This document shows, piece by piece, positions 1-64,000 of a stretch of DNA of 64,000 nt; positions within the stretch are counted from its first letter, which is position 1, and the number at the start of each line of letters is the position of its first letter. Both the position numbers and the translations under genes were made by a program. Location of the stretch: NCBI GenBank assembly GCA_016928525.1, contig JAFGKO010000188.1, forward strand, positions 1 through 64,000, written 5' to 3'. The notes beneath the pieces were generated by a model. It was not told where the DNA came from and ran no database searches. It saw only the letters and a list, made by a program, of their open reading frames with translations. Source of the DNA: Anaerolineales bacterium (lineage in GTDB: Bacteria; Chloroflexota; Anaerolineae; Anaerolineales; Villigracilaceae).

Positions 1-678
1 GCCGATTGCGCTGACATGCGCCCCTGGCTTCAGGTCGGCGTCGGCGAACACTGGCGCGGTAGATGTGGTTGCCGTGCAAACGATGTCCGCATCAGAAAGG
101 GCATGTCCAGGACTGGTCGCTACACGCAACGCTTTGGGGATGGAATCCTTCCCGGCCATTTCCTGCGCGAAAGCCTCTGCCCGTTCAACGGCCTCGTCAT
201 ACACCCAGGCCACCTCGATCTTTCTCACGCTGCAAGCTGCTTCCAATTGTGTACGTCCCTGCGCCCCCGCGCCAAACACCGCCGCCACCTTGCTGTCGGG
301 GCGAGCCAGCAAGTCAATGGCCGCGCCGCTGCCTGCACCCGTACGGATGGCAGTCAATGTGCTACCTTCCAACAATGCCACCGCCCGGCCTGTATCCGCT
401 TCGAGCACGAGCACCGCCGCCTGGATGAAAGCCAACCCGCGGTCTGGATTATTGGGAAACAGGGAAACGACTTTTACAGCCAGCGCATCGCCTCCCTGCG
501 CCTGGACATAGGCTGGCATGAATAGGCTGACGGCATCCTGCGGCGGGACGCTGAGTCGCGTCCGGAGCGGCACTTCAGCCTTCCCGTCCGAGAGAGAAGC
601 GTAGGCACGCTTCATCGCCTCGATGGTCTCTTTCATTGGCAAAGTTTTGCGCACGTCCTCAGCGCTCAGGATACGCAT
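1..678 (-). CDS. Ornithine cyclodeaminase / mu-crystallin family protein (C-terminal part missing)
   Basis: The minus strand from an ATG at 678 reads open to the window edge (226 codons; the family usually has about 330). The translation starts MRILSAEDVRKTLPMKETIE and contains the family's N-terminal dimerisation region, then the nucleotide-binding turn VFGAGAQGRTQLEA at about residues 135-148, followed by a Rossmann strand and helix. Family members are NAD(P)-dependent enzymes such as ornithine cyclodeaminase, alanine dehydrogenase or ketimine reductases. The exact substrate cannot be told from this fragment. The next gene upstream starts far away, so this gene probably has its own promoter in the 16-base gap or is read together with the lipoprotein gene. 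The truncation is only the window boundary, not damage. Confidence 0.85.
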   Translation of the reverse strand, partial: MRILSAEDVRKTLPMKETIEAMKRAYASLSDGKAEVPLRTRLSVPPQDAVSLFMPAYVQAQGGDALAVKVVSLFPNNPDRGLAFIQAAVLVLEADTGRAVALLEGSTLTAIRTGAGSGAAIDLLARPDSKVAAVFGAGAQGRTQLEAACSVRKIEVAWVYDEAVERAEAFAQEMAGKDSIPKALRVATSPGHALSDADIVCTATTSTAPVFADADLKPGAHVSAIG

Positions 679-693
679 AATTAGGCCCCTTTC

Positions 694-1302
694 TCAATTT
701 TCGGATGGCTCACAACCTTGTGGCTTCTGCCAGTGATCAGTGACCATTGCTTCAACATTTGGCGGCTGGCAAGATAGCCAGGGTTGGTCAGTTAAGTTTG
801 CGGCCCTTAACCCCTGGGAACAGGGGTCATCAATTTCAGTCAGGGTTAGAACGCCTCCATCAAGGGTCCAGGAATACGAACCAGTATCCCAGTTACAGTA
901 AGGATCGTTGAATAGGTATAGCACATCGCCTGATACGGTATATGATCCAAGACTACGCCAACCATTCACAGTGTAATAAATCCTAAAGACGCCTTTGTCC
1001 AATTGAAATTTCCACAAGCCGCCTTCCAGCGCATAGTCCGGACATCTTTTGCAAGGGAAAGGCGTAGCCAGGCGCGGGTTGATTTTAACGTAGGTACTGT
1101 CCAGAATCGTTGCCTGCTGAGCAGGCAGAGAGGTTGTCCATGGAACAGGAGCGTGGCCCAAGAGAGCAAACCAGCCGTCAGCAGGCGTAGCAGACGGAGC
1201 GGGAGACACCGTTGAAAGTGGGACCTGCGCCACCGGCTGGCAGGCCGCCATAATGGAATTCAGGAGAATGACCGAAACAACACCAAAAGTGGGATATTTC
1301 AT
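694..1302 (-). CDS. Predicted lipoprotein of unknown function
   Basis: A 202-residue secreted protein. The N-terminus has a hydrophobic stretch (VVSVILLNSIMAAC) ending in Cys21, a plausible though imperfect lipobox, followed by a Pro/Ser/Thr-rich linker. The mature part (about 50-200) is rich in Trp, Tyr and Gly with six more cysteines and looks like a small beta-rich extracellular domain. I do not recognise the family. An upstream in-frame TTG at 1311 is possible, but the ATG at 1302 lies 11 bases after a TATAAT box (1314-1319), which fits a very short leader. It sits 16 bases before the cyclodeaminase start, in the same direction, and downstream of livF with its own promoter. Confidence 0.6.
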   Translation of the reverse strand: MKYPTFGVVSVILLNSIMAACQPVAQVPLSTVSPAPSATPADGWFALLGHAPVPWTTSLPAQQATILDSTYVKINPRLATPFPCKRCPDYALEGGLWKFQLDKGVFRIYYTVNGWRSLGSYTVSGDVLYLFNDPYCNWDTGSYSWTLDGGVLTLTEIDDPCSQGLRAANLTDQPWLSCQPPNVEAMVTDHWQKPQGCEPSEN

Positions 1303-1313
1303 CAAGTTCAACC

Positions 1314-1319
1314 ATTATA
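1314..1319 (-). promoter_or_regulatory. -10 box of the lipoprotein gene
   Basis: Minus-strand TATAAT, 11 bases before the ATG at 1302. The transcript would start only a few bases before the start codon. No convincing -35 was identified. Confidence 0.45.
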
Positions 1320-1381
1320 AACAAAAGCGCAGAAGACAATGTCAAATTGTACCTCTGCGCGAAACGGAAAGTGATGGTGTG

Positions 1382-2095
1382 TTATTCCATACCGAGGTAG
1401 GCCCTTTGGACCATCTCATTCTGCTTCAGATTAGCAGCCACATCCTGGAGTACAATTTCGCCTGATTGCAACACATAACCACGGTGAGCTATCGAGAGCG
1501 CCATAAGGGCATTTTGTTCGACCAACAGGATAGTGGTTCCATCTTTGTTGATCTTTTCGATCGTATCAAAAATGGCCTCCACCAATACGGGGGCGAGGCC
1601 CATGGAGGGTTCATCCATCAGCAGGATACGAGGGTTGGCCATCATCGCACGCCCCGTCGCCAACATCTGCTGTTCGCCGCCGGAAAGTGTACCGGCGACC
1701 TGGCTATGGCGTTCTTTCAACCTTGGAAAAAGGGTAAAAACGCGTTCCAGATCGTCAGCAATATCCCGTTTGTTGTCACGGCTGTACGCACCCATATCCA
1801 GGTTTTCGGTCACAGTCAGGCTAGCAAAGATACGCCGCCCTTCCGGAACCATCGCCACACCCTTGTAAACGATTTCATGGGGCTTGTAGCGAGCCAGGTC
1901 TTCGCCCTCGAGACGGACATGCCCTTCGCGAGGTTTCATGATGCCTGTGATGGAACGCAGGGTAGTGGATTTACCCGCGCCATTTGCACCGATCAGAGTA
2001 ACAATCTCCCCTTTATCGACGGTCAGAGAAACGCCTTTTAATGCATGGATGTTACCGTAATACGAATGAATATTCTCGACTTCAAGCATTGCCAT
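1382..2095 (-). CDS. livF: Branched-chain amino acid ABC transporter ATP-binding protein LivF
   Basis: A 237-residue ABC ATPase, typical for LivF. Walker A is GANGAGKST near residue 37, the signature is LSGGEQQ near 138, Walker B is ILLMDEPSMGLAP near 157, and the switch His region is LLVEQNA. The motif DEPSMGLAP and the start MLEVENIHSYYGNIHALKGV are characteristic of LivF rather than LivG. It is the last gene of a livK-H-M-G-F operon and lies 15 bases after livG, with GGAG placed 8 bases before its ATG. With LivG it energises import of leucine, isoleucine, valine or related amino acids (amides and short peptides are also known substrates of this family). Confidence 0.96.
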   Translation of the reverse strand: MAMLEVENIHSYYGNIHALKGVSLTVDKGEIVTLIGANGAGKSTTLRSITGIMKPREGHVRLEGEDLARYKPHEIVYKGVAMVPEGRRIFASLTVTENLDMGAYSRDNKRDIADDLERVFTLFPRLKERHSQVAGTLSGGEQQMLATGRAMMANPRILLMDEPSMGLAPVLVEAIFDTIEKINKDGTTILLVEQNALMALSIAHRGYVLQSGEIVLQDVAANLKQNEMVQRAYLGME

Positions 2096-2110
2096 TGTGA
2101 ATGCTCCTGA

Positions 2111-2920
2111 TCAGGCTGCTGCCGTCGACTGGGAATCCAGCTGGCCAAGGCCACTGGCGGCACCACGCCCGAGATAAGCTTCGATTACCTTCGGGTTATT
2201 CTGGATCTGGATAGCTGTACCTTCTGCTATCTTCACCCCAAAATCAAGGACGGTGATTTGCTCGGAAATGCTCATGACCACTCTCATTTGATGTTCGATG
2301 AGCAAGATGGTAATCGCGAGCTCATCCCTTAATTGGCGGATGAAGTGCACCATCTCCTGGGTTTCACTGGGATTCATGCCAGCGGTGGGCTCATCCAGAA
2401 GTAATAGCTTTGGCCTGCTCGCCAGGGCACGGGCAATCTCGAGTCGTCGTTGGTCCCCATACGACAGGTTCATCGCCATCATATCACCCTTCCCACGCAG
2501 GCCGACAAATTGCAGCAAACGTTTTGCTTCTTCGACCGAAGTTCTTTCCTCTCGCATTGTGCGCGGATCGCGCAAAACCCCGCCAATCAGACCAGATTTC
2601 AGATGAGGGTGCATTCCGACCAGAATGTTTTCAACCGAAGTCATATTCTTGAACAGGCGGATATTCTGGTAGGTGCGTGATACACCCAGGTGAGTGACTC
2701 GATCCGGAGAAAGCCCTGTGATGTTTTTACCATTCAACAAGATTACGCCTTCCTCGGGAGTATAAAACCCAGTGACGCAGTTGAAAAACGTGGTCTTCCC
2801 GGCGCCGTTGGGCCCGATAATACTGTGGATCGCCTTTTCCTTGACTTCCAGATCAATATTGCTAAGCGCTTCGAGACCGCCGAAACGCTTTGTAACTCCT
2901 TTTGCAACCAGAACGGCCAT
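2111..2920 (-). CDS. livG: Branched-chain amino acid ABC transporter ATP-binding protein LivG
   Basis: A 269-residue ABC ATPase with Walker A GPNGAGKTT (about residue 37), signature LSYGDQRRLEIARALA, Walker B LLLLDEPTAGMNP and a C-terminal LivG-type extension (IAEGTAIQIQNNPKVIEAYLG). The signature LSYGDQRR in place of LSGGQ is the normal LivG form. A low-complexity tail rich in Ala, Ser and Gln (GLGQLDSQSTAAA) follows. It lies 15 bases downstream of livM, and a GGAGA sequence precedes its start. It pairs with LivF to power the LivHM permease. Confidence 0.96.
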   Translation of the reverse strand: MAVLVAKGVTKRFGGLEALSNIDLEVKEKAIHSIIGPNGAGKTTFFNCVTGFYTPEEGVILLNGKNITGLSPDRVTHLGVSRTYQNIRLFKNMTSVENILVGMHPHLKSGLIGGVLRDPRTMREERTSVEEAKRLLQFVGLRGKGDMMAMNLSYGDQRRLEIARALASRPKLLLLDEPTAGMNPSETQEMVHFIRQLRDELAITILLIEHQMRVVMSISEQITVLDFGVKIAEGTAIQIQNNPKVIEAYLGRGAASGLGQLDSQSTAAA

Positions 2921-2935
2921 CTTGTCTTCTCCTTG

Positions 2936-4645
2936 CTACTTTGCAGGTTCCATCGCCGCGGTCTCAGCGTCTGCTTGTGCCTTAGCCGCTGCCGCCAGTT
3001 CTTCCTCGTGCAACTCCAGTCTCCGCCGCGCATCCGGCCACAAACCTTCCGGTCTGGTCAGCATCATTACCACGAGTAATGCGCCGTAAACGAGATAGCG
3101 ATACTCTGCAAATTCACGCAGCAGTTCCGGCGAGCCCATCAGCACCAAGGAACCAACAAAGACTCCGGGGATACTCCCCATGCCGCCGATGATGATCAGG
3201 CACAGCACATTGATAGAGACCAGGAAGTTCATGCTGTGCGGGTAGACCGATTGAAGCTTGGCTGCGAAGATCGTCCCAGCGATTCCTGAGAAGAGCGCGC
3301 CGGTCGCGAAAGCCATCAGTTTATAAGCGACATGGTTGATACCCATCGCGACAGCCACATCCTCGTCTTCCCGTATCGCCATCCAGGTGCGCCCAACACG
3401 GGAATCCCTTAACCGCCAGGCAATAAAGGCAACAATGCCAACCCCTATCAAGAAAAGATAATACAGTTCCTGTTGTGTGTTCAGGACAAATCCGCCAATA
3501 CTCGGCTGGGCAATCAATTGAATTCCCTGGGAACCGCCAAACCAGGGTCGCAACCAATCGGAGAGCGCCAGCAGGCGGACAATTTCGCCAAAGCCCAGGG
3601 TCACAATGGCCAAATAGTCGCCGCGCATTTTCAACACCGGCAGGCCCAGGATCAAGCCGGAAAGCACGCAGGCGATCATGGCAAACGGCAACGCCTGCCA
3701 GTAGGTCATCGTCCCGCCCAACTCCGGGGATGTCAATACTCCCATCGTGTAAGCGCCAATGGCGAAGAAGGCCACATAACCCAGATCAAGCAATCCGGCA
3801 AAGCCAACCACGATATTCAGGCCTATGCCCATCAATATGTACATAAATACCGTATCCAGGATATCGCTGAAGAATATACCCAGGATCGGTGGGAGCAATA
3901 TCAAGACAATGGCAATCCCAGCCCAAGTCAACCAGCGCACGAGGGGGCGCTGTTTGGGTCGCACACGGGTCAAATCTACCAGATCTTTCTTCGGTTTACC
4001 GCCGCGCCAGTAATAAATTCCAACAATCAAGGCAAACAGGAGCACAGCCGCCACTGGCTTGAGACCACTGGTCGCAAACAATGCTCTAACCAGGCCTGCG
4101 AGTGGGCCCCAACGGGAAGTTACTGTCAGGATAAGATCACGTAGCAGGCCGATCATGAGAACCCAGATCAAGCCCTGACTAACTGCAGCAGAGAGGCGTT
4201 GGGGAAGAAGGAAAATTCCGCTCGCCAATACTCCCATTGCCATGCTGATCACGAGAAGGACCAGCAACCCTGGTATCAGCTCCATGTTGAATGTAAGTAT
4301 TCTATGAAGTGTGGGTGAAGAGTTGATAAACATAGCCTGTAGATCGATGCTTATGCCGATCAGCACCAATGCAGCAAGAAGAACTCCACCCACCAGACCA
4401 ACCAGCAGTCCGTTCAGGATCGCCTTTTGGGCAGATTGTGGAGAGATGCGGCGGAGCAGCGAGTAGGCCATCATAAACATCGGAGCCAGGAAGATGACCT
4501 GTCCCATGCTGAAGACGCCGCTTACGATGAAGCGCCCGCTGAAGCTTGCAACCATGCCAACCAGGGAGAGCAGGACTGCGATGGCGCCTGCCAGCAAGCC
4601 TGATTGAACTGCCTGTTTCCAGGGTGAAGAAGCCGGAGTCTGCAT
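2936..4645 (-). CDS. livM: Branched-chain amino acid ABC transporter permease LivM with long N-terminal membrane extension
   Basis: A 569-residue membrane protein. The C-terminal part (about 250-545) is a normal LivM permease, with LGYVAFFAIGAYT, LKMRGDYLAIVTLGFGEI and the cytoplasmic EAA-type loop near VGRTWMAIREDEDVA. The first 240 residues are additional: at least five more hydrophobic segments (for example residues 15-35, 45-62, 73-97, 116-140, 158-180), absent from ordinary LivM proteins of roughly 300-430 residues. The reading frame is continuous and GGAGG lies just before the ATG, so the extension appears genuine. The last 25 residues are Ala/Glu-rich and cytoplasmic. The protein forms the import channel with LivH. 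Confidence 0.93.
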   Translation of the reverse strand: MQTPASSPWKQAVQSGLLAGAIAVLLSLVGMVASFSGRFIVSGVFSMGQVIFLAPMFMMAYSLLRRISPQSAQKAILNGLLVGLVGGVLLAALVLIGISIDLQAMFINSSPTLHRILTFNMELIPGLLVLLVISMAMGVLASGIFLLPQRLSAAVSQGLIWVLMIGLLRDLILTVTSRWGPLAGLVRALFATSGLKPVAAVLLFALIVGIYYWRGGKPKKDLVDLTRVRPKQRPLVRWLTWAGIAIVLILLPPILGIFFSDILDTVFMYILMGIGLNIVVGFAGLLDLGYVAFFAIGAYTMGVLTSPELGGTMTYWQALPFAMIACVLSGLILGLPVLKMRGDYLAIVTLGFGEIVRLLALSDWLRPWFGGSQGIQLIAQPSIGGFVLNTQQELYYLFLIGVGIVAFIAWRLRDSRVGRTWMAIREDEDVAVAMGINHVAYKLMAFATGALFSGIAGTIFAAKLQSVYPHSMNFLVSINVLCLIIIGGMGSIPGVFVGSLVLMGSPELLREFAEYRYLVYGALLVVMMLTRPEGLWPDARRRLELHEEELAAAAKAQADAETAAMEPAK

Positions 4646-4655
4646 ATCCTGCCTC

Positions 4656-5717
4656 CTAAGCCTTTGCCTGTGCCAATCGTTCGCCCAGGATACCGCTCGG
4701 GCGGAAGATCAGAATGAATACCAGGATGGTAAAGGCAATCGCGTCCTTCAGTTGATAAGCGGCCGGAATGCCCATGCCATCCAAGAACAAGCTGGGACCG
4801 ACTGATTCAAGCAGACCAAGCACCATGGCTCCTACAAACGCACCGGGCACGTTACCGATGCCGCCCAGGACTGCTGCAGTGAACGCTTTCAGGCCGGGGA
4901 TAAATCCCATATAGAAATGGGCTTGTGGGAATAAGAGCAAGTAAAGAATACCTGCCAGGCCAGCCGCTGTGCCTCCCAGAGCGAAGGTATTTGCAATCGT
5001 CTTATCCACATCGATGCCCATCAGCGCCGCCACCTCTTTGTCTTCCGATACAGAGCGCATGGCCTTCCCCATTTTCGTCTTCTGTACAATTGCATAGAGG
5101 ATCAGCATCAGAACAAACGCACCGATGATGACTATGGCTTGCGTTTTAAAAATACGGATGCTGCCAAGCATCCAGAATCCCTTGAGAATATCCATATCCG
5201 GGTAACCCTTCAACCCAGAACCGTACAGGCCGCGAAAGGTATATTGCAAAAAAAACGACGCCCCGATGGCGGTTATAAGCGGGACCAGGCGGGGCGCGCT
5301 GCGCAAGGGGCGATAGGCAATCCGCTCAAGCAATATGGCGATTGAAGCAGATACAACTACTGCAACCAGTGTTACCAACAGCAAACTGAGTACAGGGTAC
5401 TTATTCCACCAGCCCAAAGAGATCAATGCATCTGCCATGAAGGTGGCTGTGAATGGCCCGCTCATAAAAACTTCACTGTGAGCAAAGTTGATCATGCGCA
5501 AAATTCCATAGACGAGGGTATATCCCAAAGCAATGAGTGCGTAAACTCCACCCAGTGCCAGACCTGTGATGGCCAAGTCAAGCCAGGTCGCTGTATTGTA
5601 CTTTCCCAAGGCTAACGTTTTGGCCGAACCGTAAACCACTATCACCGCGATGGCTAAACCGATTGCCCAAACAACTATATCAGTGGCGGTAATCCGCTGG
5701 CGCCAAGTTCTCAGCAT
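4656..5717 (-). CDS. livH: Branched-chain amino acid ABC transporter permease LivH
   Basis: A 353-residue integral membrane protein, slightly longer than typical LivH (about 300) because of a short N-terminal segment with one extra hydrophobic stretch (residues 13-30). Diagnostic motifs include GGVYALIALGYTLVYGILRMINFAHSE, split across about 55-81, the conserved loop KMGKAMRSVSEDKEVAALMGID near residue 215, and GGIGNVPGAFVGAMVLGLLE near 290. GGAG lies 9 bases before the ATG. The gene sits 10 bases upstream of livM and about 90 bases downstream of the binding-protein gene, in the usual order. Confidence 0.95.
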   Translation of the reverse strand: MLRTWRQRITATDIVVWAIGLAIAVIVVYGSAKTLALGKYNTATWLDLAITGLALGGVYALIALGYTLVYGILRMINFAHSEVFMSGPFTATFMADALISLGWWNKYPVLSLLLVTLVAVVVSASIAILLERIAYRPLRSAPRLVPLITAIGASFFLQYTFRGLYGSGLKGYPDMDILKGFWMLGSIRIFKTQAIVIIGAFVLMLILYAIVQKTKMGKAMRSVSEDKEVAALMGIDVDKTIANTFALGGTAAGLAGILYLLLFPQAHFYMGFIPGLKAFTAAVLGGIGNVPGAFVGAMVLGLLESVGPSLFLDGMGIPAAYQLKDAIAFTILVFILIFRPSGILGERLAQAKA

Positions 5718-5805
5718 CTTGTACTCCTATCCGTAGGCTTTTAGAGTGAGGGGCGAATGTGCCTTCGCCCCTCACCTTTCTTACCAACTATTGAAACTCA
5801 AACTT

Positions 5806-7023
5806 TTACGGCCAGATGCGCTCGGGCGGATACTCGCCAGCGTGGTATTCGTACACGGCGATCTTCGGATCGGCGCAGTCGCCGGTTGGCGTGCAGGTCA
5901 AATTACCGGTCAGACCCGGGAAGTTCGCCGTCGCGTACATGGCGTCGCGTAACGCCTGGCGTCCGATGTGCAGCGTTCCGTCATCATCCTGTACCGCTAC
6001 CTTCTCGATCGCGGCGAAGATTATATTTGCCGCGTCATAGGCGTGGGCATGGAAGATGCTCACAGGCGAGTCGACACCGGACAGTTCCTTGTATTTCGGT
6101 AGGAACACGGTCTGGTAATCTGCGCTGAAGGCTGACAGGTCGGGGCTGGAGACGAACGCGCCCTCAACTGCATCGCCAGCACCTTCAGGCACATCGGGCG
6201 AAAACATGCCATCCGCGCCCATCAGGTTGACTTCCTCCAGACCGGGCACTTGCTTGGCCTGGTTTAGGATCAGGCTGCCTGCCTTGACAAAGATCGGGAG
6301 ATAGATGAACTCAGGACCGCCAGTGGCGATGCTGGTCAACACGGATTTGAAGTCGGTGGCATTCGGGTCGACAGCTTCCTGTGAAGTGATCTCACCGCCC
6401 ATCTCTTTGAAGGTATCCGCAAAAACCTCCTGCAGTTTCTCAGCATACAGGGAACCATCGTGGATGGTGGCGGCTTTCCTTACTCCCATCTCTTCATAAG
6501 CGAAACGAGCCGCGGCCGCACCTTGCACAGAATCGCTGTGGGCAGTGCGCAGGTAGCCAGGGAAGTTATTGGGGTTGCCTGCCTCAGTCAAGTCAGGGGC
6601 AGTGTTGGATGCCGAGATGATCACGAAGCCAGCCTGCGAGAGCAGCGGAACTGCAACGCGGGCTGCGCTCGAGCAGGAGGTGCCGATCACTGCGACAATG
6701 GTCGGGTCGGCAGCCAGCTTGGTGCCGGCAGCCTGGCCGCCCTCAGCGGAGCAGGCTTCATCTTCGCCTGTCAGGGAGATATCATGGCCGAGCACCTGGC
6801 CCTTGAGGGCAACGGCAACTTCGACGCCGGTGCGCGAGTCGATGCCCAGGGTTTCATCAGGGCCCGAAATCACCATAGCATAGGCAATGTGAATGGGTTC
6901 GCCCGGGGCAATATCTACACATCCTATTGGGTCGGTGCATTCATATGGTGCAGGGCCGCAAGCGCCAAGCGCCATGCTGGCGATCACGAGCGCTGCAAAC
7001 AAAGCAAACAAACGTTTGGACAT
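5806..7023 (-). CDS. livK: Branched-chain amino acid ABC transporter substrate-binding lipoprotein LivK
   Basis: A 405-residue type I periplasmic-binding-fold protein anchored as a lipoprotein: the signal sequence ends ASMALGAC with Cys21 as the lipidated residue. The mature part has the family hallmarks IHIAYAMVISGP, then SLTGEDEACSAEGGQAAGTKL, AVIGTSCSSAARV and the ligand-binding loop IISASNTAPDLTE. Further extracellular lobes run to AVYEYHAGEYPPERIWP at the C-terminus. It is the first gene of the liv operon and has a strong ribosome-binding site (GGAGGAGGAA). Ligand identity within the branched-chain/amide family is inferred only. The leader upstream contains an unusual perfect Shine-Dalgarno sequence (7107-7120). 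Confidence 0.94.
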   Translation of the reverse strand: MSKRLFALFAALVIASMALGACGPAPYECTDPIGCVDIAPGEPIHIAYAMVISGPDETLGIDSRTGVEVAVALKGQVLGHDISLTGEDEACSAEGGQAAGTKLAADPTIVAVIGTSCSSAARVAVPLLSQAGFVIISASNTAPDLTEAGNPNNFPGYLRTAHSDSVQGAAAARFAYEEMGVRKAATIHDGSLYAEKLQEVFADTFKEMGGEITSQEAVDPNATDFKSVLTSIATGGPEFIYLPIFVKAGSLILNQAKQVPGLEEVNLMGADGMFSPDVPEGAGDAVEGAFVSSPDLSAFSADYQTVFLPKYKELSGVDSPVSIFHAHAYDAANIIFAAIEKVAVQDDDGTLHIGRQALRDAMYATANFPGLTGNLTCTPTGDCADPKIAVYEYHAGEYPPERIWP

Positions 7024-7097
7024 TTCTTCCTCCTCCGAAAGATAAGAAACTAGATTACCCGTCGTACGGGCCGAACGTTACCAGCAGACAAGGCTTG

Positions 7098-7120
7098 CTA
7101 TGTCAGCATCACCTCCTTTT
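7098..7120 (-). promoter_or_regulatory. Perfect Shine-Dalgarno sequence and three-codon mini-ORF in the livK leader
   Basis: On the minus strand the leader reads AAAAGGAGGTGATG, which contains the full complement of the 16S rRNA 3' end, followed by the frame ATG CTG ACA TAG (7109-7098). It lies about 75 bases before the real livK start, which has its own ribosome-binding site. Whether it is translated or acts as a ribosome standby site is unknown. Confidence 0.35.
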
Positions 7121-7149
7121 GCAATTCCATTATTTTTTAATAAAAACCG

Positions 7150-7172
7150 GAGAAACATATACTGAGTTTCTC
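7150..7172. repeat. Short inverted repeat upstream of livK
   Basis: GAGAAAC (7150-7156) and GTTTCTC (7166-7172) form 7-bp arms nine bases apart in the intergenic region before livK. It could be an operator for the liv operon or a weak hairpin. No T-run follows in either direction. Confidence 0.35.
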
Positions 7173-7287
7173 TCGGCCCATCCACATAAACACAAATACA
7201 GGTACATTAACGTAAAAGTATACCAAACTAATGACTATGCGGGAGGGAACTTAGCCTTCCTTCGTTCAAAATATGACAATTTTTTAC

Positions 7288-7791
7288 CTATTTTTTATCC
7301 TCTTGAGTTTTGTATAGCAGCTGTTCACGAATACGCAGGTCAGTGTTGCGGATTTTCATGGCAAGGTCAGCCGCAAGATTATACATAAGTCGATAGCCCA
7401 GTTGAGGGTACGTTTCACAAAGCATGATCAATTTATCACGGGGAATTACCAACAAGCGCGTATCTTTCTGAGCAGCACGTGCAGACGCAGACCTGAGCCC
7501 TTCATCAACAAGCGCGACCTCGCCAAAAGACTGTCCTCGACGCAACGTCGCAATAGCAGATCCTGCCTGTTTATTCTTATCGGGCGTACCGACCAAGGCA
7601 GGATTGATCAAAATTTCAACTTCACCCTGAGTGATAATATATAGCTCCTGGCTGCCGCTATTCTCCTTAAAAACAATCTCCCCAGCTTGGAATACGACCT
7701 CTCGACACAGATTGGACACCATTTCAATTTGCGTGGGAGTGAATTGGTAGAATATGTCACTTTGCTTGAGATAATTTACAATGGCGCTCAC
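7288..7791 (-). CDS. Cyclic nucleotide-binding (CNMP) domain protein
   Basis: A 167-residue protein consisting of one cyclic-nucleotide-binding beta-barrel: VVFQAGEIVFKENSGSQELYIITQGEVEIL, split at about residues 35-65, then GQSFGEVALVDEGLRSASARA, the phosphate-binding cassette, near 100-120. The cassette has FGE and then S-A-S-A-R-A, close to the cAMP/cGMP-binding consensus. There is no DNA-binding helix-turn-helix, only a C-terminal helical tail, so it is a stand-alone sensor rather than a CRP-type regulator. I chose the GTG at 7791 (AAGGG nine bases upstream) over the ATG at 7884 because the extra 31 residues look non-coding and would overlap the rho promoter. It is divergent from rho. Confidence 0.75.
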   Translation of the reverse strand: MSAIVNYLKQSDIFYQFTPTQIEMVSNLCREVVFQAGEIVFKENSGSQELYIITQGEVEILINPALVGTPDKNKQAGSAIATLRRGQSFGEVALVDEGLRSASARAAQKDTRLLVIPRDKLIMLCETYPQLGYRLMYNLAADLAMKIRNTDLRIREQLLYKTQEDKK

Positions 7792-7878
7792 GGCAACAAT
7801 CCCTTGATATGAAGTGTAGCATAAACAAGGGCGGTGCGCAACAAGATTATAAACAGAATTTGAAACCCAAAATTTTGC

Positions 7879-7907
7879 TTGCAAGCCCCGAACGAACGTG
7901 CTATAAT
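7879..7907 (+). promoter_or_regulatory. Promoter of rho
   Basis: TTGCAA (7879-7884), 17 bases, then TATAAT (7902-7907), preceded by TG at the extended -10 position. Transcription would start near 7914, giving a leader of about 200 bases before the rho ATG, long compared with other leaders in this window. Confidence 0.7.
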
Positions 7908-7913
7908 GCTGAC

Positions 7914-8111
7914 AGTTTCCCCGCTTCTTAAAACATCCTTTTAAGTGCCCGATCCGCGTTTAGCCATTATGCCTACCCGGGTTATGCGTAAACAAATTTG
8001 AATAAAAACCCAATTTCTCCAAACTTATGACGTGAATCGCCAGCCCATACATGGGGGTCTGGTTTGTTTCTGCTTTTCTACCCATGATTATTTCAATATT
8101 GAGATGAGGAC
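7914..8111 (+). other. Long untranslated leader of rho
   Basis: About 200 bases between the predicted start site and the rho ATG contain no convincing ORF and no T-tract terminator. In other bacteria rho is autoregulated by Rho-dependent termination within its leader, so this leader may serve that role (inference). GAGATGAGGAC just before the ATG contains the ribosome-binding site. Confidence 0.35.
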
Positions 8112-9389
8112 ATGAAGATACTTGAACTTGAAAACGAACCTTTGGTCAAGCTACGCGCAATGGCCAAGGACCTTGGCATTCAAAATGCTAACCGCCTTAA
8201 GAAAGAGGCCCTGGCAATCCAAATCCGCCAGGTGGAGGCCGAGAAAGAAGGCATTGAACTACGCGGTGGCATCCTGGAAATCATGAGTGAAGGGATTGGA
8301 TTCCTCAGACCAGCCAATTACCGCATCAGCGACCAGGACGTTTACGTTTCACAAGCACAACTCAGAAAATATGATTTACGTTCAGGCGACCTGGTCGTTG
8401 GGCACGTTCGACCACCACGCGAATCGGAACGGCACTATGGTTTGATAAAGGTCGATTCGATCAACGGCATAGATCCCGAAGAAGCTTCCCGCCGTCCAGT
8501 TTTCGAAAACCTGACCCCAATCTTTCCGGAACAACGCTTCGACCTGGAAACTTCGCGCGAACCCTATGCCCCTCGTCTCATCAACCTGATTGCCCCCATA
8601 GGACGCGGTCAGCGCGGCTTGATTGTTTCTCCCCCCAAGGCGGGTAAGACCACAATCCTCAAGCAGATTGCAAACTCAATTGCAAAACAATACCCTGATG
8701 TACACTTGATGGTGGCGCTGATCGGCGAACGCCCTGAAGAAGTGACCGACATGGACCGCTCGGTGGATGCTGAGGTAATTGCCTCCACTTTCGATGAGCC
8801 GGTTACTTCCCATGTCCGCACGGCGGAGATTGCATTAGACAGAGCTAAGAGATTGGTGGAAATTGGCCGCCACGTGGTAATCTTAATGGACTCCATCACC
8901 CGTTTGGCGCGAGCCTACAACCTGGTTGTCAATCCCTCCGGGCGCACGCTCTCAGGTGGCATGGATCCTTCAGCGCTCTACCCGCCGAAACGCTTCTTCG
9001 GCGCAGCACGTAACATCGAAGAAGGTGGATCGTTGACGATCATTGCTACCTGCCTCGTGGATACCGGCTCCCGCCTTGATGACGTGGTCTACGAAGAGTT
9101 CAAAGGCACCGGCAACATGGAACTACATCTCAGCCGCCGCTTGCAGGAACGCCGCATCTTCCCAGCTGTGGACATCGAGCGCTCATCCACTCGGCGAGAA
9201 GACCTCTTGCTTGGTCCTGACCTGCTGCAACGTGTGTGGTTAATGCGCCGCATGTACATACAGATGATCTCACCCCAACCACAAGGTGCCGGTATGGATT
9301 CTGCAGTTGCCACTGAGGCCATCATTACCCGGCTCGAAAGAGCCAAGGATAATCAGGAATTCCTGGAGAATCTGACACAAGACACATGA
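8112..9389 (+). CDS. rho: Transcription termination factor Rho
   Basis: A 425-residue hexameric RNA helicase, typical length. The N-terminal Rho domain (residues 5-45, LVKLRAMAKDLGI) is followed by the cold-shock-like RNA-binding domain (about 50-120, with GILEIMSEGIGFLRP and QDVYVSQAQLRKYDLRSGD). The ATPase core follows, with P-loop SPPKAGKTT (about 173-181), Walker B VVILMDSITRLARA, the Q-loop region NPSGRTLSGGMDP and the R-loop GTGNMELHLSRRL. All residues needed for activity appear present. It starts at an ATG after a long leader, and its stop overlaps the start of the downstream peptidase gene by four bases (ATGA), so the two are translationally coupled. Confidence 0.98.
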   Translation: MKILELENEPLVKLRAMAKDLGIQNANRLKKEALAIQIRQVEAEKEGIELRGGILEIMSEGIGFLRPANYRISDQDVYVSQAQLRKYDLRSGDLVVGHVRPPRESERHYGLIKVDSINGIDPEEASRRPVFENLTPIFPEQRFDLETSREPYAPRLINLIAPIGRGQRGLIVSPPKAGKTTILKQIANSIAKQYPDVHLMVALIGERPEEVTDMDRSVDAEVIASTFDEPVTSHVRTAEIALDRAKRLVEIGRHVVILMDSITRLARAYNLVVNPSGRTLSGGMDPSALYPPKRFFGAARNIEEGGSLTIIATCLVDTGSRLDDVVYEEFKGTGNMELHLSRRLQERRIFPAVDIERSSTRREDLLLGPDLLQRVWLMRRMYIQMISPQPQGAGMDSAVATEAIITRLERAKDNQEFLENLTQDT

Positions 9390-10447
9390 AAATCTTAGAA
9401 TTTTTGAAACGCAACCTTTTTAGTATTATCAGTTGGTTCGTGACCATTCTTATCGTTGCAGGAATAGTAGGTGGCGGTTTATGGTACAAGGGGACGACCT
9501 CAGTAGCAGCGCTCGTTCCGGTACCTACCGCGGAACCAGATGAGGCGCAACCTCTGGTAGCGCCACCGATACCCGGGTCCGGCGGTGAAATCGAGAGCGG
9601 CTTCCAATCCATCAGCCGCAACATTCAGCTCAAGACCAATATGCCTGAGCGTCCGCGCTACATCGTCGATAAATACACGGTAGCACGAGGCGATTCAGTC
9701 TTTGCAATTGCAGAAAAATATAATGTAACACCGGAAACTTTACTGTGGGCCAATTATGACTCATTACAAGATAATCCCCATAATCTAAAACCCGGCATCA
9801 CTCTCAACGTTCCCCCTACCGATGGCATTTATTATCAATGGAAAGACGGTGATACGCTCGAATCCGTTGCCAACGAATTCAAAGCCGATGTCGAAGAAAT
9901 TCTGGGCTGGCCCGGTAACGATATTGACCTGACTAATCCAACGGTTGACCCCGGGTCATGGGTCATGGTGCCAGACGGCGAGCGTGAGTTTGTGCAATGG
10001 CTCATCCCAACAATCGCTTCGGGTAGCTCCGGCACATCTGGTGCCAGCGGCAGTTCCTGCCCTGGCGGCGCAGTCGGCAGCGGCGCCTTTGTGTGGCCCG
10101 CCGACAATCACTTTCTATCGGGTAACGACTACTGGTCCGGCCATCTGGCCATTGATATTGCAGCCGGTGAAGGCGCGCCAGTCTATGCGGCCGATTCGGG
10201 CGTGGTCACCATGGCGCAAGGCGGCGATAACTACGGCTACGGCAATGTCATCCAGATTGACCACGGCAATGGCTACGCAACGCTGTATGCCCACCTGAGT
10301 GTGATCGGTGTCGGCGTTTGCCAAAGCGTATATGCCGGTCAATGGATTGGTGGGGCCGGCAACACCGGCAATTCCCAGGGCGCGCACCTGCACTTCGAGG
10401 TCCGCCAGGGTGGTGGGTTCATCAATCCCTGGTTCGTACTTCCCTGA
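9386..10447 (+). CDS. Membrane-anchored LysM / M23 family peptidoglycan endopeptidase
   Basis: A 353-residue protein with an N-terminal membrane anchor (about residues 13-35, IISWFVTILIVAGIVGGGL). A proline-rich linker leads to two LysM modules: YTVARGDSVFAIAEKYNVTP near 92-138, and a second, weaker one from YYQWKDGDTLESVANEF near 145-195. A Gly/Ser linker (GSSGTSGASGSS) precedes a C-terminal M23 peptidase domain. Zinc-site motifs are present: HLAIDIAAGEGAPV (H-x3-D), LYAHLS and HLHFEVR. It probably cleaves peptide cross-links of peptidoglycan outside the membrane, for instance in growth or division. Its start overlaps the rho stop, and a strong terminator ends the pair. Confidence 0.92.
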   Translation: MKILEFLKRNLFSIISWFVTILIVAGIVGGGLWYKGTTSVAALVPVPTAEPDEAQPLVAPPIPGSGGEIESGFQSISRNIQLKTNMPERPRYIVDKYTVARGDSVFAIAEKYNVTPETLLWANYDSLQDNPHNLKPGITLNVPPTDGIYYQWKDGDTLESVANEFKADVEEILGWPGNDIDLTNPTVDPGSWVMVPDGEREFVQWLIPTIASGSSGTSGASGSSCPGGAVGSGAFVWPADNHFLSGNDYWSGHLAIDIAAGEGAPVYAADSGVVTMAQGGDNYGYGNVIQIDHGNGYATLYAHLSVIGVGVCQSVYAGQWIGGAGNTGNSQGAHLHFEVRQGGGFINPWFVLP

Positions 10448-10450
10448 ACA

Positions 10451-10485
10451 AAAAACTGGCAGGTTCATGACCTGCCAGTTTTTTT
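10451..10485 (+). terminator. Intrinsic terminator after the rho-M23 operon
   Basis: A 14-bp perfect stem (10451-10464 with 10470-10483), loop TCATG, running into a T-tract. The next start codon (birA, 10493) lies only seven bases beyond the tract. Confidence 0.9.
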
Positions 10486-10492
10486 GATACGC

Positions 10493-11272
10493 ATGAATAG
10501 AACAGAATTCGAGGACGAACTTTCATCCCTGCCCCTCGGCGTCTTTCGTTATTTCGACACCATTGGCTCCACAAACGATGAGGCGCTTGCCTGGGCTTCG
10601 CAGGGTGCGCCTGATTTTTCGCTGGTCATCGCAGACGAACAAACCAGCGGTCGCGGACGCATGGATCGCAAATGGTTCACGCCTCCACACTCTGCGTTGG
10701 CGATGAGCCTGATACTGCGCCCTACAAATACAGAGCGCGCGCATCCTGCCCGGACAACAGGCCTGCTTGCGCTTGCCCTGGCCGAGTCCCTGCTGCAATT
10801 GGGACTTGCCCCGCAGATCAAGTGGCCCAACGATGTATTACTGGGTGGGCGAAAAGTAGCCGGCATCCTGGTCGAATCAAGCTGGATGGGGGAAAACTTG
10901 GATGCTTTGATCCTTGGCATGGGCGTGAATGTGTTCAACGCCGCCGTCCCGCCTGCTGACCAATTGCTCTTCCCTGCCACCAGCGTCGAAGATGAATTGG
11001 GGCGCCCCATCGAGCGGAGCGGTTTGCTTCGAGAAATCTTGGTCAGAGTTGTGGATTGGCGTCCTAAATTGGGAACGGATGCTTTTCTCAAAGCCTGGGA
11101 GGAGCAGCTTGCCTTTCACGGCCAGCAGGTCCAAGTCGAGGGAAGAAGCGGGGATCCAATCATTGGCGAATTGCTCGGGCTGGAAGCAGATGGCAGTTTA
11201 CGTCTGCAAAATGAACATGGCAAAACCGTAACAGTACGTTTTGGGGAAGTTCACCTGCGCCCTTTGGCATGA
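10493..11272 (+). CDS. birA: Biotin--[acetyl-CoA-carboxylase] ligase, short (non-repressor) form
   Basis: A 259-residue enzyme that activates biotin to biotinyl-AMP and attaches it to the lysine of biotin carboxyl carrier domains. Motifs: STNDEALAW, then the biotinyl-AMP loop SGRGRMDRKWF (GRGRxxRxW) near residue 60, KWPNDVLL near 110, and GRKVAGILVES. A short C-terminal SH3-like domain (about 205-255) completes the fold. There is no N-terminal helix-turn-helix, so it is an enzyme only, not a repressor. I prefer the ATG at 10493; a TTG at 10484 would lie inside the preceding T-tract. No Shine-Dalgarno sequence is visible, so translation initiation or transcript origin is unusual here. Confidence 0.92.
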   Translation: MNRTEFEDELSSLPLGVFRYFDTIGSTNDEALAWASQGAPDFSLVIADEQTSGRGRMDRKWFTPPHSALAMSLILRPTNTERAHPARTTGLLALALAESLLQLGLAPQIKWPNDVLLGGRKVAGILVESSWMGENLDALILGMGVNVFNAAVPPADQLLFPATSVEDELGRPIERSGLLREILVRVVDWRPKLGTDAFLKAWEEQLAFHGQQVQVEGRSGDPIIGELLGLEADGSLRLQNEHGKTVTVRFGEVHLRPLA

Positions 11273-11278
11273 TATACT
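11273..11278 (+). promoter_or_regulatory. -10 box directly before a start codon (leaderless type)
   Basis: TATACT, six bases before the ATG at 11285. Transcription would begin at or next to the start codon. It overlaps the end of birA. Confidence 0.45.
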
Positions 11279-11284
11279 CTGCCT

Positions 11285-11518
11285 ATGTTTGATAACCTGC
11301 GTGATGATGCGGTGCCTTCCTTCTACGAAGAAGACGACACGATTCTCCCGGAAGAGTACGAGAAGAAACCCGTTTCCAAAGCTCCCAAGCGAAAAACGAA
11401 CGGCAAATTTCTGGGGATGACCTCCATGCAACGTTTCATCATTGTTGCCATGCTATTGGTCGCCGTGTGCACCTTGGGTTCTATGTGTTTGCTGTTGACG
11501 GGAAAAATCGGGCTGTAA
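11285..11518 (+). CDS. Small single-pass membrane protein, unknown function
   Basis: A 77-residue protein with an acidic N-terminal half (EEDDTILPEEYEKK), a basic patch (KAPKRKTNGK) and one transmembrane helix (about residues 50-72, FIIVAMLLVAVCTLGSMCLLL). The basic residues before the helix predict that the N-terminal half stays in the cytoplasm. I do not recognise the family. It lies 12 bases after birA, has a TATACT box six bases before its ATG and no ribosome-binding site, and ends before a terminator shared with the convergent gyrA. Confidence 0.65.
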   Translation: MFDNLRDDAVPSFYEEDDTILPEEYEKKPVSKAPKRKTNGKFLGMTSMQRFIIVAMLLVAVCTLGSMCLLLTGKIGL

Positions 11519-11528
11519 TAACGAATAT

Positions 11529-11588
11529 GGGCGACCGTGTGGCCGCCCAGTCCATGATCAAGATTGGGACTTGCTAAGTCCCAGTTTT
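11529..11588. terminator. Terminator region between the small membrane protein and gyrA
   Basis: Two hairpins: GGGCGACC/GGCCGCCC (11529-11548, one mismatch) and GGGACTT/AAGTCCC (11566-11582) with loop GCT followed by AGTTTTG. The second is a plausible plus-strand intrinsic terminator between convergent genes. Confidence 0.6.
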
Positions 11589-11591
11589 GTC

Positions 11592-14105
11592 TTAAAGTAA
11601 CTGTTGTTGCCCTCCGTCCTTTTCTTCATCCCCATTCCCATTGACCTTGGCTCCGGCCTTCTTCAAATCTTCGGCGGCAATACGCGCAACGGAGGCTACA
11701 TAATCGCCATCATGCAAGCGCATCAGGCGCACGCCGCGCGTAGGACGCCCAGATACCTTCACATCCTTGACTTTCAAGCGGATGGCCACACCATTGGCCG
11801 ATATCAAGGTCAGGTGATCGGCCTGTTGAACCACACGCGCCGCTGTAATCTTGCCAACGATTGAAATGGCTTTCTTGTCAATCGTTGCAATGCCGCCTGT
11901 CGCGCGGCCTTTGGCCGAATATTCATCTAGCGGAGTCTGTTTGCCATATCCACCGGTAGTGACGATCAACAGCGAGCCACCCGGCTGGACTTTAGTCATG
12001 GAGGTCACCTGATCGCCTTTTGCCAGGCGGATACCCTGCACGCCAGCCGCGGCACGCCCCATCGAACGGACCAGTTTTTCGCTAAAGCGTAAGGCTTGCC
12101 CCATTTCTGTGACGATGATGATCTCGTCCTTGCCAGACGTCAGGCGGGCCCAGCCTAATTCGTCGTCATCCGCCAGGGACATAGCAATCAAGCCCGAGGG
12201 CCGCACCGAGGCGAATTCTTCCAGGTTCACGCGCTTGATCTTGCCTTTGGCGGTCATCATAATGCAGTAACCGCTAGAACTAAAATCCGGCACAGGGATA
12301 GCGGCAGTAATGCGCTCACCTGCGCCCAACGAGAGCACATTGACCAACGGGATGCCCTTGCCGGTTCGATCTGCATCCGGGATCTGGTAGACCCTCTCGG
12401 AGTACACCTTTCCGCGGTCTGAGAAAAACAGCATGGTATCCAAACTGCGCGCCGGGATCAACGCCAGCATCTCATCTTCTTCCTTGGTGGCATGCCCTTT
12501 TACACCACGTCCGCCAATGGATTGTGACTTGAATGTCTTGGATGCCACGCGCTTGATATAACCACGTTCGGTCAGGCTGATAAGCACGGCTTCATCCTGC
12601 ACCATATCCTCGATGCGCAACTCTTCAGTAGCATCAACGGCAATGTGCGTCCGGCGGTCATCTCCATATTTTTCGGCAAGTTCCGTCAGGTCGGTTTGAA
12701 TCAGCGCCAGGATTTTCTTTGGATGGACCAACAGGTCTTCGAGGTAGTCGATCTGTTCTTTGACTTGCTTGTGTTCTTCTTCGATTTTCCAACGCTCAAG
12801 AGCCGCGAGGCGACGCAATTGCATATCGAGGATGGCCTGTGCTTGAATTTCGGACAACTTAAAGCGCTCCATCAGCCGTTCTTTGGCTTGATCGACATCC
12901 GGAGATTCTTTGATCGTCTGAACAACCGCATCAATATTTTCCAACGCAATCAACAAGCCATCCAAAATGTGAATACGCGCGCGCGCTTTTGCCAACTCAA
13001 AGGTCGAACGCCGTACGATGACTGTTTGCCGGTGCTCGATGAAAATCTGCAAAGCCCGTTTGAGCGGCAACAAGCGCGGCTCCCCATCGATCAACGCCAG
13101 CATCTGCACCCCAAAAGTAGATTGCAGCATCGTGAACTTATAGAGCTGGTTCAGTACCTTCTTGGGCTGTGCACCGCGTTTGAGCTCGATGACGATGCTC
13201 ATCCCACGTTGATCGGATTCATCGCGCAGGTCTGAGATCATGTCGATCTTATCTTCCCGGACGAGTTCGGCGATGCGTTCGATCAGGCTGGTCTTATTGA
13301 CCTGATACGGAATTTCGGTGATCACGATCTGGTAGCGATTGCTCTTCATTTCCTCAATGTGGGCCAGTCCGCGTACAACAATACGGCCCTTACCGGTCGC
13401 ATAGGCGGATTCAATGCCCTCGCGGCCAATAATAATGCCGCCAGTAGGAAAGTCTGGGCCAGGGATGCGGTTCATCAGCTCTTCGAGAGGAATGTCATCG
13501 ATCTTGTCATTATTATCGATCAGGTAATTGAGCGCGGCTACCAATTCACGCAAGTTATGTGATGGGATATTGGTCGCCATGCCAACGGCAATACCCGAAG
13601 CGCCGTTCAACAGCAGATTCGGGAGGCGGGCAGGCAGGACGGTCGGCTCTTCGAGCGAGTCGTCGAAGTTGGGCGCAAAGTCGACCGTGTCCTTGTCGAT
13701 ATCGGCCAGCATCTCTTCGGCCATCCGATGCATGCGTGCTTCGGTGTAACGCATGGCTGCAGGTGCATCGCCATCAATCGAGCCGAAGTTGCCCTGACCA
13801 TCTACAAGTGTATAGCGCATCGAAAAATCCTGCGCCATACGCGCCATTGACTCGTAGACTGCCGAATCACCATGCGGGTGATATTTACCCAGCACTTCAC
13901 CGACAATACGAGCTGATTTCTTGTGGGAAGAGTTCGAGCGCAGACCCAACTCTGACATCGCATATAAAATCCTGCGATGGACCGGTTTGAGACCGTCGCG
14001 GGCATCGGGCAAGGCGCGCGCTACAATCACGCTCATGGCGTAATCGAGATAAGCCTCGCGCATCTGAGTATCAATATCAACTTGTTGAATGGTGCCGATT
14101 TCCAT
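11592..14105 (-). CDS. gyrA: DNA gyrase subunit A
   Basis: An 837-residue DNA-cleavage subunit of gyrase. The N-terminal winged-helix and tower region includes [43 protein letters not shown] and the catalytic tyrosine Tyr120 in AMRYTEARM. The quinolone-resistance region has Ser81 and Glu85 at the positions of E. coli Ser83 and Asp87, the usual susceptible pattern. The C-terminal beta-pinwheel (about 500-810) carries a GyrA-box-like motif, [10 protein letters not shown], which supports gyrase rather than topoisomerase IV. The tail is Lys/Glu/Gly-rich. gyrB is not adjacent. It converges on the birA-side genes through a terminator. Confidence 0.97.
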
Positions 14106-14438
14106 AGGTTTCCTGCTTATAAGTATTAATAATTTGGCGAAGCTACATACGCCTCATGATTCGAGAGAAGTCCGAATGCAACATCGCCAATTTAGTCAAA
14201 GAGCATAAAAAGACACGAAGACTGTCTCACAATGACTTCGCGCCTTCTTTTTTAATATGAAAGGCCTGCTTTCGAATAGCTACTGCTTCTTATATAAATT
14301 TCCGAACTCACTTGTTCCGTATGGCTCAAAATTAACGAGGGTTTGGTTCAGATATTCACGCAGTACCCTATAAATTATACCACCTGGCTCACCCCAAGCA
14401 TCCGTTTTTCCTTATGGGGAGGGCCGCAGACCAGAAAC
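14106..14438. other. Intergenic region upstream of gyrA
   Basis: About 330 bases between gyrA and the tRNA terminator. No gene, repeat or clear promoter stands out. It presumably contains the gyrA promoter and leader on the minus strand. Confidence 0.3.
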
Positions 14439-14465
14439 AAAAAAACCCGCCTTTCAGCGGGTCTT
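14439..14465 (-). terminator. Intrinsic terminator of tRNA-Leu
   Basis: On the minus strand GACCCGC, a TGAAAG loop and GCGGG lead into TTTTTTT. It lies 7 bases downstream of the tRNA 3' end. Confidence 0.85.
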
Positions 14466-14471
14466 TGCGTG

Positions 14472-14555
14472 TGCCGAAGGAGGGATTTGAACCCTCACGG
14501 GGGAACCCCCACTACGCCCTGAACGTAGCGCGTCTGCCAATTCCGCCACTTCGGC
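14472..14555 (-). tRNA. tRNA-Leu (anticodon CAG)
   Basis: An 84-base class II tRNA on the minus strand. The acceptor stem is GCCGAAG with CTTCGGC, and the discriminator A is at 14472. The D-arm begins GTGGCGGAATTGGCAGACGC, and the anticodon stem CTACG/CGTAG holds the loop TTCAGGG, giving CAG, which reads CUG. There is a long variable arm (GTGGGGGTTCCCCCGT) and a T-arm with GGTTCAAATCC. These features, including G1, the long variable arm and A73, are those of bacterial tRNA-Leu. The CCA tail is not encoded. A terminator follows immediately. Confidence 0.97.
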
Positions 14556-14556
14556 A

Positions 14557-14997
14557 AGGCTTCCCTGGCCCGATCACCAGGGCGGGCGATAAACTCAGCC
14601 CAGCGGCTCTGTGCAAGCACTTCGCCAGCGGAGTGTATTTTATCCCAAAAGACCGTTTTGTCAACCATACATGACACATACATGATACGAAGCGCTGAGA
14701 ACAACCCGGAACATGCACAGAATCGACAAAGTTAATTCACAACATACTCAACAACGAAAAGAGACTTGAGCATAAAATTCGAAATAACCCGCTCACTTTT
14801 CAAAAGTGTAAAGAATAGTACTTTCGGATATGTAAGGAAGTGGAACGTTTTGGTTCGAAAATCGTTATACTGATAGTAGAAGAATTTCACAGTTGACAGG
14901 GAGACGCCCGACGATACGTAGAACGGGCTACGCCGCTCCCTTTACCCTCAGCAACTTTTTGCGAACTGTGAAAGTTCTAAAAAGAAAGGAGGCAACC
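14557..14997. other. Intergenic region between tRNA-Leu and the 38-residue membrane peptide
   Basis: About 440 bases without a supported gene. It should contain the tRNA promoter (minus) and the promoter of the small gene (plus). Candidates on the plus strand are TTGACA at 14893-14898 with a weak TACGTA 16 bases further, and TATACT at 14866-14871. Both are tentative. Confidence 0.3.
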
Positions 14998-15114
14998 ATG
15001 TACATTATTGCAGCCGCAGTTGTAATTTTGCTCATCGTCCTGGCTGGCGCGGACTTGTTCCTGTCCCAGTTCAACGCAGATGAACTGAGCAACATGGGTG
15101 TCGAGAAACGATGA
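14998..15114 (+). CDS. 38-residue membrane peptide, unknown function
   Basis: A short gene with a strong ribosome-binding site (AAAGGAGG, six bases before the ATG) and its own terminator immediately after it, both good signs that it is expressed. The product has one transmembrane helix at residues 3-22 (IIAAAVVILLIVLAGADLFL) and a polar tail ending NMGVEKR. The size and topology resemble small membrane regulators that bind larger membrane proteins, but no family is recognised. An in-frame extension upstream to 14893 looks non-coding. Confidence 0.6.
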   Translation: MYIIAAAVVILLIVLAGADLFLSQFNADELSNMGVEKR

Positions 15115-15140
15115 CCGATATCGATACCCATTCCCCATAA

Positions 15141-15179
15141 GCCCGGTGGATACCGCACAATCCGACCGGGCATTTTTTT
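15141..15179 (+). terminator. Intrinsic terminator after the 38-residue peptide gene
   Basis: GCCCGGT (15141-15147) pairs with ACCGGGC (15165-15171), with an inner GGAT/ATCC pairing, followed by a run of seven T. Confidence 0.88.
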
Positions 15180-15194
15180 ATTAAGAATCTACCT

Positions 15195-15208
15195 ACCGAC
15201 CGTTCGGT
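15195..15208. promoter_or_regulatory. Palindromic operator before the acyl-CoA dehydrogenase
   Basis: ACCGACCGTTCGGT matches its own reverse complement at 12 of 14 positions and covers the -35 region of the downstream promoter. The ACCGA-N4-TCGGT form is typical of operators bound by TetR-family regulators of acyl-CoA metabolism. No such regulator gene is in this window. Confidence 0.55.
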
Positions 15209-15227
15209 TGTTTTTTCGTTTTTAAGT

Positions 15228-15233
15228 TATAAT
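15228..15233 (+). promoter_or_regulatory. -10 box of the acyl-CoA dehydrogenase gene
   Basis: TATAAT, 30 bases before the GTG start. The expected -35 position falls in the palindromic operator, so a bound repressor would block it. Confidence 0.6.
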
Positions 15234-15263
15234 GAGATAAATCCCCCTTCACTGGAGTCTTAC

Positions 15264-16472
15264 GTGGACTTTTCCCTTTCCAACGAACATTTGATGGTGC
15301 AAAAAATGGTACGCGACTTTGCTCAAAAGGAAGTTGCCCCCGTTATCAAAGAATTCGACCGTAAAGGTGAGCCCATCCCCTGGGTGCTGAAGCGCATGGG
15401 CGAACTCGGCATCCTGGGGATTTGTTTTCCTGTCAAGTACGGCGGGCAGGGCATGGACTATATCTCCCTGGGCCTGGCCTGTGAGGAACTCGAAGCGGTA
15501 GATAGCACCCTGCGCGTGGTCATGTCGGTCCACGTGGGGCTGTGCGGCATGACAATCTTCCAATGGGGCACGCAGGAGCAGAAGCAGAAGTTCCTCGTCC
15601 CGCTGGCAAAGGGCGAAAAGATCGGCTGCGGCGCGTTCACGGAACCCGGCATGGGCTCGGACGTGGCTGTCATGCGCACGCAAGCCAAACGTCAGGGTGA
15701 TGCGTATATCCTGAATGGCGAGAAAATGTGGATCTCGCTGGCCTCCAAAGCGGACTATGCACTGGTCACTGCTGTCACGAATCCGGATGCGAAGAAACCA
15801 TCTCAGCGGTTGTCGTCCTTTATCGTCGACCTGCACTCGAAGGGCGTCACACGCGATGACCTGCACGGCAAACTTGGTGTACGGGCTGGCTCGACCGGCT
15901 GGATCAACTTCCAGGATGTGGAAGTCCCGGCGGCAAACCGCATTGGCGAGGAGGGCGAAGGCTTCAAGATCACTATGACGGCTTTCGACAGCGGACGTTA
16001 CACCGTCGGTGCTGGCGCGACCGGGCTGGTGCGCGCCTCGCTGGAAGCCAGCGTGAGATACGCCAGGGAACGCAGCGCCTTCGGCCAACCGATCTCCGAA
16101 TTCCAGTTGATCCAGCAGAAGATCGCCAAAATGGCGCAGGATTACGAGATGGCGCGCCTGCTGTATTTGCAGGTGGGCTGGATGAAGAACGTGGGCCAGC
16201 GCAGCACCCTGCAGACTTCGTATTGCAAGAAGTTCGCCACCGAGGCCTCGTTCGATGCTGCGAATGAAGCCATCCAGATCCACGGCGCGTACGGATTCAG
16301 CGACGAGTACGATGTGGAGCGCTATTTAAGGAACAGCCGCGGCGCCATCATTTATGAAGGCTCCAGCGAAATCCAGACCCTCATCCAGGCCGGCTACGCG
16401 CTGGGCGAACGTGAGGACAGGCCGCTGCGCTGCGAGATGCCTGCCTATGATGAGGAAGAGTGGCAAAAGTAA
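15264..16472 (+). CDS. Acyl-CoA dehydrogenase
   Basis: A 402-residue flavoenzyme that introduces the alpha-beta double bond into an acyl-CoA and passes electrons to electron-transfer flavoprotein, encoded just downstream. Family signatures: CGAFTEPGMGSDVAVMRT (about 122-139), FGQPISEFQLIQQKIAKM (about 273-290), and the C-terminal QIHGAYGFSDEYDVERYLR. The catalytic base is Glu365 in IIYEGSSEIQ, the position used by short- and medium-chain and glutaryl-type enzymes. Chain length or branched/aromatic substrate cannot be assigned. The start is GTG, with CTGGAG at a suitable distance. The palindrome at 15195-15208 suggests control by an acyl-CoA-responsive repressor. Confidence 0.93.
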   Translation: MDFSLSNEHLMVQKMVRDFAQKEVAPVIKEFDRKGEPIPWVLKRMGELGILGICFPVKYGGQGMDYISLGLACEELEAVDSTLRVVMSVHVGLCGMTIFQWGTQEQKQKFLVPLAKGEKIGCGAFTEPGMGSDVAVMRTQAKRQGDAYILNGEKMWISLASKADYALVTAVTNPDAKKPSQRLSSFIVDLHSKGVTRDDLHGKLGVRAGSTGWINFQDVEVPAANRIGEEGEGFKITMTAFDSGRYTVGAGATGLVRASLEASVRYARERSAFGQPISEFQLIQQKIAKMAQDYEMARLLYLQVGWMKNVGQRSTLQTSYCKKFATEASFDAANEAIQIHGAYGFSDEYDVERYLRNSRGAIIYEGSSEIQTLIQAGYALGEREDRPLRCEMPAYDEEEWQK

Positions 16473-16486
16473 GACAGGACAATCCT

Positions 16487-16774
16487 ATGCCTGAGATCGA
16501 AGCTCGACACACACAAATTCAAAAAAACATCCAAACGATGGTAGGGTCGGTCATATTGGAAGAACCCAGGGATTTTCCCCAGGACGAATCGAACCTGTAC
16601 TGCGTAGGGTATGATGGCAAGATCGTCTGGCAGGCGGAAAAGCCGGAACCGGGAGGCCTGTATAACCGTGTCATGTTGAATGGCGACAACCTCGCGGCGT
16701 ACGCGGTCACGGGGCAGGCCTGCGAGATCGAGCTGATCAGCGGTAAATTGATCAGTCAGGTTAAGATCAAATAA
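16487..16774 (+). CDS. Small protein of unknown function between acyl-CoA dehydrogenase and etfBA
   Basis: A 95-residue soluble protein starting MPEIEARHTQIQKNIQTMVG, with no signal sequence or membrane segment. The middle (CVGYDGKIVWQAEKPEPGG, about 39-57) and end (ACEIELISGKLISQVKIK) look like a small beta-rich fold. AGGA lies eight bases before the ATG, 14 bases after the acyl-CoA dehydrogenase stop, so it belongs to the same transcript. No family is recognised. It could be an accessory factor of the oxidation unit, inferred only from position. Confidence 0.6.
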   Translation: MPEIEARHTQIQKNIQTMVGSVILEEPRDFPQDESNLYCVGYDGKIVWQAEKPEPGGLYNRVMLNGDNLAAYAVTGQACEIELISGKLISQVKIK

Positions 16775-16802
16775 CCAGATGTGCAATTTGCGAACTCGTG
16801 AG

Positions 16803-16917
16803 AATATGTCATATGCAAAAAAATAACCGAAAATTGGGGTGTTGGGCGCGCGTACGCGCGCCCAACACCCCAATTTTCGGACTTCTCTCGAATAATGTGG
16901 CATATGTGACATTGTCA
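16803..16917. repeat. 54-bp perfect palindrome with flanking CATATG repeats before etfB
   Basis: Positions 16827-16880 are a perfect palindrome: a 27-base arm starting CCGAAAATTGGGGTG, followed by its exact reverse complement with no spacer. Outside it, ATGTCATATGC (16806-16816) faces GCATATGTGACAT (16900-16912), which form imperfect outer arms. A further small palindrome, TGACA-T-TGTCA, lies at 16907-16917. As RNA this would be a very stable hairpin. There is no T-run, so it is not a standard terminator. Confidence 0.9.
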
Positions 16918-16952
16918 AATTAAGACAGAAAATAATTAACAAGGAGGAAGAC

Positions 16953-17723
16953 TTGAAAATCGTAGCCTGTATCAAACAAGTGCCTGACTCGGCGGCCAAA
17001 GTGGTCGTCGAGAACGGGCAGGTCTCCTGGGGTGATGCGCCGCTGGTCATCAATCCCTGGGACGAGTTCGCCGTGGAAGCGGCGCTCCAACAAAAGGAAG
17101 CACACGGTGGGGAGGTGATCGCGGTCAGCATGGGCGGGGAAAACGCCAAGGAAGCGCTCAAGCACGCCCTGGCCATGGGCTGTGACTCGGCCATCCTGGT
17201 CTCCGACGCGGCCCTGGCAGGGATCGACACGGGCGGCACCGCGCGCGTGCTGGCTGCCGCCGTCCAAAAGATCGGCGGCGTAGACATGACCTTCTTCGGC
17301 CGCCAGGCCATCGACGGCGATGCCGGCATCACGCCCGCCCAGACCGCGCGCGTGCTTGGCTGGCCTTTCTTCGGCCTGACCGTCAAACTCGAACTGGCTG
17401 GCCAGGCCGTCAAGGTCGAACATGCCATCGAGGAGGGACGTCAAGTTGTCAACGCCGAGCTGCCGGTCGTCTTCAGCATCGCCAAAGATTTTGCCGAGCC
17501 GCGCTACCCCTCGTTCATGGGCATCCGCAAGGCCTCGCGCGCCGAAATCCCGGCCTGGACGCTGGCCGATCTCGGCATCGAAGCGCCCAAGGCTGTTGTG
17601 GAATGGCCCGAGCTGATGAACCCGCCCAGCCGCGAAGTCACCTGCGAGATCATCGAAGGGGGCACTCCGGAAGAGATCGCCGACAAACTGGCTGACAAAA
17701 TCCTCGGGGAGAAAGTGCTATGA
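16953..17723 (+). CDS. etfB: Electron transfer flavoprotein beta subunit
   Basis: A 256-residue AMP-binding subunit of ETF, starting MKIVACIKQVPDSAAKVVVE as usual. Characteristic segments are INPWDEFAVEAALQ, VISVSMGGENAKEALKHALAMG-type helix regions near residues 55-75, and FFGRQAIDGDAGITPAQTA near 112-130. The start is TTG with AAGGAGGA eight bases upstream. It overlaps etfA by four bases (ATGA), giving translational coupling and a 1:1 complex. It accepts electrons from acyl-CoA dehydrogenase 500 bases upstream and passes them to the membrane quinone pool or another acceptor. Confidence 0.96.
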   Translation: MKIVACIKQVPDSAAKVVVENGQVSWGDAPLVINPWDEFAVEAALQQKEAHGGEVIAVSMGGENAKEALKHALAMGCDSAILVSDAALAGIDTGGTARVLAAAVQKIGGVDMTFFGRQAIDGDAGITPAQTARVLGWPFFGLTVKLELAGQAVKVEHAIEEGRQVVNAELPVVFSIAKDFAEPRYPSFMGIRKASRAEIPAWTLADLGIEAPKAVVEWPELMNPPSREVTCEIIEGGTPEEIADKLADKILGEKVL

Positions 17724-18733
17724 AAACCTGGGTATACATCGACCACTTCAAAGGCGAGCCCCTGCCCGCCTCCTGGGAAGCCATCGGCGTCGGCAAGACG
17801 CTGGGAGACGTCTCGGCCCTGGTCTTCGGATCAGGCCTGGACGCCGTTGCCAAGTCTGCGTTCGAGTACGGCGCGGATGAAGTGTTGCTGGCGGACGACG
17901 CCGCTTTAGCGGACTTCCGCGCTGAGGCCTACACTTCCACCCTGTCCAAAGTCGCTTCAGACCAAAGCCCGGACCTGATCCTGTTCCCGACCACCACGCG
18001 TGGCCGCGAGCTGGCCGGCATGGCCGCCATCGACCTGAACAGCGGCGTGCTGGTGGATGTGATTGCACTGGCGGTTGAAGGCGACAAAGTTGTGGCTACA
18101 CGACCCATCTATGCGGGCAAGCTGCTCGAAAAGACGGTCTGCAACGCCAGGCCGCAGATCGTCACCCTGCGCGGGCGCGCCTTCCCCAAGCCCGCACAAA
18201 ATGCGGGCGCATCCGGGACAATTACCAAAGTGGACGTAGTCGCCGAAGCCAGGTCCAAAATCGAAGGTTACAGCACAGGTGAAGGCGGCGTCAGCCTGAC
18301 CGACGCGGGCGTGATCGTCTCCGGCGGGCGCGGCACATCCAACAACCCGGCCCTGACCCCGCCCGCTGACCTGGATGAAAAACAGGCCGAGATCTGGAAA
18401 GCGCAGGAAGGCTTCAAGCTGGTCGGCGAGCTGGCCAAGGCACTGGGCGGCGCGATGGGCGCTTCGCGCGCGGCGGTGGACGCGGGCTATATCCCCTACA
18501 ACCACCAGGTCGGCCAGACCGGTAAGGTTGTTTCGCCTGACCTGTACATCGCCAACGGCATCTCCGGCGCGATCCAGCACCTGGCCGGGATGCGCACCAG
18601 CAAGGTCATCGTGGCGATCAACAAGGACCCCGATGCGCCCATCTTCAAGGTCGCGCGCTACGGCGTGGTGGGTGACATGCACAAAATCGTCCCGGCGTTG
18701 ACCGAGGCGTTCAAGAAGAAGTTGGGGAAGTAA
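17720..18733 (+). CDS. etfA: Electron transfer flavoprotein alpha subunit
   Basis: A 337-residue FAD-binding subunit. The N-terminal domain (1-190) has the ETF fold. The C-terminal FAD domain shows [49 protein letters not shown] (about 258-277) and [19 protein letters not shown] near 305-323, all conserved FAD-binding elements. It lacks a ferredoxin domain, which argues for an ordinary ETF rather than a bifurcating fusion, though bifurcating forms can share this length. It is the last gene of the unit and is followed by two hairpin terminators. Confidence 0.96.
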
Positions 18734-18739
18734 AAAGTC

Positions 18740-18776
18740 AACCTTGCGAAGATTGCGAACCTTCGCAAGGTTTTCG
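18740..18776 (+). terminator. First terminator after etfA
   Basis: AACCTTGCGAAG (18740-18751) pairs perfectly with CTTCGCAAGGTT (18761-18772), followed by a short T-run. Confidence 0.7.
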
Positions 18777-18786
18777 CATGAAAGCG

Positions 18787-18822
18787 GACTTCCGAAGTCT
18801 TTGGGACTTCGGAAGTCTTTTA
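18787..18822. terminator. Second terminator, between etfA and the convergent TIR-protein gene
   Basis: GACTTCCGAAGTC (18787-18799) and GACTTCGGAAGTC (18805-18817) are exact reverse complements, followed by TTTTATT on the plus strand. Confidence 0.75.
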
Positions 18823-18844
18823 TTCAGAAACCAGAATACCAGGA

Positions 18845-20707
18845 TTAAGGTGAGAGGGCGCAACGAAAACCGATGTTATTAAAGACAGACGTTGGATTGT
18901 ATCTGCCACGGCTAGCAGTGCGAAGGAAACTCTCATTGTCCTTCCACGAACCGCCACGCAAAACTCGATAAGTTCGTCCAAAATCACTTGATGCGCTTTC
19001 ATCTCCTCCAGGGTAGGCATCATACCAGTCATTCACCCATTCCCAGACATTGCCAGCCATATCATATAGGCCATATCCGTTTTCGCCAAAACTTCCAACA
19101 GAAACCGTGCGTTCCCCACAATTACTATGCTGCGCCCCATTATATACTCCTTGCTCACAAACAGGCTCTTGATAGCCCCATGGATACACCTGAACTTTCA
19201 AACCGCCTTGCGCAGCCTTTTCCCATTCTTCTTCGCTCGGCAAGCGACGTTCCGCCCATTTGCAATAGTTAACGGCATCGTACCAACTAACATTTACCAT
19301 TGGGTGATCAGCATAGTCATAATCATAATACTTTTCATTCGATGGTTCATAACAACCACTATCATTTACACACCTAGCATACATGGCATGAGTAACCTCT
19401 GTCCGATCCATCCAAAAGGAATCTAGATCAACAGCGTGAAGGGGTTTTTCACTACTATCGCCATTTTCACTGCCCATCTGGAATTCTCCGGCAGGCACGT
19501 ATACCATCGTCATGCCGTCTTTTTCTGAGATCATCGTACTTCCAACATCGTGTTCTCCAGGAGTTTTTGTTGCCGTTGGTTCTGATTCAGGCGTAAAGGT
19601 TGGGGTAAGCGGAAATTTTGTTGGTGATTCTGTCGAAATAGCAAACGTCAATAAAGGAGTTTCAGTTGGAGGGGCAGGCGGAGATGGAGTAAAAGCACTT
19701 TTGATGAGATAACCAAGAAGAAAAAGAATGACAATCCCACCGCCGATAAAGAGAGGGAGCTTTCTCCCACCACTGAACACATTTTTTATGCGTTCCGCAG
19801 TTTCTTGCAGGCGATCCTTTCTCAGCGCGACCTTGCGCGCCTTCTCTTCTGCTTCCTTTTTTCCCCACAGAATTCTATCCCTGCGCGCTTTTTCAGCTGC
19901 TTCTTCACGCGCAGCTTTCACGGCAGCTTCACGCTCAGCTTTTTCCTTCACAGCCTTGTCCGCGGCTTCTTTTTCTTTTCGAGTCTTCTCACTATGTTCT
20001 GCTTCAATTTCGGATATTTTTAGCTGCACAATATCGAATTTCGCCTGTGCATCCACATGGTTGACATCCAAATTGAGAACACCATTTAGCTTCTCAAGTG
20101 CCAATTCCCAATCTTTCAGGCTAATCGCCAAGTCGGCAGCTTCCAACAATCTTTTGATCTCAGCCTGGCGCTGGGCGCGTGCCCGTTCTTCCTTCAAAGC
20201 CTGCGCTTTCAAAATTTTAGAGTCTTCAGCCGCTTTCAGTGCCAGTTCCAGTTGCGCGATCAAACGATGGGCATCCGCATTGAAGGATTGATGATTGACC
20301 TGCAAGGCATTGCGCCGCACTAAAGGCTTCAGGTTATCCGGCAATTCGGTCGAGCGCGGCATCGTAGCCCCATCCACCAGCACCGGGATTACGCGAATAT
20401 TGCGGCTTAACGCTGCTGCAATTTCAATTCTTACAAAATCTTCGGGGTTGTCCAAGCGGCGCTTGCCGGTTTCATCTTTGATATTGAGCCAACTCCGCCC
20501 TATCAAGGCCACCAGCACGTCACAGCACTGTACTGCATTTTGCAGCACTTCCACAAAGTCAAGTCCCGCCTCGATGGTATCCACATCCATAAAGACTGTA
20601 TCTTCCCCAAAATGCGCTGTGAGACGGTCATAGATACGCCCGGCGTAACCGGCGCTGTCCGCGCGGCGGTAGCTGATGAAGATGCGTCCTTTACCCGGTG
20701 TGGTCAA
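18845..20707 (-). CDS. TIR-domain membrane protein with C-terminal formylglycine-enzyme-like (SUMF1) domain
   Basis: About 620 residues. Residues 6-150 form a TIR domain (GRIFISYRRADSAGYAGRIY, then TVFMDVDTIEAGLDF), with a glutamate in FVRIEIAAAL (Glu95) where active TIR NADases carry the catalytic acid. Residues 155-310 are charged and helical, likely coiled coil (runs of KEKAEREAAVKAAREEAA). One membrane helix (about 317-339) is followed by a Pro/Thr-rich linker and an extracytoplasmic SUMF1-like domain (about 399-620) with MVYVPAGEFQMGS, NVSWYDAVNYCKWAERRLP and GNVWEWVNDW. The topology suggests sensing outside and TIR signalling inside. The TTG at 20707, preceded by AGAGGG, is preferred to the TTG at 20734. 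Confidence 0.85.
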   Translation of the reverse strand: MTTPGKGRIFISYRRADSAGYAGRIYDRLTAHFGEDTVFMDVDTIEAGLDFVEVLQNAVQCCDVLVALIGRSWLNIKDETGKRRLDNPEDFVRIEIAAALSRNIRVIPVLVDGATMPRSTELPDNLKPLVRRNALQVNHQSFNADAHRLIAQLELALKAAEDSKILKAQALKEERARAQRQAEIKRLLEAADLAISLKDWELALEKLNGVLNLDVNHVDAQAKFDIVQLKISEIEAEHSEKTRKEKEAADKAVKEKAEREAAVKAAREEAAEKARRDRILWGKKEAEEKARKVALRKDRLQETAERIKNVFSGGRKLPLFIGGGIVILFLLGYLIKSAFTPSPPAPPTETPLLTFAISTESPTKFPLTPTFTPESEPTATKTPGEHDVGSTMISEKDGMTMVYVPAGEFQMGSENGDSSEKPLHAVDLDSFWMDRTEVTHAMYARCVNDSGCYEPSNEKYYDYDYADHPMVNVSWYDAVNYCKWAERRLPSEEEWEKAAQGGLKVQVYPWGYQEPVCEQGVYNGAQHSNCGERTVSVGSFGENGYGLYDMAGNVWEWVNDWYDAYPGGDESASSDFGRTYRVLRGGSWKDNESFLRTASRGRYNPTSVFNNIGFRCALSP

Positions 20708-20745
20708 GTGGTGGCCCTCTGAGAATGGATGCAACGAATGTGGGA

Positions 20746-20751
20746 ATTATA
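20746..20751 (-). promoter_or_regulatory. -10 box of the TIR-protein gene
   Basis: Minus-strand TATAAT. The predicted transcript starts about 30 bases before the TTG at 20707 and carries AGAGGG as ribosome-binding site, which supports that start. Confidence 0.5.
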
Positions 20752-20769
20752 CCGTAAGGAAGTTACAGG

Positions 20770-20872
20770 TGGTCGAGTAGCTCCGAATATTCTTTGAGGA
20801 GCGTATCGAGACCACAAATCTTTGTTATCTCATGCCTGTTGGTCTCGATACGGGCTGCGCCCTACTCGACCA
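20770..20872. repeat. Nested palindromic repeat element (REP-like)
   Basis: Outer arms TGGTCGAGTAG (20770-20780) and CTACTCGACCA (20862-20872), and inner arms GTATCGAGACCA (20803-20814) and TGGTCTCGATAC (20840-20851), are all exact reverse complements. The resulting two-stage hairpin sits between two minus-strand genes. Elements with GGTCTCGATAC and CTACTCGACCA are common as intergenic repeats in several GC-rich bacterial groups. Confidence 0.8.
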
Positions 20873-20898
20873 ACGATTCTCTGCAATGACAAATGAAA

Positions 20899-21810
20899 TT
20901 AATGATGATGATTAGCCGACCCAAAGGCATGCTCATAGACCAGCATTGCATAGTAGCGCCAGGGGAATGTGGCATTGTAAGATATCCCTCCCTCACTTGG
21001 ACCAGATGAGCCATTCTTCAGATTCTTATCCAAAAACCCCAGCATCTGCGCCCAGGCTTCACCCTGGGCACCGCCCGCGCGGATGGATTCGATATCCGTC
21101 ACAAACGCATGCGGCTGCCCGTCGTAGATCGTAATTTCATGAGGCACGTCTGCTGCCTGCAATCCTTCCTCGAAGGCATTCACATCTTCCACGGAAATAG
21201 ATTGGTCCGCGCCGCCAAAAATTCCAAGCACCGGTCCAGGCAAATTTTTCAATACTTGAGGATCGGTTTCGGGGGAGCCATAAAAGACAACTGTAGCAGC
21301 CAGCCTGTTATTGTGCAGGCTGTAGAGCAGCGAAGCCCGTCCACCGTAACAAAAACCGGCAATCGCAATACGATTTGCATCCACATCCGGTTGGGACTCG
21401 AGCCAGGCGTAGACCGAATCCAAATCTGCATTCACGGTTTCTTGTTTGGTGCTGATGACCTGATAGATCGCGCGCGGGATCCAGGTAGTGGTCGCGCCAC
21501 GGAAGGTATCGGGAGCAACCACGTAATATCCTTCCTGCGCTAATCCTTCGGCCTTACCAATAATCGACTCGTTCAGCCCATAGAATTCGTGGATCATGAT
21601 GACCGCCGGGAATGGCCCATCTTCCTCTGGCTTGGCAACGTAAGCCAGAACATCCGGCTGACCGTTCGCGCCAGGAATGATGGAGTCGGCCAGGGATTCC
21701 AGGCGGTCACCACCCAGCGCAAAATCCACGAGGACGGATCCGCCCAGGAAGATGACCAGTGCAACGAGCAGGAGCAGAAATCCGTATATTAATCGTTTGA
21801 GCAATTTCAT
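20899..21810 (-). CDS. Membrane-anchored dienelactone hydrolase family protein
   Basis: A 303-residue alpha/beta hydrolase with an N-terminal membrane anchor (about residues 8-32, YGFLLLLVALVIFLGGSVLV). The dienelactone-hydrolase catalytic triad is visible: Cys154 in GFCYGG, Asp202 in GGADQSI and His234 in GQPHAFV. The nucleophile is Cys, as in true dienelactone hydrolases, not Ser. IMIHEFYGLNESI (71-83) provides the oxyanion region. The C-terminus ends in AFGSANHHH, a natural His-rich tail. Its substrate is unknown; family members hydrolyse lactones and esters. A weak A/T-rich region precedes it, and the gene is divergent from the promoter at 21998. Confidence 0.88.
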   Translation of the reverse strand: MKLLKRLIYGFLLLLVALVIFLGGSVLVDFALGGDRLESLADSIIPGANGQPDVLAYVAKPEEDGPFPAVIMIHEFYGLNESIIGKAEGLAQEGYYVVAPDTFRGATTTWIPRAIYQVISTKQETVNADLDSVYAWLESQPDVDANRIAIAGFCYGGRASLLYSLHNNRLAATVVFYGSPETDPQVLKNLPGPVLGIFGGADQSISVEDVNAFEEGLQAADVPHEITIYDGQPHAFVTDIESIRAGGAQGEAWAQMLGFLDKNLKNGSSGPSEGGISYNATFPWRYYAMLVYEHAFGSANHHH

Positions 21811-21997
21811 AGTGCCTCCAATTTTTTTGCTTAATTTTGGGCAAGTTTACTCTCATTTTCTGTTTAAATTTTCCTAGGAGTAATGTTGTTGAGTTGAGGA
21901 AGCCCGAAAATAATAGGTGGCTGCTGGCAAATTTCGCAAGTCCTATCAATAATACTTAAGAATCGGTCTGCAATAGATAAATAATCTTGAAGTATTA

Positions 21998-22025
21998 TTG
22001 ACAAAATTTAATATCTCTGTATAAT
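21998..22025 (+). promoter_or_regulatory. Consensus housekeeping promoter before the small ORF and MFS gene
   Basis: TTGACA (21998-22003), 16 bases, TATAAT (22020-22025): both hexamers match the sigma-70 consensus exactly. The leader to the ATG at 22103 is about 70 bases. Confidence 0.85.
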
Positions 22026-22102
22026 ATGTTCAATATTTCAAAACATCTTTTCAACAATCTTAACGCTCAGGCTTTAGATGTTATTCAAACCAGGAAGAGA
22101 AA

Positions 22103-22321
22103 ATGGAACGAACACCCCTCCAACAATCCCTGCAAGCCGAGTTGGCGATCAGCCCGCCCTCCGAATGGCTGCAACTATTCGAGGAAGAGAACGTTCAGCT
22201 TGTCATCCTGGATTCGCAGCTCGATAATGAGCTGGTGCAAGCCATCCGGTTACAACCTGAGTGGCAGGTCGACTTCGAAGATGACGAACTGGTGATATTC
22301 ACATCAGCCAAGAGGCACTAA
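22103..22321 (+). CDS. Small acidic protein of unknown function upstream of the MFS exporter
   Basis: A 72-residue protein without a signal or membrane segment, preceded by AGGAAGAG. The segment VQLVILDSQLDNELVQAIR followed by PEWQVDFEDDELVIF resembles the soluble C-terminal tail of GT39-type membrane glycosyltransferases, in which a position-specific statement about one residue pair precedes a short D-D-x-x-V-I strand. This is an impression from pattern only. It is separated from the MFS gene by three bases and shares its promoter, so it may be a small partner of that transporter or the remnant of a larger gene. Confidence 0.5.
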   Translation: MERTPLQQSLQAELAISPPSEWLQLFEEENVQLVILDSQLDNELVQAIRLQPEWQVDFEDDELVIFTSAKRH

Positions 22322-22324
22322 AAA

Positions 22325-23623
22325 ATGAAAAATGCATCCCAACCTATCCCACACAACTGGGCCGCCCGCTTCTTTACCGTCTGGGGCGGACAGGCTTTCT
22401 CCCTATTTGGCAGCGCGCTGGTACAGTTCGCGCTGGTCTGGTACTTGACCAAACAGACTGGCTCAGCCACCATCTTAGCCACCGCCACATTGGTCGCCAT
22501 GCTGCCGCAGATCCTGCTGGGCCCCTTTGCAGGCGCGCTGGTCGACCGCTGGAACCGACGCGTCATCATGATGGTCGCAGACGGAGGTATCGCGCTGGCA
22601 ACGATTGGCTTGATTTATCTGTTTGTGAGCGGGCAAGTACAGATATGGCACATCTACGTTATCATGATGATCCGTTCCCTGGGACATGCCTTCCACTTCC
22701 CTGCCATGCAGGCCTCCACCAGCCTGATGGTGCCCGAGAAGCATCTCACCCGCGTCTCCGGCGCCAACCAGACCTTGAACGGCGCAATCAATATCGTCGC
22801 GCCGCCGACCGGCGCGTTGCTACTTGAAGTCTTCCCGATGCAGGGCGTCCTGGCAATCGACATCGCTACTGCATTGCTAGCTATTCTCCCATTGGCATTT
22901 ATTCAAATTCCACAACCCATCCGGACGGGTGAAATCGGGCAGGAACAGGCTCAAGGCGGTTTCATGCAAGATGTGCGCGAAGGATTGCGCTATGTGGCTT
23001 CCTGGCCGGGGTTGCTGGCTATCCTGATCATGGCAACCGTAATCAACTTCTTACTCACGCCTACCGGCGCGCTGATGCCCCTGCTGATCACGAAACACTT
23101 TGGCTTGGGCGCGCTGGAATTTGGCCTGATGGACTCAGCCTGGGGCTTTGGCGTGATTATCGGCGGGCTGATCCTGAGCGCGTGGGGCGGCTTCAAACGC
23201 AAAGTTGCCACCTCGATGATGGGCATCATCGGGATCGGTTTGGGCGTGGCCATCGTCGGATTAACGCCAGCCAACCTGTATGGCATGGCCGTAGCCGGCA
23301 TGGCTTTTGCCGGGATCATGAACCCGATCGCGAATGGACCCCTGTTCGCGCTGATCCAATCCACCGTCAAACCGGAAATGCAAGGACGCGTGATGTCGCT
23401 GGTCATCAGCGCGGCCTCAGCCATGTCACCGCTCAGCTTAATGGTAGCAGGCCCGGTGTCCGATGCGATCGGCATCCGCACCTGGTTCTGGTTCGGCGGC
23501 CTGCTCTGTCTCATGATGGGATTCGGGGCCTTCTTTATCCCGGCGATCATGAATGTGGAAAATAATCGCAACGGGGAAGCTAAGTCCGATGAAGTTCGTT
23601 CGCTAGCCGTCGCAGCAGATTAG
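22325..23623 (+). CDS. MFS transporter, macrolide-efflux-like (DHA3 type)
   Basis: A 432-residue, twelve-helix major facilitator protein. The start (FTVWGGQAFSLFGSALVQFALVWYL, split about 14-38) and the loop-2/3 motif LVDRWNRRVIMMVAD (about 73-87) are typical of the three-component antiporter family that exports macrolides and other drugs. The SLMVPEKHLTRVSGANQTLNG segment near 130 is also characteristic. The substrate cannot be predicted from sequence, and it need not be an antibiotic. It is cotranscribed with the 72-residue protein from a strong promoter and ends at a terminator. Confidence 0.9.
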   Translation: MKNASQPIPHNWAARFFTVWGGQAFSLFGSALVQFALVWYLTKQTGSATILATATLVAMLPQILLGPFAGALVDRWNRRVIMMVADGGIALATIGLIYLFVSGQVQIWHIYVIMMIRSLGHAFHFPAMQASTSLMVPEKHLTRVSGANQTLNGAINIVAPPTGALLLEVFPMQGVLAIDIATALLAILPLAFIQIPQPIRTGEIGQEQAQGGFMQDVREGLRYVASWPGLLAILIMATVINFLLTPTGALMPLLITKHFGLGALEFGLMDSAWGFGVIIGGLILSAWGGFKRKVATSMMGIIGIGLGVAIVGLTPANLYGMAVAGMAFAGIMNPIANGPLFALIQSTVKPEMQGRVMSLVISAASAMSPLSLMVAGPVSDAIGIRTWFWFGGLLCLMMGFGAFFIPAIMNVENNRNGEAKSDEVRSLAVAAD

Positions 23624-23644
23624 GGCAAGAATTTCACCAGCTAT

Positions 23645-23670
23645 AGACCGGGTCGATTCCCGGTCTTTTT
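23645..23670 (+). terminator. Intrinsic terminator after the MFS gene
   Basis: GACCGGG (23646-23652), loop TCGATT, CCCGGTC (23659-23665), TTTTT. Confidence 0.88.
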
Positions 23671-23774
23671 GATTCCCTCAAAAAAATTGATAGCCGTATC
23701 CAGTTGAATGAATCGGCGTCGTAATTAGAAAGGCATTTTGCCTGTTTTGCAGGGAGATGTAAAAACCATCATAT

Positions 23775-23813
23775 TTGACAAATCTTTACAAAACACACAA
23801 ATATCCTTTAAAT
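23775..23813 (+). promoter_or_regulatory. Possible promoter of the ECF sigma gene
   Basis: TTGACA at 23775-23780 has no good -10 at the right distance. TTTACA at 23785-23790 with TTAAAT at 23808-23813 (spacing 17) is the better pair. Tentative. Confidence 0.35.
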
Positions 23814-23830
23814 TTTTCAGCTAAAATGAT

Positions 23831-24433
23831 ATGACCAGTATCTCTTTTGCCCAAGATGCGTCTCAAATGATGACAGACAATACCTCCGCAGAGAAAGGAC
23901 TGCTCAGTGCCGCGCAGCGATTCGACTCAAAAGCCCTGGCGCAGATCTACGATTTGTACAGTCCAGAACTTTACCGCTACGCTGCCCGCTTTCTCGGCGA
24001 CCCTTCCGTGGCCGAAGATTGTGTCGCAGAGACGTTCAGCCGCCTGCTAAAAGCCATTCGTGCAAAGCGCGGGCCAAAGGATTATCTGAAAGCATATCTA
24101 TATCGTATCGCCCACAACTGGATTGCAGATTATTACCGGCGCGCGCCTGATGTAGTTGAGTTGAAAGAAACTCATCCGGCTTTGGACAACAATGCGCCCG
24201 AACAAGAAGCCAGCCTGCGAATACGTCAAGCACAGGTACGCAAGGCAATAAAAAAGCTAACACCAGACCAACAACAAGTGATCGCGCTCAAGTACCTCGA
24301 AGGCTGGAAGAACGAAGAAATTGCTCAAGCGATTAAAAAACCTGTTGGGGCAGTGAAGTCACTGCAACACCGCGCCCTGGCTCAATTGAAAAAATACCTA
24401 GAGAGAAATGACCATGACCAAGCAAAATCCTGA
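23831..24433 (+). CDS. ECF-type RNA polymerase sigma factor
   Basis: A 200-residue sigma factor. Region 2 spans about residues 30-105 (LYSPELYRYAARFLGDPSVAEDCVAETF, split, then YLYRIAHNWIADYYR), and region 4 about 135-190 (LTPDQQQVIALKYLEGWKNEEIAQAI, then GAVKSLQHRALAQLKKYL). No region 3, as expected for ECF sigma factors. The first 25 residues are extra, and an in-frame ATG at 23870 is an alternative start; neither has a clear Shine-Dalgarno sequence. The downstream gene, which overlaps by 26 bases, encodes a membrane protein that probably restrains this sigma factor. Confidence 0.9.
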   Translation: MTSISFAQDASQMMTDNTSAEKGLLSAAQRFDSKALAQIYDLYSPELYRYAARFLGDPSVAEDCVAETFSRLLKAIRAKRGPKDYLKAYLYRIAHNWIADYYRRAPDVVELKETHPALDNNAPEQEASLRIRQAQVRKAIKKLTPDQQQVIALKYLEGWKNEEIAQAIKKPVGAVKSLQHRALAQLKKYLERNDHDQAKS

Positions 24434-25463
24434 CATGAACATAGAAGACAGGCTGGAAGAACTAAAAGCAGTCCCACCGCGTAACCCGAGGCAGGCAGCC
24501 CGCGGACGGGCAAACTTCCTGAGCGAAGGGGCAAATTATCGACAGGCCGTATCTCCTGACACAAAAGTGCGTCAAAGTGGGTGGATATTCCTCACAAACC
24601 GAAAGGAGAAATTCGCTATGAACGCACTGGTATCACTCATTCTGGCTACTGCCTTGATCCTGGGAGGTGGAGCCACTGCGGTCGCTGCACAGGACGACCT
24701 CCCCAACCAACCGCTCTACCCGGTCAAAATGTGGACAGAGAATGCCACGTTGGCACTGACGGGCGACCCGCAACTGCAAGCCAATCTGTTGATGCAGATG
24801 TCACAGACACGCGTGGAAGAGATGGCTGGTCTTGTTGATAATGGTATTCCCGTGCCCGATCAGGTACAAGAACGTTTGCAAGATCAGCTCCAGCAGACCC
24901 TGATGCTTGCTGCCAATATGGACGATGCAACCCTCACCCAAACGCTTCTGCAACTTCGCGACCAACTACGAACGCAAGATCGCGTCATGGAGCAATTGCA
25001 GACACATGTAACCACAGATACAGAACCTTTGCTCACGCAAACTCGTCTGATGTTGCAAACCTGCCTGCAACTGGTGGATGAAGGTCTGGCTGATCCACAA
25101 GGCTTCCGTTATGCGATGACAAATCAGATGCAATACGGTCAGAATGAGGAAGCTACCCCTGAACCCAACCAGCAAGGTGAACCCGGCTTCCATCAGAACG
25201 ATCAGGGTGGGCAACAGCCAGTTGATCCCAGTGGAATTGGTGCAGGCAACGGTGCTTCTGGTGGCCAAAATCCCGACAATTCCCAAAACGGCAACGGCTC
25301 AGGCAATGAAATGCAAGGCGGCCAAAACTCGTATAATGGAGGTTGCTCTGGATCCAACTGCGGTGGCGGAACCGATGGTGGTGGAGGCTGCTCTGGGTCT
25401 GGCTGCAACGATGGAAATAATGGTGGAAACGACGGTGGGCATGATGGTGGAGGCAACAAATAG
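24408..25463 (+). CDS. DUF5667-like membrane protein with Gly/Cys-rich tail, probable partner of the ECF sigma factor
   Basis: A 351-residue protein. The N-terminal cytoplasmic part (1-70) contains a PPRNPRQAARGRANFL helix of the kind seen next to ECF sigma factors. A membrane segment follows (about 73-92, LVSLILATALILGGGATAVA), then a helical extracytoplasmic domain resembling DUF5667 (LPNQPLYPVKMWTENATLAL, 98-117, to about 230). The last 120 residues are low-complexity Gly/Asn/Gln/Asp, with CSGSNC and CSGSGC motifs in glycine-rich context. It overlaps the sigma gene by 26 bases, which implies coupled translation and an anti-sigma or signal-input role (inference). Confidence 0.75.
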   Translation: MTMTKQNPDMNIEDRLEELKAVPPRNPRQAARGRANFLSEGANYRQAVSPDTKVRQSGWIFLTNRKEKFAMNALVSLILATALILGGGATAVAAQDDLPNQPLYPVKMWTENATLALTGDPQLQANLLMQMSQTRVEEMAGLVDNGIPVPDQVQERLQDQLQQTLMLAANMDDATLTQTLLQLRDQLRTQDRVMEQLQTHVTTDTEPLLTQTRLMLQTCLQLVDEGLADPQGFRYAMTNQMQYGQNEEATPEPNQQGEPGFHQNDQGGQQPVDPSGIGAGNGASGGQNPDNSQNGNGSGNEMQGGQNSYNGGCSGSNCGGGTDGGGGCSGSGCNDGNNGGNDGGHDGGGNK

Positions 25464-25488
25464 CGCCACTGGATACGGCAATAACAGT

Positions 25489-25526
25489 CATCAAAAATCC
25501 CCGCGAAACTGCGGGGATTTTTGATG
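25489..25526. terminator. Strong bidirectional terminator
   Basis: A 16-bp perfect stem (25489-25504 with 25511-25526), loop GAAACT, with A-run and T-run built into the arms. It serves the sigma/DUF5667 operon and possibly the convergent cold-shock gene. Confidence 0.9.
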
Positions 25527-25609
25527 ATCTAGTCAACAAAGAAAAAAAACAAGGTTATCTCACGACAACCCTGCTCGTTCGCAAAACCTTTCGCCAAAAG
25601 GCTCGAGTC

Positions 25610-25825
25610 TTACGACAGCAATACCACGTTGGCGGCCTGCAAGCCTTTCGGCCCATCCTCGACGGAAAATTCTACTTTCTGCTCGGCTTCGAGCTTCTTG
25701 TAGCCTTCCATCTGGAGAGCACTGAAGTGCACGAATACATCTTCGCCATCTTCACGGCCGATAAAGCCGTAGCCTTTGGTGGCATTGAACCATTTGACGG
25801 TTCCAGTGAAACGATCTTCGGACAT
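25610..25825 (-). CDS. csp: Cold-shock protein, CspA family
   Basis: A 71-residue single OB-fold nucleic-acid chaperone. Both RNA-binding motifs are intact: [12 protein letters not shown] (RNP1, about residues 11-22) and [10 protein letters not shown] (RNP2, about 29-38). The ATG at 25825 gives the normal family start ([14 protein letters not shown]) with AGGAGA nine bases upstream. A longer frame to 25900 is not supported. It binds single-stranded RNA or DNA and typically prevents RNA secondary structure. It stands alone, convergent with the sigma/DUF5667 operon. Confidence 0.96.
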
Positions 25826-25916
25826 ACTTTCTTTCTCCTGCTGAGATGAAAAATTCGCCCGTTCACCTGGTATCGCTTTCTCATCAGGCGAGCCGGGCAC
25901 GATGGAAGCAAGGGTA

Positions 25917-26597
25917 TCACGGCTGATTTTTCATGTCAAGACCAACCTTACCCCCCTTTCGGATGACCGCATAACGCGAAAGCAAGTGGACCCACGGCGA
26001 AGACCAGCGCACCTTTGGGATTCCCCGGCGGATGACCGCCCGCAACTCATCCGGACCCTGAAACTGCTCCAACAAAAGGACAGCGCGTCCTAACTCGAGC
26101 GGGGCATGCGCATCCGAGCCAACCGTGCCGGGGATATTGTGTTCTTCCGCAAACCTCTGCGCCTGACGATTGAATTCGGGCGACCAACAACGCGAGTTAA
26201 AAACTTCGATTGCATCCACGTCCGGCAAAATCTCCAGCAAATCCTGCTCGCCCCAATGGCCGCCCCGATAGATATCAAATGGATGCGAAACGCTGATGAA
26301 AGCCCCCTGCTCCTTCAAACGACGAATAGTCTCTTGCGGAGATAAGCCGGCAGGAACCTCCTCGCTCACAAAAGCCGCCAGGATCTCACCACGGGTCGTC
26401 ATGATCTCCTCGCCCACGATCACCAGTTCTGGGGCCAAAGCTTGCGCCGCCCGCGCTCCCGCAATCGTATTGTGATCGGTCACGACGACACGATCGATGC
26501 CTTTGCGGCGGCAGGCTTTCACCAGCTGCTCAGGCGAAGTAAGCGAGTCTTTCGAATAAATTGTGTGGCAGTGGAACTCTACGTGTATTAAGGTCAC
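25917..26597 (-). CDS. PHP-domain metal-dependent phosphoesterase
   Basis: A 226-residue protein with the complete PHP metal-binding set: [14 protein letters not shown] (motif I, residues 5-18), [11 protein letters not shown] (motif II), the glutamate in VGEEIMT, SHPFD (motif III) and GSDAH (motif IV). The family includes nucleoside 3',5'-bisphosphate phosphatases (TrpH/RNase AM type), histidinol phosphatases and DNA polymerase-associated PHP domains; this short stand-alone form is closest to the first. The start is GTG at 26597, with GAAAGG seven bases upstream. It is divergent from the ROK kinase gene. Confidence 0.88.
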
Positions 26598-26707
26598 TCT
26601 ATTGCCTTTCGCATGAAAATGTTACCATAAACCCATTGCTGTTATCATTTTTAGCAGTAAACGAAAAATCATTCATTTTTTCAAACTCTGTTTTCTCGCA
26701 TAAGCCA

Positions 26708-26736
26708 TTGCCGCCTTTGCACCCCCCCAGTATAAT
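26708..26736 (+). promoter_or_regulatory. Promoter of the ROK kinase gene (leaderless type)
   Basis: TTGCCG (26708-26713), 17 bases, TATAAT (26731-26736). The ATG follows seven bases later, so the transcript should begin at the start codon. Confidence 0.6.
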
Positions 26737-26743
26737 AGTCTGC

Positions 26744-27679
26744 ATGAGTACCTTCGTTGCGGTGGATATTGGCGGCACGCATATTCGCGCAGCTGCTTAC
26801 GAACCAGATAACATTTCCCCCCTGACCCACAAACGGACCCGCAGCCACGCGAAAGAGCCTGGTACCTTTGACCGGCTGGTCAAAGTTATAGAATCAGTCT
26901 GGCCCACAGACCACAAGGTAAAAGCCATCGGCATGGCCTCCCCTGGTCCGCTCGACCCGAAGAGCGGTGTGGTGTTTGCTACTCCAAACATCCCTGAATG
27001 GCATGATTTTCCCCTGACTGAAAAACTCAGCCAACACTTCGGCGTGCCCGCCCACCTGGATAACGACGCTAACCTGGCCGCGCTGGGGGAATGGAAATTC
27101 GGCGCCGGACGCGGGCACCATGACTTGCTGTACCTGACCATCAGCACCGGCATCGGCGGCGGCGTGATCGTTCGAGATCGTCTCCTGCATGGGTATCACG
27201 GCCTGGCTGCTGAACTCGGGCATGTGACCGTGCTGGCAGATGGTCCCGTCTGCTCCTGTGGGTACGAGGGACACCTGGAGGCGCTGGCCTCCGGTCCTGC
27301 CATCGTGCGCTACGTCCGTGAACAACTGGAAGCCGGCCAAAAGTCCGAGTTAAGCAGCGTTGAAGAACTGAACGCGCGGACCGTCGCCGAGGCAGCCGGA
27401 CGCGGCGATGCGTTGGCCAGGTCTGCCTTCGCGCGCGCCGGGAAATATCTGGGTATTGGTGTAGCCAGTTTTCTGCATACCTTCGACCCATCCATCGTTA
27501 TATTCGGCGGTGGTGTTTCGCAGAGCGGCCCGTTGCTTTTCGAGCCATTCGAAACCAGCCTGCGTACTCATGTCTTTAATCCTCATTATCTCGAAAACCT
27601 GGTCATCACGACTGCCGCCCTGGGCGATGACGCCGGTCTACTCGGCGCGTTGGCCCTGGCACAAATGGCATCTGAATAA
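26744..27679 (+). CDS. ROK-family sugar kinase (glucokinase-like)
   Basis: A 311-residue ROK kinase. The phosphate motif VAVDIGGTHIRAAAYE lies at residues 5-20, the sugar-binding region includes HLDNDANLAALGEWKFGAG, and LTISTGIGGGVIVRDRLLHG follows. The ROK signature with its zinc site, ELGHVTVLADGPVCSCGYEGHLEALASG (split about 155-185), has the H-x-C-x-C-x-C-like cysteines reduced to two visible Cys, a common variant. FDPSIVIFGGGVSQSG is the C-terminal signature. No helix-turn-helix, so it is an enzyme rather than a ROK repressor. It likely phosphorylates glucose, N-acetylglucosamine or N-acetylmannosamine. The longer upstream frame is not used: TATAAT sits seven bases before this ATG. Confidence 0.9.
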   Translation: MSTFVAVDIGGTHIRAAAYEPDNISPLTHKRTRSHAKEPGTFDRLVKVIESVWPTDHKVKAIGMASPGPLDPKSGVVFATPNIPEWHDFPLTEKLSQHFGVPAHLDNDANLAALGEWKFGAGRGHHDLLYLTISTGIGGGVIVRDRLLHGYHGLAAELGHVTVLADGPVCSCGYEGHLEALASGPAIVRYVREQLEAGQKSELSSVEELNARTVAEAAGRGDALARSAFARAGKYLGIGVASFLHTFDPSIVIFGGGVSQSGPLLFEPFETSLRTHVFNPHYLENLVITTAALGDDAGLLGALALAQMASE

Positions 27680-27682
27680 GTT

Positions 27683-27732
27683 AGGAGAGCGGACTGATGC
27701 TTCGATGAACTCAGCACAAGAGTCCGCTCTCC
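27683..27732. repeat. Hairpin without T-run between the ROK kinase and aminotransferase genes
   Basis: GGAGAGCGGACT (27683-27694) and AGTCCGCTCTCC (27721-27732) form a perfect 12-bp stem. No T-tract follows in either direction. It may stabilise mRNA or act as a weak or Rho-assisted termination signal. Confidence 0.7.
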
Positions 27733-27754
27733 AATTACAAGGAGTTTCTGTTTT

Positions 27755-29083
27755 ATGCAACCAATGAAGTTACCCGGGCCAAAAGCCCAAGCGCTGATCG
27801 AGCGTGACCGTACCGTAATCTCGCCATCCTATCCACGCGGATATCCATTTGTAATGGGTCACGGAAAAGGCACCGAAGTGTGGGATGTGGATGGCAACCG
27901 GTTCCTGGATTTTATGGGCGGTATCGCGGTGGTTTCGACCGGTCATTCCAATCCAAAGATCGTCAAGGCCATCCAGGAACAGGCTGAAAAGTTCATCCAC
28001 ATTTCATCCGACTTCTATCACGAGAAATGGATCGAACTGGGGGAAAAGCTGGATGAAATCGCGCCCTTCGAAGAACAAGCCATATCGTTCATGACCAATT
28101 CCGGCACAGAAGCCGTGGAAACGGCTATCAAGCTGGCGCGCTACCACACCGAACGCATGAATTTCATCGGCTTCACGGGCGCTTTCCACGGGCGTACGAT
28201 GGGTGCGGTGACCTTTACCGCCAGCAAACCTGCTTACCATGGCGGCTTCTACCCCCTAATGAACGGCGTCGTCCATGCGCCTTTCCCCGATCCCTACCGT
28301 CCGGTGCTGGAGCGCAAGCCCGGCGAAGACTATGGCGAGACTGTTGTACGTTACATCGAGGAGCAAATCCTCGACCACATCCTGCCGCCCGATGAGGTGG
28401 CCGGGGTGTTGGTAGAGACCATCCAGGGCGAGGGCGGCTACATCATCCCACCGGAGGGATTCTATCCAGCGCTACGCAAGCTGTGCGATAAATACGGCAT
28501 CCTGATGATCATGGATGAAGTACAATGCGGCATGGGACGCACCGGCAAATGGTGGGCTATCGAGCATTATGGCGTGGAACCGGACATGTTCACCAGCGCA
28601 AAAGGAATTGCTTCAGGCATGCCATTGGGGGCCTGTGTAGCGCGCAGGTCTGTGATGGATTGGGGCAAGGGCACGCACGGCAACACTTATGGCGGCAACC
28701 CCATTGCCTGCGCGGCCGCCCTGGCAACCATCGATATGATCGAAAACGAATTTATGGAAAACGCCGCTGACACGGGTTGCTATGCGCTGGACGCCCTGGA
28801 AGAAATCATGCACCGCCATCCCAGTATCGGGGACGTGCGCGGCAAAGGCCTCATGATCGGGGTAGAGTTCGTAAAAGATCAACAGACGAAAGAACCTGCC
28901 AAGGAATTAACCGACCGTGTAGTGGAACTAGCCTTCGAGCGCGGCCTGCTGATGCTCAGTTGCGCAAAATCTGTCATCCGCGTGGCGCCGCCTTTGAGCA
29001 TCTCTAAAGCAGAGATCGATGAAGGATTGAAGATTTTCGATGAAGCCATCACACTGGCGGAAAAAGAAACCGGGATGCTGTAA
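27755..29083 (+). CDS. Class III aminotransferase (4-aminobutyrate / ornithine type)
   Basis: A 442-residue PLP-dependent transaminase. The cofactor sites are intact: SGTEAVETAIKLARYHT (phosphate-binding), TGAFHGRTMGAVTFTASKP, the Asp in MIMDEVQCGMGRTGKWWA and the Schiff-base lysine Lys283 in FTSAKGIASGMPLGA. NTYGGNPIACAAALATI is also typical. The family covers 4-aminobutyrate, acetylornithine, ornithine and diaminobutyrate aminotransferases; sequence alone points most to the GabT group. AAGGAG lies ten bases before the ATG. No GABA or arginine genes are adjacent, so the substrate remains open. Confidence 0.9.
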   Translation: MQPMKLPGPKAQALIERDRTVISPSYPRGYPFVMGHGKGTEVWDVDGNRFLDFMGGIAVVSTGHSNPKIVKAIQEQAEKFIHISSDFYHEKWIELGEKLDEIAPFEEQAISFMTNSGTEAVETAIKLARYHTERMNFIGFTGAFHGRTMGAVTFTASKPAYHGGFYPLMNGVVHAPFPDPYRPVLERKPGEDYGETVVRYIEEQILDHILPPDEVAGVLVETIQGEGGYIIPPEGFYPALRKLCDKYGILMIMDEVQCGMGRTGKWWAIEHYGVEPDMFTSAKGIASGMPLGACVARRSVMDWGKGTHGNTYGGNPIACAAALATIDMIENEFMENAADTGCYALDALEEIMHRHPSIGDVRGKGLMIGVEFVKDQQTKEPAKELTDRVVELAFERGLLMLSCAKSVIRVAPPLSISKAEIDEGLKIFDEAITLAEKETGML

Positions 29084-29092
29084 GCAAGTGAA

Positions 29093-29121
29093 TTGACAGC
29101 CTCCCCCTCTTCGAGTATGCT
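29093..29121 (+). promoter_or_regulatory. Promoter of the SRP RNA gene
   Basis: TTGACA (29093-29098), 17 bases, TATGCT (29116-29121). The predicted start is near 29128, exactly at the 5' end of the folded RNA. Confidence 0.75.
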
Positions 29122-29127
29122 TGCGCC

Positions 29128-29232
29128 TGTCCGGGCAGGCCCGGCGCGGCGGAACCTTTCGAACCCCGCCAGGACCGAGAGGTAGCAACGGTAAGGAAGC
29201 GTATCCGGGTGCCGCCGGTCGCCTGCCTGGAT
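29128..29232 (+). ncRNA. ffs: Small bacterial signal recognition particle RNA (4.5S type)
   Basis: The region folds as one long hairpin of the bacterial small SRP RNA. The basal stem pairs CCGGGCAGGC (29131-29140) with GCCTGCCTGG (29221-29230), with one G-T pair, and CCGGC pairs with GCCGG inside it. The conserved apical Ffh-binding domain follows: GAACCCCGCCAGGACC, a GAGA tetraloop (GNRA class), GGTAGCAACGG, then AAGGAAGC and GGGTGCCGCC. These match the known symmetric and asymmetric internal loops (CAGG and AGCA). The RNA binds Ffh and targets membrane proteins to the translocon. It has its own promoter and is followed by a terminator. Confidence 0.92.
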
Positions 29233-29241
29233 ATTGGGAAC

Positions 29242-29286
29242 AAAAAAGGTGACAGTCGCATGTAGTGGCTGTCACCTTTCCGTTTT
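29242..29286. terminator. Bidirectional terminator between the SRP RNA and the giant surface-protein gene
   Basis: AAAGGTGACAG (29245-29255) pairs with CTGTCACCTTT (29269-29279). On the minus strand the stem is followed by TTTTTTG, which suits the giant gene. On the plus strand TTTCCGTTTT follows. Confidence 0.85.
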
Positions 29287-29296
29287 AAGCTGGGTG

Positions 29297-32200
29297 TTAC
29301 TCAGCTTCCACGTTTACGAGCACGGCTCGCACTGCCACACGGTAGGTATAGTCATCCTTCTCCTCGTTATACTCACGACAGGTAATGAGTGTGATCCAGT
29401 CATATTCTTCATGGCGTAACACGCTGACATCCTCCGGCCAGAGCAGGCGCACTTCGCGCACTTCGTAGGTATACTTGTTCCCGTTGGCGTGGATATAGAT
29501 CTTATCACCCCAGTAGAGCGAGCCCAGGTTGACGAAGGGACCGGGCGAACCATCCGCTAAGTAAGTATGGGCGGTGATACCGGTATTGCCCGCTAAAGTG
29601 GGGTACGCGGTTCCTTCCAACCATCCGGCCTGGTTCGAGAGCCAGGTTAAGTCCCAGCCCTGATTTGTGGCCGGAATACCCAAGATGGGCAGGTTCACGC
29701 CCAGGCGTGGGATCTCCAAAGTCAATGTGTCCAGTTGTCGGTATTCATTTTCTTTCGGCTGCGCTGGTAAAGCTGTTCTCCTTCCAGGAGCAAAGCCGGT
29801 CTTAGGCAAGGGCGGTTTGTTAATCGTGACACTGGACGAGGTGCCATAGCTATTCACGCCGGCAGGATTAAGCGGGTCGTAGAAGCGTTCGGTAGAATTG
29901 GCATTGTAATTCGATTGCACACCCGGATCGAGTGGGATGCTGGTCCAGGCCACGCTGGCCTCGTTGACAACCGGTGGAGGCCCGACAAAGGTGGCTTCAA
30001 AGGTGATGCTGGAGGTTGCCAGCAAGGGGAAGACATCCCACTCGAATGTAACCGTAGAAGTTCCGGCATCGTAGTTGAAGCGGTCGTATGCCAAACCTGT
30101 TACTGTTACATTGCCAACGTACTCCAGGCCGGAGGGCAGTTGATCGGTCACGACCACATCATATGCATCCGCAGTGCTGATGTCTGTATGCTCGATATCA
30201 ATCGTAAAGGTTATGGTGCTGCCCAGCAAAGCCACGCTCGGCGAGGCATCCTTGTTAATGGAGAGATCTGGCTCAACGATCTCAACTGGGGGCGCAGAGG
30301 CTTCACGAGTACCACCATTCCAAGTCCAGGTGACGTTGTTGTTGATACCAGTCACGCCATCCACATTGGCAGCGATGTCGAGTATGTCCACCGTATATTG
30401 GACGATGATGATCTGGTCGACTGCGCTGGCGTTGGTCACATCACCGAAGTCAAAGACCACGTTATGACCAGAGTTGGTCACGTTCGGGTCACCCGCGTCT
30501 GTGGGGCAGGCGTCAGCAAAGCCGCCCGCCAGGGTGGTGGTAACAACCATCGGATCCGATACCGAGACACCCAGGCATTCATCAAAGGCCAGACCTTCAT
30601 CCAGGATATCTAGCGCCTGCAAGTCAATCAGCGTCCCGTTCGGGATGGTCAGGCTGATCTGGTAGGTTACGACCTCCCCAATCAGTACCTGCGGGTTGGT
30701 ATCGTTGTTGATATTGGTCGTGACAATGGTCTTTTCATTCAAAACCGCGATCGTATCGATGTCCGTGTCGGATGAAGCCGCACCGGTATCAATGTCCGTG
30801 GCTTCCACCAGGTTCGTAATGGTCGGGTTGACAGGCGTGTCGTTCACGCGCACTTGCACATCAATGGAGTAGCTGTTACCCGCAGTAATACTGATCCCGT
30901 TCCAGACAAGCACACCAACTGAAACCGAGTCGGGCGGAAGCGAAGCAGACTGGTAGGTGACATCATCCGGCAACGTGTCGGTTACGGTGATATTGGCCAG
31001 GTCCACGTTACCGGTATTCTCGATTAAAATATTGTAGGTGAGCACATAGCCGGGTGCAGCGATCTCTATACTATCATCCTTGGTGACGGTGAGCACAGCG
31101 AATGCATCTGTATCGGCGCTGGAAGTGTTCGTCGTATCGATTTCTGTGTAGTCGGCCGGAACCGTGACAGTAGCTGTATTGACCAGGTCACCGGTTGCGG
31201 CCACATCGACATTAGCTGTCACCGTGTAAGTAATGGAGGAATTGATAGGCAAATCTACCGTGTCGGCAAAGTCCGAGACGGCATCGACGATCCCATCACA
31301 ACCTGAAGCGCCGCCCGTTGCATCAGTGCAGGCCCAAGTCCAGGTAGCAATCTGCGTAGGGCGCAGATCGTTGACCTGAGCGCCGGTCACGTCCGAAGGA
31401 CCGGCGTTGCGGACCACGACCGTGTAGGTCAGAACACCGCCCTGGAGATAGAAGTCCTGTCCATCATTCTTGGTAATGGAAGTATCAGCCTGGCGGAAGA
31501 GGTAGACGCCAAAGTCCACGCGTGGCTCGGTGGTGGTACCAGTATTGTTATCGTAACTCAACTCACCAACAGGTGTAAGGCTGAAAACTTCAGTCTGGAC
31601 ATACCCACCCAGCCCGAGCGCGCCGGCGGCGGTTGAACCATTATCATCGGAATCTGTGGTATCTAGGTCGGCACTGGGAGCTGGTTCATAGTAGCTGGCT
31701 GGCAACAGCCCGGTACTGGATTCATAATCTCGCAGGGTTTCAGCGCCTTCAAATTCGTAAGCCGGGATGCGCAGGATGTAATCACCTGCGGGCAGGCCTG
31801 TAAAGGCATAGAATCCGCCGCCGCCGGTGGTCGTTTCGGCTGCCACGTCGTCGGCAGTGCCGGGAATACCATCTGGCCCGACCAGCATGATCCGGGTCCC
31901 GTTCGCGGCGTAGAGTTCGACGGTAACGTTATCAATGCCAGATTCGTCAGCGTCCAGGAAACCATTATTTTTGTTGGCTCCCGCTCCCGCATCGTTCCAG
32001 ACCTGGTTGCCGAGGGTGATGGTGTAGAAGCCAAAATCCACAGTCATATTGGCCTGGGCATCGGGCTGGTTGCCCTGGTGGAGCGCACCGGGGGCCAGGA
32101 CGTCCACGTCCACTGCCGATTCTCCAGTTGGCTCGACGCTTCCGGGGCCGAGGACGACGGTCTGTGATGCGACTGCGCCGCTAACCTGGCGGGTGCCATT

Positions 32201-35200
32201 GTCATCCGAATCCTGGTTCGTTTCGGGCGAATCAGCCAGGGTTTCGTCCAGGGAGCCGTCGCTTTGGCGCGTGGTCTGTGATGACCAGTAACCGTACAAC
32301 GGTCCACTGCTGGCAAAGCTGGAGGCCGGGATGATGACCCGGTAACTACCCGATTCCAGGTTATCGAAGAGATAATAGCCGCCATTGGCTGTAGTTGCAG
32401 TCCTGCCGGTATCGACAAACGTGCCGGATCCATCATCCACGTATAACTGGAGCAGGACGCCATCAACGCCCACTTTGTCGCCCGACAAATTTACACCTTC
32501 GCCATTGTCAATCACGCGGCTGTTGTTTGCATCGAACCAGACGCGGTTGCCGAGCGCGTATACGGTGGTGAACCCAAAGTCGATAGTGGGATTACGGGTC
32601 ACACCATATTCGACTTGCGAGCCAGTACCGTCATCCACGATATTGTTGGGCTTTGTAGCATCATAGCCCGGAGTCATGTTCAATACGCCAGCTGTAACGA
32701 GACCGCCGTTGGTGCCCTGGCCATTATCGTTATCGTCGGTGTTGACGTCCGGGCCGGTGGTGGTGTTATCGTTCAGGTCGGCATCATCGCGGGTGCTGAC
32801 CGTGCCAGCAGGCGCATCCACTTTGACAATGTAGCTGCCCGCAGGCAGGCCAGAGAACAGGTACTCGCCGCCAGTTGTGGTAGTCGATGCTAAGACGGTT
32901 GTGTTATTCTCAGCATATAAGTACACTGTGGTGGCATCTAACAAGGTATCAGTCCCGCTATCATAAGCGCCGTTCTTGTTCACATCGCCGAAAACCAGGT
33001 TGCCGATCTCGGTCTTGTAGAAGCCGAAGTCCACGGTCAGGTTGGAACGACCATCCGGCTGGGAACCGTGATTCACACCGGCTTCCAGATCATCATCATC
33101 GGTCGGTTCTGTTGCTCCCACGGGGCCAAGAGTGACAGGTAAGGATACGACCGAGCCGGACTGGAAGGTGCCGTTGTCGTCCGAATCCTGGTTGTTTTCC
33201 GGCGAGGGCGCGGCGGTTTCGCCGGTGGTCCCGTCCGCGTTCATGTACGTATCTGTAGACCAGTAACCTTCCAGCACTGCGCCGGCCCCAAAATTCGAGG
33301 CCGCAACGGAGACCACGTAATTGCCAGGATACAGGTTTTCGAACAGGTAGTAACCACCCGCACCAGTCGTATCCGATGAAACATAATCATAGGCATTTGT
33401 GGCCATATTGAACTTGTGCAGGTCAAGGACCACGCCAACTGCGCCGACTTCGCTGACATCGATGTCAGAACCGTTGTCAGTATCAAACCAGACGCGGTTG
33501 CCGAGGTTGTACAGGTGGACAAAGCCAAAGTCGAGGGTCGGGTTATAGGTCTCGCCAGTTGCATATGTAACCGTATTGCTGGTACCCATCCAGCCAGGTC
33601 GCAGCGGCATGGTATTGGAAGAGGCTACATAAGGCGCAGCGCCGCCGCCTGTGCCAACGCCGTTATCATTGTCATCCTGATTGGCACCTGGGGTGGTTGT
33701 GTCGGTGATGTTGGATATATCCACCGTGCTGGCGGAGTTCGCCGGGCCCTCGACCGTGACAATGTAATCCCCTTGCGGCAGATTGGAGAACAGATACTGC
33801 CCACTGACCGCCGCGCTGGTGGTGTTGGCAATTTCAGTAGTGGTGGTACCGTCAGTCACGTACAAACGAAGGGTGACACCACCAAGCGGCTGATCTGCGT
33901 CAGCGTCATAGGTCCCATTGAAGTTATTGTCGTAATAGACCTGGTCCCCGATGGAGGCGCGGTAAAAGCCAAAGTCCACAGAGAGATTCGAACGCGCATC
34001 CGGTTGTTCACTGTCCTCGCTGGTTCCGTTGCGGAAGTCATCGTCATCGGTCGGTTCAGTAGCACCTGTTGGGCCAAGTGTGACGGGCTGCGAAATTACC
34101 GCGCCGGTAAAAGTCACGCCAGTTTGTAGAGTACCGTTATCATCTGAGTCATCTGCATCAGTTTCAGGAGAGGGCGCAGGGATTTCGGTTGGCGCGCCGG
34201 TATTCGCATCCATGGTTGTGCCGGAAGAGTAATAATCAACCAGCACGCCTGCTCCAGTGAAGTTGGAGGCCAGGAGTACAACGATATAGTCGCCCGCTTC
34301 CAGGTAATCGAACAGGTAATAGCCACCGCCAGAAGTAACATCGGTCAGGCCAGTATCCACGTAATTGCCGGTACCATCGTCTTTGTACAGATCGACAGTC
34401 ACGCCTTCCACGCCGACTTCGCCAGTATCGATCTGGCTGTTGTTATTCGTGTCGAACCAGACGCGGTTGCCAAGCGCATAATAATCCAAACTGCCGGTAT
34501 GCGAGGCCGTATCACTGTAATCATCCACACCGCCGCCACCGGTACGTTCTCCTGTTACCGCGCCATCGAGGGAAGTCCAGGTCATGACGACATTGTTCGT
34601 AGCGATATCTGTGCCGGCCAGGGTGGTCGCAGCTGGGGGACCATCCACGGTAACGGTGAAGATAATGCTGGGAGCCGCATCAGATAGGGCAAAGGAACAG
34701 CCGTTCGAAGAGAGGCAGCTAAAGGTCAGAACTGGTGCGCTGTAGTTCTGTGTCCATCCCGCCGGGAGCGAGGTCACGCTATCGAAGGTCAATCCAGTTG
34801 GGATGGTGTCCGTCACCACAATGTCATAAGCGACCGCATTGCTGTCGTCCGCCGGATTGGCGCTGCCATTGATGTGAGAAATGTCAAGCGTATATTCGAG
34901 CGTTTGGCCGTAAATCCAGGTATCGTCATCCGCCAATTTAGTAATGCCCAGGAAGGGCTCCACGATGCGGGTTTCTACCTGGTTGGACGGACCTTTAGTG
35001 CTGCCGCCAATCGAGACAGTGTATTGGTTGTTGTCCAGGTCAGTGTTGTTGTTATCAGCACTGTCGTTGACCAGCGCATCGAATTCGATGACCACATATT
35101 CCGCGTCGGTATTATCGCGGTCATTGTTGATGAGATCACCCAAAGAGAATGTAAGGTCTTGTCCTACTTCAGATACACGCATAACAGGAATTGTGAATGT

Positions 35201-38200
35201 CGGTGGAAGGGCATCATTGTCCGCGCCTACCAGATCAGCATCCACAGTCATGGGATCGGTGGCGATGAACGATATGCGGGGGTCACCGGCATAGGTGAAC
35301 CCAACCGGAAGCGTATCAGTAACAGTAAAGGCCAGCGAGGTGCCTTCAGGAATAACGGTTGCCAGGCGATACCTGACGATCTCACCGATGGTCAGCTCGT
35401 TGTCAAGGGTATCGCCGTTGGAACTATCCACCAGCGATTTGACCAGGTCAAGCGCATTGGCAGTCACCTGGGCGCTGGCTATGTCGCTGTAGTCGTTGGG
35501 CGGACTGACACCCAGGCCATCACGCTCGCCTTTCGTTCCGCCTGGAGCGTCAGTCACGCTGGAACCGGTGGGGTTGGATGAAGTCCCGTGATCACCGGGC
35601 AGACTGGTATAAGTCAGGTCGGCGGTATTGTCCAGCAATTGGTCAGCTGTAACTGTACCGTTAATGGTCGCGGTGTATTCAATCGAGACCGCACAGCCAG
35701 CCGGAACAGAATCAAACCGGACATCCAGGTTGTTGCCAGTCGAATTGGAGACATCTGCGCCAGTGGCGCAGGCACTGGTCACGACGATATTCGAGCCGTT
35801 CAAACCCAGGTCCGCGGTCATATCCGGGTGGACGGTATCAACCACGACTACATCGAAAGCCGTGGTGGGGAAGGCGCCGCCCGTATTCGAGAAGGTCAAC
35901 GTATAGATGATGGTATCACCTGCGTCGCCGCCGGTAGGACTAGCCATTTTGACAAGATCCGTGATCGAAGGCTCGGCGACCCGGCTGTACACATAGTTGG
36001 AGTACCCGGTGATCAAAGAGCCGTTGATATAGACCCGGTAGCGGTTGCCATGGGTCTCGCCTGCATCGTTGCTGGTGGCTGGAACGCCGTTGTTGTCCAC
36101 AAGAGCATTGAATTCGACAATCACGTATTCGCTATCTGCGTCATTATCCAAGTTTTGCAAGGTGCCAAGCAAAAAGTTGACATCAGTGCTAGAGTTGTAA
36201 GTATCTCCATCGGATGTGCCGGAGGTACTCACATTTAAATCCGCCAGGGCTGGGCAAGCGACTGGAATGACCGGCGTATCACCTGCCGCAACCGAACCTG
36301 TTAACTGGCAATTTGGATCTCCTACCGCAGGCACTACAAAAGTAGATGGGGCTGGGAAAGAATAGTTGTCGGGTGAAATACCGCTATTAGAAACAAATGC
36401 AGCCCTGGCCGTGCCATCGTCCAGAAAAGTGATGCCATTCGGAACGTAATCCATTAAGCGGAAGTTGGGGCTGGTACCCTCAGGCAAGGTCACTACCAGC
36501 CGGTAACGGATGATTTCCCCGATCGCAACCGAAATAGGTGAGCCTGCACCTGGTTGGAAGGGGGTAACCGGCTCGGAAGTATGCGGCTCAGAAGTCACGC
36601 GCATATATTTCACCGGGGTTGTACTGGTCACTGTAAACGTAGCAACCGCGTTGTCGGCATAATTGTTCAACCCAGCCCCCACCCCATCCGCACCGGTGCG
36701 TTCATCGGAATCCACATTGTAAGACGAGCGGTCAACTACATTTCCATCCAGGCTCGTCCAATACAGGTAGGCGGTATTGGTGAACGCCTGAGTCGGACGG
36801 ACGCAATAGGCGACTGTTCCGCTGACTTTGAGCTCGACGCTGCGCGCCGCATCATACGGGACATCGAAACTGTTCCCAGCTGGGGTCCGCAAAATCCAGC
36901 CTGTGGCGTTATCCCCGCTCAACTCGAAATCGGCTGCGGTCACCAGACCGGCAGAATCTGTCACCGAAGAGATGACCGGGTTATCGATCGCCGAAGCGCC
37001 GCCAGCCACGCACAACGGCAACGGATCATTCAAGGTCACATCGTAGGCATCCGTCTGGCTGGAAGCGTCATGCGCAATCGTCAGTGTAAACTCAACCGGG
37101 TTGCCCGCGTCACCTGTTGTCGGATTTGCTACTTTAGCAATATTGAGGACAGGCTCGATGACGGTCACATTCTCAGCTGAAACTGGTCCCTGTGAACCGA
37201 TAACCGTGTTACCATCCGCGTCTTTCGTGTCCCAGGTCATGCTGACAGAGTTATTACGCGCACTCCCGCTTTGGTTGGCGCTGACATTGAGCACTACTGC
37301 CGTGTATTCGAAGGTCAGGGTTTCAGGGACGCTATTATCGTCGTTGTTGTTTTCGACAGTTCCCAAATCCCAGGTAATCGTTCTCCCACTGTCCGTTATG
37401 GTCGGTGTGGTGCTGCCGCTGATGGTCACCTCAGTCGGGTTTGAATTCGTGAACGAATCTTGACTCACAAAGGCCAGTTCAGCGTCGAGCGTATCCACAA
37501 TCTGTGTGTTGGGACTGAGGCCTTCCGGCACAGTGACGGTAAGGCGATAGGTTACCAATTCACCGATCACCACTTGCGTGCGATTGTTGGTGTTCGTGGT
37601 GCCTGAATTATCGATTTCCGTGCCCACCAGTTCCTTGAGCAGCGCCGGGCTGCCGATTTCGCTGTCGGCGGTATCCGTGATCGGTTCCGGGATATAGGGG
37701 TCGCCGCCCTCGCTGCCGGAGTAGCTGGTCACCTGGCCTTCATTTTGCAGCATAGTGCCGGGAGCAATATCCGGATCGACCATCAGGTCATAGGTCACGA
37801 TGATGACGTTCTTGCCGCTGGTCGCCTCATGCAACTGACACAGGCCCTGTCCATATTCGGGGGGAGCGAAAGCCGGATTGTCTGCCGGGTCTCTCAAGCG
37901 GATACCATTCCCGAAGAAGTCGGTTGCGTCGCCATTTGGCCCCAAAAATTCGAACCCTGAACCTGTGCCGTCATCCAACGCCTTGCCATCACCGCGGTGG
38001 GCTTGTAAGTTAAATCCGCCCAGTCCAATGCCAGGGAAAATGTAACCGTCAGGCAAAATATCTTTTAAGGTGATGTCAAACGCGCCGTTGATACCGCTGC
38101 CGGTGTTCTCGATCACGATGGCGAACTTGACCATGTCACCGCCGTCAATACCGCCGATACCGCTGCCCAACGGGTTAGCATCCAGGTAGTCCGAGTTGAT

Positions 38201-40735
38201 CGGCGTCGTGCCCGAATTCCAGGGAATGCTCGAGCCACCGGGAATTTCAAATATCACAGGCGGTGCCACGGGGGGATTCGGTTCCAGGCCAGTATGATCG
38301 GTCGAAACGACTGTCTTCTCACCCACCAGGATTGGCTCAGTCAGAGTCAGATCGATGAAATTATTGGTGGTCGAGACCGAACCCGGGCTGTTGGCATCCT
38401 GCTGCAAGACACTGTTGCGCATTTTTAAGCCATCACCAAATTTCTCATTGGTGACCCGCACAGTGAACAGCAGGTCGATTGTTTTTGGCAAATTGGCCGG
38501 GTCATCATACGAGCCGAACTCGAATTTGACCGAGTTGTCATTTAGATGATTTGAGATGGTAACGGGGTTCGGGTCGATCCCGCGGGTATCGTCCGGGCCC
38601 AGCATCCAGCTTCCGGGGTCCGGGATGACCGCCGCGCCCACGTACTTGGGCCAGGTCCCCAGAGATGATCCATCCACATTGGGGTCGTCCGCATGGAAAA
38701 TAGGCAGAGGCAGGAAGTCGGTCAGGCTCAGGTTGGCGAAATCACCGGTCAGTAATTGGTAAGTAATGCGATAGGTGATAGCATCCCCGGCAGCTACCTG
38801 TACCGTTGTACAGGGATCGAAAGTAGCCGGGTTGCAAACTGCACCGTTGCGTGCCACGATGGTTTTCTCCAGTGTACCGCGCCCGACACTGATACCTGTG
38901 CTGGCACTCTCGCCAGAAACTGTTGCCGTAATCGTGCATGGCCCGGGGTTACAAGAACCCGAATCCACCTGGTTACCGGATATTGTGGCCGCATCGTTCA
39001 GGGAATCTCCCATTTTGACGCTATCGCCGGGATAGGTATCGGTATAGGTATCCTGGATCATGGCATAGAATGTGACCGTACCGGTCGTGGTAGCATTTGC
39101 GGAACTGCCGCCATCGTCTACCAGATCGCCCAATACGACATCGCTGCCGACCCGTGCTATTAATTCCTGGGCGATATCAAATGTGACAATTGTTTCGCCA
39201 TTGTTATTCGGCAAGGACGAATTTGTGTAATCATGGCTATCACATTCCCCGCCAAAACCCGTGTCCGTATAATTACAGGCCACATTGATGTTACCAGGCG
39301 CAAAGGCATAGGTCTGGGTACCGCCATCGCGTGTGATGCTCAATTCAGGATAGTAGGTCGCATTCTGAAAATAATGTTGCCCATCGGATAAAATATCTTC
39401 CAGACTCAGATTTGCGTATCCAAAATAATCAGAGATGTCAAAGGATAATGTGTAACGAACAATATCCCCAGGTGTAACGCCATTCGAAGCCGGGTCAACG
39501 ACAAGCGAACTGCCTTTCCCCAGCGTAATGGGCCTGTCGCTGTGGCTGGCCACGCCAGGCCCAACTCCGCCACTGACATCCAACGGTGGCGAGCCGTCAG
39601 ATGGGATCCAGGTGATGGCATCCAAAGTGGCTGCATTGGTAGTCGAACCCGGCGCGATCGGCTGGCCGTCGGCGTCAAGCTCAGGAACATAGTAATCAAA
39701 AGAAACAGTAATATCGGTGACAACTGGTCCATCCCAGTGCAGCTGGATCTGCGCCCCATTATATGGACCACCAACAGATGGTTCGCTCACCGTCGTTGCG
39801 GCCGGATTAACAGTCAAGTTGCCTAGATAAACAACACTGTTGGGTAAGTTGTCAGTAATATCGATATTGGAAAAAGACTGCCCTTCCGCAACGTTGACTG
39901 TCAGCGCATAAGTCGCCGGGTTATTGGGGCCAGTCGCCAGTTCCCCTGCATTGGTGGACTTCGAAAAGTCAACTACCGTTGGAATGACATCCGAAAAAGG
40001 CACCCAGGTATCTGGCGTGCCCGCATCTGAAACAATCGTGGTATCGGTTGGAGTCGTACAACACCAATCCACCATCGGTGTACGCCCATAGATGAAGCCC
40101 GCACGCGCGCGGATGGATAAAGTATCCCCCAGGTTGGCATTTTCACTCAAGCGTGCCGGGATCGAAACAGTCAGGGATGGCTGCCCAGGCGTGTAGGACC
40201 CATAGGGCAATTGAAAGGATACCAACTGGTCGCCTGCGACACCGCACACATCCAGAAAGAAACCGACATCATCCAACGCCCAGGGATGTTTCACACAACC
40301 GGTACCAGTTCCATCATCCGGGAAAGTTTGCGTCACGACGGTCAGTGTTTCTGTGCCCAGTGTGGCAGTGTAATTCGCGCCCGAGGCCGGGCTGATGCCA
40401 TCGTAGGTCAGTTCATCAGGATATACACCATCCGAGCCGACGTGAGGAATATACAGGTCGATGAAAGGGCCATATCCGGTTTCATTCCCATTGTTCATGA
40501 AGGTTGCACTGATCGTGAAATCCTCTCCCAACATTACTGATCCGGTGCTCACGGTGACATTCGGCAAGGGCACAAAACGGGGCGCGAGCGGGCTCGCATC
40601 TGTATTCGCATCTGCGCCAACTATGCGCACTGGCACAAACAAACCCAACACAAAAAACAGGATAGAAATACTGATGAGCCGCCACCAAGCAGAAATTATA
40701 AAATGACCTGATGATTTCGATGAATAAGAATACAT
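29297..40735 (-). CDS. Giant secreted repeat protein with internal LPKTG motif and C-terminal sortase domain
   Basis: About 3812 residues, starting at the ATG at 40735 (GGAGGAA before it); an upstream ATG at 40771 is less likely. A signal segment (about 15-40, ISISILFFVLGLFVPV) is followed by a long chain of DUF11/fimbrial-isopeptide-like beta domains, recognisable by repeated phrases such as GEIIRYRLVVTLPEG. Six SdrD-B-like domains lie at about 2080-3080 (LGNRVWFDTNNNSQIDTGEV and variants with Asp/Asn-rich, probably Ca-binding loops). More DUF11 repeats follow. Near the end come LPKTG (3643-3647, in PLPKTGFAPGR) and a sortase domain with His3723, Cys3786 (TLITC) and Arg3799. Composition is Asp/Thr-rich with little Cys. 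No membrane segment lies between motif and sortase. Confidence 0.9.
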   Translation of the reverse strand: MYSYSSKSSGHFIISAWWRLISISILFFVLGLFVPVRIVGADANTDASPLAPRFVPLPNVTVSTGSVMLGEDFTISATFMNNGNETGYGPFIDLYIPHVGSDGVYPDELTYDGISPASGANYTATLGTETLTVVTQTFPDDGTGTGCVKHPWALDDVGFFLDVCGVAGDQLVSFQLPYGSYTPGQPSLTVSIPARLSENANLGDTLSIRARAGFIYGRTPMVDWCCTTPTDTTIVSDAGTPDTWVPFSDVIPTVVDFSKSTNAGELATGPNNPATYALTVNVAEGQSFSNIDITDNLPNSVVYLGNLTVNPAATTVSEPSVGGPYNGAQIQLHWDGPVVTDITVSFDYYVPELDADGQPIAPGSTTNAATLDAITWIPSDGSPPLDVSGGVGPGVASHSDRPITLGKGSSLVVDPASNGVTPGDIVRYTLSFDISDYFGYANLSLEDILSDGQHYFQNATYYPELSITRDGGTQTYAFAPGNINVACNYTDTGFGGECDSHDYTNSSLPNNNGETIVTFDIAQELIARVGSDVVLGDLVDDGGSSANATTTGTVTFYAMIQDTYTDTYPGDSVKMGDSLNDAATISGNQVDSGSCNPGPCTITATVSGESASTGISVGRGTLEKTIVARNGAVCNPATFDPCTTVQVAAGDAITYRITYQLLTGDFANLSLTDFLPLPIFHADDPNVDGSSLGTWPKYVGAAVIPDPGSWMLGPDDTRGIDPNPVTISNHLNDNSVKFEFGSYDDPANLPKTIDLLFTVRVTNEKFGDGLKMRNSVLQQDANSPGSVSTTNNFIDLTLTEPILVGEKTVVSTDHTGLEPNPPVAPPVIFEIPGGSSIPWNSGTTPINSDYLDANPLGSGIGGIDGGDMVKFAIVIENTGSGINGAFDITLKDILPDGYIFPGIGLGGFNLQAHRGDGKALDDGTGSGFEFLGPNGDATDFFGNGIRLRDPADNPAFAPPEYGQGLCQLHEATSGKNVIIVTYDLMVDPDIAPGTMLQNEGQVTSYSGSEGGDPYIPEPITDTADSEIGSPALLKELVGTEIDNSGTTNTNNRTQVVIGELVTYRLTVTVPEGLSPNTQIVDTLDAELAFVSQDSFTNSNPTEVTISGSTTPTITDSGRTITWDLGTVENNNDDNSVPETLTFEYTAVVLNVSANQSGSARNNSVSMTWDTKDADGNTVIGSQGPVSAENVTVIEPVLNIAKVANPTTGDAGNPVEFTLTIAHDASSQTDAYDVTLNDPLPLCVAGGASAIDNPVISSVTDSAGLVTAADFELSGDNATGWILRTPAGNSFDVPYDAARSVELKVSGTVAYCVRPTQAFTNTAYLYWTSLDGNVVDRSSYNVDSDERTGADGVGAGLNNYADNAVATFTVTSTTPVKYMRVTSEPHTSEPVTPFQPGAGSPISVAIGEIIRYRLVVTLPEGTSPNFRLMDYVPNGITFLDDGTARAAFVSNSGISPDNYSFPAPSTFVVPAVGDPNCQLTGSVAAGDTPVIPVACPALADLNVSTSGTSDGDTYNSSTDVNFLLGTLQNLDNDADSEYVIVEFNALVDNNGVPATSNDAGETHGNRYRVYINGSLITGYSNYVYSRVAEPSITDLVKMASPTGGDAGDTIIYTLTFSNTGGAFPTTAFDVVVVDTVHPDMTADLGLNGSNIVVTSACATGADVSNSTGNNLDVRFDSVPAGCAVSIEYTATINGTVTADQLLDNTADLTYTSLPGDHGTSSNPTGSSVTDAPGGTKGERDGLGVSPPNDYSDIASAQVTANALDLVKSLVDSSNGDTLDNELTIGEIVRYRLATVIPEGTSLAFTVTDTLPVGFTYAGDPRISFIATDPMTVDADLVGADNDALPPTFTIPVMRVSEVGQDLTFSLGDLINNDRDNTDAEYVVIEFDALVNDSADNNNTDLDNNQYTVSIGGSTKGPSNQVETRIVEPFLGITKLADDDTWIYGQTLEYTLDISHINGSANPADDSNAVAYDIVVTDTIPTGLTFDSVTSLPAGWTQNYSAPVLTFSCLSSNGCSFALSDAAPSIIFTVTVDGPPAATTLAGTDIATNNVVMTWTSLDGAVTGERTGGGGVDDYSDTASHTGSLDYYALGNRVWFDTNNNSQIDTGEVGVEGVTVDLYKDDGTGNYVDTGLTDVTSGGGYYLFDYLEAGDYIVVLLASNFTGAGVLVDYYSSGTTMDANTGAPTEIPAPSPETDADDSDDNGTLQTGVTFTGAVISQPVTLGPTGATEPTDDDDFRNGTSEDSEQPDARSNLSVDFGFYRASIGDQVYYDNNFNGTYDADADQPLGGVTLRLYVTDGTTTTEIANTTSAAVSGQYLFSNLPQGDYIVTVEGPANSASTVDISNITDTTTPGANQDDNDNGVGTGGGAAPYVASSNTMPLRPGWMGTSNTVTYATGETYNPTLDFGFVHLYNLGNRVWFDTDNGSDIDVSEVGAVGVVLDLHKFNMATNAYDYVSSDTTGAGGYYLFENLYPGNYVVSVAASNFGAGAVLEGYWSTDTYMNADGTTGETAAPSPENNQDSDDNGTFQSGSVVSLPVTLGPVGATEPTDDDDLEAGVNHGSQPDGRSNLTVDFGFYKTEIGNLVFGDVNKNGAYDSGTDTLLDATTVYLYAENNTTVLASTTTTGGEYLFSGLPAGSYIVKVDAPAGTVSTRDDADLNDNTTTGPDVNTDDNDNGQGTNGGLVTAGVLNMTPGYDATKPNNIVDDGTGSQVEYGVTRNPTIDFGFTTVYALGNRVWFDANNSRVIDNGEGVNLSGDKVGVDGVLLQLYVDDGSGTFVDTGRTATTANGGYYLFDNLESGSYRVIIPASSFASSGPLYGYWSSQTTRQSDGSLDETLADSPETNQDSDDNGTRQVSGAVASQTVVLGPGSVEPTGESAVDVDVLAPGALHQGNQPDAQANMTVDFGFYTITLGNQVWNDAGAGANKNNGFLDADESGIDNVTVELYAANGTRIMLVGPDGIPGTADDVAAETTTGGGGFYAFTGLPAGDYILRIPAYEFEGAETLRDYESSTGLLPASYYEPAPSADLDTTDSDDNGSTAAGALGLGGYVQTEVFSLTPVGELSYDNNTGTTTEPRVDFGVYLFRQADTSITKNDGQDFYLQGGVLTYTVVVRNAGPSDVTGAQVNDLRPTQIATWTWACTDATGGASGCDGIVDAVSDFADTVDLPINSSITYTVTANVDVAATGDLVNTATVTVPADYTEIDTTNTSSADTDAFAVLTVTKDDSIEIAAPGYVLTYNILIENTGNVDLANITVTDTLPDDVTYQSASLPPDSVSVGVLVWNGISITAGNSYSIDVQVRVNDTPVNPTITNLVEATDIDTGAASSDTDIDTIAVLNEKTIVTTNINNDTNPQVLIGEVVTYQISLTIPNGTLIDLQALDILDEGLAFDECLGVSVSDPMVVTTTLAGGFADACPTDAGDPNVTNSGHNVVFDFGDVTNASAVDQIIIVQYTVDILDIAANVDGVTGINNNVTWTWNGGTREASAPPVEIVEPDLSINKDASPSVALLGSTITFTIDIEHTDISTADAYDVVVTDQLPSGLEYVGNVTVTGLAYDRFNYDAGTSTVTFEWDVFPLLATSSITFEATFVGPPPVVNEASVAWTSIPLDPGVQSNYNANSTERFYDPLNPAGVNSYGTSSSVTINKPPLPKTGFAPGRRTALPAQPKENEYRQLDTLTLEIPRLGVNLPILGIPATNQGWDLTWLSNQAGWLEGTAYPTLAGNTGITAHTYLADGSPGPFVNLGSLYWGDKIYIHANGNKYTYEVREVRLLWPEDVSVLRHEEYDWITLITCREYNEEKDDYTYRVAVRAVLVNVEAE

Positions 40736-40782
40736 GGTTCCTCCACCAACACTCAAAAAATGAGCAAGCATAACCTTGGTAT

Positions 40783-40811
40783 AAAAAAGGCAAAACCGAC
40801 GGCGGTTTCGC
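40783..40811 (-). terminator. Terminator-like hairpin in the leader of the giant surface-protein gene (possible attenuator)
   Basis: On the minus strand GCGAAACCG, loop CCGT and CGGTTTTGC form a stem followed by TTTTTT, ending about 48 bases before the ATG at 40735. It is enclosed by CCTTGGT and ACCAAGG, which are exact complements, and GAGCAA just before it can pair with TTGCTC after it. A terminator in the sense direction inside a leader suggests attenuation. Confidence 0.55.
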
Positions 40812-41203
40812 TATTTGCTCGCTCGGACTCTTCCTTATAAATAAAAATAAACCAAGGAAAGCGACCAAATATTGGGTCCAGAGTCATCGCATCCGCGTAT
40901 CACTCTTAAGTACCATTTTCCTATGATTGGACTCATCACAAAGTTGCAGGATGGTTGTCAGGCTTACAGTTGTGAAAGGGTACATGTCTACACATTTGTC
41001 TGATGGATCTGTAAAGTGACCCATCAAACATTGGGGCAACCATCCGCTCATAGTCCAAAAGTACTATAAGAATTATTCCATAGAACCCGCAGCTAATAAT
41101 TTGCATTATGGATGAATGAGTTGGTAAAAGTTGGGAAAACAAAGATTTTGCTTTTTGAACCTCTCCCCCGCTATTTCACCACCAATCAGGTGATTCTTAA
41201 TCC
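40812..41203. other. Intergenic region between the two sortase-bearing genes
   Basis: About 390 bases, A/T-richer than the genes, without a supported ORF. It should contain the minus-strand promoter and upper leader of the giant gene. The stretch near 40840-40860 (TTTATTTTTATTTATAAGG on the minus strand) is the most promoter-like part, but no clear -35/-10 pair can be named. Confidence 0.3.
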
Positions 41204-41264
41204 AAAAAATCCCTGACGCCGCTGGTTTTCACTACCCAGCATACATCAGGGGTCTGTTTTTTTT
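41204..41264. terminator. Bidirectional terminator after the 1004-residue sortase-bearing gene
   Basis: CCCTGA (41211-41216) pairs with TCAGGG (41246-41251), with an inner GCTGG/CCAGC stem. An A-run (41204-41209) and an eight-T run (41257-41264) flank it, so it works in both directions. Confidence 0.75.
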
Positions 41265-41329
41265 GCGCCTTATTTCATAACCGCTTGTTTCAAGTCTCCC
41301 CTCTCAAGTTTGTGACTTCGTAATTGATA

Positions 41330-44300
41330 CTAAGGCCAGTTGGTCCACCAGCGCTCAGGCCGGGTCTGGACCAGAACAGCTTTCACTACGAAACGTTTCA
41401 AATAGGTTTCCGCCTGCTCGTCGTAGTCGGCACAGGTTACCAGCGTCAGCCAGGATTTTTCTTCATGTTGCAGGATGGAGGCATCCGTCGCATCCAACTT
41501 CTTGGCCGACTTGACCTCGTAGATATGCAGATTCCCAAAGGCATGCACAAAAACCTTATCGCCGGCCTTCAACTTATGCAGGTTGGCAAATGGTCCCGCC
41601 TGCCCATATTGCAGCGTGACGTGACTGGTCAGCACACTGTTGCCCGAAAATCCCGGGAAAGCGCTGCCTTCCAGCCAACCAGCCTGGTTCAATAACCAGT
41701 TGACATCCCAGCTATTGTTCCGTTTCGGAATCCCCACAACCGGCACTTGAAGCTTGAGCGCTGGGATCTCCAGGGTCACATCATTGCTGGTGTTGTATTT
41801 GGTAACCGGCAGATCGCTCAAATCGGTGATCCGACCCGGCGCAAAGCCGGTGACGGGGATCAGCCCAGCGAGACCAGGCGCAGCGGCGCCGCCACCACCA
41901 CGTCCACCGCCACCGCCGGGATCACCAGGATCACCAGGGTCACCGGGATCGCCAGGAGGAACGATAGCCGGAAGAATGTCAACAACACTATCTTCAATGG
42001 GATCGGGTTGCTCGTCGCTTGATACAGCAACCGTATTGACGACATCAGTTTGGCCAACAGGTACAGGGGAGTTGACAATGACCTGGAAGGTAATCGTCAT
42101 TGTACCGCCGGTGGGCAAATCGAAATCATCGCCAGCAAGCACTAAGTTCGCCGGGATGCCATCTAACAGATCAGCAACTGCTCCTCCAGGAATATTATCC
42201 TTCGTTATCCCACCACTCGTCACCACTGTACTATTGGCGACATAGGTTGTACCTGCAGGAAGTGGATCATTCACAACAATATTGTTTTGCGCGGGTACGC
42301 CGATATTCGTGACATTGATCGTATAAGTGATCGATTCGCCTGGAGCAGTTTCTCCGCCCGCACTCGAAATTTTTTCAATTCCTAAGTCAGACACTTCGAC
42401 AGTGGCTGTATCCGAACTTGTGAATGTTTCGGTACCCCTCGACCCGGTGACGATAGCCTCATTGATACTATACCGCTCCGGGGGCGTTCCTGTAGTAATG
42501 CCACTGAAGACAATAATCAAAGTCTGATTAGGATTCATATCCAGTGGATCTATGGGGAAGTTATCCCAGGTCAAATTCTGTCCACTGATATCCGGGTCAG
42601 CAGTTGCGCCAGTAATTGTGCCTCCACCTGGGAGGGTAATGGTTGTGCTCCCAGGGACATATGCCCAGTTGGCTGGAAGAACATCCTGCACTGTAACATC
42701 AGCGATACCAAAGGCATCACTGTTGATGACCAACGTAAAAACAGATACCTGTCCCGCGCCAGTAGGGATGATCTCTGGATCGGCCGTTTTATCCAACGTT
42801 ATGACAGCGTCGATCCATTCGACATTCAAGGGCAAAATGGTGTAACCTGCGTCGATATACGGATTTCCAGGTGCCGCCGCATTTGCATCCTCGCCCCACA
42901 CAACAGCAATTGGTCCCGTCGCCCAAATATGGATACCGGTATTATCGTTATCAGGATCAAAAATTCTCTGCATCTGGATCCTGTTCAAAGTATAGGTGGC
43001 ATCAACAACACCATCGGTAGGACTGTAATCCACATAGATCGTTGTATTGTCCTCGATTGGCGTCACAAATACCGGTGAACCATTAGCAGAGAGATTGGTG
43101 GTTCCAGGCGCCCAGCTTATGAAATATTCCTGTGTCAGTTGATCCGGAGGGATAAACGTAAAACCATAGTTATAGTCTTCGTTTTCAGTATTCGCGGAAC
43201 CAATCGCCCAAAAACTCGTACCATTGGCAGACTCCAGATATACAGCGGAATTTGTGGGTACAAAACGACCCGTAAGATCCAAATAACTAAGTGTTGAATT
43301 CGCCGGAATATCGAAAGACCCGCTTCCTACATTATCTTCATAATTGATCGTAAGAGGAGCAGCCGTTGGATTGTAGATAAAAACATCGGTGTTACTGCCG
43401 CCGCCAAAACTGGGTACTGGTCCATAATACGAGGAAGACCACAACCCGCTTGGCACGGCTGTATAACTGCGGCTGTCTGAAGATATGCCAGCATTCGGTC
43501 GTCCTACGATAAATTGCGTCTGCACAGGAGCTGTTGCAAGAACGGTCGTTCCCGCGTCGATGTGGAATAATTGGGTTACTTCACCACGATCCAGGTTTAC
43601 ATTAACATCCACTCCTGCCATACCAGGATCATCAATTTGCACATTTGTATTATCCTGGGTAGCCTGAACAATGACAAATACCTGGGTGAAGTCTATGTAG
43701 TTCAAGGGTGCGCCGGAAAGATTTTCACCGACTGGAATGGTGTAATTGACCTGGTATGGTTTTACAGGGTAGACCTCCCATGCATTTGCGAATACGGTTT
43801 GGGTAACTTCCGGCCAAAAGGCTTGCGCCACAGAAACCGCGCCACCAGCAACATATAAGCGGTCACGGCCATCGTAACAAACATTTGTCGTACCATTAGG
43901 ATTCGTACTTGTGCAAGTGTCGGCCGCATTACGCGGTACTATGATATTGCCTGATTCGAATGTAAGTACATCACCCTTATTGGCTACATAGGTTTCATCA
44001 CTCCCCGTGCTGCCCGTGCCATAGCCATTTTCCCAATGATCGTAGTAGACCGTCACACCATCCGATGCAATTGAAACTGTTGAAACGTTATGCATTCTGT
44101 TGCATTCCGCGACAGTGCAGGTGCCGCCTCCTCCCAGCGCAGTTCCAAGATTGGGATCATTATCAATGTCTTGCAAGATTTGGAATAATTGGTCTGTGCC
44201 ACCCGGAATAAAATATTCCGAATAGCCCGCTGGAACGGCAGCTGATGCACTTTGCAGCATGGCAAAAGTGGAAAACAAAAATACAATGAGAAGCACCACT

Positions 44301-44344
44301 ATTCGGCTGACGTGCAAGAAACGAAGTAATTTTTGTTTTTTCAT
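41330..44344 (-). CDS. Secreted protein with IPVTG motif and C-terminal sortase domain
   Basis: A 1004-residue protein. The signal peptide (MKKQKLLRFLHVSRIVVLLI onward) ends near QSASA. Residues 35-480 form a large beta-rich region reminiscent of IgGFc-binding N-terminal domains (VTVYYDHWENGYG, NTDVFIYNPTAAPLTINYED). Two DUF11 repeats (about 485-770) follow, then a GDPGDPGDPGDPGG and GGGRGGGG linker. The end carries LIPVTGFAPGR (IPVTG at 829-833) and a sortase domain: His908 in LTSHVTL, Cys971 in TLVTC and Arg984. Spacing between the three catalytic residues equals that in the giant neighbour. The ATG at 44344 has AAAGGA eleven bases upstream. A strong promoter lies at 44477-44505. Confidence 0.9.
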   Translation of the reverse strand: MKKQKLLRFLHVSRIVVLLIVFLFSTFAMLQSASAAVPAGYSEYFIPGGTDQLFQILQDIDNDPNLGTALGGGGTCTVAECNRMHNVSTVSIASDGVTVYYDHWENGYGTGSTGSDETYVANKGDVLTFESGNIIVPRNAADTCTSTNPNGTTNVCYDGRDRLYVAGGAVSVAQAFWPEVTQTVFANAWEVYPVKPYQVNYTIPVGENLSGAPLNYIDFTQVFVIVQATQDNTNVQIDDPGMAGVDVNVNLDRGEVTQLFHIDAGTTVLATAPVQTQFIVGRPNAGISSDSRSYTAVPSGLWSSSYYGPVPSFGGGSNTDVFIYNPTAAPLTINYEDNVGSGSFDIPANSTLSYLDLTGRFVPTNSAVYLESANGTSFWAIGSANTENEDYNYGFTFIPPDQLTQEYFISWAPGTTNLSANGSPVFVTPIEDNTTIYVDYSPTDGVVDATYTLNRIQMQRIFDPDNDNTGIHIWATGPIAVVWGEDANAAAPGNPYIDAGYTILPLNVEWIDAVITLDKTADPEIIPTGAGQVSVFTLVINSDAFGIADVTVQDVLPANWAYVPGSTTITLPGGGTITGATADPDISGQNLTWDNFPIDPLDMNPNQTLIIVFSGITTGTPPERYSINEAIVTGSRGTETFTSSDTATVEVSDLGIEKISSAGGETAPGESITYTINVTNIGVPAQNNIVVNDPLPAGTTYVANSTVVTSGGITKDNIPGGAVADLLDGIPANLVLAGDDFDLPTGGTMTITFQVIVNSPVPVGQTDVVNTVAVSSDEQPDPIEDSVVDILPAIVPPGDPGDPGDPGDPGGGGGRGGGGAAAPGLAGLIPVTGFAPGRITDLSDLPVTKYNTSNDVTLEIPALKLQVPVVGIPKRNNSWDVNWLLNQAGWLEGSAFPGFSGNSVLTSHVTLQYGQAGPFANLHKLKAGDKVFVHAFGNLHIYEVKSAKKLDATDASILQHEEKSWLTLVTCADYDEQAETYLKRFVVKAVLVQTRPERWWTNWP
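41919..41954. repeat. Four 9-bp tandem repeats coding for Gly-Asp-Pro
   Basis: Four near-identical units (GGATCACCA and variants) encode GDP repeats in the linker before the IPVTG motif. The copy number could change by slippage in steps that keep the frame. Confidence 0.8.
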
Positions 44345-44476
44345 TGAATACCATATCCTTTTACAAATCGGAACAGAACCAATAATCATATTGCGAGTTA
44401 AAATAAATCACGGAAATTGCCTGTCCCTGCCCTCATTCAACAACAAACCTTAGAAAAACCTTTCAATTTTGTAAGG

Positions 44477-44505
44477 ATTCTAGTGTAAGCGGTATATTTT
44501 GTCAA
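44477..44505 (-). promoter_or_regulatory. Promoter of the 1004-residue sortase-bearing gene
   Basis: On the minus strand TTGACA (44505-44500), 17 bases, TAGAAT (44482-44477). The leader to the ATG at 44344 is about 125 bases and has no obvious terminator. Confidence 0.8.
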
Positions 44506-44539
44506 CAAAACAAGTCCGAAATTATCGGGGCTTTCACAA

Positions 44540-44613
44540 ACCGGGCGTTGCTCAATAAAAGCATTCCAACCCGGTGAGCCCGAGGCGCGGGGGTCCGGCA
44601 AGGTTATTTTGCC
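44540..44613. repeat. Cluster of hairpins upstream of the sortase-bearing gene promoter
   Basis: ACCGGG (44540-44545)/CCCGGT (44570-44575), with TTG/CAA inside, and GGCAA (44597-44601)/TTGCC (44609-44613), with a GC-rich stretch between. It lies upstream of the promoter, so it is not part of that leader. It may be a repeat element or a structured RNA from an unrecognised transcript. Confidence 0.4.
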
Positions 44614-44963
44614 CGTGGGAAGTGTTAAGGGTGCTCGATCTCATTAACATGACGGGGAGTGTACGAATTTGTTACTCAGACTATTCCTTGCAATGAGGGT
44701 CGATATTCCCGTGCTCATAAAGAAAAAACATTTTTGGGTCTCCCGTTTATAACGGGATTGAGGGCCGAAAGCCAAAAACGGTAGAGCCACAATTTTTAGC
44801 GATATAACCAGCAAAAAGAATGGGAGAATAAACCTACTGATCTTTGAAAAATGATTGTCTAAAGAATCACCCATTTTTACGGCTATTTTGGATGGAAATT
44901 GAGACATAGTTTTTTCAACACTCAGTAAGCAATGGAATTTCTTACATTTTGCAAACATACCAA
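44614..44963. other. Intergenic region upstream of the histidine kinase gene
   Basis: About 350 A/T-rich bases. A minus-strand frame (44644-45030) exists, but its composition and its overlap with the kinase start argue against a gene. Nothing else was identified. Confidence 0.3.
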
Positions 44964-44972
44964 TGATAAAAT
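44964..44972 (+). promoter_or_regulatory. Extended -10 of the histidine kinase gene (leaderless type)
   Basis: TGATAAAAT has the TGn extension plus a TAAAAT -10 box, six bases before the ATG at 44979. No ribosome-binding site is present, as expected for a leaderless mRNA. Confidence 0.5.
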
Positions 44973-44978
44973 CACTCC

Positions 44979-46589
44979 ATGCTCCCTGATTTCCGCGTCC
45001 GTCAACGGGATTACTTACTCGAAATCTCACGTGCCCTCACCCAGGAACTCGACCTGGAGAAGCTGCTGGCGCGCATTTTGCGCATCTCCATCGAAATGCT
45101 GGCGGGACAGGCCGGGCTGATCGCGCTCAAAGAGCAGGATGGCTGGCGCGTCGCGACCGCCCATGGAATTGCTCCCGCTTTTTTGAGTTATCTCACCCCT
45201 CTGCTGGCCGAAGAAAAAGTCCGCGAACTGGACGTACCGGAACTCAACCGCATGTTGAAGGAATTAACCTATACAGCCAGCCAGGGATTGCTCAACGGCG
45301 TGGGCTTGCCCCTCTCTGCGCACGGACAATTGATCGGCGTCATCTTCATCTTTCGCAACTATCCCGACCTGTTCTCCTCGAACGACCGGCGTTTGTTGCA
45401 ATCCTTTGCAGACCAGGCCGCTATCGCCGTATACAATGCCCAACTCTATGGACAGGTCACTTACGAAAAGCAACGCCTGGACGCCCTGCTAGACTCTGCT
45501 GCAGATGGTATCCTCATTCTCAATGCCGACCACACTATCGAACGTTGTAACCTGGCATTTCAGAAACTCTATGGCTTATCGCAGGATGAGATTTGCGACA
45601 AGGACCACAGCCAGATCATACACTGGGCGCGCGACCCGCAGGGCACCACCCTCGAGGAAGCCGAGCGCGGCGGTTGGCCACTCACACCCAATGCTACTTT
45701 ATATGTAGAAGGCGACCTGGAACGGCCTGAATCGTCGCCGTTACCCGTTGGCGCGACCTATGCCCCCCTGCTCTCGTCCGAAGGCAAATTGAGTAACATT
45801 GTCGTAAGCGTACGCGACATCACCCACTTCCGCACCGCTGAGGAGATCAAATCCACTTTCATCTCCATCGTCAGTCATGAACTGCGCACGCCTGTAGCGC
45901 TCATCAAGGGCTATGCCTCCACCCTGCGCCGCGACGACGCTAAGTGGGACCGGGCAACTATCAACGATAGCCTGGCTGTCATCGAAGAGGAAGCAGACCG
46001 CTTGTCCAGAATGATTGATGACCTGCTAGATGCCTCCCGCTTGCAAGCCGGTGGTCTCAGTCTTAGTCGGGCTGATGTATCTCTACCTGCCATGGCCGAG
46101 CGACTGGCCGAGCGCTTCCGTATCCAGTCTAAAAAGCACAAGTTCGTGGTCGATTTTCCGCAGGATTTCCCCGTGCTGCTGGCGGATGAAAATCGTATCG
46201 AGCAGGTACTTTCCAATCTAATATCCAACGCCATCAAGTATGCTCCCGAAGGCGAAATCCGCATTAGCGGGCGGGTGCGCCCCGAACAGGTGATCGTCTG
46301 TGTCAGCGATCAGGGTCCCGGCATCGAAGCCAACGATCTGCCGCACATCTTCGACCGTTTCTACCGCTCGACGAAGGCCGTCAAAAACACCAAAGGCGCT
46401 GGTTTGGGACTGTATCTGGCCCGCGCCATTGTCGAAGCTCACGGCGGGCGTATCTGGGTAGATACCTCGACAAGTTCGCATGTACCTGCTCTTCCCCACC
46501 CCAGGCAGAACGGAGCGGCAGTAGCGCAGATTTCACAGCGCTCTAAACCTGATTCGGGCGCCCGAATTTGTTTCTCCTTGCCGCGCTAG
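44979..46589 (+). CDS. Soluble GAF-PAS sensor histidine kinase
   Basis: A 536-residue cytoplasmic two-component sensor without membrane segments. The order is a GAF domain (about 16-155), a PAS domain (about 168-285, LDSAADGILILNADHTIERC), HisKA with the phospho-accepting His300 in SIVSHELRTPVALIKGY, and an HATPase domain (about 400-535) with an N-box (QVLSNLISNAIKYAPEGE), G1 (DQGPGIEANDLPHIFDRFY) and G2 (GAGLGLYLARAIVEAHGGR). The final domain carries an insertion rich in Ser, Pro and His before its last strand. No cognate response regulator is adjacent. It is divergently placed upstream of the sortase-bearing genes, but a link is only positional. Confidence 0.93.
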   Translation: MLPDFRVRQRDYLLEISRALTQELDLEKLLARILRISIEMLAGQAGLIALKEQDGWRVATAHGIAPAFLSYLTPLLAEEKVRELDVPELNRMLKELTYTASQGLLNGVGLPLSAHGQLIGVIFIFRNYPDLFSSNDRRLLQSFADQAAIAVYNAQLYGQVTYEKQRLDALLDSAADGILILNADHTIERCNLAFQKLYGLSQDEICDKDHSQIIHWARDPQGTTLEEAERGGWPLTPNATLYVEGDLERPESSPLPVGATYAPLLSSEGKLSNIVVSVRDITHFRTAEEIKSTFISIVSHELRTPVALIKGYASTLRRDDAKWDRATINDSLAVIEEEADRLSRMIDDLLDASRLQAGGLSLSRADVSLPAMAERLAERFRIQSKKHKFVVDFPQDFPVLLADENRIEQVLSNLISNAIKYAPEGEIRISGRVRPEQVIVCVSDQGPGIEANDLPHIFDRFYRSTKAVKNTKGAGLGLYLARAIVEAHGGRIWVDTSTSSHVPALPHPRQNGAAVAQISQRSKPDSGARICFSLPR

Positions 46590-46654
46590 GCAACGAACCA
46601 GCGGGTGGTACAATTGTGCTTCGTGCGTAAATAATTTCAATATTGGACTCTCTC

Positions 46655-48022
46655 ATGCCTCAAACTCAAATCTCTTGCCCCCAATGCCGACAGCCAATCC
46701 AAGCCAATGTCGAGCAGCTTTTCGATGTAACCGCCGACCCGGGCGCCAAGCAGCGTCTGTTGGGTGGCGTCTCCAATATGGTACGTTGCCCATTTTGCGG
46801 CTATCAAGGCCGTCTGGCTACTCCTGTTGTTTATCACGACAATGAAAAAGAGTTACTGCTCACATTCTTTCCCCCTGAACTGGGCATGCCCCTGGATCAA
46901 CAGGAAAAGACCATCGGCCCACTCATCAAGCAAGTCACAGACCGCCTGCCCCCCGAAAAGCGTAAAGCTTACCTGTTCAAAGCGCAGGCCAACCTTACGT
47001 TTGAATCCATGATCGAAACCATTCTGGGCAAAGACGGCATTACACCTGAAATGATCAAGGAACAACAGGAACGGGTCACACTGGTCGAACGCCTGATCCA
47101 GGCCTCCGGAACAGAGGCTCGTTCCGAGATCATCAAGCAGAATATCGCGCTGTTAGATGAGCAATTCTTTGCGCTGTTCAGCCGCCTGGCGCAAAGCGCC
47201 ATGGCCAGCGGACAAGAGCCGGTTGCCAAACAGATGCTCGAAATCCAGAATCAATTGCTCGAAGAGACAGAGTTTGGCCGCGGGCTGAAGGAATCCTATG
47301 GGGAACTGGATGCAGCCTCAAAGGCCCTGCGAGAGGCGGGTCAAAGTCTGACGCGAGAAAAACTGCTCGAGCTGGTCATCGCAGCGCCCAACGAAGCGCG
47401 TATCCGCGCTTACGTCAGCCTGGCGCGCGGCGGCATGGACTACACCTTCTTCCAAAACCTGACCGACAAAATCGATGCTGCTAAAGGCGATGAGAAGAAA
47501 AAACTGGAAGATCTGCGCGAGAACCTGCTGGAATATGTCAATGAAGTGGACCGTCAGTTGGAAGAACGCTTCAAGCAATCTCAGGCTATGGTCGATAAAA
47601 TACTCGCGCAGGAAGATGTAGCCAAGGCCACGCGTGAAAACCTGGAAGGGTTCACGCAAGAGACAGTGGATCTCGTCAGCCAGATGCTGCGCCAGGCTTC
47701 CGAAAAGAACAATTATGCCCGCATGGGCAAGCTGCAAAAAATGGTGGAGGTATTACAGGAGGCCAGCGCCCCACCACCAGAAGTGGCCTTCATCGAACAA
47801 TTGCTCGAAGCGCCTGACCCGGCGGCCGTAGAGAAGTTGCTCACTGAGAATGAAGAACTGGTCAACGATGATTTTATGAACACGCTAAGCGGCCTGATGG
47901 CGCAACTCAACGCGCAAGGGCAGAACGGCCAAGGAGGCAAACAGGCCAAGGAAATTGCAGAAAAGCTGGAGAGTGTCTACAAAGCAGCTTTGAAGTTTTC
48001 GATGAAGAAGAAAATGGGATAA
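46655..48022 (+). CDS. CpXC-domain zinc-ribbon protein
   Basis: A 455-residue cytoplasmic protein. The N-terminus has two zinc-ribbon knuckles, CPQCRQPI (about residue 8) and CPFCGYQG (about 45), arranged as in CpXC-domain proteins. The remaining 350 residues are predominantly helical and charged (for example REKLLELVIAAPNEARIRAY and KEKNNYARMGKLQKMVEVLQ-like segments), with a Gln/Gly-rich stretch before the C-terminus. No enzymatic motif is visible. The ATG at 46655 begins right at MPQTQISCPQC; a TTG at 46643 adds only four residues. It ends at a terminator shared with the convergent methyltransferase gene. Function unknown. Confidence 0.82.
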   Translation: MPQTQISCPQCRQPIQANVEQLFDVTADPGAKQRLLGGVSNMVRCPFCGYQGRLATPVVYHDNEKELLLTFFPPELGMPLDQQEKTIGPLIKQVTDRLPPEKRKAYLFKAQANLTFESMIETILGKDGITPEMIKEQQERVTLVERLIQASGTEARSEIIKQNIALLDEQFFALFSRLAQSAMASGQEPVAKQMLEIQNQLLEETEFGRGLKESYGELDAASKALREAGQSLTREKLLELVIAAPNEARIRAYVSLARGGMDYTFFQNLTDKIDAAKGDEKKKLEDLRENLLEYVNEVDRQLEERFKQSQAMVDKILAQEDVAKATRENLEGFTQETVDLVSQMLRQASEKNNYARMGKLQKMVEVLQEASAPPPEVAFIEQLLEAPDPAAVEKLLTENEELVNDDFMNTLSGLMAQLNAQGQNGQGGKQAKEIAEKLESVYKAALKFSMKKKMG

Positions 48023-48058
48023 AACCAACTGACCGTTACCAAAAGGTAGCGGTTAGTT

Positions 48059-48060
<2 letters not shown>
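48021..48060. terminator. Terminator between the CpXC and methyltransferase genes
   Basis: AAAACCAACTGACCGTTACC pairs imperfectly with GGTAGCGGTTAGTTTT around an AAAA loop. The stem is A-rich at its base on one side and T-rich on the other, and it overlaps the methyltransferase stop. Confidence 0.7.
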
Positions 48061-49165
<1,105 letters not shown>

Positions 49166-49169
49166 TCAA

Positions 49170-49202
49170 AGACCCTAAAGGTCACCAAGACCTTTAGGGT
49201 CT
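49170..49202. repeat. 14-bp inverted repeat (AGACCCTAAAGGTC family)
   Basis: AGACCCTAAAGGTC (49170-49183), loop ACCAA, GACCTTTAGGGTCT (49189-49202), perfect. It lies between two minus-strand genes. A related element occurs at 58317-58373. No T-run, so it is a repeat family or a processing signal rather than a terminator. Confidence 0.8.
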
Positions 49203-49205
49203 ACA

Positions 49206-49859
49206 TTACGCTGTCGGATTGTCCAACCGCACCCCATGCCCGCGCACCGTATCGATGTACTGGTGTGCCGGATCGAGCGAGGCTAACCGATCCCGCAAGC
49301 GGCGGATGAGTGCATCCAGCGCCTGGTCAGAGACCCCCGCCGATTGATCCTCACCCCACACCACCGAAATCAAGTCGGCGCGGCTGATGACCTGGCTCTG
49401 ATTCTCATACAGCAACCACAATAGTTTGAATTGCTGCGCAGAAAGCGGTGGGACGAGCTGCTGCTGGTTGATCCACACCCGCCGCGAGCGTACATCCATC
49501 ATCAAACGGCCAGAGCGGCCTGCGCCTTCGGTCAGCGGCATGGTCGCATCCGAAGTCAGGAACTGGAACTGCTGGGCCAGCGCGATCTGCACCATATCCC
49601 CGTCCTGAAGCACCAGGGGAGATGTCAACGGCGTACCATTGCAATGCGTGCCGTTCTTGCTGCCCAGGTCTTCCAGGATCATGCCTTCCTGCGTCGGCGT
49701 GATGCGCGCATGATAGCGGGAGACCTGCCGATCGGGGATGACAATATCACAGGTCGAATCGCGACCCAGCACAACCGTCCGCGCCAGCGGCCAGCGTTGG
49801 TCACTGAGCGGCCCTTCCTGCGCGACCAACATGGGATATTCTTCCAGTGAAATTTCCAT
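49206..49859 (-). CDS. FHA-domain winged-helix transcriptional regulator
   Basis: A 217-residue protein that joins a phosphothreonine-binding FHA domain (about 22-105) to an OmpR/PhoB-type winged helix (about 118-215). The FHA core has VVLGRDSTCDIVIPDRQVSRYHA and LEDLGSKNGTHCNG, both conserved ligand-binding stretches. The DNA-binding part has LSAQQFKLLWLLYENQSQVISRADLISVVWG, with RRLRDRLASL and YIDTVRGHGVRL marking the recognition helix and wing. It has no receiver domain. It is divergent from a Ser/Thr kinase 117 bases away, so the kinase could create the phosphothreonine it binds (inference). Confidence 0.92.
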   Translation of the reverse strand: MEISLEEYPMLVAQEGPLSDQRWPLARTVVLGRDSTCDIVIPDRQVSRYHARITPTQEGMILEDLGSKNGTHCNGTPLTSPLVLQDGDMVQIALAQQFQFLTSDATMPLTEGAGRSGRLMMDVRSRRVWINQQQLVPPLSAQQFKLLWLLYENQSQVISRADLISVVWGEDQSAGVSDQALDALIRRLRDRLASLDPAHQYIDTVRGHGVRLDNPTA

Positions 49860-49891
49860 AAAACCTCAATGAATAAATGGTGGAAAACTAT

Positions 49892-49897
49892 TATAAT
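49892..49897 (+). promoter_or_regulatory. -10 box of the Ser/Thr kinase gene
   Basis: TATAAT within CTATTATAATATAG. The leader to the ATG at 49977 is about 72 bases. The divergent regulator gene starts just upstream, so its own product could bind here. Confidence 0.45.
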
Positions 49898-49976
49898 ATA
49901 GAAGAAAAGCGAATTTCTGTGCAGAATCAACGCCGAGAATCTCCCTGCACAGCCTGCTTTCTACACCAAAACGAAT

Positions 49977-50975
49977 ATGTCTTTCCCTCTCAAGAACGGA
50001 GAGGTCTTGCGTGGTCGCTACCAGGTCCGCGAACGGATCGGCCAGGGCGGTATGGGTTCCATCTACCTGGCCGAAGATTTGCGTTTATCTGGCCGTCTTT
50101 GTGCGCTCAAAGAAGTTCTCTACGACCGCAACCTCCCAGAAAAAGTCCTGCTACAGGCCCGTGATCAATTCTTCCGCGAGGCCACTGTGCTTGCGCGCCT
50201 GGACCATCCCAACCTACCCAAAGTGTCGGATTTCTTCTCCAGCGGGCAGCGCGATTACCTGGTGATGGATTATGTACCCGGAAAAGACCTGCGCACAATG
50301 ATGCTGGATGCCCGCCGACATAAAAAATTTCTCGCGGAAAAAGATGTACTGAATTGGGCCAACCAACTGGCCGACGCGTTATCCTTCTTGCACAACCAGG
50401 AATCACCTATCGTACATCGCGATATCAAGCCCAGCAACTTAAAGCTGACTCCCAATGGTCTGCTCAAACTGGTCGATTTCGGGCTGGTCAAGATCATGGC
50501 GCCGGAAGAAGTCACGATTACCGTAATCCATGGGCAGGGAACAGCTTTGTACACCCCACTGGAACAATATGGCGCTGACGGCTTACATACAGACTTACGC
50601 GCAGACATTTATGCTTTCGGAGCAACGTTCTACCACCTGCTGACCAATGAAGCCCCGGCGGATGCACGCAAGCGCTTCTTACAACCCGAAAGCCTGCTCC
50701 CGCTTCGACAGATCAATCCGGCCGTCAGCAATCGCACCGAACGCGCCGTTCTGTGGGCCATGTCCCTGCACCCGGACCAGCGCCCTGACTCGGTCGAAAC
50801 TTTGCGCCAGACTCTGCTCGGTTATCACGAGCCGCCGACCACTCCTGTCGCAGTAGCGAGGCCACAGCAAAATCCCTCGATCTGGAATGTAATCACCTCT
50901 CCGCCCGATAACGTTCTGTTGTTGATCGCTGCGGGTTTATTCCTGCTCAGTTTGATCACAACCCTGGTTCGCTAA
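49977..50975 (+). CDS. Membrane-anchored Ser/Thr protein kinase (Hanks type)
   Basis: A 332-residue kinase. The catalytic domain (about 15-275) has the Gly-loop IGQGGMGSIYLAED, Lys45 in CALKEV, an acidic alphaC region, HRDIKPSN (catalytic Asp149), DFGLVK (167-172) and ADIYAFGATFYHLLT. The activation segment contains threonines for autophosphorylation (VTITVIHGQGTALYTPLEQY). A short linker leads to a C-terminal membrane helix (about 312-330) with almost nothing outside, so it lacks PASTA or other sensor domains. Its partner could be the divergent FHA regulator. Confidence 0.94.
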   Translation: MSFPLKNGEVLRGRYQVRERIGQGGMGSIYLAEDLRLSGRLCALKEVLYDRNLPEKVLLQARDQFFREATVLARLDHPNLPKVSDFFSSGQRDYLVMDYVPGKDLRTMMLDARRHKKFLAEKDVLNWANQLADALSFLHNQESPIVHRDIKPSNLKLTPNGLLKLVDFGLVKIMAPEEVTITVIHGQGTALYTPLEQYGADGLHTDLRADIYAFGATFYHLLTNEAPADARKRFLQPESLLPLRQINPAVSNRTERAVLWAMSLHPDQRPDSVETLRQTLLGYHEPPTTPVAVARPQQNPSIWNVITSPPDNVLLLIAAGLFLLSLITTLVR

Positions 50976-53767
50976 GCCTGTCGGGACCAAAGCCAGGCGA
51001 AGCCCAGCCCGATCAATTCCCCCACGCCTGAAATCAACAATACACCCAAGATGCCGTTTGCCAGGACAATTTGCGAGCTACCTGGCAGGCCAAGCGTTGC
51101 ATAGTTGTAACCCAGCAGGCCGCCCAGCAAGACACAAATTCCCCAACGCCAGCCCCAAAGCCGGGATTGCAACTGGCTGCCCGCCCAATAGGTCAACAAA
51201 GCGCTGAGCCCGACAAACATAATCGCAAACATCCATCCACTCAAACGCGGGTAGCCCTCCATAGTGACAAATTCACCTTCATCCACCACTGTGGGCGGTA
51301 TCGGGGTCGGTTCGATAGTTTCAGAGGGCACAGGCGGTAACACAGTGATCACAGCCACCTGGTTGGAACTGACATCGATCTGGATTGCATTCGAGAGCAC
51401 TGCCGGTTCGCTCGAAGCGCGTATCTGGACAAGCCCGGTTTTTTCCAGTGCAAAAGATGCCCGCGCCACACCGCGTGTAGTGACCTGATCTACTTGCTGA
51501 ATAATCCCACCTCCTTCACCGCTTAACAACATCGTAAAACGCACTACGGTCCCATCTGGGACAATATTCTGATTGTGATCCAGGATCGCACCCGTACGTA
51601 CATAGATCGTATCCCCAATGCGCAGCGAAGGGATGGAGGTCGGCTCGGGGGCGACAGTCTGGACGGGAGTTTGGGTAGCAAAAAGAGAGAAGGGAGTGGG
51701 CTCGCTGGTCGGAGCGGTAGCAGTTGGTGGGACGTCCAGCGAGAGCGTGATAATCTGATCCGGGCTCGGACGGGTGATATCGATCAGGTCGTACCCTGTG
51801 CCGGGGATCGAAACCGGTGAGAAGCCCATCGGGGGCAATTCCTGGTAGAGCAGGCGCGCAGCCACATCGATAAAGGCAGGCTGCTTGCTGTACAGGCCAT
51901 AATAAGCGGTCAACTTCGAGATATCGGTGGCGTCGAAATAATACGGTGCAGTAAACGAAAACAAGACGATCCGTTTCTCTAACAGCAAATCCTGACGTTC
52001 GGAGAGAAAGCGACTGATCAGTTCTGGTTGTCCGCGGCTGGTATCCGCCAGGGCAAGCACGATCCAATTAGCCCGATTGATTTCTAAGACCATATTCTCC
52101 AATTCCACCCCATTGAGCAAAGCTGACAGATCATCGAAAGTGTAGGAATTCAAGCGTGCTTCCGAAACCTGACCGCCTGCAGTCGGCCCATAGAGACGTA
52201 CCACCGCATCCTGCAGGGCGGTAAAAGATAATGAGAAGCGCGCCTGACAATCGCTGCATTGCGCGTACTGAACGGTATCTGTAATGAAAACCAGCCGATC
52301 CCGCAAAGCAGGAGGCGATGGAAATACCGATGCAAGAGCTTGCGCATCTGGACTGATAAGAGTGGCCGAACGACGCGCCACTTCGAAGACGAGCTGCTGC
52401 GATTGACCTATCCCTCCACGCGCACTATCCGGTACAAGCACATCGGAAATCTGAAAACGCCCAAATAATTGATGCTTACGAATGAGAACCCGCAACACGG
52501 CTTCATCGACCAACTGGGCAAAGGCCTGATCTTCACGATAGCGTTGAGCAAAGAAATTCAAAACACTTATTGTGGTTGAATATGTATCTGTCGCATCGCC
52601 AGATACAATATTTCCCAAATAAAGTACGTCATTCCCAGCTAAAAAGGCGTCGCGCGCCACTAAAGGCGCCGACAGACTTTCGCCTGAAGGCGTATATAAG
52701 ACACGGACTGCCCGACTACCCAAATCATCACTGACGATCAAACCACCATCGTTGCGCCAAGCGGACAATTCTGGCAATGCCAACATTTCCCTCAAAGCTG
52801 TTTGGTCAAAACTGATCGGGCGCGTGGTCGCACGGATGTTCCCCTGAAAGCCCTGGAAACGGATGTGTGAAACCAGTAACCCATCCGCAGTCGATAGCGT
52901 ATCGGGAGCCTTCCCAGTTACAACAAAAAAAGGCGCTAACTCGATTTGCTTCAACTGCTCCAGAGACTTACGCACAGTAGGCACTTCCCTGTCCGTAGGC
53001 CTGCCTGAACTACCCAAGCCCGGGAAATGCTTGGCAATCACCAGCATACGCCCATCACTGCCAGTATGCAAGCCACTGATAAAGGCTCTTCCCATTTCGC
53101 CTGCCCAGTACGGATCACCACCAAAAGAGCGCGTGCCAATGTCACTGCGGGCAGCCAGGTTGGGTGTATCCAACACATCCAAAGATGGACCCAGGTATAA
53201 GTTGAAGCCCAAAGCGGCCAATTCCCTACCCTGGATTTCACTGATCTGCTGTGCCAACTCAGGCTTCCAGGTAGCGCCCAGTGACATGGCATTTGGTATA
53301 GGTGTCAAACCGTTCAGAATTTGGTCATATGGATATCCGTCACCTTCCTGTTCGATACCAACCAATAACGGCACATATGCTCGTTGCGAGGGCGCTCCCG
53401 TATTGGGATCAGGCAATGATGAGGTTGTACTATCCCACTCAATATTCTGTAACGCGGCAATCAACTGATATGCATCTTCTACCGTGTTCGGGGCAGCAGT
53501 AAAATTGTCATTTCCAGATTGTAAAACGATGCCCCCAACATGATAGTTTGCAACCAGGTCGTAGATTTGCGACTCCACACTCGTATCAGTACCGGTAAAA
53601 GTAATCAGAAACAATTGTCCCACCCGCTCTTCCGGAGTTAGTGTTTCCAACAAGCGTGCCACTTCTGCTGGCGGCGTTTCTGTTTGAGCATGGGCCAGTG
53701 GAGCAGGCACAATCGTCGCCAACAGCATGACCAGGAGAAGCAAAGTAAGCGTCCGCTTTAGTTCCAT
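50972..53767 (-). CDS. GH3-family (NagZ-like) secreted membrane protein, probably altered catalytic site
   Basis: A 931-residue protein. After a signal sequence (residues 5-27), a GH3 TIM barrel spans about 35-450, with VPLLVGIEQEGDGYPY, KHFPGLGSSG (246-255) and LIVSDDLGSRAV (344-355, nucleophile Asp). In NagZ enzymes KHFPG is followed by D-[ST]-H holding the general acid/base His; here it reads TDRE, so that His is missing. A second, CBM-like or GH3-C-type domain (about 450-660) and an Ig-like region follow, then three membrane helices near the C-terminus (about 830-925). It may bind rather than hydrolyse muropeptides. It overlaps the neighbouring dehydratase gene by 10 bases. Confidence 0.85.
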   Translation of the reverse strand: MELKRTLTLLLLVMLLATIVPAPLAHAQTETPPAEVARLLETLTPEERVGQLFLITFTGTDTSVESQIYDLVANYHVGGIVLQSGNDNFTAAPNTVEDAYQLIAALQNIEWDSTTSSLPDPNTGAPSQRAYVPLLVGIEQEGDGYPYDQILNGLTPIPNAMSLGATWKPELAQQISEIQGRELAALGFNLYLGPSLDVLDTPNLAARSDIGTRSFGGDPYWAGEMGRAFISGLHTGSDGRMLVIAKHFPGLGSSGRPTDREVPTVRKSLEQLKQIELAPFFVVTGKAPDTLSTADGLLVSHIRFQGFQGNIRATTRPISFDQTALREMLALPELSAWRNDGGLIVSDDLGSRAVRVLYTPSGESLSAPLVARDAFLAGNDVLYLGNIVSGDATDTYSTTISVLNFFAQRYREDQAFAQLVDEAVLRVLIRKHQLFGRFQISDVLVPDSARGGIGQSQQLVFEVARRSATLISPDAQALASVFPSPPALRDRLVFITDTVQYAQCSDCQARFSLSFTALQDAVVRLYGPTAGGQVSEARLNSYTFDDLSALLNGVELENMVLEINRANWIVLALADTSRGQPELISRFLSERQDLLLEKRIVLFSFTAPYYFDATDISKLTAYYGLYSKQPAFIDVAARLLYQELPPMGFSPVSIPGTGYDLIDITRPSPDQIITLSLDVPPTATAPTSEPTPFSLFATQTPVQTVAPEPTSIPSLRIGDTIYVRTGAILDHNQNIVPDGTVVRFTMLLSGEGGGIIQQVDQVTTRGVARASFALEKTGLVQIRASSEPAVLSNAIQIDVSSNQVAVITVLPPVPSETIEPTPIPPTVVDEGEFVTMEGYPRLSGWMFAIMFVGLSALLTYWAGSQLQSRLWGWRWGICVLLGGLLGYNYATLGLPGSSQIVLANGILGVLLISGVGELIGLGFAWLWSRQA

Positions 53768-54771
53768 GTTTCTCCAGCAAAACGCCGAATGATCTCAGCA
53801 TGGACTTCGGGCTGTACATTTCCACCTGAAACAACCACCAACGCCGGGCGTTCCTCCACTTTATTGGATAAGATTGCCGCTAAACTAACTGCCCCGGCCC
53901 CTTCCAACCTCTCTCCATATACAGACCATGCAAAGGCGATGGCGCGAGCAATCTCATCTTCATTGACCAGCACAATTTCATCCACCATTTGCTTGACCAT
54001 CGGGATGGTGACGGAAGCATGCTCTACTTCACCTGTCAATCCATCAGCGAGACTGGGAAGATCCGGGAGGCCGTCCTGTGTATCTTTATAGAATAGACCG
54101 TACATGAACGGAGCAACCGCTGCCTGAACCCCGATCAAGCGCGGACGATGTGCCTGCTCCTGTAGAGATGAACCGATCCCTGCCAATAGACCGCCCCCGC
54201 TCACTGGCACGAGCCAAACCCTCACCCCTAGCCCCTCTCCCTTCGGGAGAGGGGGATTCTCCCCTCCCCCCTTGGGGGAGGGGCCGGGAGTGAGGGCCTG
54301 CAACAACTCAAGTCCGAGGGTCCCCTGCCCGGCGATGACCTGTCCATCATTGTAGGGAGAAACCCAGGTTTTCCCCTGTCCTTCGGCATAGGCTTTACCG
54401 GCCGCTTCGGCTTCCGGGTAACCTCCCGACACCGTATGAATCACTGCTCCAAGCGAACGCATGGCATCTATTTTAGCAGGGACAGCATGCTCTGAAACAA
54501 ATACTTCCACCCTGGCGCCAACCTTCTGCCCAGCCAACGCGACGCCCTGCCCATGATTGCCGGCTGAAGCAGCCACAAGGCCAACTTCACGCTCCCAATC
54601 TTCGAGCAGAAGTACCTTGTTGAACGCCCCGCGCGCCTTGAACGAGCCGGTCACCTGGCGGTTCTCCCATTTGATATAGATATTGCGCGCCGCATCGAAA
54701 GTGAGCGGCGTGCGTTGGATATAGGGGGAGATGCGGCTGTCAGCCTGTTCAAGCCATTCGTACGGGATCAT
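53758..54771 (-). CDS. PLP-dependent threonine/serine dehydratase-like enzyme with in-frame repeat insertion
   Basis: A 337-residue fold-type II enzyme. The PLP lysine is Lys45 in TGSFKARGA, ASAGNHGQGVA (68-78) and VPVSGGGLLAGIG (188-200) bind the cofactor phosphate, and GAGAVSLAA is near residue 290. It resembles threonine dehydratases and serine racemases but lacks the ACT regulatory domain, so it is catabolic-type or a racemase. Residues about 159-184 (starting ALTPGPSPKGGGENPPLPKG) are not part of the family fold and are encoded by the palindromic element at 54219-54296, which keeps the frame. The insertion lies in a surface loop between a helix and the SGGGLL strand. It overlaps the GDPD gene by four bases. 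Confidence 0.85.
   Translation of the reverse strand: MIPYEWLEQADSRISPYIQRTPLTFDAARNIYIKWENRQVTGSFKARGAFNKVLLLEDWEREVGLVAASAGNHGQGVALAGQKVGARVEVFVSEHAVPAKIDAMRSLGAVIHTVSGGYPEAEAAGKAYAEGQGKTWVSPYNDGQVIAGQGTLGLELLQALTPGPSPKGGGENPPLPKGEGLGVRVWLVPVSGGGLLAGIGSSLQEQAHRPRLIGVQAAVAPFMYGLFYKDTQDGLPDLPSLADGLTGEVEHASVTIPMVKQMVDEIVLVNEDEIARAIAFAWSVYGERLEGAGAVSLAAILSNKVEERPALVVVSGGNVQPEVHAEIIRRFAGETWN
54219..54296. repeat. 78-bp palindromic repeat element inserted within a coding sequence
   Basis: Outer arms CCCTCAC and GTGAGGG enclose two hairpins: CCCTCTCCC-TTCG-GGGAGAGGG and a CCCCTCCCCC/GGGGGAGGGG stem. Its length is 26 codons exactly, so the surrounding dehydratase frame is preserved and the element is translated as a Pro/Gly-rich stretch. 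Elements of this CTCACCCC...GGGTGAGGG type are known as abundant intergenic repeats in several phyla. Confidence 0.85.
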
Positions 54772-55517
54772 GTTCTTTCAGCTGCTATGTCCGTTGCAAG
54801 TTTTGGATCGTCCGTGATAATACCATCCACACCCCAGCCAACGAGGCGACGCATATCTTCCGCACCGTTTACCGTCCATACATGGATGCGGCGTTTCAGG
54901 CGGTGCACACGCGCCACTTGTTGATGAGTCACATCGCGCAAACTGGGATGCAGCGCCTGATAATCGCCAAAGTTGAAATCGAACGAGCGCGCCCACCACC
55001 CTATCCAACCGCCAAGGGCCAGGAGTCCGCGTGGGGTATCCGGGAGCAGGCTACGGGTCCGTTTAAGGTTCGAGGGGAGAAAAGACGAAAAGAGTACACT
55101 CCCCTGCAACTCGAAACGCCGCACCAATTCACAAACTCTGTCCGCTAAACCATCGCGCGGGGTATCATAGTTGGTCAGTTCCACATTAATAATTGTGTGC
55201 TTTCCAATCGTCTCGAACACTTCTATCAGCGTAGGAATCTTCTCACCCCGAAATTGATCCGAGAAAAAACTGCCTGCGTCCAATTTGCGCAGAGCAGTTA
55301 AGTCTAACTGTGCAACCCGGCCCTGACCACTGGTGGTACGCTCCACGCTCGCATCGTGGATGACGACCACCTCCCCATCGGCGCTGAGTTTGGCATCCAA
55401 CTCGATGCCATGCGCACCTTGCTTGAGGGCAAGCTCGAAAGCCGCCAGGGTATTTTCAGGCGCATGCGCCGAAGCGCCACGATGAGCCAAAATCAAAGGA
55501 CGCGGCCAATCGCGCAT
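54768..55517 (-). CDS. Glycerophosphodiester phosphodiesterase
   Basis: A 249-residue GDPD-family TIM barrel, typical length. The active-site signature is complete: ILAHRGASAHAPENTLAAFE (9-28, with HRG and PEN), GIELDAKLSADGEVVVIHD (catalytic Glu-Asp and His) and VWTVNGAEDMRRLVGWGVDGIITD near the C-terminus. It hydrolyses glycerophosphodiesters to glycerol-3-phosphate and an alcohol. No signal peptide, so it is cytoplasmic. Its ATG overlaps the stop of the AAA+ gene by one base (TAATG), and its stop overlaps the dehydratase start, so it sits within a tight four-gene minus-strand unit. Confidence 0.95.
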   Translation of the reverse strand: MRDWPRPLILAHRGASAHAPENTLAAFELALKQGAHGIELDAKLSADGEVVVIHDASVERTTSGQGRVAQLDLTALRKLDAGSFFSDQFRGEKIPTLIEVFETIGKHTIINVELTNYDTPRDGLADRVCELVRRFELQGSVLFSSFLPSNLKRTRSLLPDTPRGLLALGGWIGWWARSFDFNFGDYQALHPSLRDVTHQQVARVHRLKRRIHVWTVNGAEDMRRLVGWGVDGIITDDPKLATDIAAERT

Positions 55518-56860
55518 TAGATATCCACAAAGTAAGCCAGGGCAGCGCGGTCGATCATATCGCGATTCATTACAGGTGGCACAGAGAGATAGCTGGAAAT
55601 ATCCAAGATTTGATCACACAGGTCACGCGGGTGCGAAGCACGCAGCTTGCGGTTGCGTTTGATATACCATTCTTGTAATAGGTAGGCCAAGCCCTGGTCG
55701 CTATATTCGACTTTTTTGGCATTCGCCACACGCTTGAATATCTCGCGGTAATCCTCGTAGGTCGGATCGCCAATTTCTATCTTATGGCGCAGGCGTCGCA
55801 GGAAAGCTTCGTCAACTAGGTCTTTGGGCGGAAGATTGGTGGAAAACACAATCAGAACATCGAAAGGAACTTCCACCTTGCGGCCATTATGAAGTGTCAG
55901 GTAGTCCACACGGTTTTCAAGCGGGACAATCCAGCGGTTGAGCAAGTCCCTTGGTCTTACTTGCTGCCTGCCAAAGTCATCGATCAGCAGGATGCCGCCA
56001 TTGGCTTTCACCTGGAAGGGCGCTTCGTAGAACTTGTGCGTATCATCATAGACCAGATCAAGACCTTCGAGGGTCAACTCGCCACCGGTCACAATAAATG
56101 GGCGGCGCACCCTCACCCAACGCGGGTCGCGACGCGTATTCGTACGCAGACGGCCAGTGGTTGTACCCGGCGCTTCAGGGACGCTTTCCGAAGCCAGTTT
56201 GTGGCTGACCGCATCATAGAGTTTGATCACCTGTCCATCCAAATATAAAGCATACGGGATGTACATATTCTGACTGAGAACCAGGTTGCCAAACGCGCGG
56301 GCGACACTGGTCTTGCCGTTCCCAGGCGGGCCATACATGAAGATAGATGTGCCAGAGTTCAGCGCCGGTCCCAACCGTTGAAAAGTCGATTCTGAGAGCA
56401 CCATTTGCGAAAGGATCTGGCGCATAGTGCGCGCAGTTACGGTCAGCCGTCCGCTCTTCTGGCGGCGAATGGCTTCGTTGTACACTTCAAATGGAACCGG
56501 AGCCGGCCCAGCATACTGGCTACGCTCCAAGGCCTCACGTGCACGCTGGATACCCGCCCCTGTGATGCCATACGTGTATGTACCTTCTCCTAATCCTCCC
56601 CCTTGAGAAGATTTGACTTCGATCAGTTTTTCCGTCTTCAACGCCACCAGGATTTGATCGGTCACACCTGCGAAAGGGAGTGTAACTTCTTCCGCAATTT
56701 TAAACCCGCTCAAATATCCGCGAAAATATAAAACCTTCAATACCAGGTCTTGTAACCAGAGCGGATTCAGGCCGGTATCATCCAGACTGGTAATTTGTGG
56801 TGGCATGAAGCCCAGGCCACCGGTCGAAGAAGGAGCAGCTTTTTGCAAAGGATTGGTCAT
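55517..56860 (-). CDS. AAA+ ATPase with N-terminal winged helix-like region
   Basis: A 447-residue cytoplasmic protein. Residues about 25-110 look like a winged-helix domain (LKVLYFRGYLSGFKIAEEVT). The AAA+ core has Walker A GPPGNGKTSVARAFGNL (about 178-194), Walker B ILLIDDFGRQQVRPRD, sensor 1 VLIVFSTNLPP and an arginine finger region EAFLRRLRHKIEIGD. The lid domain ends near VPPVMNRDMIDRAALAYFVDI. It is not MoxR-, Clp- or DnaA-like in detail, and its substrate is unknown. I use the ATG at 56860, after GGGAGG; upstream in-frame starts at 56872 and 56878 precede that site. An extended -10 lies at 56896-56904. Confidence 0.88.
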   Translation of the reverse strand: MTNPLQKAAPSSTGGLGFMPPQITSLDDTGLNPLWLQDLVLKVLYFRGYLSGFKIAEEVTLPFAGVTDQILVALKTEKLIEVKSSQGGGLGEGTYTYGITGAGIQRAREALERSQYAGPAPVPFEVYNEAIRRQKSGRLTVTARTMRQILSQMVLSESTFQRLGPALNSGTSIFMYGPPGNGKTSVARAFGNLVLSQNMYIPYALYLDGQVIKLYDAVSHKLASESVPEAPGTTTGRLRTNTRRDPRWVRVRRPFIVTGGELTLEGLDLVYDDTHKFYEAPFQVKANGGILLIDDFGRQQVRPRDLLNRWIVPLENRVDYLTLHNGRKVEVPFDVLIVFSTNLPPKDLVDEAFLRRLRHKIEIGDPTYEDYREIFKRVANAKKVEYSDQGLAYLLQEWYIKRNRKLRASHPRDLCDQILDISSYLSVPPVMNRDMIDRAALAYFVDI

Positions 56861-56895
56861 AATGCCTCCCATCAGCAATACTAGATGGTACTTTG

Positions 56896-56904
56896 ATTAT
56901 AGCA
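56896..56904 (-). promoter_or_regulatory. Extended -10 promoter of the AAA+ / GDPD / dehydratase / GH3 unit
   Basis: Minus-strand TGCTATAAT. The start site would be near 56889, giving a 29-base leader with GGGAGG before the ATG at 56860. Confidence 0.6.
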
Positions 56905-56943
56905 TGGCTACAAGAATGAAATACTACCAAGTTATTTTTCGTT

Positions 56944-56949
56944 TATAAT
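56944..56949 (+). promoter_or_regulatory. -10 box of the glycosyltransferase gene (leaderless type)
   Basis: TATAAT, eight bases before the ATG at 56958. It is divergent from the AAA+ promoter. Confidence 0.5.
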
Positions 56950-56957
56950 CCCACCTT

Positions 56958-57641
56958 ATGAAACTATCCGTAATAATCCCAATTTACAATGAAGTTGAAA
57001 GCATTCGAGAAATCGTTAAGCGCGTTCAAGGTACCAAACTCGCCTGGGAAATTGTCCTGGTTGACGATGGATCGAAAGACGGTACTCGCGATCTGCTGAA
57101 AGAAATGGACAACAAGGATAATATTCGCGTTGTGCTACATGAGAAAAATCAGGGTAAAGGCGCAGCGGTTCGAACCGGAATTGACACCGCGCTGGGTGAT
57201 ATTATGCTCATCCAGGATGCTGATCTCGAATACGATCCGCGTGATTATCCCACCCTGCTCAAGCCGCTCGAAGAAGGTATTGCTGATGTAGTTTATGGCT
57301 CGCGCTTTCTGGGAGGACCGCGTCGCGTGGTCATGTTCTGGCACATGGTGGCCAACCACTTACTCACTTTCATGACCAACATCCTCTACAACACCATTCT
57401 AAGCGATATGGAAACCGGCTACAAAGTGTTTCGCCGTGAAGTGATCGAGGGCATGCCCCTGCATGCCAAACGCTTCGACTTCGAACCGGAATTCACAGCC
57501 AAAGTGCTCAAACGCAAATATCGCATCTTCGAAGTGCCGATTTCCTTCAACCCGCGTGATTACTCGCAAGGGAAAAAGATCAAACTCAAGGACGCTTTCG
57601 AAGCAGTCTGGACTTTGCTCAAGTATCGTTTTGTGGATTGA
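56958..57641 (+). CDS. Family 2 glycosyltransferase (dolichol-phosphate mannosyltransferase-like)
   Basis: A 227-residue GT-A enzyme without membrane helices. The nucleotide-sugar motifs are LVDDGSKDGTRD (35-46) and the metal-binding DADLEYDPRDYP (87-98), and the acceptor-side region is DMETGYKVFRREVIEG near residue 155. The C-terminal KYRIFEVPISFNPRDYSQGKK is typical of polyprenyl-phosphate mannose or glucose synthases (DPM1-like). It probably transfers a hexose from a nucleotide sugar to a lipid carrier on the cytoplasmic membrane face. It begins at an ATG 8 bases after TATAAT, with no ribosome-binding site. A GC-rich hairpin follows it. Confidence 0.9.
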   Translation: MKLSVIIPIYNEVESIREIVKRVQGTKLAWEIVLVDDGSKDGTRDLLKEMDNKDNIRVVLHEKNQGKGAAVRTGIDTALGDIMLIQDADLEYDPRDYPTLLKPLEEGIADVVYGSRFLGGPRRVVMFWHMVANHLLTFMTNILYNTILSDMETGYKVFRREVIEGMPLHAKRFDFEPEFTAKVLKRKYRIFEVPISFNPRDYSQGKKIKLKDAFEAVWTLLKYRFVD

Positions 57642-57647
57642 AACAAG

Positions 57648-57676
57648 CGGACGGCAGTTGAATGAACTGCCGTCCG
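57648..57676. repeat. Hairpin without T-run after the glycosyltransferase gene
   Basis: CGGACGGCAGTT (57648-57659) and AACTGCCGTCCG (57665-57676) form a perfect 12-bp stem with loop GAATG. It lies between convergent genes and lacks a T-tract. Confidence 0.75.
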
Positions 57677-57736
57677 AACTGTTAAGCTTTCATCGTGCAT
57701 ATACCGCGCTTCGCAACGGGCCTGGGCTTGCCCCCG

Positions 57737-57961
57737 TTATTTCGAGCCGGACTCAACCACATAATTTTCGCATCCTATCGGGTGCCTCACCTGGCCCGAC
57801 ATGAAGCGCTCCGGGTCTTTCTCGAACTCGCGCAGGCACTCCTGGTTACAAAAGTATATCTGCACACCTTTATACTCTCTTGACGGGTAACGCGATGGGT
57901 CCTTCAAGATGCCGCCACAGGCAGTGATCGCTTTCCCTTTGAGTTTTTCCCATTTGTCCAT
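57737..57961 (-). CDS. Small YHS/TRASH-like metal-binding domain protein
   Basis: A 74-residue protein. The core YPSREYKGVQIYFCNQECLR (about 25-44) followed by EFEKDPERFM matches the YHS pattern, in which a short beta-hairpin carries a cysteine pair (CNQEC) and is followed by F-x-x-x-P-x-x-F/Y. Two further Cys (Cys15, Cys64) could complete a metal site. YHS domains bind heavy metals and are found in P-type ATPases and as small stand-alone proteins. It is convergent with the glycosyltransferase gene and divergent from the helical protein gene. Confidence 0.75.
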   Translation of the reverse strand: MDKWEKLKGKAITACGGILKDPSRYPSREYKGVQIYFCNQECLREFEKDPERFMSGQVRHPIGCENYVVESGSK

Positions 57962-57969
57962 GCGGCAAG

Positions 57970-57975
57970 TATAAT
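57970..57975 (+). promoter_or_regulatory. -10 box of the small helical protein gene (leaderless type)
   Basis: TATAAT, seven bases before the ATG at 57983. No ribosome-binding site is seen. Confidence 0.5.
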
Positions 57976-57982
57976 CTCAAAG

Positions 57983-58318
57983 ATGGAAGATTGGAAAGCG
58001 CAACTACAAGCCGAATTCGAGCGCGCCGAGGCTGCTCGTGGACGTGGCAACGAGGGCCAGGCACGCGTCTGCGCCCGCCGCGCGGCAGGCATCGCCATCC
58101 GTGAATACTACGCCCGCTGCGGACAAGCCGTCCGTACGCCGAGCGCCTACGATTTATTGCAAATGCTGGCAGAAGAGCCGCATCTCTCCCCAGACCTCAA
58201 GCAGGCTGCCGCTTATTTGACCTTGCGCGTTACCGAGGAGTTTAAGCTCCCCGTCAATGTGGACTTACTGGCAGAAGCCCGCAAACTATGTGATGGGCTA
58301 TTGCCAGAAACAAAATAG
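57983..58318 (+). CDS. Small helical protein of unknown function
   Basis: A 111-residue, wholly helical protein without membrane segments. It starts MEDWKAQLQAEFERAEAARG and has a basic, Ala/Arg-rich helix (ARVCARRAAGIAIREYYARC, about 27-46) and a second helical half (SAYDLLQMLAEEPHLSPDLK onward). The arrangement (RxxAGxAIREY, then a helix with LxxL) vaguely resembles HEPN-fold proteins, but the diagnostic RxxxxH motif is absent. I cannot assign a function. It starts at a leaderless-type promoter and is followed by the inverted repeat at 58317. Confidence 0.65.
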   Translation: MEDWKAQLQAEFERAEAARGRGNEGQARVCARRAAGIAIREYYARCGQAVRTPSAYDLLQMLAEEPHLSPDLKQAAAYLTLRVTEEFKLPVNVDLLAEARKLCDGLLPETK

Positions 58319-58373
58319 ACCCTAAAGGTTTCGGCCCCCTTTTGGGGATGCACCGCAAAAACCTCTAGGGTCT
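58317..58373. repeat. Inverted repeat related to that at 49170 (AGACCCTAAAGG family)
   Basis: AGACCCTAAAGGTTT (58317-58331) faces AAACCTCTAGGGTCT (58359-58373), with a CCCC/GGGG inner hairpin between. The AGACCCTAAAGG arm is shared with the element at 49170-49202. It overlaps the end of the helical protein gene by two bases. Confidence 0.75.
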
Positions 58374-58390
58374 AAATCTATTAACGCTAA

Positions 58391-58663
58391 TTACGCCATA
58401 TTCCTGCGTCCGACCAGGTAATACAAGGCCCGGGCAATGGTGATGACAACCAACATACCCGACATGACACCGCCAAAGACCAGGAACAGGCGGTTCCAGT
58501 CACGCAAGCGGTTGACGAACACCCCGCGTTCAGGAAAGCGGATTCGGTCCCGCAGGCGCTGGGCAAAGTCCTTAGGCGGCGCAACAGGTCGCAGGGTCCC
58601 GGCCAGATGCGCTTCCAGGGATTCCAAGTTTTCGAGGGAGGGATTGTTTTGTTGTTTGCTCAT
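58391..58663 (-). CDS. Small membrane protein in the ECF sigma operon, possible anti-sigma factor
   Basis: A 90-residue protein with a polar N-terminal half (SLENLESLEAHLAGTLRPV, then PPKDFAQRLRDRI) and one membrane helix (about 60-82, LFLVFGGVMSGMLVVITIA). The segment PPxxFxxRLRxRI just before the membrane recalls the region of anti-sigma factors and DUF5667-type proteins. It starts at the ATG at 58663 (AGGAAG before it), ten bases after degV. As third gene of a sigma-degV-membrane protein operon it may tether or inhibit the sigma factor (inference from arrangement). Confidence 0.7.
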   Translation of the reverse strand: MSKQQNNPSLENLESLEAHLAGTLRPVAPPKDFAQRLRDRIRFPERGVFVNRLRDWNRLFLVFGGVMSGMLVVITIARALYYLVGRRNMA

Positions 58664-58673
58664 ACTTCCTCGC

Positions 58674-59516
58674 TTATTCAGCAGGATATAACACCAGTCC
58701 GACCGTACCAGGGCCAAAGTTGATGGCGAGAGAAATGGACAGGTCGGTTATGGCTGAATCTTTTACGTTGAACCGTTTTTTAGCTTCAGCGAGCAAAGAT
58801 TGGCCAGACTCTGCATCGCGCGCGTGCACAACGGCCACGTACACAGGTTGATCGCCATATGCTGCCTCGCCCATTTGAAGAACGCGTTCTAAAGAAGCCT
58901 TGCGGGTTCGCACTTTATCCACCATGTTGACCACGCCATCTTTGAGAACGGCAATCGGCTTGACATTCAACACGGAAGCCAGGGCCGCCGAAAGTGTGCC
59001 TACACGACCAGAGCGACGAGCGTAATCCAAGGTATCGAGGGTCAGGATGATCTGCACCGAATCACGTACCAATTCAATGTACTGGACGATCTCCTCCACG
59101 CTCTTGCCTGCGCGTTCCATTTGACGGGCAGCGCGGCACATAAATCCCAGGCCCATCGAACCACCCGCCGAATCGACAGTAACCACCTTGAACATGTCTT
59201 CGACTTCTTTCGCAGCCGCCACCGCCGAAGCGTAGGTACCCGAGAGCTTGCTGGTAACGTGCACCGAAAGAATAGTATCGCCTGGCTGGGCAATCTTTTT
59301 GTAGTATTCAACAAACTGGTGTGGGGAAGGCTGGGAGGTTTTTGGAAAATCTTTTGTTTCCCCTACTAGCATATAGAAGCCTTCGAAATCCAAGTCTATG
59401 AACTGCAGATATGTTTTTTCCCCAAAATGAATATTGATTGGAATTACATCAATATCGTACTCTCTATCCCACCCAGAAGGCAGGTCGGCAGCGCCATCGG
59501 TTAAGATACGAAGCAT
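58674..59516 (-). CDS. DegV family fatty-acid-binding protein
   Basis: A 280-residue protein with the two-domain DegV fold. The head-group site shows KTSQPSPHQFVEYY (about 59-72) and VHVTSKLSGTYASAVAA (about 85-101), and VDSAGGSMGLGFM near 115 is characteristic. The related FakB proteins bind a fatty acid and present it to the kinase FakA for phosphorylation. FakA is not encoded in this window. It lies 14 bases downstream of an ECF sigma gene, an unusual pairing, and probably shares its transcript. Confidence 0.9.
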   Translation of the reverse strand: MLRILTDGAADLPSGWDREYDIDVIPINIHFGEKTYLQFIDLDFEGFYMLVGETKDFPKTSQPSPHQFVEYYKKIAQPGDTILSVHVTSKLSGTYASAVAAAKEVEDMFKVVTVDSAGGSMGLGFMCRAARQMERAGKSVEEIVQYIELVRDSVQIILTLDTLDYARRSGRVGTLSAALASVLNVKPIAVLKDGVVNMVDKVRTRKASLERVLQMGEAAYGDQPVYVAVVHARDAESGQSLLAEAKKRFNVKDSAITDLSISLAINFGPGTVGLVLYPAE

Positions 59517-59530
59517 GGAACATGTTCCTT

Positions 59531-60091
59531 TCAGAACTGAGTTTGATCGCCTATCTGGTCGCGTAGCGCCAGAAGTGTGCGATGATAGAGGCTCTTGATA
59601 GCCCCTTCACTGCGCCCCATGATCTGCCCGATTTCAGCGTTGGAGAGGTTCTCGACAAATTTCAGGATCAACAAATGCTGTCGTTCCGGTGGCAGTTTGC
59701 GGATGAGTCTCAGAAGCGCATCCTGCTCTTCGGTATGGACAAGCTTGGTTTCCGGATGGTCGCCTTTGGCGGGCAGTACAGGCAGGTCACTGATGGGGAT
59801 TTCCTGTCTGCGGCTACGGTCACGATGCCAGTTGGCAACCAGATTGTGCGCAATGCGATACAACCAGGCAGAGAATGGGACGCCGCGGTCTGTGTAATTG
59901 TGAATGTGGTTCATCGCCCGCTGAAAGACGCGGGCGGTGATGTCTTCCGCGTCATGCGTGTTCCCCGTCCGGTAGTACACATAGTTGAAGATGCGGTCAA
60001 TGTAGCGCTCGTAGAGTTCGCCAAAAGCGCCCTGGTCACCCTGCGAGGCGCGCGCTAACACATCTGCTTCGTTATATTCGAGTTCCGGCAC
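59531..60091 (-). CDS. ECF-type RNA polymerase sigma factor
   Basis: A 186-residue sigma factor. Region 2 spans about 22-95 (FGELYERYIDRIFNYVYYRT, THDAEDITARVFQRAM, WLYRIAHNLVANWHRD), and region 4 about 128-180 (LPPERQHLLILKFVENLSNAEIGQIM, then EGAIKSLYHRTLLALRD). The length and order are typical of ECF sigma factors. The start is GTG at 60091 with TAAGG seven bases upstream. It heads an operon with degV and a small membrane protein, and is distinct from the sigma factor at 23831. Confidence 0.92.
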   Translation of the reverse strand: MPELEYNEADVLARASQGDQGAFGELYERYIDRIFNYVYYRTGNTHDAEDITARVFQRAMNHIHNYTDRGVPFSAWLYRIAHNLVANWHRDRSRRQEIPISDLPVLPAKGDHPETKLVHTEEQDALLRLIRKLPPERQHLLILKFVENLSNAEIGQIMGRSEGAIKSLYHRTLLALRDQIGDQTQF

Positions 60092-60186
60092 TAAAAAACC
60101 TTACCGGCGAGGACTTGATAACTTTAACCCCGCCGGATTTGAGAAGTTGCAGCGAGTATAACACGTAGGATATTTAATATGAGATT

Positions 60187-60915
60187 TCAATGATCTGGTT
60201 CATCGGGCCCAACATAGCCTTCGATACCATATTTCATCCCCAGCGACCGCGCGATATCGGGCAATAACGGATACAGATTATCACCGGGACATTCCGTGCC
60301 GTCCGGGCTTTGATCGGGATAATCTTTGTGCCCAGCCAAATATCTGATCTCATAGGTATAACGCAGGTAATCTACCAGGCTGCGCAAGCTGATGAGTTGG
60401 GCCTCGCCGGGCTGCTCGTCGTTGAAATTGCCCAACAACACGATACCGACCGAACCGGTATTGAATCCCTGCACGTGCGCGCCGCGGATGTTAAGTTCCC
60501 GGCCTTCATAAATGATTCCCTCGGTATCGATCAGGAAATGGTAAGCCACATCGGCAAAGCCACGTCTCTCCATGTGCAAGCCCTGGATCTCGGCCGGACC
60601 GGCGTGAGGAAAGGCCGAATGATGGACAACGATAGTGTTCAATACACTATACAAATCAGACGGATAATACAATACGCCTTCGGGGTTGGTTTGTGGATCA
60701 AAGAGACCAAACTCTTCGGACGCTTCAAGGTTAAGCGAACGCGCGCCCCACTCTGTGCGCATGACAATTGGTGGGCGCGGAGGCACTGTGTCTTGCAAGG
60801 GAGCAAGATTGGCTGAGCGGATTAATGCAAATAGCGCCCAACCAATAACCAGAACTGGTAAAAGCATTAACAATATTGAATCCAGTGTTCGCTTTGTACG
60901 AATGGCAAAAGGCAT
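60187..60915 (-). CDS. Membrane-anchored N-acetylmuramoyl-L-alanine amidase (amidase_2/PGRP type)
   Basis: A 242-residue peptidoglycan amidase. A basic N-terminus and a membrane anchor (about 13-32, LLMLLPVLVIGWALFALI) precede an amidase_2 domain with NTIVVHHSAFP (first zinc His), ADVAYHFLIDTEGIIYEGRE, HVQGFNTGSVGIVLLGNF and GHKDYPDQSPDGTECPGDNL (second zinc His and the Cys ligand, seen in PGRP-type enzymes). It should cleave the bond between muramic acid and the stem peptide outside the cell membrane. The ATG at 60915 is preferred to 60978, because TATAAT lies only seven bases before it. Confidence 0.9.
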   Translation of the reverse strand: MPFAIRTKRTLDSILLMLLPVLVIGWALFALIRSANLAPLQDTVPPRPPIVMRTEWGARSLNLEASEEFGLFDPQTNPEGVLYYPSDLYSVLNTIVVHHSAFPHAGPAEIQGLHMERRGFADVAYHFLIDTEGIIYEGRELNIRGAHVQGFNTGSVGIVLLGNFNDEQPGEAQLISLRSLVDYLRYTYEIRYLAGHKDYPDQSPDGTECPGDNLYPLLPDIARSLGMKYGIEGYVGPDEPDH

Positions 60916-60922
60916 GAGCCCG

Positions 60923-60928
60923 ATTATA
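60923..60928 (-). promoter_or_regulatory. -10 box of the amidase gene (leaderless type)
   Basis: Minus-strand TATAAT, seven bases before the ATG at 60915. There is no ribosome-binding site, and the frame upstream is not needed. Confidence 0.5.
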
Positions 60929-61000
60929 CAGATTTTGGGAAAAAGCCCAAATGGTATAATTATTGTTTGCGCGTTCAAAATCGCTTTAATGAAACATATG

Positions 61001-61009
61001 TGCTATAAT
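61001..61009 (+). promoter_or_regulatory. Extended -10 promoter of uvrA
   Basis: TGCTATAAT. The leader to the ATG at 61042 is about 25 bases and includes AAGGA seven bases before the start. The -35 is weak, as usual with an extended -10. No LexA-type operator was recognised. Confidence 0.6.
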
Positions 61010-61041
61010 TCGATTGTCCCAAAATTATTATAAGGAATCCC

Positions 61042-63921
61042 ATGTCATCCAATGTCATTCGCGTGGTCGGCGCACGCGTCCATAACCTGAAGAACATTAC
61101 TGTCGAGATCCCGCGCGACAAGCTGGTAGTCATCACCGGCCTGTCCGGTTCGGGCAAGTCATCCCTGGCATTCGACACCATCTTTGCCGAGGGACAGCGG
61201 CGCTATGTCGAATCGCTTTCGGCCTACGCGCGCCAGTTCATCGGCCAGATGGACAAGCCGGATGTGGATTACATCGAAGGCCTGTCTCCTGCCGTTTCTA
61301 TTGACCAGAAATCCACCAGTCACAACCCGCGTTCTACTGTTGGCACTGTGACCGAAATCTACGATTACCTGCGTCTGCTGTTTGCACGGGCGGGCATTCC
61401 GCACTGTCCGGTCTGCGGACGAGAAGTGACCAAGCAATCCGCGCAGGAGATCGTGGACGCCATCGAAAAACTACCCGAAGGCAGCCGCATTCTGATCCTT
61501 TCGCCGCTGGTTCGTGGACGTAAGGGCACCTACCAAGCCGTCTTCGAGGAAATCCGCAAAGCTGGGTTCGTGCGCGCGCGGGTCGACGGGGAAGTCCACA
61601 GCCTGGACGACGAGATCAGCCTGGATCGTTACAAACAGCACACCATCGAAGCTGTAGTAGATCGCCTGGTGATCAAGCGTGAAGAAAACGAAGACGAACA
61701 ACAGGCAGCAAGAACGCGCCTGACCGACTCGGTCGAAACAGCCTTGAAATTTGGCGAGGGCTACGTCTCTATCAACAACGTGGACAGCGGTGAAGACGTC
61801 CACTTCTCCGAGCACCTGGCCTGTTCCGAACATGGCAGCACCATCCCGGAGATCGAACCGCGCACCTTCTCCTTCAACACACCGCACGGCGCCTGCCCGG
61901 ACTGTCAGGGCCTGGGCAACAAACTGGAAATCGACCCTGACCGCATCATTCCAGACCCGGAACGATCCCTGAACGAGGGAGCGATCGCCAGCATGGAGTG
62001 GAGCGGCCCGAAAGAAGAAGGCGGCTATTACTGGCAGTCACTCGAAGGAGCAGCACGCTTCTACAAGATTGATCTTGATAAACCGGTCAACGAGCTGACC
62101 AAGCAGCAGCTTGACATCGTCCTATACGGCACGAACGGCAAAGAGATCGAAATGCGCTACAGGAACGCCAGTGGCAACGAGTTCAAGTTCAAGCGCGCTT
62201 TCGAGGGCGTGATCGGCAACCTGGAACGCCGTTACCGCGAGACCAATTCGGAATACATCCGCAGCAAGATCAGCGAGTTCATGTCCGACCGTCCCTGCCC
62301 GACTTGCGGCGGCGCGCGTCTCAACCCGGGTGCGTTGGCTGTGACCATCGACGATGTCAACATCATCACAGTGACTGGCTGGCCGATTCTGACTACCTTG
62401 AAATGGATCAAGAAACTTTCGGGAAAGAACTCACCCCTCAATGCGCGCCAGAAAGCGATTGCCGAGCGCGTTATCAAGGAAATCTACGAGCGGTTGAACT
62501 TCCTGGTCAACGTGGGCCTAGATTACCTGACCCTCAACCGTTCGGCAGGTTCACTTTCCGGCGGAGAGGCGCAACGTATCCGTCTGGCCACACAGGTCGG
62601 CTCGCGACTGGTTGGCGTGCTCTACGTGCTGGATGAGCCTTCGATCGGCCTGCATCCGCGCGATAACACGCGCCTGCTCAACACGCTGCTTGGCTTACGC
62701 GACCTTGGGAACACTGTATTAGTCGTAGAGCATGACGAGGAAACCATCCGCACCGCCGATTGGGTGCTGGACCTGGGTCCACGCGCCGGGGAACACGGCG
62801 GCGAGATCGTCTGCCAGGGTACCCTCGAGCAGATTCTCAAGTGTCCCGACTCGCTCACCGGCGCGTACATTTCGGGGCGGAAGCAGGTTCCGGTTCCGAA
62901 GAAGAGGCGCACAGGGAACGGCAAAACGCTGATCATCGTCGGCGCTAAAGCGAACAATCTGAAGGGTATGGACGTCAAAATCCCGTTGGGAAAACTGGTC
63001 TGCATCACAGGCGTTTCAGGCAGCGGCAAGTCCACACTGATGAGCGACGTGCTCTACAACGCACTGGCAGCCAAACTGATGGGCGCGCATACTCTGCCCG
63101 GCGAGCACAAGCGTATCGAGGGCGTGGAGCAACTCGACAAGATCATCAACATCGACCAGTCGCCCATCGGGCGCACGCCGCGTTCCAACCCCGGTACCTA
63201 TACCAGCCTGTTCGATGAGATGCGCAAACTGTTCGCTGAACTGCCCGAGAGCAAAGTACGCGGCTACAGGCCGGGGCGCTTCTCGTTCAACGTGCACGGC
63301 GGGCGCTGCGAGGCCTGCCAGGGACAGGGACAGTTGCGTATCGAGATGCAGTTCCTGCCGGATGTGTACGTGCCCTGCGACGTGTGCCACGGCAGCCGCT
63401 TCAATCGGGAAACACTGCAGGTAAAATTCAAGGGGCACAGCATCGCCGATGTGCTGGATATGACTGTCGAGCAGGCCCTGAAAGAATTCTCGGCCTTCCC
63501 GAAGATGATGAGCAAATTGCAATTGCTGGATGAGGTAGGGCTGGGATACATCCGGATCGGACAGCCCGCCCCCACCTTGAGCGGCGGTGAAGCCCAGCGC
63601 GTCAAACTGGCCAAGGAACTTTCGAAGCGCGCCACCGGCCGGACCCTGTACGTGCTCGACGAACCCTCGGTCGGGCTCCATGCTGCGGACGTCCACAAGC
63701 TGATCGAGGTGCTGCAGCGGCTGGTGGACGCAGGCAACTCGGTGCTAATCATCGAGCACAACATCGACATTATCAAAACAGCCGACTGGGTCATCGACCT
63801 GGGTCCGGAGGGCGGTGACCGGGGCGGCGAGGTGGTAGCCGAAGGCACGCCGGAAGAACTGTGTGTAGCGAAAGGATCTTATACCGGCGACTTCCTCTGT
63901 GCACATTTGAAGCCAAGTTGA
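61042..63921 (+). CDS. uvrA: Excinuclease ABC subunit A
   Basis: A 959-residue damage-recognition ATPase of nucleotide excision repair. Both ABC units are complete: the first has [16 protein letters not shown] (about 33-48) and the late signature [19 protein letters not shown], and the second has [19 protein letters not shown] (about 655-673) and [18 protein letters not shown]. Conserved UvrA phrases include [18 protein letters not shown] and [14 protein letters not shown]. The three CxxC zinc pairs are present: CPDCQG with the preceding CSEH, CPTCGG, and CEACQGQG with CDVCHG. It uses an ATG at a short leader with AAGGA. uvrB and uvrC are not in the window. Confidence 0.98.
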
Positions 63922-64000
63922 ACTTTATCGATTACGCGAAGTCCTAAACATTACCAGAATCTTGAAACATCAGGTAGAATGTGCTTGCAAGCGTCGGGTG
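63922..64000. other. Region after uvrA
   Basis: The last 79 bases contain no terminator hairpin or recognisable gene start. Confidence 0.3.

Follow-up and report, generated by a model that had tools for sequence, protein, structure and literature searches.

Within the window, by which we mean the whole 64,000-nucleotide stretch of an Anaerolineales contig (JAFGKO010000188.1) analysed here, two neighbouring genes on the minus strand encode surface proteins that each end with an LPxTG-type sorting motif and, one linker later, a sortase domain. To our knowledge, known sortase systems keep the enzyme apart from its substrate and rely on a membrane helix to bring both together. The locus raises the question of what a sorting signal does when it is joined to a sortase in one polypeptide; because the LPxTG signal directly precedes the kind of enzyme that cuts such signals, each protein may sort itself. 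The features discussed below are collected in Table 1.

Table 1 Features of the two fused surface proteins and their surroundings, in window positions
Feature	Position	Strand	Basis
P0001, fused surface protein 1, 3824 aa	29297..40771	-	translation, profile matches and hydropathy
P0001 C-terminal cassette, starting at Leu3655 of LPKTGF and running to the end of the protein, with the sortase domain at 3685-3819	29300..29809	-	
P0002, fused surface protein 2, 1019 aa	41330..44389	-	translation and profile matches
P0002 C-terminal cassette, from Ile844 of IPVTGFAPGR (844-853), linker, sortase domain 873-1007	41333..41860	-	alignment and AlphaFold2 model
Promoter-like site upstream of P0002, TTGACA-17-TAGAAT, 11/12	44477..44505	-	consensus match only

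The first-pass annotation had described both proteins as ending with [LI]PxTGFAPGR, a linker and a complete sortase domain, with the membrane helix missing after the motif, and translation, profile matches, catalytic residues and a hydropathy scan bore out this description. The sequence read PPLPKTGFAPGRR in P0001 and LIPVTGFAPGRI in P0002; the linker of these two proteins measures about 20-25 residues, and the distance from motif to domain is about 20-30 residues in the fusions. The C-terminal domains scored 81 bits (P0001) and 87.9 bits (P0002) with Pfam PF04203 (cut-off 26.6), which marks them as sortases, and 52.5 and 58 bits with TIGR01076 (cut-off 39.35). The catalytic residues of P0002 were His923, Cys986 and Arg999, P0001 had the motifs TAHTYL and TLITC, and in both proteins Arg follows Cys by 13 residues; catalytic His/Cys/Arg with a beta-barrel fold, the combination that defines the sortase superfamily, was found in both. 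P0001 runs from a signal-peptide-like N-terminus through a long ectodomain to LPKTGFAPGR and the sortase domain, and its ectodomain matched SdrD_B, DUF11 and TIGR01451 repeats and, in four stretches, the isopeptide-forming fimbrial domain TIGR04226 (143.9 bits). The top 19-residue Kyte-Doolittle stretches began at residue 33 (P0001) and residue 27 (P0002) and were signal-peptide-like, and the maxima past residue 100 on the same scale were 1.48 and 1.31, which indicated no C-terminal membrane helix in either protein. Since the sole strongly hydrophobic stretch is N-terminal, the usual helix and basic tail are absent. For P0002, a start at 44344 (Met16), the choice of the first-pass annotation, is equally possible, and promoter-like sites numbered 18 in the region versus a mean of 15.3 in shuffles.

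In an alignment of 242 proteins (P0001-P0242), whose rows were found by similarity to the P0002 cassette, the motif was conserved at P (212/215), T (215/218), G (218/218) and F (215/218) and the catalytic residues at Cys (242/242), His (241/242) and Arg (239/242), while the linker was variable. Because P-x-T-G-F comes close to the catalytic residues in conservation among these homologues, unlike the linker, its presence before the sortase is, judging by the alignment, not chance. Counting by module gave 394 unique modules (duplicates were judged by the last 120 residues), of which 362 reached 62 residues before the reference Trp. The pattern P-x-[TS]-G-[FY] stood at the usual place in 314 of the 322 unique fused modules (T 306, S 8; F 311, Y 3), and His/Cys/Arg were intact in 310 of these 314. 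The four exceptions were two early-ending frames (L141 and L193) and two substitutions, Arg to Cys in P0173 and His to Tyr in P0139; these last two modules retain the motif despite the catalytic change, an observation that counts against action in cis. Motif-less modules (48 of 362) comprised 40 of stand-alone type (224-470 aa), namely the 24 best-scoring ones of 24 genomes, 3 others from these genomes and 13 from a scan of 251 genomes of one phylum, and 8 fused modules chosen by eye from the 48 motif-less rows. In a second, divergent set, P-x-T-G was present in 120/120 and F in 119 (best 120 of 576). The first-pass annotation had made its idea depend beforehand on the motif being conserved before the sortase in homologues, and both the fused and the divergent modules answered to that.

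A protein search with the P0002 cassette returned 359 homologues (best 120 of 359 listed), and the divergent cassette returned 576 proteins, of which the best 120 were listed. The isolated cassette matched 179 shorter proteins (best 120 of 179 listed), which are probably fragments, because many lie on contigs shorter than 3 kb. Organism names among the matches listed were Anaerolineales, Anaerolineaceae, Chloroflexi or Chloroflexota, and once just "bacterium" (P0360). Scanning a species-genome collection with one sequence found no relative, and scanning it with an alignment found 186 relatives, of which 80 were kept; the titles of these were 79 Chloroflexota groups and one Acidithiobacillus (L066), perhaps a binning error. 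Among 251 genomes from the phylum of G006, 123 had a profile match of some sort, and matches from profile position 2, which include the motif, were found in at least 16 (hand count among the matches listed); most other listed matches had a later profile start and frames of about 180-500 aa, some longer. A tblastn search of plasmids gave nine records, and only CP069395.1, a Chloroflexota plasmid, covered 80% of the query; it encodes a 2570-aa DUF11 protein with LPQTGFAPG and a sortase at the C-terminus. Many of the listed homologues are named merely "sortase" or "LPXTG-site transpeptidase (sortase) family protein", and many different Pfam accessions precede PF04203 among them, in precomputed lists that mix overlapping models. 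We take these accessions to include DUF11, SdrD_B, beta-helix, Kelch, FG-GAP, LamG, subtilase and glycosidase-type domains. Two small proteins, P0173 and P0217, had a lipobox-like N-terminus (by eye) and IPVTG-like stretches before the cassette. Genomes held up to seven fused copies (G013), and tandem fused copies were seen in the window and at loci L003, L005, L016, L021 and L046. The cassette thus appears portable across diverse secreted proteins, as sorting signals behave.

The first-pass annotation had also called for a tabulation of how often motif and sortase are fused and whether separate sortases and LPxTG substrates exist in the same genomes, and this was made in 24 genomes picked as holders of a relative. 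The DNA pattern for PxTGFAP occurred at 65 sites, and 56 of them lay 58-70 nt before a PF04203 match in one register. The other nine were in short frames, antisense-looking frames or an unrelated transporter-like frame and look like chance when compared with the eight matches of a reversed control pattern, so that among the 65 exact sites of the 24 genomes no credible PxTGFAP protein was found away from a sortase domain. The same genomes held 12 more fused sortases with motif variants such as LPDSGFAPN, LPETGFAAG and IPVTGFPPD.

A best-scoring PF04203 protein of stand-alone size, above the cut-off, was present in 24/24 genomes (L081-L104), with lengths of 303-349 aa in 22 and of 427 and 470 aa in two. 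All 24 had a hydrophobic membrane helix before the domain, and in none did P-x-[TS]-G-[FYL] occur anywhere ahead of the catalytic Cys. Six other stand-alone sortases (227-291 aa) were inspected, and no motif-like string was found in L164, L167, L171 and L173. Since PPLTGL in L170 and PPASGL in L175 stand just ahead of the domain, loosely motif-like strings are, as far as these sequences go, not wholly confined to fusions, which speaks against a clean divide. The tail model TIGR01167 gave noise overall in the 24 genomes, with matches in 14/14 control genomes too, but three of its 20 loci were real tails (L112, L114 and L116) and served as the basis of an orthologue search. This search matched a protein of about 200 aa in 23/24 genomes (the G017 match was weak, E 2.6e-4), and in 21 of the 23 orthologues LPx[TS]G[FL] is followed by a terminal membrane helix and basic tail, e.g. 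ARRLR; in the remaining two, LSKTGF and LPQGGF occupy the motif place. The stand-alone sortase presumably cuts these tails. Because classical LPx[TS]G[FL] tails and stand-alone sortases share these genomes, it is credible that these cells use the motif as a sorting signal; the fusions keep this genuine motif, with helix and tail exchanged for an enzyme.

Some modules have lost the motif, the catalytic Arg or both. At L003, L005 and L016, FILVSGG[FL]GFAPD replaces the motif, and Trp the catalytic Arg, in a copy adjoining an intact one; in P0033 and P0041, one residue was inserted between Thr and Gly and Arg was changed to His or Gln; in P0034/P0038 and in P0054, the motif was lost and Arg kept. 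Arg was lost in 5/8 motif-broken modules versus one Arg change (and one His change) among 312 modules with a complete motif, a raw count that overstates independence, so the two shared lineages counted on a tree are the fairer figure. We built this tree with FastTree from the core of 320 modules, leaving out motif, linker and Arg column and dropping rows with more than 30 gaps. Parsimony gave four motif changes and three Arg changes, and two lineages had both (support 0.937 for P0033+P0041 and 0.999 for L003+L005+L016), and if all branches are equally likely, the chance of such overlap is, by a rough estimate, of the order of 1 in 10,000. The coupled decay supports, short of proof, a motif and a catalytic site that serve each other in cis. 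Because two of the four motif-loss lineages keep Arg, a cis substrate may be dispensable for some modules.

The AlphaFold2 model of the P0002 cassette had a mean pLDDT of 86.2, with a block pLDDT of 91 over VTGFAPGRIT, and the motif may occupy the active-site groove of the domain that follows it, close to the position that the lid takes in pilus sortases. The five P0002 sub-models scored 86.2, 82.0, 67.5, 66.0 and 63.3, of which only two are good, and the P0001 model was poor (mean 64.4, motif blocks about 55), so the putative docking was not reproduced. In a profile search of the PDB, class C sortases came first (8t28, 24rr and 2w1j). Among the class C-type entries listed, 17/18 align from P0002 model residues 8-18 (4d7w from 39), whereas the alignment of class A and E entries mostly begins at residues 37-43 (class A 2kw8 from 15 and 4tqx from 31); these ranges give the first and last residue only, and some rows take in the low-confidence model residues 1-16.

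At the C-termini of secreted proteins with diverse ectodomains, then, LPx[TS]G[F/Y] stands before a His/Cys/Arg sortase domain, and we think it rather likely that the last approximately 175 residues form a portable self-sorting cassette which acts mainly in cis. After export, the sortase domain would fold with the motif in its own active-site groove, and Cys986 of P0002 would attack the Thr847-Gly848 bond, by which the ectodomain would end up thioester-linked to the enzyme that it carries. The ectodomain would next pass to a nucleophile; our first guess is a cell-wall precursor amine, and water, or a lysine on a neighbouring surface protein, could also serve. What leaves, as a single-use by-product, would be the sortase domain, now beginning with Gly-Phe. 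The enzyme would thus stand in for the helix and basic tail by which classical substrates are kept close to a membrane sortase that is a protein of its own. On balance we lean slightly towards this fuller account, a natural one-chain system in which the enzyme is the sorting signal. It would work in cis as a transpeptidase with a single turnover, join the ectodomain in front of it to the wall or to a neighbour and then be shed, and it would be used as a cassette over diverse Anaerolineae secreted proteins beside a classical two-part sortase system with nearly the same motif. The self-sorting system proposed in the first-pass annotation is therefore supported in part: the conserved motif-sortase fusion in Chloroflexota stands, and cleavage, acceptor and domain release keep the rank of a proposal.

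The main rival, which we consider unlikely, is that the motif is a pseudo-substrate lid, a tethered plug comparable to the DPX lid of class C, which holds a trans-acting sortase inactive until a partner displaces the plug, with the enzyme displayed on a stalk. It would explain why class C sortases top the profile search and align further into the N-terminal segment, and why two motif-loss lineages retain Arg; PMC3493515 reports that the class C lid overlaps the bound LPAT peptide and that activity rises without the N-terminal region. However, a lid would account for the placement and yet give no reason of its own for a full LPx[TS]G resembling the sorting signals of these genomes, and nearly all fused modules have P-x-[TS]-G-[FY], not DPX, in a form that resembles the classical signals of the same genomes. 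Several fused copies with diverse ectodomains in one genome, despite a stand-alone sortase in every genome surveyed, are also hard to reconcile with a plug. Distinctly unlikely is a polymerase, a sub-case of the self-sorting account whose chances overlap with it, in which acylation occurs in cis and the acceptor is a lysine of the next ectodomain, giving covalent pilus-like chains with each subunit bringing its own polymerase. By profile, pilus sortases are the closest relatives of solved structure, and the P0001 ectodomain matches TIGR04226, but the homologues listed (best 120 of 576) often lack pilin-type Pfam domains, and repeats and isopeptide domains occur also in single-chain stalks.

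Slightly less probable still is processing in trans, where a second fused copy or the stand-alone membrane sortase would cut the motif and the fused domain would serve others. This predicts motif-bearing proteins without an enzyme, and none that looked genuine was found among the exact PxTGFAP sites of the 24 genomes; without a membrane helix, moreover, the substrate would be unheld near the stand-alone enzyme. The classical substrates of these genomes mostly share LPxTGF and a stand-alone sortase is always at hand, so trans processing is conceivable, above all for the tandem copies. That the architecture is an artefact, i.e. a chance LPxTG-like string, a misassembly or a frameshift joining two genes, has practically negligible probability: the shortness of the motif and nothing else speaks for it, and it is refuted by conservation, since the same architecture occurs in hundreds of sequences and in 24/24 genomes (chosen as holding a relative).

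If the self-sorting account is true, these proteins give a different answer to the anchoring of giant surface proteins, and they do so in a phylum with a little-studied cell surface; the cassette is a natural self-cleaving, self-ligating tag. The modules in which motif and Arg were lost together are natural experiments that make the cis question directly testable. As a variant of the sortase system the cassette seems to be undescribed; natural fusions of motif and sortase were not met in the full-text literature searched, a body that excludes most subscription journals and all bioRxiv preprints. A recent survey (PMC12617251) sought sorting motifs just in the last 50 residues, a limit under which fusions of this kind would be missed.

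By family the enzyme is, on its profile scores, an ordinary sortase that falls below the cut-off of each listed NCBIfam class model (C, D, E, F and GN): the class C model NF033745 gave 54.9 and 48.2 bits versus a cut-off of 160, and the models of classes D, E, F and GN gave at most 51.1 bits among the matches listed (class F and GN for P0002 only) versus cut-offs of 140-166. The stand-alone sortases of the same genomes likewise match PF04203 above its cut-off, but they have a helix before the domain, no motif and no large ectodomain fused to them. Classical LPxTG signals of the PF00746/TIGR01167 type share with the window proteins the [LI]PxTG pentapeptide, as LPxTG(F), towards the C-terminus of diverse secreted proteins; there a helix and a basic tail follow, whereas here a PF04203 domain does. 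Self-cleaving sortase-LPETG fusions were reportedly engineered earlier (Mao 2004, as cited in PMC2901362). According to PMC2901362, engineered sortase-LPETG-target fusions, which likewise put enzyme and motif on one chain, cut themselves, with the enzyme before motif and target, whereas in the natural cassette the enzyme comes after the motif. Class C (pilus) sortases, the best profile matches among solved chains, share the catalytic His/Cys/Arg, and likewise have a segment that precedes the core and sits in or close to the groove for the substrate. Their segment is a DPX lid and they have a C-terminal membrane helix, according to PMC3493515, whereas the segment of the window proteins is LPKTGF or IPVTGF and the hydropathy scan found no such helix. 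Finally, the class C sortase is a separate enzyme whose lid, in the same place as the motif, is not described as cut, a point against self-cleavage, whereas the sortase domains of the window are fused to the ectodomain.

The gene of P0002 is followed by a 558-nt gap before that of P0001 (both encode surface proteins of the window that end in an LPxTG-type motif, a linker and a sortase domain), and this gap contains a nine-pair stem and T run, so the two genes may be transcribed separately. The match to the small SRP RNA lies immediately downstream of P0001. The window also carries an ECF-type sigma factor gene and a DUF5667 gene, which form a possible sigma/anti-sigma pair.

Features of the window around the genes of P0001 and P0002
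Feature	Position	Strand	Remark
ECF-type sigma factor gene and DUF5667 gene	23831-25463	+	the two overlap
Bacterial small SRP RNA	29133-29231	+	RF00169, 66.2 bits
Nine-pair stem, then T run	40790-40811	-	about 20 nt ahead of the first ATG of P0001

Fused genes were also found in tandem at five loci (L003, L005, L016, L021 and L046), and at the first three of these the upstream copy had lost both the motif and the catalytic Arg. Another fused protein (L247, 2570 aa) is encoded on the plasmid record CP069395.1 of a Chloroflexota cold-seep strain, where its gene adjoins a heliorhodopsin gene. The fused proteins P0021, P0030, P0035 and P0040 have an extra LPxTGY motif within the linker, 16 residues past the first motif. 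In the short, lipoprotein-like P0173 and P0217, IPVTG-like stretches precede the cassette of motif, linker and sortase domain, and the catalytic Arg of P0173 is replaced by Cys.

Two stand-alone sortases of another type (L170, L175) have PPLTGL or PPASGL directly before the domain, a string that may be either a leftover or a lid that arose by convergence. A protein of about 200 aa was matched once per genome in 23 of the 24 genomes, which were selected for holding a relative (L194-L216), and in several genomes it shares a contig with the stand-alone sortase. The three read whole (L112, L114 and L116) also have an N-terminal membrane helix. Most of the 23 matches end in the classical LPxTG motif, helix and basic tail.
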